Source: a virus. From it: a stretch of DNA of 23,699 nucleotides. Of the stretch, positions 1-23,699 are shown piece after piece. The notes below the pieces were generated by a model that ran no database searches, was not told the origin of the DNA, and was given only the letters and a program-made list of their open reading frames with translations. The DNA is taken from the IMG/VR virus record IMGVR_UViG_3300031143_000034, positions 1-23,699 of that record; one strand, given 5' to 3'. The number at the start of each line of letters is the position of its first letter. Positions within the stretch are counted from its first letter, which is position 1. Both the position numbers and the translations under genes were made by a program.

Positions 1-1145
1 AAGGAGATGTCTATGGATTGGAAACCGGTTCAGTTACTTACAAACAGGCTTCTGAGTCTCAGAAAAACAAAGTGTTTAAGATTCTTAAGTCAGCCGCAGG
101 TAGTCCTACAGTTCTTGGTGATGTACTTGGAGTTATGGGGTACATGATTAACTACAATAGAGATATAGCTAATGGTATGAGTGAGGCTGATGCTCTTGCT
201 AAGTTCGAAGACTACAATGCTACTCAACAATCTCGAAGAGGTGCTGACAAGATTCCTTTACAGATGAATAGCAATTCCCTTGTACGTGGTTTCACTATGT
301 TTGGTAGTACACTATTCTTACAGATGAATAAAGTAATGCAATCAGTAACTAACTTAAGTAGAACTGTAGCTAAAGGTAAAGTCCCTACAGCTAAAGATAC
401 TAGAGCTTTACTATTAAACCTAGGTGTAGCCAACGTTATGTTTGCATTAGCAGCTAACATCGCTAAGTTTATTGAAGGAGAAGATGAAGATAAAGAAGAA
501 GCTTTAGCTAAGATGAAAGAAGCTATGAGTGGAGCGAACCTAATCTATCACATACCTTACTTTGGTGCAGGAGCAGAGATGGCTGTTAACGCCGTTAATG
601 GTGAGGGTAACAAACCAACATCAGACGTAGTTAATCCTATAACTGCCATCTACAGAAAGCTAACTAAGTTAAATAAGAAAGCTGAAGATGAAGGTGACGA
701 TAAGGATATTCAAAATGCTACTAGAGTAGCAGTAGAGGTAGCTCTTGGTGTTCAGTTCGACCCGTTCATAGGGCTAGCCAACACCTTTAATGATGGGTTG
801 AGTGAGGAATCTGTATACGACATGCTTGGTATAAGTCCTTCGTATAGACCTGAAGGCGAAACTGCATCTAAGATAAAGGCAGATAAGCTAGGGCAGTACG
901 ACAACGAAACAGACATGAAGAGGTACGATAGAAACCTTTGGTCTAAGACGTTCGGTCCTGAATCAGATAACTATGAGCAAGACACTATAGATAAGAAGAC
1001 TAAGAGCGACGAAAGGAAGCAGAGCAGAGCTGACAAGGATGCTAAGTACAATTACGATGGAACTAAGAAACGTAAAGGAACAAGACCTACAAAGACTAGA
1101 CCTAAGAAAGGAACAAGACCTAGGAAGACTAGACCTAAGAGGTAA
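1..1145 (+). CDS. Large phage protein, C-terminal fragment (probable virion or polyvalent protein)
   Basis: The reading frame is open to the left edge (first full codon at base 3), so this is the 3' end of a longer gene; the TTG at 18 is not needed as a start. About 381 residues are visible. There is a mixed helical region, one hydrophobic stretch near residues 132-150 (of the TTG-based numbering), and a long charged C-terminal third rich in Asp, Glu and Lys. The last 26 residues are strongly basic repeats of the type KGTRPxKTRPKK. It is the only clear + strand gene and faces the minus-strand replication genes, as late structural genes often do in phages. Size and context fit the large internal virion proteins of Bacteroidetes podoviruses, but I see no diagnostic motif, so the function is inferred. 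Confidence 0.7.
   Translation, partial: GDVYGLETGSVTYKQASESQKNKVFKILKSAAGSPTVLGDVLGVMGYMINYNRDIANGMSEADALAKFEDYNATQQSRRGADKIPLQMNSNSLVRGFTMFGSTLFLQMNKVMQSVTNLSRTVAKGKVPTAKDTRALLLNLGVANVMFALAANIAKFIEGEDEDKEEALAKMKEAMSGANLIYHIPYFGAGAEMAVNAVNGEGNKPTSDVVNPITAIYRKLTKLNKKAEDEGDDKDIQNATRVAVEVALGVQFDPFIGLANTFNDGLSEESVYDMLGISPSYRPEGETASKIKADKLGQYDNETDMKRYDRNLWSKTFGPESDNYEQDTIDKKTKSDERKQSRADKDAKYNYDGTKKRKGTRPTKTRPKKGTRPRKTRPKR
1074..1139 (+). repeat. Two tandem 33-bp repeats encoding the basic tail
   Basis: Two adjacent 33-base units (1074-1106 and 1107-1139) differ at only two bases and each encode 11 residues of the pattern KGTRPxKTRPK. They end two codons before the stop. The Arg/Lys/Pro-rich repeat is probably a nucleic-acid-contacting or otherwise charged tail, and the tandem array suggests recent duplication. 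Confidence 0.8.
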
Positions 1146-1154
1146 TTCTAGAGC

Positions 1155-1190
1155 AAAAAAAAAGAGAGTCCGTGTGAACGGACTCTCTTA
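1155..1190. terminator. Bidirectional rho-independent terminator between convergent units
   Basis: A perfect 12-bp stem (1162-1173 with 1178-1189) closes a GTGA loop. On the minus strand it is followed directly by a run of about nine T residues (the A-run at 1155-1163), a classical terminator for the leftward operon. On the + strand it is followed only by TTAAATT, so it is weaker for the late gene that ends at 1145. Confidence 0.9.
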
Positions 1191-1277
1191 AATTAAGCTA
1201 TAAAGCGTGTAGAGTATTATTGCGTTGACTACCAATACAAATATAAATTCTTTGTAATTTGGTTCAGAATCGTACAT
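1188..1277 (-). CDS. 29-residue putative membrane peptide
   Basis: A short frame starts with ATG inside the last codons of the nuclease gene and stops with a TAA that lies inside the terminator stem. The peptide has a polar N-terminus (MYDSEPNYKEF) followed by a hydrophobic segment of about 18 residues (IFVLVVNAIILYTLYSLI), which predicts one membrane-spanning helix. Tight coupling to the upstream gene and exact fit before the terminator support it. Similar single-helix micro-ORFs occur at 10863-10952 and 12018-12110. The function is unknown. Confidence 0.55.
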   Translation of the reverse strand: MYDSEPNYKEFIFVLVVNAIILYTLYSLI

Positions 1278-1674
1278 ACTTAAATCCTTTTTGTGGTTTA
1301 TAATAAATCATTAACTCTTCGTCGTGAACTGAGTTAGCCCTAGGCTTTCTACCACCCCAACGAACATCACCCTCTATCTCTGATACTTTAGCGTAGATGA
1401 TTCCGTCCTCGCATGCCCAAATCATAACAGGGTTTAATCTTTTATCGCAAAGCTTCACCACCTTTCTAGCGGCAACAGGTAAAGGATAAGCGTCTCTAAT
1501 AGACCTTAACCTTCCCTTAACCTCAACGTAAGCTATTAACTCTTTAGCATCGTTAAACACTCTGTAATCAATATCGTTCGGACCTAATTTCTTGTAGCTA
1601 CCTTTGAATATTCCAACGAACTTCTCTATAGCTTGAGTCTCCCTTTTTAGGTCAGACTCTTTTTCGAATCTCAT
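1264..1674 (-). CDS. Putative PD-(D/E)XK nuclease
   Basis: A 136-residue protein. I chose the ATG at 1674 because it overlaps the stop of the metallophosphoesterase gene as ATGA, rather than an ATG at 1725 that lies far inside that gene. Residues about 34-37 (DIDY) followed by YVEVKG at about 49-54 give the spacing of a PD-(D/E)XK core (Asp, then Glu-x-Lys), with conserved-looking basic residues (KGRLR) just after it. A small single-domain enzyme of this type in a phage replication operon could be an endonuclease or resolvase. The family call rests on the motif only. Confidence 0.6.
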   Translation of the reverse strand: MRFEKESDLKRETQAIEKFVGIFKGSYKKLGPNDIDYRVFNDAKELIAYVEVKGRLRSIRDAYPLPVAARKVVKLCDKRLNPVMIWACEDGIIYAKVSEIEGDVRWGGRKPRANSVHDEELMIYYKPQKGFKYVRF

Positions 1675-2390
1675 AAATCCATAAGGCAGTTTATAGCTGT
1701 ATGACCACCTATAACAACACCACATCCGATAGCTTGCTTCTTAAAGTTCTTTGCGTATGCTGCTGCGTAGCTGTCTCCATCCACACCACAACCTACTTGC
1801 ATCCCAAATATCTTAAATCCTCTACCAACCATCCACTCACAATAAGCTTGTGTATGTATGTGTCCTTGAACTGTTGACATCATATCGTTCTTAGCCTTAG
1901 TTCTAGCCGTACCACCCTCACCATGAACGTATTGAACGTTGTCGTAGACAATTCTCTCTACCCAATTCCAATTAGTCCCTAGTATTTCGTTGTACGACTT
2001 AATCCACCGGCTTGGTATCTTAGAGTCAAACGCTTTACGCATTATAATTCTATCGTGATTACCTATAGTTACATCAGCTTTAGGGAAAGCACTAACCCAT
2101 TTAGATATTTCTTCTATTGCATGGTCTAGTTCATCACCTCCACCTAATCCATCAGGGTCTTCCTTGTGGAATGAGCTATAGTGATTATCAATAATATCAC
2201 CAATGAATACAACTTGATTGCAGTTATACTTTGCGTATACATCTTTACAGAAATCGAGGTAACCACCAACAACGAAAGGAGCGTGAATATCTCCTATTAC
2301 GAGAATTCTCCGCTCCTTCTTATTGAAGTAATCGTATGCTACCTTTTTATTTCCATTAAGTCTTGGTCTAAAATCTTTTTTAAATCTCAT
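1671..2390 (-). CDS. Calcineurin-like metallophosphoesterase
   Basis: A 239-residue protein with the full set of metallophosphoesterase motifs: GDIH at 33-36, GDIID at 64-68, GNHD at 110-113, a lone His in VHGEGG at about 156, and GHIH at 176-179. These ligands bind two metal ions and hydrolyse phosphoester bonds. The substrate cannot be read from sequence; phage members may act on DNA ends, cyclic nucleotides or protein phosphates. It lies between small unknown genes and a PD-(D/E)XK nuclease, with overlaps on both sides, so it is co-transcribed with repair genes. The first residues (MRFKK) resemble those of the downstream nuclease (MRFEK), probably by chance. Confidence 0.92.
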   Translation of the reverse strand: MRFKKDFRPRLNGNKKVAYDYFNKKERRILVIGDIHAPFVVGGYLDFCKDVYAKYNCNQVVFIGDIIDNHYSSFHKEDPDGLGGGDELDHAIEEISKWVSAFPKADVTIGNHDRIIMRKAFDSKIPSRWIKSYNEILGTNWNWVERIVYDNVQYVHGEGGTARTKAKNDMMSTVQGHIHTQAYCEWMVGRGFKIFGMQVGCGVDGDSYAAAYAKNFKKQAIGCGVVIGGHTAINCLMDL

Positions 2391-2571
2391 TTTCTAATGA
2401 ATTAAGGATACCTTCTAATGCTTTTATCAACCCCTTTACTTCCACCTTTACTTCAGTATATTCCCTATCTACTAGATGTTCGTATATCTGATTAGTGGAG
2501 TCGTGAAGACCACCGGTTAAATGATTTATATGGCTTAACCGTTCTTCTTGGTAAGGAGTTAATTTAGGCAT
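2380..2571 (-). CDS. Hypothetical protein, 63 residues
   Basis: A small, mostly helical, charged protein (MPKLTPYQEERLSHINHLT...) with Lys/Glu-rich heptad-like spacing in the second half. It overlaps the start of the metallophosphoesterase gene by 11 bases and lies one base after the preceding gene, as expected for a translationally coupled operon member. I do not recognise a family. It could be a small partner of the metallophosphoesterase, but that is only inferred from position. Confidence 0.7.
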   Translation of the reverse strand: MPKLTPYQEERLSHINHLTGGLHDSTNQIYEHLVDREYTEVKVEVKGLIKALEGILNSLENEI

Positions 2572-2572
2572 T

Positions 2573-2809
2573 TTATTTGTTTTCTAACGCGTTTAAGAAT
2601 AGATTACCCATCGGCTCATCTATCTTTTTGATTAACTTATATATCTTCTTTGATGTTGCCGCCACTAGAGATACTTCAGTTTTAGTAGAGTCTATACCAA
2701 GATTGGCATACAAATTACAGTCTATCCAAAGCAACTCATCTAACTTCTGCTTGTCTGTCCAAGTCTTTAATGAAGAAATCTTCTCTATATCTTTATACGA
2801 ATAAGCCAT
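2573..2809 (-). CDS. Hypothetical protein, 78 residues
   Basis: A small soluble-looking protein with no signal peptide or membrane segment. It overlaps the stop of the upstream HTH gene by 17 bases and ends one base before the next ATG. The composition is mixed helical with a Lys-rich central stretch (TSKKIYKLIKKIDEP). I do not recognise the family. Its place in a compact minus-strand operon supports it as a real gene, since the opposite-strand frame covering the same bases is just its shadow. Confidence 0.7.
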   Translation of the reverse strand: MAYSYKDIEKISSLKTWTDKQKLDELLWIDCNLYANLGIDSTKTEVSLVAATSKKIYKLIKKIDEPMGNLFLNALENK

Positions 2810-3296
2810 TGAAAAATCTTTTAAGTTTTTGTTCTACCTCAGCTTCTTTATTGCTAGGCGTTCTTTCTTTTATAATGGTAAACATACTTCCGTATAGTAA
2901 CTCTTCATCTAAAGACTTCTTAATAGAAGCTTCTAGCTGTGCGTTACGCAAAGATAGTACTTTATTTTCCATATTTACTGCTTCTAACTCATTTTTAATT
3001 CCTGAGTAGATAGGGTCTTGGTCTTCGTAGAATTCTTTTCTCACCGAAAAGTACCTTTCCCTTAAGGTTCTGTCTGTAGCTATGTACGATTCCGCCTTAA
3101 GCCAATAGTTATGAATGCTTCCGTGGGTTATGTTTAAAATCCTACCCAATCTAGAAGAACCAAAGCCCTCCTCTTTAAGTATTATACAAAAAACCATCCT
3201 TGCTTCTGTGTATATCTTAACTCTACTCCTTAAGTTTATGTCAAGATTAAATACCTTGTTCACTACTGACATTAATCTCTTTTCCTTGTCCTTCAT
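2793..3296 (-). CDS. DnaA domain IV-like helix-turn-helix protein with coiled coil
   Basis: A 167-residue protein. Residues about 24-70 (RSRVKIYTEARMVFC...LGRILNITHGSIHNYW) look like the C-terminal DNA-binding domain of DnaA: an Arg-containing helix, then a helix-turn-helix with a His-Gly-Ser at the recognition helix. Residues about 100-135 form a probable coiled coil (NELEAVNMENKVLSLRNAQL). There is no AAA+ domain, so it cannot be a full initiator; it may bind origin or operator DNA. A second start (MSVV at 3272) is possible, and both overlap the upstream gene. A related-looking small protein is at 10075-10374. Confidence 0.6.
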   Translation of the reverse strand: MKDKEKRLMSVVNKVFNLDINLRSRVKIYTEARMVFCIILKEEGFGSSRLGRILNITHGSIHNYWLKAESYIATDRTLRERYFSVRKEFYEDQDPIYSGIKNELEAVNMENKVLSLRNAQLEASIKKSLDEELLYGSMFTIIKERTPSNKEAEVEQKLKRFFNGLFV

Positions 3297-3618
3297 TTGG
3301 TCTAAGTATTGTCTTGTTATTAATTGCGTCTAGGTAGTCGTTTATTTCTACCTTAAATATATCTATATAGGTAGGCTCTTCTTCAGGGTCTTTAATATAT
3401 TCTACCTCAAAGAATAGAGGAGTTTCCCCATGAACCACACCACATACAGTCTCTGACTCATCTCCCGTATCAGGTAAAGTCTTTGAATTTGAGAACAGAA
3501 GAGATAGAATTACTTCTATTTCATCATCTGTATACTTCTGAATTTCATTAAAAAATTCATCATCAACCTTCATTGTAATCTTACCCTCTGTAGATTTCTG
3601 TTCTGAATCCATATCCAT
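3247..3618 (-). CDS. Hypothetical acidic protein, 123 residues
   Basis: A strongly acidic protein (stretches such as YTDDEIEV, KDPEEEP) without membrane segments. It overlaps the VRR-NUC gene by 38 bases at its start and the HTH gene at its end, so it is embedded in the operon. I recognise no family. Acidic phage proteins of this size sometimes act as DNA mimics or host-protein inhibitors, but nothing specific supports that here. Confidence 0.65.
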   Translation of the reverse strand: MDMDSEQKSTEGKITMKVDDEFFNEIQKYTDDEIEVILSLLFSNSKTLPDTGDESETVCGVVHGETPLFFEVEYIKDPEEEPTYIDIFKVEINDYLDAINNKTILRPNEGQGKEINVSSEQGI

Positions 3619-3820
3619 CTAATTCTTTTAGTCTATATTTTTGTAACTCTGAAACCACACCTGTTGGTCTTTTAACCTCACTGAACAACACATCTGCATT
3701 TGGTTTGAATGCAACTAAATCCGGAATCCCGTTCTTATTAGTCTTGACCAACTTCAATACGTAGTACCCTTCAGCTTCTAGTTCTTTAATTCTCTTTGAT
3801 TGTATCTGCTGCTCTGTCAT
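3581..3820 (-). CDS. VRR-NUC domain nuclease
   Basis: A 79-residue single-domain protein with the VRR-NUC (PD-(D/E)XK superfamily) core: GIPDL at 31-35, FSEVKRP at 46-52 supplying Glu48-x-Lys50, and a downstream Ser/Gln (VVSELQKYR) that fits the family's motif III. VRR-NUC proteins cut branched or flap DNA, and stand-alone phage versions are typically 80-120 residues. Its ATG overlaps the stop of the helicase gene upstream (ATGA; bases 3817-3820), so the two proteins are probably made together and may act as a helicase-nuclease pair. Confidence 0.88.
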   Translation of the reverse strand: MTEQQIQSKRIKELEAEGYYVLKLVKTNKNGIPDLVAFKPNADVLFSEVKRPTGVVSELQKYRLKELDGYGFRTEIYRG

Positions 3821-5055
3821 TTTGTATCTCTTTTAAAGTGACTTAGGGTGTAATCTTTTTTGGCTGTAACAGCTTTATATATAGCTGATTCAATTCCTCC
3901 TTTTGAGAACACCCAATACACGTTGTTTTTCAACCTGTCTTTCGTTGTCATTCTATCTTTTGACTGCCAATAACTAGTAGCACTAAAGTCGATATTGTAG
4001 TAGACTAGACAATCAGCATTCCGCAGGGAAATACCTTCTCGCCCACTAACTATCTGCAAGGCTATATGCTTATCCGTGGTATCAAAATCCTCTAACTCTG
4101 TAGCTAAACTATCCCCAAAGACTTTCTTTAAGGCATTAAGTTCTTCCTTGAATTTATAGAATATACCAATTTTCTTACCTACGAAGTATTTTTTTATAAA
4201 CTCAGCCTTAGTGTAGTCAATAACTTTAGAATTACCTCCCTCAAACTTAACACTTCCGGAGTATATCTGATGCAGCTTCATCATAAGCTTTACAGGAGTG
4301 TCAGCCAATACAACCTCTTCTGCTCCTTCAACAACTAAATCCTTCTTTAACTTATTAGCTAAAGCATACGTTGAGTCTAGCATAGTAACATGAAGTACTT
4401 CCTCTTTGGTTTCTGTCTCAAACCCTGCTTCCTTCTGAGTAAGACTAATAGTATAAGGCTTAACAGCCTCTATGATAGAAGGCTTACCATGTGAGTAATC
4501 CTTTATCATTAGACCATTTATCTTACGCTCCTTTAAGTCTACAAACTTATCACAGAACCTATAGAAGTTCTTGAATGAAGCAAAAGGATTACCTGCTATA
4601 CCATATACTTGGTGATACATTTGGCTATAAGACTCAGGAGTAGGAGTACCTGATAAGAATATAACCTTAGCTCTTGTTCTTAGTATTAAAGTTCTAACAT
4701 CCTTAGCTCTTCTACTAGGCTTAGGAAACGCTCCTAACCCATGAGATTCATCACATACAACTACACCCCAATCTTCTATCGCAATCTTATGCATAGACTC
4801 GTAATTAATTACGGTAAGTTTGAATGATGGATTATTAAGCTTCTCGTAATCTCCTACGATTGAACTTATAGCCTTCTTCTTTGTTAGGAATAAAGCATGT
4901 TTTACTCCCATCTTATCTATAGCACCAAGACTTGTTAAAGTCTTACCTGTACGTACTTCCATCGCTAGATATACGAAGTTCGAAGTCTTCAATATATCTA
5001 CGGCTCGGTCAATTATACTTGACTGATAGTCTCTAAACTTTAATACTCCTTCCAT
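3817..5055 (-). CDS. SNF2/DEAD-type superfamily 2 helicase
   Basis: About 412 residues from the ATG at 5055, which follows the stop of the MazG gene and an A-rich leader; an in-frame ATG at 5091 inside that gene is less likely. Visible motifs are YQSSIIDRAV (Q-like), MEVRTGKTLTS (Walker A, motif I), VVVCDESHG (DESH, motif II), FLSGTP (motif III), and in the second lobe QIVSGREGISLRNAD with YYNIDFSATSYWQSKDR (motifs V and VI, with Gln and Arg). This is the compact two-lobe helicase found in many phages beside VRR-NUC. It probably remodels forked or branched DNA during replication or recombination. Confidence 0.88.
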   Translation of the reverse strand: MEGVLKFRDYQSSIIDRAVDILKTSNFVYLAMEVRTGKTLTSLGAIDKMGVKHALFLTKKKAISSIVGDYEKLNNPSFKLTVINYESMHKIAIEDWGVVVCDESHGLGAFPKPSRRAKDVRTLILRTRAKVIFLSGTPTPESYSQMYHQVYGIAGNPFASFKNFYRFCDKFVDLKERKINGLMIKDYSHGKPSIIEAVKPYTISLTQKEAGFETETKEEVLHVTMLDSTYALANKLKKDLVVEGAEEVVLADTPVKLMMKLHQIYSGSVKFEGGNSKVIDYTKAEFIKKYFVGKKIGIFYKFKEELNALKKVFGDSLATELEDFDTTDKHIALQIVSGREGISLRNADCLVYYNIDFSATSYWQSKDRMTTKDRLKNNVYWVFSKGGIESAIYKAVTAKKDYTLSHFKRDTK

Positions 5056-5062
5056 GTTATTT

Positions 5063-5368
5063 CTATTTATTGTCCTTGATGAATGTTCCATCAACCATTT
5101 TACCACTGCGCTTACTAATTACATCGTAAGCTGTTTCTAGGCAGTCTAGCAAGTCTAGGTTGTTCATCTCGGCTTGTATTATTAATGTTACTAGAGTATC
5201 TCCTAAAGCGTCTACAAGCTCATCCCTATCGTTAGATAGCAGGGCATCTTTTATCTCTTGAGCTTCCTCTAGTGTTTTTTCTGATTGAGCTATAGGTGTA
5301 CCTTTATCTAGTATACCTTTATCATCAGCCCATTGACTCACCTTCTCTTCTAATTCTCTGTAATTCAC
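5063..5368 (-). CDS. MazG-like nucleotide pyrophosphohydrolase
   Basis: A 101-residue protein starting with GTG directly after a copy of the AACTAAAACAAGACTAA junction motif. It has the MazG/all-alpha NTP-PPase signature: KTLEEAQEIKDAL followed by DELVDALGDTLVTLI, which supplies the Glu and Asp residues that bind magnesium. Family members hydrolyse (d)NTPs or (p)ppGpp-like compounds to monophosphates. In phage this could shape the dNTP pool or dampen starvation signalling. It sits between the primase and helicase genes. Confidence 0.85.
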   Translation of the reverse strand: MNYRELEEKVSQWADDKGILDKGTPIAQSEKTLEEAQEIKDALLSNDRDELVDALGDTLVTLIIQAEMNNLDLLDCLETAYDVISKRSGKMVDGTFIKDNK

Positions 5369-5369
5369 T

Positions 5370-7772
5370 TTAGTCTTGTTTTAGTTGTCTCTTTCTAATT
5401 ATTATCCACTTACCGAATGAATCTCTGCCTGTCTCCGGAGTCGTTCCTTCTTTAAATAAAGCGTATGATGTAATCCACTTATAGAACTTAGTCCTTGATA
5501 TAGTCATCTTCGAGTTTCTTCCATAATCAGGATACTCACTAATGAATTCAATGTACAAGTCTTGATTACTCATCTTAACCTCAGTCTTAAGCATCGTATT
5601 AGGTTCAGCACCTTCAAGTAATCCACACCATTCAATGAAGTCGTGACAAGTTTCAGCAGATAACTGACGAATCTTAAGATTAACAAACGTACTTCTCTGT
5701 AGCCCACCATTTAAGTAGTTCTGTAAACAACCTATCATGTAGTTGTCAAACGAACACCAATCTTCATCATTCCAATCTCCAAACATTAACTTCCCAAAAT
5801 CATCTAGAGGTGTGAAGTCTTTATTGTAGTGTTGGTATAACTCTAATTCCCACTTACGTCTTGCAAACGAATTCCCTGCTCCTTTAATAGCGTAGTTAGT
5901 TGTGATTGCAATCTTAGGTGACTTACTGAATGGTATCTTAATAGCATCCTTGTTCTTCTTCTCTAATGTAAGACCTTCAGTTACCACACTAAACAATCTC
6001 TCGAAGTCAAAGTGTTTCTTTACATCGTCAAATACAAGTATCTGAGTATCTGCTGAAACTAATTGGTAAGCGAATGAACGTTCAAACGTAAATGACTTAC
6101 CATCTATAGTAACAACCTTCTTCATCTTAGATAAGGCATTCATAAATAAACCCTTACCTGTTCCTCCTTCCGGATTGTCAGATATAACCTCGTCATTTAG
6201 TATAACCGCAGGGCAATATGATAGATTCTTGTGAGCGTGAAGCATAAAGCCTAACGTACTCTCCATAGAATTAACTCTCTCTAAGTCACCACCACTTACG
6301 TTAGCTATAAACTTCTTGAAGTCACAATTAGCTACCTCACATATATTGAAGTTCCTGTCAATCACGTGGTCTTTCCAAACATAACCACCTAAGTCAAGGT
6401 AATCAATCGGTAATATCTTATCCTTAGTAATCTGTACTGCGCAATTGCGGTAGTATAGATACGCTGAGTCTTTAGTATCTGATATGAAGTATATATCAAT
6501 CGTTGATAGTAAAGTCAAGAACTCTTCTCTAAACAATCTTGTTTGGTCAGCGAAGTAATTGTAGATACTTAAATCTTCTAGCTCTATTAAGTGTCCTAGA
6601 ATAAAATCCTTTATATCCTTCTCTGATGTATGGTCTATTAGGTTGTTTGTGACCCGTACAAAGACGTAGTTCTTTCCTCCCTCCGGACAATACTTATAGA
6701 ATCCGTTATCCTCTAAGAAGAGCTTAAATAGGATATGAACAATACGGATAGTTCCTTTATCGTTCTTAGTCCAAAACTGCTTAAGTGAACTTTCGTCCAA
6801 TACCCTAGACATAACAGACTCAATTACTGCATCATCAATATTCGAGTCTTCTAAATCTTGACGGATTTCCTTTTTTGTTACACCTCGTCTAAACTTAGCC
6901 TTGATGTTATTCACTTGCTCCTCATCCTCGTAGTACTTAGTACCGAAGTTCTGAGAGTTAGCGTAAGCTGAATCTATAGTCCTTGATATTTCACTTAACG
7001 TGAAGTCTTCATTTGAATACCCATTCAATACATATGAAGCAAGACTCTTATTAATTCCGTAGTCATTGAAAGCCATAGCCAAAACAAAAGCGTTTTGATT
7101 TCGTTGTCCTTCAGCCATTGGGTATTTCTTAACCCACCACTTTACTAAAATATCTACAATCTTATTCTCATCCGTAATTGGTATAGTAGGAACATCTCTT
7201 ATAGCCAACACCTCTTTATATTCTACATCTGCTATTGTATCCCAAAGTAGAGACTTTTCGTTTATGTAGATTAGTGGGTCGTATGATTCGTAACACACTC
7301 TAGATACATTCTTACAAGTCTTATCAAAGTAAGGTGACTCAAATTGTTTCTCTAGAGAGTTGAAGTAGTTGATATGGTTATCCACGTCTTGTGGTATCTT
7401 AACTAAAGCCTTTAATCCATTTCCCGAAGGAGATATAAATACTGAGTATATATATTTACTCTTGCTGAGCATGTCCTTCTCTTCTAACATATCCTTCTTC
7501 TTAGGATACCCATCAAAGTCTAGACATATTAAACCGCTATGCTCCGTAATTGAATTATCATTCCTCTTGGTGAAGATTCCGGAAAAGCACACAGCAGGTA
7601 ATCTCTTTTTAAGCTCATTGCGAACAGGCTTATCCTTTTCTTTACGGATACCCATTACTAATTCTTTAGACGCTCCATCCTTTATCCTATCTAGTACTAT
7701 TCCTACCTCACGATAGAATGGAGTCGCTGTTTCTTTGATATTTTTAAATATCGTAACTTGTAGTGTTGACAT
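5370..7772 (-). CDS. Primase-helicase with VirE-N-like and SF3-like ATPase domains
   Basis: An 800-residue multidomain replication protein. Residues about 50-180 resemble the VirE N-terminal/BT4734-like domain (LICLDFD at 81-87; FISPSGNGLKALVKI at 112-126), which is usually joined to primase-helicases in Bacteroidetes elements. A PriCT-like helical region follows (EGQRNQNAF at about 221-229). The C-terminal half is a superfamily 3-like ATPase: Walker A GGTGKG at 536-541, Walker B QILVFDDV at 577-584, sensor TTNYAI at 624-629 and an arginine pair at 638-639. It probably unwinds and primes DNA. The last codons and stop lie in the repeated junction motif. It is the first gene after the promoter at 7852-7859. 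Confidence 0.88.
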   Translation of the reverse strand: MSTLQVTIFKNIKETATPFYREVGIVLDRIKDGASKELVMGIRKEKDKPVRNELKKRLPAVCFSGIFTKRNDNSITEHSGLICLDFDGYPKKKDMLEEKDMLSKSKYIYSVFISPSGNGLKALVKIPQDVDNHINYFNSLEKQFESPYFDKTCKNVSRVCYESYDPLIYINEKSLLWDTIADVEYKEVLAIRDVPTIPITDENKIVDILVKWWVKKYPMAEGQRNQNAFVLAMAFNDYGINKSLASYVLNGYSNEDFTLSEISRTIDSAYANSQNFGTKYYEDEEQVNNIKAKFRRGVTKKEIRQDLEDSNIDDAVIESVMSRVLDESSLKQFWTKNDKGTIRIVHILFKLFLEDNGFYKYCPEGGKNYVFVRVTNNLIDHTSEKDIKDFILGHLIELEDLSIYNYFADQTRLFREEFLTLLSTIDIYFISDTKDSAYLYYRNCAVQITKDKILPIDYLDLGGYVWKDHVIDRNFNICEVANCDFKKFIANVSGGDLERVNSMESTLGFMLHAHKNLSYCPAVILNDEVISDNPEGGTGKGLFMNALSKMKKVVTIDGKSFTFERSFAYQLVSADTQILVFDDVKKHFDFERLFSVVTEGLTLEKKNKDAIKIPFSKSPKIAITTNYAIKGAGNSFARRKWELELYQHYNKDFTPLDDFGKLMFGDWNDEDWCSFDNYMIGCLQNYLNGGLQRSTFVNLKIRQLSAETCHDFIEWCGLLEGAEPNTMLKTEVKMSNQDLYIEFISEYPDYGRNSKMTISRTKFYKWITSYALFKEGTTPETGRDSFGKWIIIRKRQLKQD

Positions 7773-7851
7773 TGTGTTGATTTTATGTTAATTAATTTAA
7801 GCTAACTCCTTGATACTTAGAAGCAGTGTTAATTATGTTGATTTTAACTTA

Positions 7852-7859
7852 CAAATGTA
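7852..7859 (-). promoter_or_regulatory. Bacteroidetes-type promoter box for the primase operon
   Basis: TACATTTG on the minus strand matches the Bacteroidetes -7 consensus TAnnTTTG. It lies 80 bases upstream of the primase ATG, in the AT-rich gap right after the preceding operon's terminator. No clear TTG -33 box is visible at the expected distance, so strength is uncertain. Confidence 0.55.
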
Positions 7860-7932
7860 GGAATAAAAAATAATAATTACTAATAAATATATATAAGAGT
7901 ATATAGAGCAATAAAATTAACATTTACTGCAT

Positions 7933-7969
7933 AAAAAAAGAAGAGTACGACCCTTTGCCGTACTCTTCT
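7933..7969 (-). terminator. Rho-independent terminator after the SSB-like gene
   Basis: On the minus strand an 11-bp perfect stem (7969-7959 with 7949-7939, loop of nine bases) is followed by seven T residues. It closes the exonuclease/SSB operon and separates it from the primase promoter. Confidence 0.92.
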
Positions 7970-7992
7970 AACTATCGGGGGGGATAGATGTA

Positions 7993-8256
7993 CTAGAAAG
8001 GTAGGTTATCGTCTTCTTCTACAGCCGCTGTCTTTGGGGCATTAGAGTTAGGTTCAAATGTATCAAGCTCAATATATGGTTTACCGCTACGACCTGTTAA
8101 GATGTTTAAGTTTACCCATCCACGCTTTGCTCCGTGTTCTTTCAAGAACGGCATAGCGTCTTCAATCTTAACTGATACTCTACCAATTACAAAATCAGGT
8201 TGGTTATCTCTTGTTGAGAATGAAAATCCGTCTGCAAATACTTTTTCTTTTGACAT
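7993..8256 (-). CDS. SSB-like protein with acidic DDNLPF tip
   Basis: 87 residues from the ATG at 8256, chosen because it follows an A-rich leader; a longer frame to 8313 would start inside the leader hairpin. The C-terminus EEDDNLPF is the classical bacterial SSB tip that recruits partner proteins. The body (FVIGRVSVKIEDAM..., WVNLNILTGRSGKPYIELDTF) has alternating beta-strand pattern and aromatic residues consistent with a compact OB fold, but it is shorter than the usual SSB domain. It is the last gene after the exonuclease and annealing protein, so it most likely coats ssDNA for that recombination system. Confidence 0.72.
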   Translation of the reverse strand: MSKEKVFADGFSFSTRDNQPDFVIGRVSVKIEDAMPFLKEHGAKRGWVNLNILTGRSGKPYIELDTFEPNSNAPKTAAVEEDDNLPF

Positions 8257-8288
8257 AATGTTTGTGTTTTCCCTCTTAATAGTTAGGC

Positions 8289-8317
8289 AGTCGTGGTCTG
8301 AGGGTACAACCACGACT
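8289..8317 (-). promoter_or_regulatory. 9-bp hairpin in the SSB-like gene leader
   Basis: AGTCGTGGT (8317-8309) pairs perfectly with ACCACGACT (8297-8289) around an 11-base loop. No T-run follows, so it is not a terminator. It sits about 33 bases before the ATG at 8256 and could be a transcript-stability or translational control element for the SSB-like gene. Confidence 0.5.
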
Positions 8318-8331
8318 TACCATCTGTGTAA

Positions 8332-8349
8332 AGTCCGCTAGAACGGACT
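8332..8349 (-). terminator. Weak hairpin overlapping the exonuclease stop codon
   Basis: AGTCCG and CGGACT form a 6-bp stem with a TTCTAG loop, followed by TTTACA. The stem starts inside the exonuclease stop codon. The short T-run suggests at most partial termination before the SSB-like gene. Confidence 0.35.
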
Positions 8350-9082
8350 AATCAATATAATCTTCAATGTAATAGTCTTCAATAGTCTCGGTGGCATCTT
8401 TACCAAAGAATGCATCATGCACTTCTATAGCCTTCTCAACTTTTTGCTCTCCTCTCTTGATAAATTCTTCAGTTGGTCTAAATATTCCAAGCATCTGTGT
8501 TGTCTTGTCTATAACAAGGAAGATAAGAGGCTTACCAAAGAGTTCCTGATAGATGTAAGCTTGGCTATCATAGTGGTATAGGTTAGCAGACCTTTTAAAC
8601 TTTTTAATGTCTCCTGTGGTCTTTAAATCAATCAAGAAATCCTTACCAACAATGTCGGCTTTACCTTTCCACATCCTTCCTTTAATTTCCTTAATGCTAG
8701 GAACTTCAAACTCGTTTCCTTCAGCATATATAAGGTCAAAGAAATCCATGTTAGACTTCATGGTGTCTGTCCATGACTTAATGTCTTCCACTTCTTTGTT
8801 TAGTAGAATGAAATCCATCTCGTTATCCTTACAGAAATCTCTATACTTCTTAGTTCCTCTAGTAGAAGAATCAAGTGATAAACAATCCTTAGCCTTCTCC
8901 GGCTCTAGCATGAGTTGGTGGAATAATCGTCCTTTAGCAAATACAGGGTTATCAGGTTGGTCTACACCAAAATCCTTAACATTACCTAGTAGTGCTGTGA
9001 TGTTAGAGTTAGAGAGGTATTTTTTACCTACCCCTCTGTAGTACTCCTCATCATCTCTGAGTTTCTCTATAACCTCTTTCAT
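8348..9082 (-). CDS. RecE/DUF3799-like PD-(D/E)XK exonuclease
   Basis: A 244-residue protein with a RecB/RecE-type nuclease core: GRLFH with His55, KADIV with Asp143, LIDLKTT with Asp152-x-Lys154, and QxxxY at 174-178 (QAYIY). The order and spacing match the PD-(D/E)XK exonucleases that resect dsDNA for phage recombination, often annotated DUF3799 or exonuclease VIII-like. The gene follows the Sak3-type annealing protein (TAACATG junction) and precedes an SSB-like protein, the classical order of a phage exonuclease/annealing-protein cassette. Confidence 0.88.
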   Translation of the reverse strand: MKEVIEKLRDDEEYYRGVGKKYLSNSNITALLGNVKDFGVDQPDNPVFAKGRLFHQLMLEPEKAKDCLSLDSSTRGTKKYRDFCKDNEMDFILLNKEVEDIKSWTDTMKSNMDFFDLIYAEGNEFEVPSIKEIKGRMWKGKADIVGKDFLIDLKTTGDIKKFKRSANLYHYDSQAYIYQELFGKPLIFLVIDKTTQMLGIFRPTEEFIKRGEQKVEKAIEVHDAFFGKDATETIEDYYIEDYID

Positions 9083-9083
9083 G

Positions 9084-9680
9084 TTATAAAGACTTCTCTA
9101 ACTCCTTCTTAACCTCTGACTTGATGGTATACTTAGCTTCAAGGTTTGAAACAATCTTAGTTAAACCTAACGTTTTGTTGGCGGCAACATACTTAATAAT
9201 CTTAGACCAATTAGCATCACCAACCTCTAAGGATTTCTTAGTAGCTGTCTTTACCGCAGCCTTTACAGGTGCTTCAGTTGTTAGTTCCGGAATATCCTCT
9301 CCTGTCCATAGCGACAATCCTAATCCGTGCATTGCAATAGCCTTAGCTGTTGAACGTTGAATAGTTTTGTTAATATCCATAGAAGTAATAGCTTCTAACT
9401 TCACTGACTTGTTTCTGAAGTCCATTACCGGAAGGTAATCAATGTGCTCAATGTCTTCGACTATAATACCTACCTTTACATACGCAGTGTTTCCATCTGT
9501 GAAGTAGTTTAAGTCCGTCTGAGCGGACTCATATACATGTCTCTGTGCATTTGGATAGTTGGTCTTAAGTAAATCCCAAGCGTTAGCCCACGATAAGTAA
9601 TCCATCTTTCCTTTTCTCTCTACCTTACTCTTGATTGGTACGGCAGCTAATGTAGTGTAAGTGCTTGTGTTTGTTTTCAT
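9084..9680 (-). CDS. Sak3/DUF1071-type single-strand annealing protein
   Basis: A 198-residue protein. Residues about 24-120 carry the DUF1071/Sak3 pattern: KMDYLSWANAWDLLK near the N-terminus, a beta-rich stretch with LPVMDFRNKSV, then DINKTIQRSTAKAIAMHGLGLSLWTGEDIPE, which is very typical of the family. Sak3 proteins are Rad52-like annealing proteins that pair complementary single strands. The C-terminal third is Lys-rich and probably helical. It overlaps the upstream gene by ATGA and is followed by the exonuclease and an SSB-like protein. Confidence 0.88.
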   Translation of the reverse strand: MKTNTSTYTTLAAVPIKSKVERKGKMDYLSWANAWDLLKTNYPNAQRHVYESAQTDLNYFTDGNTAYVKVGIIVEDIEHIDYLPVMDFRNKSVKLEAITSMDINKTIQRSTAKAIAMHGLGLSLWTGEDIPELTTEAPVKAAVKTATKKSLEVGDANWSKIIKYVAANKTLGLTKIVSNLEAKYTIKSEVKKELEKSL

Positions 9681-10087
9681 AGTGTTTGATTTAATTCGTT
9701 TAATTTTTTAGTAATTTTAGAGTAACGATTCATTACTTTCGTTCTTGACTCTTGAGCATCTTCTATAGAGCTTTTGCTAGACTTATTAACAATAAGGCTG
9801 TGAATCTTAGAATCAATCGACTCTAGTTTTGCTCTATAGTTAGACAAAGATACAACATAAACTCCGTATCGCCATCCTTTTTCGGTGAAGTTTTCATACT
9901 CTTTAGGTGTTATTTCTTCGTAGTAATTACCTCCCTTTGAAGTGTTTAGAATGAATACTTGGTTGCCTTGCCTTACCTTAACTATCTTTATTCCAAATAT
10001 AATTCTAGCTTCTACAGAGTTGGTGTCTAATATGGCTACGTAAGGGTCTAATACGGCTTCGTCAAAAACTTCTTCTAGCTGATACAT
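9677..10087 (-). CDS. Hypothetical protein, 136 residues, C-terminal coiled coil
   Basis: The N-terminal half looks beta-rich (YVAILDTNSVEARIIFG...NQVFILNTSKGG), and the last 50 residues are a polar, probable coiled coil rich in Ser, Lys and Glu. It overlaps the DnaA-like gene at its start by 13 bases and the annealing-protein gene at its end as ATGA, so it belongs to the recombination operon. I do not recognise the family; an accessory recombination or DNA-binding role is only inferred from position. Confidence 0.7.
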   Translation of the reverse strand: MYQLEEVFDEAVLDPYVAILDTNSVEARIIFGIKIVKVRQGNQVFILNTSKGGNYYEEITPKEYENFTEKGWRYGVYVVSLSNYRAKLESIDSKIHSLIVNKSSKSSIEDAQESRTKVMNRYSKITKKLNELNQTL

Positions 10088-10374
10088 GATTCAATTCTTT
10101 TAATTGATGTTAAGTAATCCTTATCACTTACTATTTGTTCTTGAACTCTCTTTATCCCATGAATAATTGACGTGTGGCTAATCTTGTAACCCTCTTCAGC
10201 CATATACTCTTGTATCGTAACCAATCTCATCTGCCTATTTGAGCACACGAAGTATAGTAGGTTTCTAGCGTCAACAACATCTCTTTTCTTATTCTTAACA
10301 AACAAGTCTTGCTTAGTGAGTCTAAACATAGAAAGAATCTCACTAGTGTATCTATTAAAATATTCTCTTTTCAT
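10075..10374 (-). CDS. Small DnaA domain IV-like DNA-binding protein
   Basis: 99 residues from the ATG at 10374; a TTG 18 bases upstream is less likely. The core (RDVVDARNLLYFVCSNRQMRL...YKISHTSIIHGIKRVQEQI) follows the layout of the DnaA C-terminal domain: a helix with DAR, a helix-turn-helix, then a His-containing recognition helix with Thr/Ser and a trailing Arg. No ATPase domain is present. Such stand-alone proteins may bind DnaA-box-like sites in the phage origin or mark host origin sites. It overlaps the DUF1599-like gene by 20 bases. Confidence 0.7.
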   Translation of the reverse strand: MKREYFNRYTSEILSMFRLTKQDLFVKNKKRDVVDARNLLYFVCSNRQMRLVTIQEYMAEEGYKISHTSIIHGIKRVQEQIVSDKDYLTSIKRIESCIS

Positions 10375-10696
10375 CTTGTTCTTCTTTTGCAATCATTAAT
10401 AGTATAAGGTATCCACATAAATCAAATATGGTATCTTCTGTCCCCTCTGTTATTCCGGTATTCTTAATCCTAGCTAGCTTATCGTCTATCCTAGCGCACA
10501 GAGAGTCAGAGGCTTGACCCTTATTGAAGATGTTAAGAGGTTCAAGTGCTGAGTTGCCATAAGCCTTGTTCTTGCTTAGTAACATATCCCTAACCTCGTT
10601 AGCTTTCTCTGTAATCTTATCGCTCTTGTGGTCAGGTGCTTGTTGTAGCTTCTGAATCTGAATCTTAGTTAGATTCTCTTTTTGTATAAAGTCCAT
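10355..10696 (-). CDS. DUF1599/Nmad1-like nucleotide-associated protein
   Basis: 113 residues from the ATG at 10696; a TTG further upstream lies inside the promoter. The pattern RDMLLSKNKAYGNSALEPLNIF, then SLCARIDDKLARIKN and DTIFDLCGYLILLM matches DUF1599, also called nucleotide modification associated domain 1. The family is all-helical, related in pattern to MazG-type folds, and often lies near phage nucleotide-metabolism genes. No base-modification enzyme is visible in the window, so a simple role in (d)NTP handling is as likely. It has its own promoter box at 10712-10719. Confidence 0.78.
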   Translation of the reverse strand: MDFIQKENLTKIQIQKLQQAPDHKSDKITEKANEVRDMLLSKNKAYGNSALEPLNIFNKGQASDSLCARIDDKLARIKNTGITEGTEDTIFDLCGYLILLMIAKEEQDEKRIF

Positions 10697-10711
10697 AGTA
10701 TATTGTTTGTA

Positions 10712-10719
10712 CAAATATA
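10712..10719 (-). promoter_or_regulatory. TAnnTTTG promoter box upstream of the DUF1599-like gene
   Basis: TATATTTG on the minus strand lies 15 bases before the ATG at 10696, which would give a very short leader of roughly 9 bases. No clear TTG -33 box is present. Its position in the only sizeable gap of this operon supports it. Confidence 0.55.
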
Positions 10720-10773
10720 GGCTAATTATAAGTCTTAGACTAATTAATTTAGTAAAGATTACTTAATGATTAC

Positions 10774-10789
10774 TTAACCTATGGGTTAA
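10774..10789. promoter_or_regulatory. Palindrome TTAACC-TATG-GGTTAA, possible operator
   Basis: A 6-bp inverted repeat with a 4-base spacer lies in the AT-rich gap about 55 bases upstream of the DUF1599 promoter box on the minus strand. It could be a repressor or activator site. It is the only clear palindrome in the gap. Confidence 0.35.
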
Positions 10790-10862
10790 AATTGATTAGT
10801 ATATTGCGTTATGAATAAATTCACAAAACTAGTATACGCTTTATTGATGGTTGTTGTCTACG

Positions 10863-10952
10863 TTATGGCTCTCGTCTGTTAACGGAGCTATCATACATTA
10901 GAAATAGAACAACGGCTATAGTTACGCCTACGATAAATGATGTCTGACTCAT
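10863..10952 (-). CDS. 29-residue putative membrane peptide
   Basis: The ATG follows the stop of the 216-residue gene by one base. A hydrophobic stretch (SFIVGVTIAVVLFLMY, residues 5-20) predicts one transmembrane helix, followed by a short polar tail DSSVNRREP. The position and coupling fit the pattern of other micro-ORFs in this operon. The function is unknown; single-helix phage peptides can act at the host membrane. Confidence 0.55.
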   Translation of the reverse strand: MSQTSFIVGVTIAVVLFLMYDSSVNRREP

Positions 10953-10953
10953 G

Positions 10954-11604
10954 CTATAATTTGTTTAGTGATGTGATTAAATCAGCTAGCTTTCTTAGGC
11001 TATCTATAGGGTGATTACCTTCTGTAAAGATGTGTAATGCATCCTCATCTCCTGTAGAGTTTGATAGCAACTCAAAGCCATGCTTATTATATGCATAGTA
11101 TATGAATCCCGGCTCACCACTCATAGCTTCTTGGTAACACTCTTCAAAACCTAATTCTAATAAAGCTGATGCCGTTATAGTGTCGCTATCTGTTTCGTGC
11201 TCCGTGTCTTGCTTACTTGCTTCAGCTACAGCATCCATTAATCTATTGTAGCTTTCTTCTATAGCTTCACTACGCTCACCCATAAGTACGTCTATACGAT
11301 TCTCTGCTGATGATAGCCTATCCTCTACGTGTTCTATTAGACTAATTAATATATTGGTAGTATCCTCTAAGGGTTCGTCTTCTGTGCTAGTCTCGTTGCT
11401 GTGAAATAAGTCATACTTACTATCTACTAGGTAATGAAACTTACCTTCTGCTGTAAAGGATGTTGGGTGGTCTCCTTCTGCGTCAAACATGTAAGGATAG
11501 TTACCTAATCCGTTTCCATTTGAGAAGGTGACAATACGTCCATCGTGTTGAGTAAACTTGTCTCCGTACTTTGCTGTTTCTAGATTAATCTGTTCTGCTT
11601 TCAT
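10954..11604 (-). CDS. Hypothetical three-part protein, 216 residues
   Basis: The N-terminal part (residues 1-65; GDKFTQHDGRIVTFSNG...HPTSFTAEGKF) looks like a small beta-rich domain. The centre (about 80-135) is acidic and predicted coiled coil. The C-terminal part (about 147-216; LLELGFEECYQEAM...GFIYYAYNKHGFELLSN) looks like a second small alpha/beta domain. I have no firm family assignment. Small beta domains with a Gly-Lys-Phe loop recur in uncharacterised phage early proteins. A coiled-coil scaffold linking two modules is the simplest reading. Confidence 0.7.
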   Translation of the reverse strand: MKAEQINLETAKYGDKFTQHDGRIVTFSNGNGLGNYPYMFDAEGDHPTSFTAEGKFHYLVDSKYDLFHSNETSTEDEPLEDTTNILISLIEHVEDRLSSAENRIDVLMGERSEAIEESYNRLMDAVAEASKQDTEHETDSDTITASALLELGFEECYQEAMSGEPGFIYYAYNKHGFELLSNSTGDEDALHIFTEGNHPIDSLRKLADLITSLNKL

Positions 11605-11623
11605 TCTTGGTTTAATTTAATGG

Positions 11624-11839
11624 TTAGTTCTTATTTAATAGGTTATGTATCTCTAATTCAGCCCAATCGAAACACTCATGTGGTGTCTTGAATTGTTTAG
11701 AGGATTCTGTTATCCAATTACCACTCTTCTTACCTCTCTTGTATACTCCGCATATCCATCCTGAACCTGCATTAGCTAGAGGACTTACTTGAATCCAATA
11801 CCCTAACTCTAGATAATGGTCTATATCTCTTTCGTCCAT
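11624..11839 (-). CDS. Hypothetical protein, 71 residues
   Basis: A small soluble protein (MDERDIDHYLELGYWIQVS...) rich in Trp, Tyr and Gly, suggesting a compact beta-containing fold. Its ATG sits one base after the TAA of the 54-residue gene, at the end of one copy of the repeated junction motif. I recognise no family. Confidence 0.7.
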   Translation of the reverse strand: MDERDIDHYLELGYWIQVSPLANAGSGWICGVYKRGKKSGNWITESSKQFKTPHECFDWAELEIHNLLNKN

Positions 11840-11840
11840 C

Positions 11841-12005
11841 TTAGTCTTGTTTTAGTTCGTTAGGGATTTCCATCCATCTAATTATTTCTCCTTTTAATGT
11901 AGTTTCCCACATATCTAACCATTCTGTACTTGCGTAATAGCACAACTTGATGTAGCCGTTACTCATTCTACACACATAACTTCCTTCTTTTTTTGGTTGT
12001 TCCAT
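11841..12005 (-). CDS. Hypothetical protein, 54 residues
   Basis: Starts with ATG right after one copy of the junction motif and ends inside the next, whose bases encode its last residues LKQD and the TAA stop. The peptide is basic at the N-terminus (MEQPKKEGSYVCRMSNGYIK) and Trp/Tyr-rich in the centre (YYASTEWLDMWETTLKG). No membrane segment is evident. The primase also ends in QLKQD because its gene ends in the same motif. The function is unknown. Confidence 0.65.
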   Translation of the reverse strand: MEQPKKEGSYVCRMSNGYIKLCYYASTEWLDMWETTLKGEIIRWMEIPNELKQD

Positions 12006-12017
12006 CTTAGTCTTGTT

Positions 12018-12110
12018 TTAGTTGTTTAAAAATAGTATCGCCAAATAAAACACCCAAGTTGCCAATATTGAAGCTACGCACCATTCAAACAAGTTATTTT
12101 TCTTCTTCAT
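12018..12110 (-). CDS. 30-residue putative membrane peptide
   Basis: Starts with ATG after a junction-motif copy (12112-12128) and stops with the TAA formed by the next copy. The N-terminus is basic and polar (MKKKNNLFEW), then VASILATWVFYLAILFL forms one clear transmembrane helix. The basic-then-hydrophobic layout predicts an inner-membrane peptide with the N-terminus in the cytoplasm. The function is unknown. Confidence 0.6.
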   Translation of the reverse strand: MKKKNNLFEWCVASILATWVFYLAILFLNN

Positions 12111-12136
12111 CTTAGTCTTGTTTTAGTTAGTCCATA

Positions 12137-12164
12137 GTTGGGAAGGAATCCCGCCCTCCCCAAC
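12137..12164 (-). promoter_or_regulatory. Strong hairpin downstream of the tRNA-like RNA
   Basis: An 11-bp stem with two G-U pairs and a 6-base loop (minus strand GTTGGGGAGGG with TCCTTCCCAAC). No T-run follows, so it may be an RNA processing or stability element at the 3' side of the structured RNA rather than a terminator. Confidence 0.5.
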
Positions 12165-12228
12165 GCTGACTTTCAAATCCATTTCAAGATTTCTTTAGTA
12201 ACACTCACGCAGTCACCTCTCGTAATAG

Positions 12229-12371
12229 TCAAGGATGATGGAATCGAACCACCTTACTACTAACTGCATCTATGTATAGCCTTGTTCAGAACTTCGTGGG
12301 CATCAATAGCAGAGCCTTTTATGTAGTACCTCCTCGATAGAGGCTCACAGCTCCAACTGTGACAATCCTTG
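12229..12371 (-). ncRNA. tRNA-like RNA with a very long extra arm
   Basis: CAAGGAT (12371-12365) pairs perfectly with ATCCTTG (12236-12230) as a 7-bp acceptor stem, with A as discriminator base. T8 and G9 follow, then a D-arm TCAC-AGTTGG...-GTGA with A14, G15, G18 and G19 in place. The T-arm GGTGG-TTCGATT-CCATC has the TTCGA signature. Between them are a short CCTC/GAGG hairpin where the anticodon arm should be, and about 72 bases closed by TACTAC/GTAGTA where the variable arm should be. At about 143 bases it is too long for a normal tRNA. The anticodon-like loop has A, not U, before the putative anticodon, so I give no amino acid. CCA is not encoded. Confidence 0.6.
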
Positions 12372-12451
12372 GGGTTGCCTAGCTCCGTTCACTCAAGCAG
12401 TTTAGTAGCTAGGACTTTAGTTTGCAGCGTTCAAGTGGCTTGCTCTCTTTA
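12372..12451 (-). other. Non-coding stretch between the 58-residue gene and the tRNA-like RNA
   Basis: Eighty bases without a convincing frame. They contain a 7-bp inverted repeat CCTAGCT/AGCTAGG with a 22-base loop and two imperfect copies of a CTTGA...AACG pattern. The stretch may be the 5' leader of the structured RNA. Confidence 0.4.
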
Positions 12452-12628
12452 CTATTGTCCGTACTGTCTACCATTTAAGGTAGCACCTTGTTGACGGAAG
12501 TTTCTGGGGGATACTTTTCTTGGGTGATATGTCACACCTCGATGTTCGACGCCCATTATTAATTGATATGCATTCCTTGTTACAGCCTTACCTGTAGTGT
12601 CTTTAGTAATTGGTTTAATCCTTGCCAT
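12452..12628 (-). CDS. Small basic protein, 58 residues
   Basis: Its ATG overlaps the TAA of the RusA-like gene by one base (TAATG), a tight coupling. The protein is very basic (many Arg and Lys, few acids), beginning MARIKPITKDTTGKAV and ending in a Gln/Gly/Asn-rich tail. There is no membrane segment. High positive charge and the resolvase partner suggest nucleic-acid binding, but no family is recognised. Confidence 0.65.
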   Translation of the reverse strand: MARIKPITKDTTGKAVTRNAYQLIMGVEHRGVTYHPRKVSPRNFRQQGATLNGRQYGQ

Positions 12629-13026
12629 TATATGTGCTTTCCTTTAATCTTTTGGTTATCAGGTACGATGTCTATCACCACGCCTGCAGTTTCTTTGTCT
12701 ACTTCGTAGCCTGTGAAGTATGGAACGATGTTAGTTATATCATCATCTTCTATCCAGAAATTCTTAACCATAAGGTCTTGAACAGTTTGAGCTGGGTTTA
12801 TGTAGTCAAACTTTCTTCTTGTGCTTCTTATAAAATAGAACGATACATGGTATGGTGGCGATAGGTCCTTAGTTAATTCCTTGAACTTAGCCTTACCTTC
12901 TCTGTATTCTGTTCTTGTATTCTTTATGTACTCTCTTGTTGTCTTACCGTTAATCAGATACTTGCCTGTCCATTGCTTGCTGTTCTTGCTAGACGAAACA
13001 TTACCGTGTATATATATTCCTTTCAT
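12628..13026 (-). CDS. RusA-like Holliday junction resolvase
   Basis: A 132-residue protein matching the RusA size (about 120). The key stretch is RRKFDYINPAQTVQDLM at 70-86, then WIEDDDIT at 91-98; RusA uses a triad of Asp residues in the pattern D-x-D/N...D...DD, here Asp74, Asn77 or Asp84, and Asp94-96. Position 76 is Ile where RusA usually has Asp, so the arrangement is slightly divergent. RusA cuts four-way junctions symmetrically. The gene follows the SSB/Sak4 recombination genes. Confidence 0.78.
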   Translation of the reverse strand: MKGIYIHGNVSSSKNSKQWTGKYLINGKTTREYIKNTRTEYREGKAKFKELTKDLSPPYHVSFYFIRSTRRKFDYINPAQTVQDLMVKNFWIEDDDITNIVPYFTGYEVDKETAGVVIDIVPDNQKIKGKHI

Positions 13027-13099
13027 ATTTGTGTGTTAAATATTCATTAACAGCAAGCCTCATCAAGAGACCTGCCGTTAAGAATACTATAGTTAGATA

Positions 13100-13651
13100 C
13101 TAAAATGGAGACCCAGTTGTCTGAGCTTCCCCTCCACTCAAGGCTGTAACATGTGCTTCATGCGCTGCTCTATATGCTGCTTGATCAGCTGGAGTTAAAG
13201 CTTTATTATAGCTATCCTTCCATGTTATAGTGCGATCCATAGTTCCTGAGAACTTATAGTCTACTGAGGTACGAACGGTTGGTTCACCCGTATCCTTGTC
13301 GTTAGTCCAGTACTCTCTAGAGGCTAGACATACATTAACTTTATTACCTAAAGTTTCTTTACACGCTGTAGGGAATACATCAAAGTTCTTAGCCCCTGCG
13401 TTCTGTAAGAATCCCTTGAAGATTTCTGTACGTACTCTTGCGGCAGCTTCTGACGTTGACTCATCGATACCTTGGAATCTTAACTGTTGAATTCCTTTCT
13501 CATTGGAAACCTTAAACTCCACGTAAGGCTTACCTGTATATCCATCAATGGAATTTGAACTCTTCACCTCGTCCACTGTTACTGTGTGAACACCTGCTTG
13601 TAGGTAGTTGGTGGTTTCTTTTACTTCTGCTTTCTTTAAATCTGGAAACAT
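13100..13651 (-). CDS. Putative single-stranded DNA-binding protein beside the Sak4-like gene
   Basis: A 183-residue protein with a beta-rich body (HTVTVDEVKSSNSIDGYTGKPYVEFKVSN, then VNVCLASREYW and TSVDYKFSGTMDRTITW) that fits an OB-fold-like pattern, a flexible Ala/Gly-rich tail, and a C-terminal SPF that recalls the Pro-Phe tip of SSB but lacks the acids. It follows the Sak4-like ATPase gene, and Sak4 annealing proteins are known to act with SSBs. I see no classical SSB signature, so the call rests on context, the tail and the general fold pattern. Confidence 0.5.
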   Translation of the reverse strand: MFPDLKKAEVKETTNYLQAGVHTVTVDEVKSSNSIDGYTGKPYVEFKVSNEKGIQQLRFQGIDESTSEAAARVRTEIFKGFLQNAGAKNFDVFPTACKETLGNKVNVCLASREYWTNDKDTGEPTVRTSVDYKFSGTMDRTITWKDSYNKALTPADQAAYRAAHEAHVTALSGGEAQTTGSPF

Positions 13652-13673
13652 AATCGTTTTCTTTTAGTGTTAA

Positions 13674-14309
13674 TTAATTGTAATACTCTTCGCATTTCTC
13701 AATGACATACTGTAGGTCATTATCTATATGTAGCTCATCGAACATCTCCATTGGGCTCTTTGCAGAGTCCTTACCTAGAGACTGTGTTCTAAATCTGTGC
13801 TTCATTCCGTCTTCGGCTAGATGATTGTCAGTGAATAGACATAGAACGAATTCCTTCTCTACTCTCTTCTTCCATCTGTTACCATCGACAGCAACATAAC
13901 GCTCTTCTACACCCTCTCCGCTGTCGTATGCAGCGTCTATAGCTATATATACAACGTACTTGTCAGTGTTCTTGCTTATGTTTAATATCCTATCGATTTC
14001 CTTGTTGTAGAATGACCACACATCAAATCCTTTGAATCTTATATCAGCCTCTCTGTATATCATTTCGATAAGAGATGTGAATGATTCAATAACGATAACA
14101 TCAATCTTGTCTGAGGCTAATGCTTGCGTTAAGGTCTTGTTGAATGTAGCCAGATCGGCAACAGGTACATTCTGGAAAGCCTTAGCTCCCTTGAATGGTA
14201 GTTGTTTTCTCTCTGTGTTTATGACCGCCGTTCTTGTGGGGTCAAGGTTCCGTAGTGATGTGCTCTTTCCTGAGCCACTCTTCCCTACGACAATGATGTT
14301 TGGTTTCAT
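13674..14309 (-). CDS. Sak4-like RecA-fold ATPase (AAA_24 type)
   Basis: 211 residues from the ATG at 14309, which overlaps the HU-like gene's stop as ATGA; a longer frame would run into that gene. Walker A is GKSGSGKST at 9-17, right at the N-terminus, and Walker B is VIVIESF at roughly 72-78. Length, N-terminal P-loop and TAVINTERK (beta-strand 2 region) fit the RecA-core Sak4 proteins, single-domain relatives of RAD51 that promote annealing. The downstream gene is a probable SSB and the next a RusA-like resolvase, which supports a recombination role. Confidence 0.75.
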   Translation of the reverse strand: MKPNIIVVGKSGSGKSTSLRNLDPTRTAVINTERKQLPFKGAKAFQNVPVADLATFNKTLTQALASDKIDVIVIESFTSLIEMIYREADIRFKGFDVWSFYNKEIDRILNISKNTDKYVVYIAIDAAYDSGEGVEERYVAVDGNRWKKRVEKEFVLCLFTDNHLAEDGMKHRFRTQSLGKDSAKSPMEMFDELHIDNDLQYVIEKCEEYYN

Positions 14310-14542
14310 TTGTCTTTGGTTTTTAACTTTAAATAATCTTCCATGTTTAGCTTGTCGTCTTTCCTCCAAGTCTCTCTCGATGAACAAACAAACTTCATAA
14401 AGCCTCTAAGCATAACCTTCTCGTCCTTAGCGAATCTCTCCTCTAAGCTCTCGAAGGTTTTACTTATAGCTAGCTTGATTGTTTTCTTTGAATAAGGTAG
14501 CTGTTCTGCTATCCTATTTACTATGTCGTCTGTAGTTTTCAT
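14306..14542 (-). CDS. HU/IHF-like DNA-binding protein
   Basis: 78 residues from the ATG at 14542. DDIVNRIAEQLPYSKKTIKLAISKTFESLEERFAKDEKVMLRGFMKF follows the HU layout: two N-terminal helices, then the GFG-like turn, here RGFMKF. The DNA-binding arm is short and charged (SRETWRKDDKLNM), so it may be a reduced HU. It could bend DNA at the phage origin or promoters. It has a promoter directly upstream and overlaps the Sak4-like gene. Confidence 0.72.
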   Translation of the reverse strand: MKTTDDIVNRIAEQLPYSKKTIKLAISKTFESLEERFAKDEKVMLRGFMKFVCSSRETWRKDDKLNMEDYLKLKTKDK

Positions 14543-14547
14543 TACCA

Positions 14548-14578
14548 CAAATATAGTGAATTAACCTGAATTGTGCAA
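14548..14578 (-). promoter_or_regulatory. Full Bacteroidetes promoter before the HU-like gene
   Basis: TTG (14578-14576), 20 bases, then TATATTTG (14555-14548) on the minus strand match the TTG-N(17-23)-TAnnTTTG form. The ATG is only five bases after the -7 box, so the transcript would be leaderless or nearly so. Confidence 0.65.
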
Positions 14579-14590
14579 AGTTTTCAACAG

Positions 14591-15892
14591 CTAAAACTTC
14601 TCTTCTATCTCTACGAACTTGGTTAAGTAACCAATAAACTTCAGCCATTTGCTACCTATACCTATGTTCCTTCCCTTTGCGAATATAATCTCTGCCAGTC
14701 CTTCGGTGTTGTTACCGTTCTGGTCTTCAGTAAATCCGTAATACTCTGGTCTATAGACTAGTATAACTGCGTCTGCAGCTTGCTCTATCTCTCCTGACTC
14801 TCTAAGATTAGAGAGCATAGGTCTAGAAGCTTCATTGCGTTCCACTCCCCTAGATAGTTGCGACAGGGCTAGTATAGTAATATCCAATTCCTTGGCTATG
14901 TTCTTCAAACCCCTAGCTATTTTAGCTATCTCTTGCTCTCTAGATGTTCCCTTAGCAGGACTAGAAACCAACTGTAGATAGTCTACCATAACCAGCTTAA
15001 CTTTCTTAGTTACTACATACTGACGAATACGATTCAGTAAATACCTCAACGAAGTATTAGCACATTCATCTATATACAAATCAGTACGCTCAATAACACC
15101 CGTAGAGGTATGTATCTTAGCCCATTCGTCAGCAGTTAACGTACCCTTTAAGATGTACTTGTTATCAACCTCGGACTCAGCGCTCACAAGCCTAGCCATA
15201 AGCTGATTGACAGACATCTCATAAGAGAATATAACTGTAGGATAATTCATAGCAGATGCGTTATACGCCAATGATAGTGAAAACGATGTCTTACCCATAG
15301 ATGATGCACCACCAATAATAATTAAATCTTGTGGTTGCCACCCACCTGTAAACTTATCTATGTTAGCGAACCCACTAGGGATTCCTGATAAGCCTTCGGT
15401 TGCGGCATTCTTTTCAATCATCTTGATTACATCTCGTAATCTATCTGTCATCTCTACTATGCCTTCCTTAGACTCCGAGGTTATAGCGGTCATGCTAGTC
15501 TCTATCTTAGATACTGTAGAGTCAATCTCCTTACTATCTATATTCATCAAGACTTCTTCACATAATACTTTTATGTTCTTCTTCTTGTATAGGTTTGTAA
15601 GGTATTCGATGAGAGTCTCTATGTTTTGTGTGTATGCATCACCGTGTGATATACATAGACCTAGTTCATAGTCTAGTCCTTTCATTTTAAGGACACCTAA
15701 CTCGGTCATACACTTAAGCATGTCGAACTTATCACCCTTCTGATACTTGTCGTCTATCCACCCGAATATAGCTATCCTGTGCACTGACGAGAACAACTCC
15801 TTCTTTAGTAGTTGGTGTTGGTCGTAGTATGAGTTTGGTTTGTTCATTAGCCACCATAGTAGCGCTCTCTCTATGTCTTCATTATCGCTCAT
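14591..15892 (-). CDS. dnaB: Replicative DNA helicase, DnaB family
   Basis: A 433-residue protein, close to the usual 430-470. The N-terminal helical domain spans about 1-140, and the RecA-fold C-terminal domain starts at GLSGIPSGFANIDKFTGGW (167-185). Walker A is GGASSMGKTS at 194-203, Walker B VMVDYLQLV at 301-309, then LALSQLSRGVE at 341-351 and SNLRESGEIEQAAD at 361-374. It unwinds DNA at the replication fork as a hexamer. Its ATG overlaps the end of the probable helicase loader by 11 bases, a typical loader-helicase pairing. Confidence 0.96.
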   Translation of the reverse strand: MSDNEDIERALLWWLMNKPNSYYDQHQLLKKELFSSVHRIAIFGWIDDKYQKGDKFDMLKCMTELGVLKMKGLDYELGLCISHGDAYTQNIETLIEYLTNLYKKKNIKVLCEEVLMNIDSKEIDSTVSKIETSMTAITSESKEGIVEMTDRLRDVIKMIEKNAATEGLSGIPSGFANIDKFTGGWQPQDLIIIGGASSMGKTSFSLSLAYNASAMNYPTVIFSYEMSVNQLMARLVSAESEVDNKYILKGTLTADEWAKIHTSTGVIERTDLYIDECANTSLRYLLNRIRQYVVTKKVKLVMVDYLQLVSSPAKGTSREQEIAKIARGLKNIAKELDITILALSQLSRGVERNEASRPMLSNLRESGEIEQAADAVILVYRPEYYGFTEDQNGNNTEGLAEIIFAKGRNIGIGSKWLKFIGYLTKFVEIEEKF

Positions 15893-16484
15893 CTCTACCC
15901 TTTATTTCTCGTTTAATAGTTAAGACATTGGGTAGGCTTATCTTCTCTAGTTCATCTGTCCATCTCTCGTTCTTTATCCATCTCTCAGGATTCTGTAGGT
16001 CGGGAACAAACTTACCTAGAGCCGTCATTCTAACACCGTAGTCTATCTGATCTTTAAGAGAGCTTATGATAACTTCATACAGTTCATCGTTAGGTTTAAG
16101 TTTCATCCACTCATATAGAGCCTTCTTCTTACCTATCTTTGTTGGCACTATATGCCAGTATGTATTAAACTTAAGCTCTTGCTTAACTCTATCGGCTGGG
16201 GTTATCTTAGTTTTATTAACACTAAACAACCTTCTAGCCTTGGGCGTAAAGCTAAGGAAATCATATTTCAACAGCAAGTATCCATCAAATTCTAACTCTG
16301 TATAGCACCTTTCTAATTGATCGTGCGTATACCCGTAGTACTCTTTTAGTACCTTGTGCCAGGTCTCGTGGTTGTCTGTATTGACATGCCAGTCTAAGAC
16401 TAGGTATGATAATAAACTCATACCCAAGTCATTAGCCTCGAACTCTCCTAAGAAATCATCGCATACCTTAGTTAGTTTAACCAT
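15882..16484 (-). CDS. Probable replication initiation protein or helicase loader
   Basis: A 200-residue protein. The N-terminal part looks like a winged helix (LLSYLVLDWHVN...HDQLERCYTELEFDGYLLLKYDFLSFTPKARRLF). The C-terminal part has VPDLQNPERWIKNERWTDELE, close to the NPxTWLNxxRWxDE pattern at the end of many phage replication and loader proteins. Direct overlap with dnaB supports a loader. Sequence-specific origin binding by the winged helix is possible but not shown. Confidence 0.68.
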   Translation of the reverse strand: MVKLTKVCDDFLGEFEANDLGMSLLSYLVLDWHVNTDNHETWHKVLKEYYGYTHDQLERCYTELEFDGYLLLKYDFLSFTPKARRLFSVNKTKITPADRVKQELKFNTYWHIVPTKIGKKKALYEWMKLKPNDELYEVIISSLKDQIDYGVRMTALGKFVPDLQNPERWIKNERWTDELEKISLPNVLTIKREIKGRDER

Positions 16485-17365
16485 AGCCCGTCCTTCTTCA
16501 TCTGGCTTACACTTAACTTTAAAGCTGTTGATACTATGTCTGAACCTTTACCGTTAAGGTTAAAGTCAAACCATTCATCGGTGTTAGATTCCTTAACCTT
16601 GTGTGTAAGGTAGTGAGTAACTCCATTAAATAATCCATAGTAACTAGAACCCTTCATCGCCATTTCACCTACGATACTTGCGTTTAGTTTCTCTCTCTTG
16701 TCTTTGGTTTCTTGTAGCACTCTCTTTCCGTCTACTCTTCCTACTAAGTTTAGTATCTCATCTACAAACTCTTGGCTTGGTGATGTCGTACCTAACTTCT
16801 TCATTACTACACTTAATCCTGTAGTATTACGGTGTATCAACTCATCGAGCTTGTTGTGCTCAGTGATACCCTCCATTCTTTTGGTGTGCTTAATTATGTG
16901 CTGGTTGTCTTTGTCAGCCATAAGCAATCCAAACATGTTAGAACAGCTATGTAGCTTAGTTGTAATACCAAACGCTAACCTAGCTGATCCATCGTGAGAT
17001 GATACTGCATATACATATGTATCTGCCATCTCTGAACCGAAGTCTACCTGCTTGTCTATCTTGATGAAGAAGAATACTTTTCTACCTCCTCTAAACATAC
17101 CGCACTTAGACTTACTCAAATCGTACCGTTCATCGCCTATCTTTTCTAATATAACATCTAGTAGGTCGTTGTTCTGTTTGACCACGTATCTATCCGTCAC
17201 GCAACCTAGTGGGGTTCTCGTGTCGTTTCTTAGTGTTGTGTAGAATGGTGTGTCGTCGTATCCTTGTAGGTCTGACGCTTCTGTAAACATTTTCTGCTTA
17301 CTTACGGTAAAGTTAAGCCCTCCTCTTTCGAGAAAGGCTACTTTGTTTATTTCTGTACTATTCAT
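16472..17365 (-). CDS. DUF932 phage/plasmid-like protein
   Basis: A 297-residue protein with the features of the DUF932 family: an N-terminal GLNFTVSKQKMF-type region, TRTPLGCVTDRYVVKQN, GGRKVFFFIKIDK, then YVYAVSSHDGSARLAFGITTKLHSCSNMFG and HTKRMEG. The family is common on plasmids and phages, roughly 260-370 residues, with no settled biochemical role. It overlaps both neighbours, so it is co-transcribed with the helicase loader and DnaB. Confidence 0.85.
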   Translation of the reverse strand: MNSTEINKVAFLERGGLNFTVSKQKMFTEASDLQGYDDTPFYTTLRNDTRTPLGCVTDRYVVKQNNDLLDVILEKIGDERYDLSKSKCGMFRGGRKVFFFIKIDKQVDFGSEMADTYVYAVSSHDGSARLAFGITTKLHSCSNMFGLLMADKDNQHIIKHTKRMEGITEHNKLDELIHRNTTGLSVVMKKLGTTSPSQEFVDEILNLVGRVDGKRVLQETKDKREKLNASIVGEMAMKGSSYYGLFNGVTHYLTHKVKESNTDEWFDFNLNGKGSDIVSTALKLSVSQMKKDGLWLN

Positions 17366-17510
17366 CTGCGTTATCTTTAACTAGTTGTATTTTATACTCC
17401 TCGTATAATGCTTCTTCTTTAAGCATGTTCTGTTCCATAGCGCTATCGCTATACAGTTCCTCTAACTCTTGGTTAGCTTGCCTAATGGCAAGGTCTTTCA
17501 TGTGTCCCAT
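17358..17510 (-). CDS. Hypothetical protein, 50 residues
   Basis: A very acidic helical peptide (RQANQELEELYSDSAMEQNMLKEE within it), likely coiled coil. The ATG lies five bases after the stop of the preceding gene and the stop overlaps the DUF932 start by 8 bases, so the frame fills an otherwise empty operon gap exactly. No family is recognised. Confidence 0.65.
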   Translation of the reverse strand: MGHMKDLAIRQANQELEELYSDSAMEQNMLKEEALYEEYKIQLVKDNADE

Positions 17511-17515
17511 GATGA

Positions 17516-17752
17516 TTATTTTAATGTTAACTTCTTGGTTACTACTATATCCAACACCTCGTAGTTAGTTGATGAATTTACTATGTAACCTCTATCTCTT
17601 AGAGCGTCCATGATTTGATGACGATAGTTCCATAGGTCTTTGTCCCATCCTCTAGCATCGCATACAGATAGCTTAGCTGTACCGTCGTTTTCTACACGGT
17701 TAGCCATTCCATCTATAAGGTTCTGAATCTCTCCTTCTATTCTACTACTCAT
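17516..17752 (-). CDS. Hypothetical protein, 78 residues
   Basis: A small alpha/beta-looking protein (MSSRIEGEIQNLIDGMANRV..., RHQIMDALRDRGYIVNSST). It overlaps the upstream 68-residue gene by 8 bases. The helix-turn-strand layout (DALRDRGYIV) recalls small winged-helix or ribbon folds, but I cannot assign a family. Confidence 0.65.
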   Translation of the reverse strand: MSSRIEGEIQNLIDGMANRVENDGTAKLSVCDARGWDKDLWNYRHQIMDALRDRGYIVNSSTNYEVLDIVVTKKLTLK

Positions 17753-17951
17753 TAGTTACCTTTTTACGTAGTTTGATGATCGATTGTAGAAGTTCATTAT
17801 CTTCTTCGGCCATGTATTCGCCTTCGTAGTTTATGTAATCTTCTGTTAACTCTTTAGTGAGTCTTTCTATCTCAGCTAAATCTTCCTTAATCTCGTCTAA
17901 GTTCTTGAGCAAAGCTCCTATCCTTAGTTCATTGAATTCTCCTAGGCTCAT
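17745..17951 (-). CDS. Coiled-coil protein, 68 residues
   Basis: Nearly all helical and acidic, with heptad-like Leu/Ile spacing (LLKNLDEIKEDLAEIERLTKEL). The ATG overlaps the stop of the 57-residue gene as ATGA. It is probably a small dimeric partner or anti-host protein; no family is recognised. Confidence 0.68.
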   Translation of the reverse strand: MSLGEFNELRIGALLKNLDEIKEDLAEIERLTKELTEDYINYEGEYMAEEDNELLQSIIKLRKKVTNE

Positions 17952-18121
17952 TTCTTTTCATTTACTTGAATACCAAATTTATCCTTAAACGCTATGTCTA
18001 ATTCTAACTGCTCATCTAATGGTAGCTTATTATGCAACCATTCTATCTCACCTACAGGTGCGTCGCATTCTGTTAGCAACCACTCTGCATAGAGTTGAGA
18101 AAACTTCTTAGGTTCTGCCAT
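17948..18121 (-). CDS. Hypothetical protein, 57 residues
   Basis: A small soluble helical protein (MAEPKKFSQLYAEWLLTECD...). It starts 18 bases after the amidoligase stop and ends in an ATGA overlap with the next gene, so it is embedded in the operon although short. It contains a TAAATTTG that resembles a promoter box, but that is probably coding sequence. No family is recognised. Confidence 0.65.
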   Translation of the reverse strand: MAEPKKFSQLYAEWLLTECDAPVGEIEWLHNKLPLDEQLELDIAFKDKFGIQVNEKK

Positions 18122-18139
18122 GTGTTTTAAATAATGGGG

Positions 18140-19540
18140 CTAAATCGCCCCGTTAAATTTATCCTTCCTACTATTAACATACCTAGATACTTGACCTCCC
18201 AGATTATCTCCGAGAGCTGAATGTAATACCTCGTCTAAGGTTATACCTCCAGGTAAGTTTCTAGCTTCCCAAATTCTTCGCTGGTTATTCTCAACGAAGT
18301 TTACAAATGCCATACATATCAACGTCCAATTACGGATCTTCTCATAGTTCATGGACGCTCCATGATTTCTGAACTCAATAGTGTTATGACCATTAGCTTG
18401 GCTATACCCAACCATATTTAACCATGTATACCTCTTTGAAGGATACCTACCTAATCTGGTTTTCTTGTTGTTATCCGCATCCAATGTGCATGAAGAATAA
18501 ATCAAGTCTGCTAAATGTTCTTTGTAATTCTTGAAAGTCATCTCCTTATGTTTAGTAGGGATAGGCTTACAATACGTACTACGCTTTCTAGATGGTGGCA
18601 TCATTTCAAAGACCTCATCTTGAAGCATTAAGCCTAAGTGAGTAGCCATGATAGTGAACCTTCTATTAAATGTAGCTCCACCTATGTGTACATGTATACC
18701 ACATTGAGAATCAATCTCGCAGTTTTCTTGTACGGTATCACAAACTTTCTTGAGCATGCTTAACCCTGAATCTCCTACAAGAACTCCAGTTACATATTCC
18801 TTACCGCTTATACTACCATCATTTACTGCAGATACATTTAAATCATTACCTTCACTAGTCGGTACATAACCTCCTGATGTCTCTACTTCAACACCGAATG
18901 TATATCTCATACCGTTAGTGTTGGTGAATGTCGTAGACATTGTACCACGATCCCTAGCATACTTAGACATCTTTTGGCCTTCGCTAGCTACAGACGAGTT
19001 ATCGAACGTACTTCCTCCATTACCTTCATCCCCTCCGTTCTCGCAGTTGTCAAAGTTGTGGTTGTTTGAATGTCTATACTCTTCACATCCATCGCAATAG
19101 TATACATCATTGTTGTCTGCTGCGCAGCTATCTATATACGTTTCGTCGTCGTCTGAACAGAATATAAGGTCATCAGAGTCTTCATGTACTTGAATCATAT
19201 CTCCGCTACCGTCTATAACGCTTCTAGAGACTTCTTCAGAATATCTATCTTCATTAAGAATACACCAAAAGGTGTCGTCATAATTCATAAGCTCTCCGTC
19301 GTATATACGTACTACGTCGTATTCCTCTTGAAGTAATTCAAAAGCGTCATCACGCTTAGGGCTGTTGTGTAACTCTTCCGATGAGCGTATGTCATAAACA
19401 CTTAGGTCTACGACAACAGGACTGCTCATGCAAGGTTCGTATAACTCGAACTCGTCGCTTATCTCCTCCTCCTCTTCTATGAGTAATACGTCAACGCTTT
19501 CCTCTTCCTCTAATATTGAGTCGATTGTTTCTCTTGGCAT
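18140..19540 (-). CDS. Amidoligase (Amidoligase_2 family) with acidic, cysteine-containing N-terminal region
   Basis: A 466-residue protein. The C-terminal 260 residues carry the amidoligase (COOH-NH2 ligase) pattern: GVEVE at 216-220 (metal-binding Glu pair), NDGS at 240-243, CGIHVH at 280-285, RYTWLN at 370-375 and TIEFRNHGAS at 387-396. This fold is related to glutamine synthetase and gamma-glutamylcysteine ligase and forms amide bonds using ATP. The first 130 residues are strongly acidic; a Cys cluster (128, 139, 149, 152, 166, including CDGC) may bind zinc. Family members often lie next to glutamine amidotransferases, as here, suggesting modification of a peptide or protein. The target is unknown. 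Confidence 0.85.
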   Translation of the reverse strand: MPRETIDSILEEEESVDVLLIEEEEEISDEFELYEPCMSSPVVVDLSVYDIRSSEELHNSPKRDDAFELLQEEYDVVRIYDGELMNYDDTFWCILNEDRYSEEVSRSVIDGSGDMIQVHEDSDDLIFCSDDDETYIDSCAADNNDVYYCDGCEEYRHSNNHNFDNCENGGDEGNGGSTFDNSSVASEGQKMSKYARDRGTMSTTFTNTNGMRYTFGVEVETSGGYVPTSEGNDLNVSAVNDGSISGKEYVTGVLVGDSGLSMLKKVCDTVQENCEIDSQCGIHVHIGGATFNRRFTIMATHLGLMLQDEVFEMMPPSRKRSTYCKPIPTKHKEMTFKNYKEHLADLIYSSCTLDADNNKKTRLGRYPSKRYTWLNMVGYSQANGHNTIEFRNHGASMNYEKIRNWTLICMAFVNFVENNQRRIWEARNLPGGITLDEVLHSALGDNLGGQVSRYVNSRKDKFNGAI

Positions 19541-19695
19541 AATTTCTTAATGTTTTTAAGCTTACGCTTCACAGACGCTATATCAGCGTTGTTGTTATTA
19601 TTAGAACGAAGAGATAAGCCCTCTAAAGAGCTTATAACTTCATTCGTAAACTGTTCGTCTGATATGAATATCAGTAATTTCTCTAGATTATTCAT
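19510..19695 (-). CDS. Hypothetical protein, 61 residues, between amidotransferase and amidoligase
   Basis: Overlaps the amidotransferase stop by 8 bases and the amidoligase start by 31 bases, so it is translationally linked to both. It is helical with a run of five Asn (NNNNN at about 32-36) and a Lys-rich end (VKRKLKNIKKL). It could be a small substrate or adaptor of the modification enzymes, an idea based on position only. Confidence 0.6.
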   Translation of the reverse strand: MNNLEKLLIFISDEQFTNEVISSLEGLSLRSNNNNNADIASVKRKLKNIKKLCQEKQSTQY

Positions 19696-20674
19696 AGATT
19701 TTTTCCTCTACATTGTTAACACCATAAGACTTATCATATAGCTCATCAAGCAACTTCTCTAAAGCAGTCTCTTGTGTCTCGTCTATGATTCCGTTGTACA
19801 TTAAATCTTGCAGTGCTTGACACTGAATCTCTTCTGTGCTCTGTCCTATGTAGTACTCTTCCTTCTCTGTTTTAGAGACATACGATGCATTGTATTTAGC
19901 GGTTGCATAAGGGTCTTCGTTCTCATTAACGTCCCACTTATTCCATATCTCCTGCTGTTCCTTAGTCACTGTATATTCGTTAGTCTTGTAGTCTGTCCAG
20001 TTCTTAACCTTAGTACCAACCTCTTGAACATACGTGGTAGGAATATCCTTAGTGTACTCAAGCTTACCATCGTTATAGATGAATAGCTTTTCCTTTTCCA
20101 CTTCCTCAATCTTACCACCATCAGGACATATATCTTGCAACCCTTCCTTCAATGAAGAGAAATAGATACCACCCTCAACCTCAAGCATATACAACGGATT
20201 GTTACGTCTGTATATATATAGCTTGTTGTCTGACTCAGTCCATACAGCGTTGATAGTACCACCATGCTCACCTAATGTTAAGTGATCATTGGTGGCTACC
20301 ATCGCTTCGTAAATAGCTTTACTATCTACGTCGGGGGAATCGAAACTATACTTCTTAGCAGTGTCTTTGTAATTGGATAACACACCATTATGACACCCAA
20401 TGTAGGAGCCTATAATATAAGGGTGTGTGTTCTCAGCAGTCTTTGTACCGTGAGTTGCATACCGTGTATGCCCAATCGCTAGATTTACCTCGCTTACATC
20501 AATGAATCTATTTAAAAATCCTGATGTTTCTAATGTCTTATATAATCTAGAACCTTCAGGTCCTTCTGTATATAATCCAGTTGAATGTCCACCTCTACTA
20601 TCGTTATCGTTTAGTAGGTGCATTATCTTTGCAATGTTTACACTCTTGCCAGAGTATGCAGTTATACCACACAT
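19688..20674 (-). CDS. Class II glutamine amidotransferase
   Basis: A 328-residue protein. The start gives MCGI, placing the nucleophile at Cys2 after Met removal. Other glutaminase motifs are SRGGHSTG at 26-33, GHTRYATHG at 68-76, NTHPY at 82-86, CHNGVLSNY at 94-102 and DVDSKAIYEA at 115-124. It releases ammonia from glutamine. There is no PRPP, sugar-isomerase or synthetase domain; instead about 110 residues at the C-terminus (from about 220) are acidic and unrecognised. With the amidoligase two genes downstream it probably supplies ammonia, or itself edits gamma-glutamyl groups, in a peptide-modification pathway. Confidence 0.9.
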   Translation of the reverse strand: MCGITAYSGKSVNIAKIMHLLNDNDSRGGHSTGLYTEGPEGSRLYKTLETSGFLNRFIDVSEVNLAIGHTRYATHGTKTAENTHPYIIGSYIGCHNGVLSNYKDTAKKYSFDSPDVDSKAIYEAMVATNDHLTLGEHGGTINAVWTESDNKLYIYRRNNPLYMLEVEGGIYFSSLKEGLQDICPDGGKIEEVEKEKLFIYNDGKLEYTKDIPTTYVQEVGTKVKNWTDYKTNEYTVTKEQQEIWNKWDVNENEDPYATAKYNASYVSKTEKEEYYIGQSTEEIQCQALQDLMYNGIIDETQETALEKLLDELYDKSYGVNNVEEKIYE

Positions 20675-20686
20675 ATCGTTTCTTAT

Positions 20687-20899
20687 TTAAGTTAGTTGTC
20701 TGTTGCTGTAGAATATTCTACTAGCTGGCTGTGCTCTTCCCTCTCTTGGGGTGAGCATAATCTTGTCGTCTTCTTCTGTTACCGTGTATCGCTTTAAACT
20801 CAAGAAGAGGTACAGTTTCCCGTCCTCTATCTTGGTTGTAAGCGTCTTAGGCTTCAGTCTCAAAGACTTCAACAAGACCTTGAATCTTTCTTTGTTCAT
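20687..20899 (-). CDS. Hypothetical protein, 70 residues
   Basis: Starts at the ATG at 20899 (an upstream ATG pair at 20920-20923 would add eight residues), within the end of the preceding gene, and stops 12 bases before the amidotransferase. It is basic, with a probable beta-hairpin (LKPKTLTTKIEDGKLYLFLSL) and an Arg-rich end. No family is recognised; its place suggests an accessory of the modification module. Confidence 0.6.
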   Translation of the reverse strand: MNKERFKVLLKSLRLKPKTLTTKIEDGKLYLFLSLKRYTVTEEDDKIMLTPREGRAQPASRIFYSNRQLT

Positions 20900-21836
20900 T
20901 ACAAATGAATTGAATGTCATCATAACTTAGCAATGGATACTTCTCTTTAAAAGAGTTCTCATACACTGCTTTCTCGTATTCCTGTCTCAAACCTTTAATG
21001 TTATAAACAGCTCCCATAAGGATGTCTAAATCATTACACTTAATAGTAAGTGGTGTGAATTGAAAACAATCTAAATCTAAATGGTCTATTAAATCACGCT
21101 CTAACAACAACCGTAGTATATGTGTAGCGTCAGCTCCATTTTTAGTATTGATAGCCTTAAGCTGATACCATGCATCATCATCTCGTGGTAACACAAGTCT
21201 CTTAGGTATCTCGTAAGTCTCTCCGTTATCTCCATCTACAAAGTATACAACATCATCACTAGACTCCTTGGGAGCTTGCATGATAGTGATTTGTATTACT
21301 CCTCTGTGTATAGAGAGTTCGTTCATACTAATACATGACTTTCTACTAGGTGTAACTACCTTAACTACAGTTGTGTCGTTAGGATTTATACTAGTAAACC
21401 AATTCAACTTCCAACTCCATCCGAAGGATGATGCTGATGACTCTATTGAATCAATATATTGAACCATGAACATACGAAGGTTTGATTCATCTATCTTCCG
21501 ACCACAGTATTGAACCATGTCCTCGGTAGCAATACAGCCATACTCTTCCCAGAATTCTGTATTGTTAAACTCTTGGATAAACCATTCCTTAGACTTAATG
21601 TATATATCTCTTGCTAGTACAATATCCTTAGTCTTAATCCACCAATCACAACTAGCTAACTTAAAGTTACCTCTATCGCTAGCTATAGCATTGTCGAATA
21701 GCGTTACATCTTCATCTGATAATTCATATCCGAATAGGTAGTCCATGTCTGCCTCATGCCAGGACATAACAGAACGGTAGTCCGATCCATGCTCGGATCG
21801 GGCTTCCTCTTCTGTTTTTATTCTAAACCTTAACAT
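20847..21836 (-). CDS. Hypothetical protein, 329 residues, first enzyme-sized gene of the module
   Basis: A soluble, Trp-, Asp- and Glu-rich protein with no transmembrane segment. Notable stretches are FGYELSDEDVTLFDN (helical), SSASSFGWSWKLNWFT, VVKVVTPSRKSCISMNELSIHRGVIQITI (beta-rich) and FVDGDNGETYEIPKRLVLPRDDD. I do not recognise the fold. Related phage clusters pair an amidoligase and amidotransferase with an ATP-grasp enzyme, but I cannot find the ATP-grasp motifs here. It overlaps the 156-residue gene by 7 bases at its start and the 70-residue gene by 53 bases at its end. Confidence 0.75.
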   Translation of the reverse strand: MLRFRIKTEEEARSEHGSDYRSVMSWHEADMDYLFGYELSDEDVTLFDNAIASDRGNFKLASCDWWIKTKDIVLARDIYIKSKEWFIQEFNNTEFWEEYGCIATEDMVQYCGRKIDESNLRMFMVQYIDSIESSASSFGWSWKLNWFTSINPNDTTVVKVVTPSRKSCISMNELSIHRGVIQITIMQAPKESSDDVVYFVDGDNGETYEIPKRLVLPRDDDAWYQLKAINTKNGADATHILRLLLERDLIDHLDLDCFQFTPLTIKCNDLDILMGAVYNIKGLRQEYEKAVYENSFKEKYPLLSYDDIQFICNEQRKIQGLVEVFETEA

Positions 21837-22300
21837 TCTTTAAACCTTACAGATATTCTCTGAGTCTTACCGTTGATGGTAATATCCATTGTATCTAAGT
21901 CTATAGTGAATCCTTCAGGTGGAGTCTCAAGCTCTTCAATACCTTTCTCTTCAACTACAGTATCTTCTACTATAGTCTTAGCTTCCACTACTTCATGGTT
22001 ACGAGGTCTCATATCGAACATCTTATCAACAGCTGTAGCATCTACTTGAATAGGTGATGCAACCTTGTTGTTTATAATATCCTGTAAAGGATCTTTACTG
22101 AAATGAAACGTTGCTTGCTTTGCGGCTTGCTTACGCTTAATTCTAGTACCAGCTGGTGTTAATTTGCTAATCTTTTGCAAGATTGCCTTGTCAGTTCTAC
22201 CTAACGCTTCGCTTAACTTACTTGTTGGTAAGTGCATGTTCTGTAACAGGAATTTCTTCTCTGTCTGTGACCATTGCTTGTGGTGTGCTTCTCCTTTCAT
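21830..22300 (-). CDS. SANT/Myb-like DNA-binding protein, 156 residues
   Basis: Residues about 8-50 (QWSQTEKKFLLQNMHLPTSKLSEALGRTDKAILQKISKL) form a helix-turn-helix of the SANT/Myb-like or GcrA-like kind, with a leading Trp and a Gly-Arg-Thr before the recognition helix. A basic linker (RIKRKQAAKQ) follows. The remaining half is acidic and beta-like (GFTIDLDTMDITINGKTQRISVRF). It is an early gene of the operon and could regulate transcription of the module or bind the repeats upstream. Confidence 0.68.
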   Translation of the reverse strand: MKGEAHHKQWSQTEKKFLLQNMHLPTSKLSEALGRTDKAILQKISKLTPAGTRIKRKQAAKQATFHFSKDPLQDIINNKVASPIQVDATAVDKMFDMRPRNHEVVEAKTIVEDTVVEEKGIEELETPPEGFTIDLDTMDITINGKTQRISVRFKEC

Positions 22301-22301
22301 C

Positions 22302-22481
22302 TTACTTTAGTTTAAGTAATTTCTTTTCGAGCTTAGCGCGTTGCTTTGCTCCACATGTCTCCATCACTTGACGGATACCTGCTTCTGTGCTTACAAGATT
22401 ATCGTAATAGTCTTGTCTTTCTTGTGCTTCTTCTCTAAGCACTTCTTTGCGCTCTTTGCGAGCATTTACTAATCCAGCCAT
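22302..22481 (-). CDS. Basic helical protein, 59 residues
   Basis: The first gene after the structured RNA region. The ATG follows an A-rich leader, and the TAA lies one base before the next ATG. It is helical and rich in Lys, Arg and Glu (ARKERKEVLREEAQERQDYY), with one Cys near position 43. It is probably a nucleic-acid-binding or coiled-coil protein; no family is recognised. The leader CTAAAGTAAGATG at its end resembles the junction motif used elsewhere. Confidence 0.68.
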   Translation of the reverse strand: MAGLVNARKERKEVLREEAQERQDYYDNLVSTEAGIRQVMETCGAKQRAKLEKKLLKLK

Positions 22482-22504
22482 AGCTTTCTATTTAGTTTGG
22501 TTAG

Positions 22505-22840
22505 TGAAACAGAGAGGAATCGAACCTCTCTATAGACCATCTGTTTCGTGTGCTATCCTACTTCTTTTGACGGCGATAGCTTTCCGACATGCTTGGGGTT
22601 TTAGGTGCAGAGAACCTAAGCCTATCCATGAAATAGGGCTTGCAATATTAAAAGTTATGTTCTTCGTCAAGAACTCCATCTACAGCTTCTTTTGCTAACT
22701 GCAGTCTGCTACTAACCTTTACAGGTGAGGGCAATCATAGATGTTTTAACTTTAAGGGATAGGCTGAGAGGTTTGGTTTTGCAGGCTCGCACTCTGTAGC
22801 TCTCATTATTTGGGTTTAACAGCATCACCCACGCCTAATA
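22505..22840 (-). ncRNA. Structured RNA with tRNA-like 3' end, possibly tmRNA-like
   Basis: About 335 bases without a convincing ORF on the minus strand, ending in T-arm AGAGG-TTCGATT-CCTCT (22529-22513) and acceptor strand CTGTTTC plus A. GAAACAG, complementary to that strand, lies only 11 bases before the T-arm. Upstream helices include TGAGAG/CTCTCA, a 9-bp long-range pair AGCCTATCC/GGATAGGCT, GTTCTT-GACG-AAGAAC and TTAGGT/ACCTAA. An AAGCATGT followed by GAAAGCT near the 3' side resembles tmRNA as I recall it. A frame AKEAVDGVLDEEHNF-stop ends just past the GACG hairpin, where a tmRNA tag would lie, but lacks the usual ALAA ending. The 5' end is unknown; the conserved tmRNA 5' end is not found. 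Confidence 0.5.
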
Positions 22841-22871
22841 TTATTATACTCGTAAATATTTCACTGATAAT

Positions 22872-22945
22872 TGCTAGTATGATTTAATATAGCCTTCCCA
22901 GGTGCTAATATGATTAAATACTTAAATAATACTAACGAATATGAT
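22872..22945 (+). repeat. Three TATGAT repeats spaced exactly 31 bp
   Basis: TGCTAGTATGATTTAATA (22872-22889) and TGCTAATATGATTAAATA (22903-22920) differ at two bases, and a third weaker copy centres on 22940-22945 (CGAATATGATAATCG). The shared TATGAT starts at 22878, 22909 and 22940. Thirty-one base pairs is about three helical turns, so proteins bound here would lie on the same DNA face. The array lies 20 bases before a right-pointing promoter. Confidence 0.65.
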
Positions 22946-22964
22946 AATCGCACCTATTCTTGGC

Positions 22965-22995
22965 TTGACATTGTCATATTTAAACTGTACCTTTG
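22965..22995 (+). promoter_or_regulatory. Right-pointing Bacteroidetes promoter with overlapping inverted repeat
   Basis: TTG (22965-22967), 20 bases, then TACCTTTG (22988-22995) gives the same geometry as the promoter before the HU-like gene. TGACA-T-TGTCA (22966-22976) is an inverted repeat across the -33 region. No convincing + strand gene follows, so it may drive a small RNA. A 33-codon frame (22910-23011) crosses the site but is weak. Confidence 0.5.
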
Positions 22996-23293
22996 GTGGG
23001 ATAGTGGATAACTACATAATAACATAGTCAATCACTTAAATATCCTAGACGAAACAAGGAAACACAAAGGGAAGTAAGTAAAGGGAAGAGCGATAGCGAC
23101 TACAACGAGAGGCAAAACATACCTGAACATAGACTCTCACTCATTCTATACATACTCTACCTATTACGGAACCTTTACAATCTATACTCTATAAAGGCTC
23201 TAGGCCTTGTTTATATGACTATTATCAGTCTTATAGAGCTTGTGGAACACTTCTACACACACATACACACACATAATAACTTATCACGAACAA

Positions 23294-23340
23294 TACTCTG
23301 CATAGATACCATGCATAGATGTCGTGACTACTCTGCATAT
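23294..23340 (+). repeat. Short repeats TACTCTGCATA and TGCATAGAT
   Basis: TACTCTGCATA occurs at 23294-23304 and 23329-23339 (35 bp apart). TGCATAGAT occurs at 23299-23307 and 23312-23320. They are flanked by CACGA (23286-23290) and TCGTG (23322-23326) in inverted orientation. They may be binding sites of an initiator or regulator. Confidence 0.5.
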
Positions 23341-23358
23341 GATAGTGATCAAGTAAAG

Positions 23359-23377
23359 GTGGGCGACCGTAGCCACC
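23359..23377 (-). terminator. Possible weak terminator after the right-edge gene
   Basis: On the minus strand GGTGG...CCACC forms a 5-bp stem (extendable with a bulge), followed by TTTACTT, 15 bases after the stop at 23392. The T-run is short, so this is tentative. Confidence 0.35.
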
Positions 23378-23391
23378 CAACCTCACTATAC

Positions 23392-23699
23392 TTACGACCA
23401 GAGTCCCCTAGCAACCTTACGGTTGGTAGTCTCCTCTTGTCTGTTACTAGGTTGCGTTTTGTTATACGCAGGACTAGTAACGAAAGCCTTACCCTTAGAG
23501 ATGTAAGTGCTCACATTAACTGACTTACCTGTAAGGTCTTCAGCGAATTCATCAGGGTTTAGTATGTACTCGAATCCTGTCTCTTGTTGAGAGAAGATTG
23601 TGTACAGCTTTTGCAAGCTACCCTTTAGTACAGGTTTCTCTGTACTATAAAACGCATCTAAAGTTTCGTAACGTTTGACTTGCGTCTTTGTTGTTACGT
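23392..23699 (-). CDS. Unknown protein, C-terminal part, cut by the window edge
   Basis: The minus-strand frame stays open to the right edge, so about 101 C-terminal residues are visible and the start lies outside; an internal TTG at 23616 is not needed. Visible parts include RYETLDAFYSTEKPVLKG and a central DEFAEDLTGKSVNVSTYISKGKAF, with a polar, Gln/Asn/Arg-rich tail. No motif allows a family call. It is separated from the rest by the control region and may belong to a different transcription unit. Confidence 0.55.
   Translation of the reverse strand, partial: VTTKTQVKRYETLDAFYSTEKPVLKGSLQKLYTIFSQQETGFEYILNPDEFAEDLTGKSVNVSTYISKGKAFVTSPAYNKTQPSNRQEETTNRKVARGLWS

Follow-up and report, generated by a model that had tools for sequence, protein, structure and literature searches.

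Which enzymes make up the amidoligase module of this phage, and on what would they act? The window, the whole 23,699-nucleotide stretch analysed here, carries genes for an amidoligase and a class II glutamine amidotransferase (GAT), and the ATP-grasp ligase that usually accompanies such a pair is not visible beside them. The earlier note described a full amidoligase motif set, a GAT with Cys2 and a 61-residue gene overlapping both, and all of these have been found again in the open reading frames, the Pfam matches and the alignments (Table 1). Transcription of the region 18140-21836 runs from the 329-residue orphan through the 78-residue protein, the GAT and the 61-residue protein to the amidoligase. 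The 61-residue reading frame overlaps the GAT gene by 8 nucleotides and the amidoligase gene by 31 nucleotides. The module is located in a strand-wise early/replication gene block, among replication genes.

Table 1. Features of the amidoligase module and of the junction in the window
Feature	Position	Strand	Basis
Junction of two phages	11830-12128	.	left, contig G020; right, contig G001
Amidoligase (Amidoligase_2, GS/GCS-like carboxylate-amine ligase), 466 residues	18140-19540	minus	PF12224, E 4e-20
Cys-rich stretch in the N-terminal region of the amidoligase (C128, C149, C152, C166)	19043-19171	minus	alignment
61-residue accessory protein, between GAT and amidoligase and overlapping both	19510-19695	minus	homologues in relatives
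Class II GAT (Ntn, Cys2), 328 residues	19688-20674	minus	PF13522, E 2.3e-10
Small protein 5' of the GAT, 78 residues (70 from the second Met)	20687-20923	minus	profile homologues in relatives
329-residue orphan	20847-21836	minus	no family match

Conservation of the gene string

A string of small protein, GAT, 60-residue protein and amidoligase is common to at least 15 IMG/VR contigs. The order in the clade is a protein of ~153 residues, one of 73-90 residues, the GAT, a protein of 55-72 residues, the amidoligase, a DUF932 protein, a 200-residue protein, DnaB, an AAA protein, RusA, a RecB-like exonuclease and GGACT, and both the intergenic gaps and the overlaps are nearly constant across the window-clade relatives. 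Among these relatives dN/dS is 0.07-0.26 for the GAT, 0.30-0.36 for the amidoligase and 0.12-0.26 for the 61-residue protein, the values of the small genes being approximate because their reading frames overlap with others. Because the string recurs in many contigs, dN/dS is well below 1 and the 329-residue reading frame has the codon usage of a real coding sequence in both halves, these reading frames are not a product of chance. The earlier note staked the module on a neighbourhood that is conserved in related phages. This holds for the GAT, the 61-residue protein and the amidoligase, and for the small protein as well in the contigs counted above, but not for the 329-residue protein as a whole. 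A close-pattern search of 84,980 bacterial and archaeal genomes revealed no relatives.

The GxExE, DGS, GxE, HxH and TxExR residues of the amidoligase are invariant across 14 aligned relatives, and E218, E220, E248, H283, H285, E389 and R391 provide the acidic and basic residues of the superfamily. The predicted structure has the GS/GCS superfamily fold: the 29 top-ranked matches in a PDB fold search are all YbdK-like proteins, glutamine synthetase, PafA, Dop or GCL (including yeast GCL), with a best E value of 3e-4 and modest TM-scores of 0.2-0.4. No sequence relatives of the amidoligase were found in the PDB. Within its Cys-rich stretch, C152 and C166 are present in 13 of 13 window-like amidoligases and C128 and C149 in nine of them, suggesting a possible zinc site. 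In the GAT, C2 directly after Met1 forms a class II site together with R71, N96-G97 and D117, all of which are conserved with the sole exception of one alignment row (L023) that has a gap at C2. A profile including the window GAT matches the N-terminal domains of GlmS and PurF. Homologues of the 61-residue protein occur in 12 distinct locus sequences, every one of them placed between GAT and amidoligase, and homologues of the 78-residue protein occupy its place in relatives (E value of the window member, 8.7e-17 by profile).

Two ligases of the full cassette are not detected

Full five-enzyme cassettes are found in phi14:2, Lbo-JY46, QDWS535, RIO-1 and UFV-P2. The window phage has Amidoligase_2, a class II GAT and, as seen in a 66-kb record of the same phage, a GGCT/GGACT protein; neither a PF14395 COOH-NH2 ligase nor an ATP-grasp was found. 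PF14395 is present in four of eight comparators and in none of 18 window-like records, the 66-kb one included. An iterative profile from phi14:2 detected the second ligase also in RIO-1, FBPa8 and the 97-kb contig of L038, where Pfam had missed it, and in no window-like locus. Pfam PF13535 is too weak for phage ATP-grasps, since it missed the annotated one of phi14:2. A phage ATP-grasp profile detected seven of eight comparators and nothing in the 18 window-like records (the 66-kb record and 17 related ones), although the comparators that it detects had also supplied the sequences for it, and a very diverged ATP-grasp could escape it. The earlier observation that the amidoligase/GAT-II module has no ATP-grasp visible beside it is therefore borne out, and this composition is kept in relatives.

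The 329-residue protein

The earlier note assigned the place of the ATP-grasp to the 329-residue protein, and this assignment does not survive comparison with relatives: the protein has no ATP-grasp similarity, has no relative outside the window phage, and is replaced in related phages by the ~153-residue protein. Profile comparison rules it out as ATP-grasp, PF14395 ligase, GAT or amidoligase. Its gene adjoins that of the GAT, as would be expected of a diverged ATP-grasp completing the classic cassette. However, comparison with phage ATP-grasps gives a probability of 0.1% for the 329-residue protein and of 0.4% for the likewise dissimilar ~153-residue protein, and the structural model, which is of low confidence (pLDDT 46.6), gave no match in a viral fold search. 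Such an identity is thus extremely improbable.

The last ~158 residues of the 329-residue protein align weakly, colinear from end to end, with the ~153-residue protein. In this comparison the score is equalled or exceeded by 37 of 4753 shuffles (a frequency near 0.008) and by 6 of about 390 unrelated proteins, and hence the C-terminal half is not accepted as a proven homologue. The gene overlaps the next small gene by 77 nucleotides, as against 35-74 in relatives, in the same relative frame. Because size and frame of the overlap are alike, homology is favoured, and residues from about 171 to 329 probably correspond to the ~153-residue protein. The first ~170 residues are unique.

GGACT lies beyond a junction of two phages

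GGACT (PF06094), with its catalytic Glu conserved, is encoded in 10 of 10 clade contigs that reach its place, namely the 66-kb contig G001 and nine further records; one more clade record ends inside the gene. In the 66-kb record the gene is located about 7.9 kb downstream, and across the clade its distance from the amidoligase is 6.5-8 kb. The missing partner is therefore GGACT, which is present in the 66-kb record and in all relatives of sufficient length. It is missing from the window because the window crosses into another phage just before GGACT. Positions 1-12060 are 99.94% identical to IMGVR_UViG_3300031848_000025, positions 11830-23699 are 99-99.99% identical to IMGVR_UViG_3300031141_000005 except for about 100 bp missing at the join, and positions 12108-23699 are 99.99% identical to G001. 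The junction may be that of a true recombinant or of a chimeric contig. The 21-bp leader AACTAAAACAAGACTAAGATG precedes successive small reading frames exactly at the junction, at 11837, 12003 and 12108 of the window (minus strand) and at 52873, 53039 and 53144 of G001. This repeat could have driven gene exchange or mis-assembly.

A GAT–GGACT fusion in a second clade

The phages to which the left half of the window belongs have an 800-residue primase, and a GAT-like protein is encoded in 17 of their 67 loci. This protein is fused to GGACT in 16 of the 17, the profile probabilities of the fused domains being 97.6% for GAT and 99.7% for GGACT (Pfam GGACT, 2e-23). A divergent amidoligase (94.4%) is located upstream in 15 of the 17 loci, and in the other two the sequence begins too near the fusion gene to include it; the amidoligase never occurs without the GAT. 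No ATP-grasp was found in the 17 records, with the same limit of profile sensitivity. In the public record MW202828, the fusion gene and the amidoligase gene are adjacent. The fusion clade is unrelated to the window clade. The fusion and the joint presence and absence of the genes, which are independent of the gene order in the window clade, argue that amidoligase, GAT and GGACT act together, and the fusion argues that GAT and GGACT share one substrate. Public records annotate such fusions solely as gamma-glutamyl cyclotransferase.

Comparison with known systems

A phage "peptidoglycan modification cassette" has already been described in PMC5498523 and PMC11945000, and by Iyer et al. 2009 as cited there; the published proposal is that the full cassette modifies side chains of peptidoglycan, either to block superinfection or in preparation for lysis. 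The podovirus cassette of the RIO-1/LUZ24/phiEco32 type (PMC5498523, PMC3890496, PMC11945000) shares with the window clade Amidoligase_2, class II GAT, GGCT/GGACT and the early replication-gene block. In contrast to it, the window clade has no detected PF14395 ligase or ATP-grasp, a short GAT (321-345 residues) with no C-terminal CxxC pairs, a GGACT gene set apart by the distance given above, and added small proteins of about 60, 75 and 153 residues. The phages phi14:2 and cr108_1 are crAss-like, as is the window phage, and in both the gene immediately after the GAT encodes a long amidoligase that is extended at its N-terminus. Unlike the window phage, they have no 61-residue gene; both have ATP-grasp and PF14395 ligase, whereas GGCT is present in phi14:2 and was not found in cr108_1. 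The OM43 phages MEP401 and MEP402 resemble the window clade in that an amidoligase and GATase pair is reported with no mention of an ATP-grasp partner (PMC10580990), but they belong to a different lineage, Zobellviridae. In ergothioneine synthesis, a GCS-like ligase (EgtA) installs a gamma-glutamyl group and a GAT-type enzyme (EgtC) removes it (PMC4621440), which serves as an analogy only. The cassette is thus of a known kind. Its composition here lacks two of the ligases and includes three additional short conserved genes, a variant for which no description was found in the literature examined.

Possible function of the module

The classes of the core enzymes and their genetic linkage are established here, GGACT being seen on an uninterrupted relative, together with two or three conserved small proteins. 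An enzymatic module that makes and breaks amide bonds is very likely. We consider it fairly probable that the module is a reduced phage amidoligase cassette with a core of amidoligase, GAT and GGACT and conserved small accessory proteins, because family assignments, fold matches, conserved residues, synteny with its overlaps, GGACT in every contig that reaches its place, the fusion clade, MW202828, the full cassettes elsewhere, the replication-gene setting and a Peptidase_M15_3 protein (an endolysin-type family) encoded by G001 all agree with it. The distance of GGACT from the amidoligase in the clade counts against this reading. The amidoligase would couple an ATP-activated carboxylate to an amine or to ammonia. 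The GAT would supply ammonia from glutamine or, like EgtC, hydrolyse gamma-glutamyl amides, and GGACT would remove gamma-glutamyl groups from amines as 5-oxoproline. The 61-residue protein may be a stoichiometric adaptor of the GAT–amidoligase pair. The most likely target would be the peptide side chains or precursors of host peptidoglycan, which would be altered in the course of infection so as to keep other phages out or to tune lysis. The cell wall as target is a tentative suggestion: it has been proposed for the full cassette, and the loss of two of three ligases may alter the substrate.

Other targets have to be weighed against the cell wall. In the manner of PafA and Dop acting on Pup, the amidoligase might gamma-glutamylate or amidate a host or virion protein, with GGACT reversing the modification. 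The human GGACT-type enzyme acts on gamma-glutamyl-lysine, which counts for such a role. PafA and Dop, which are GS-fold ligases, are among the fold matches of the amidoligase, and phage R2K ATP-grasp ligases have been proposed to modify host proteins (PMC7824862). However, no carrier peptide or Pup-like protein is seen, and a C-terminal Glu/Gln or Gly tail is not conserved in the small proteins across the relatives, so that protein modification appears unlikely. It is likewise doubtful that the module makes and recycles gamma-glutamyl amines, such as conjugates of polyamines or thiols, or redirects the nitrogen of glutamine: EgtA and EgtC set a precedent for a GCS-like ligase paired with a glutamate-releasing GAT (PMC4621440), but the ZRK32 evidence is indirect and the neighbourhood contains no further gene of such a pathway. 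Modification of phage DNA or nucleotides is suggested by the DnaB, Sak4-like, RusA and RecB-like genes beside the module. However, a Pfam scan of G001 (most proteins; first 25 of 37 families) showed no nucleobase hydroxymethylase or other hypermodification enzyme, and the cassette is located among replication genes also in unrelated podoviruses, where a cell-wall role is proposed; this target is very unlikely.

A bolder form of the reduced-cassette reading, to which we give rather low credence, is that amidoligase, GAT-II and GGACT are sufficient by themselves as a minimal system, at which two phage lineages arrived independently, as separate genes with a 61-residue linker protein in small crAss-like phages and as the GAT–GGACT fusion. 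The 61-residue protein would be an obligate subunit of this system, which would install and remove gamma-glutamyl or amide groups on a target new for phages. Amidoligase cassettes are widespread in phages, and neither biochemistry on any phage member nor another experimental test was found in the literature examined. Comparison with relatives indicates the three enzymes that apparently make up the minimal set, and one ligase, one GAT and one cyclotransferase are far easier to reconstitute than a five-enzyme set. The three-enzyme version and the fusion therefore make the long-standing cell-wall proposal directly testable.

Phage identity and minor observations

G001 encodes crAss-like capsid, muzzle and ring proteins, and the host of the window-clade phage is likely to be a member of Bacteroidota. 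This contig (L014-L017) is only 66 kb long, compared with about 93-102 kb in crAss-like comparators. The DUF932 protein (16472-17365 of the window) always follows the module in the clade, and its distant matches are mostly from phages of Arthrobacter, Gordonia and Microbacterium. Zinc-ribbon-like CxxC tails are present on several phage GATs, at the C-termini of L022, L023 and L024 and of the L118 fusion. Fusion proteins with a CxxC-rich C-terminal tail (L118:4602-5720, L099:5044-6096, L116:2162-3316 and others) belong to a clade of ~60-kb phages. Window-clade GATs are without such tails, and the window-clade amidoligases have the Cys-rich N-terminal stretch instead.
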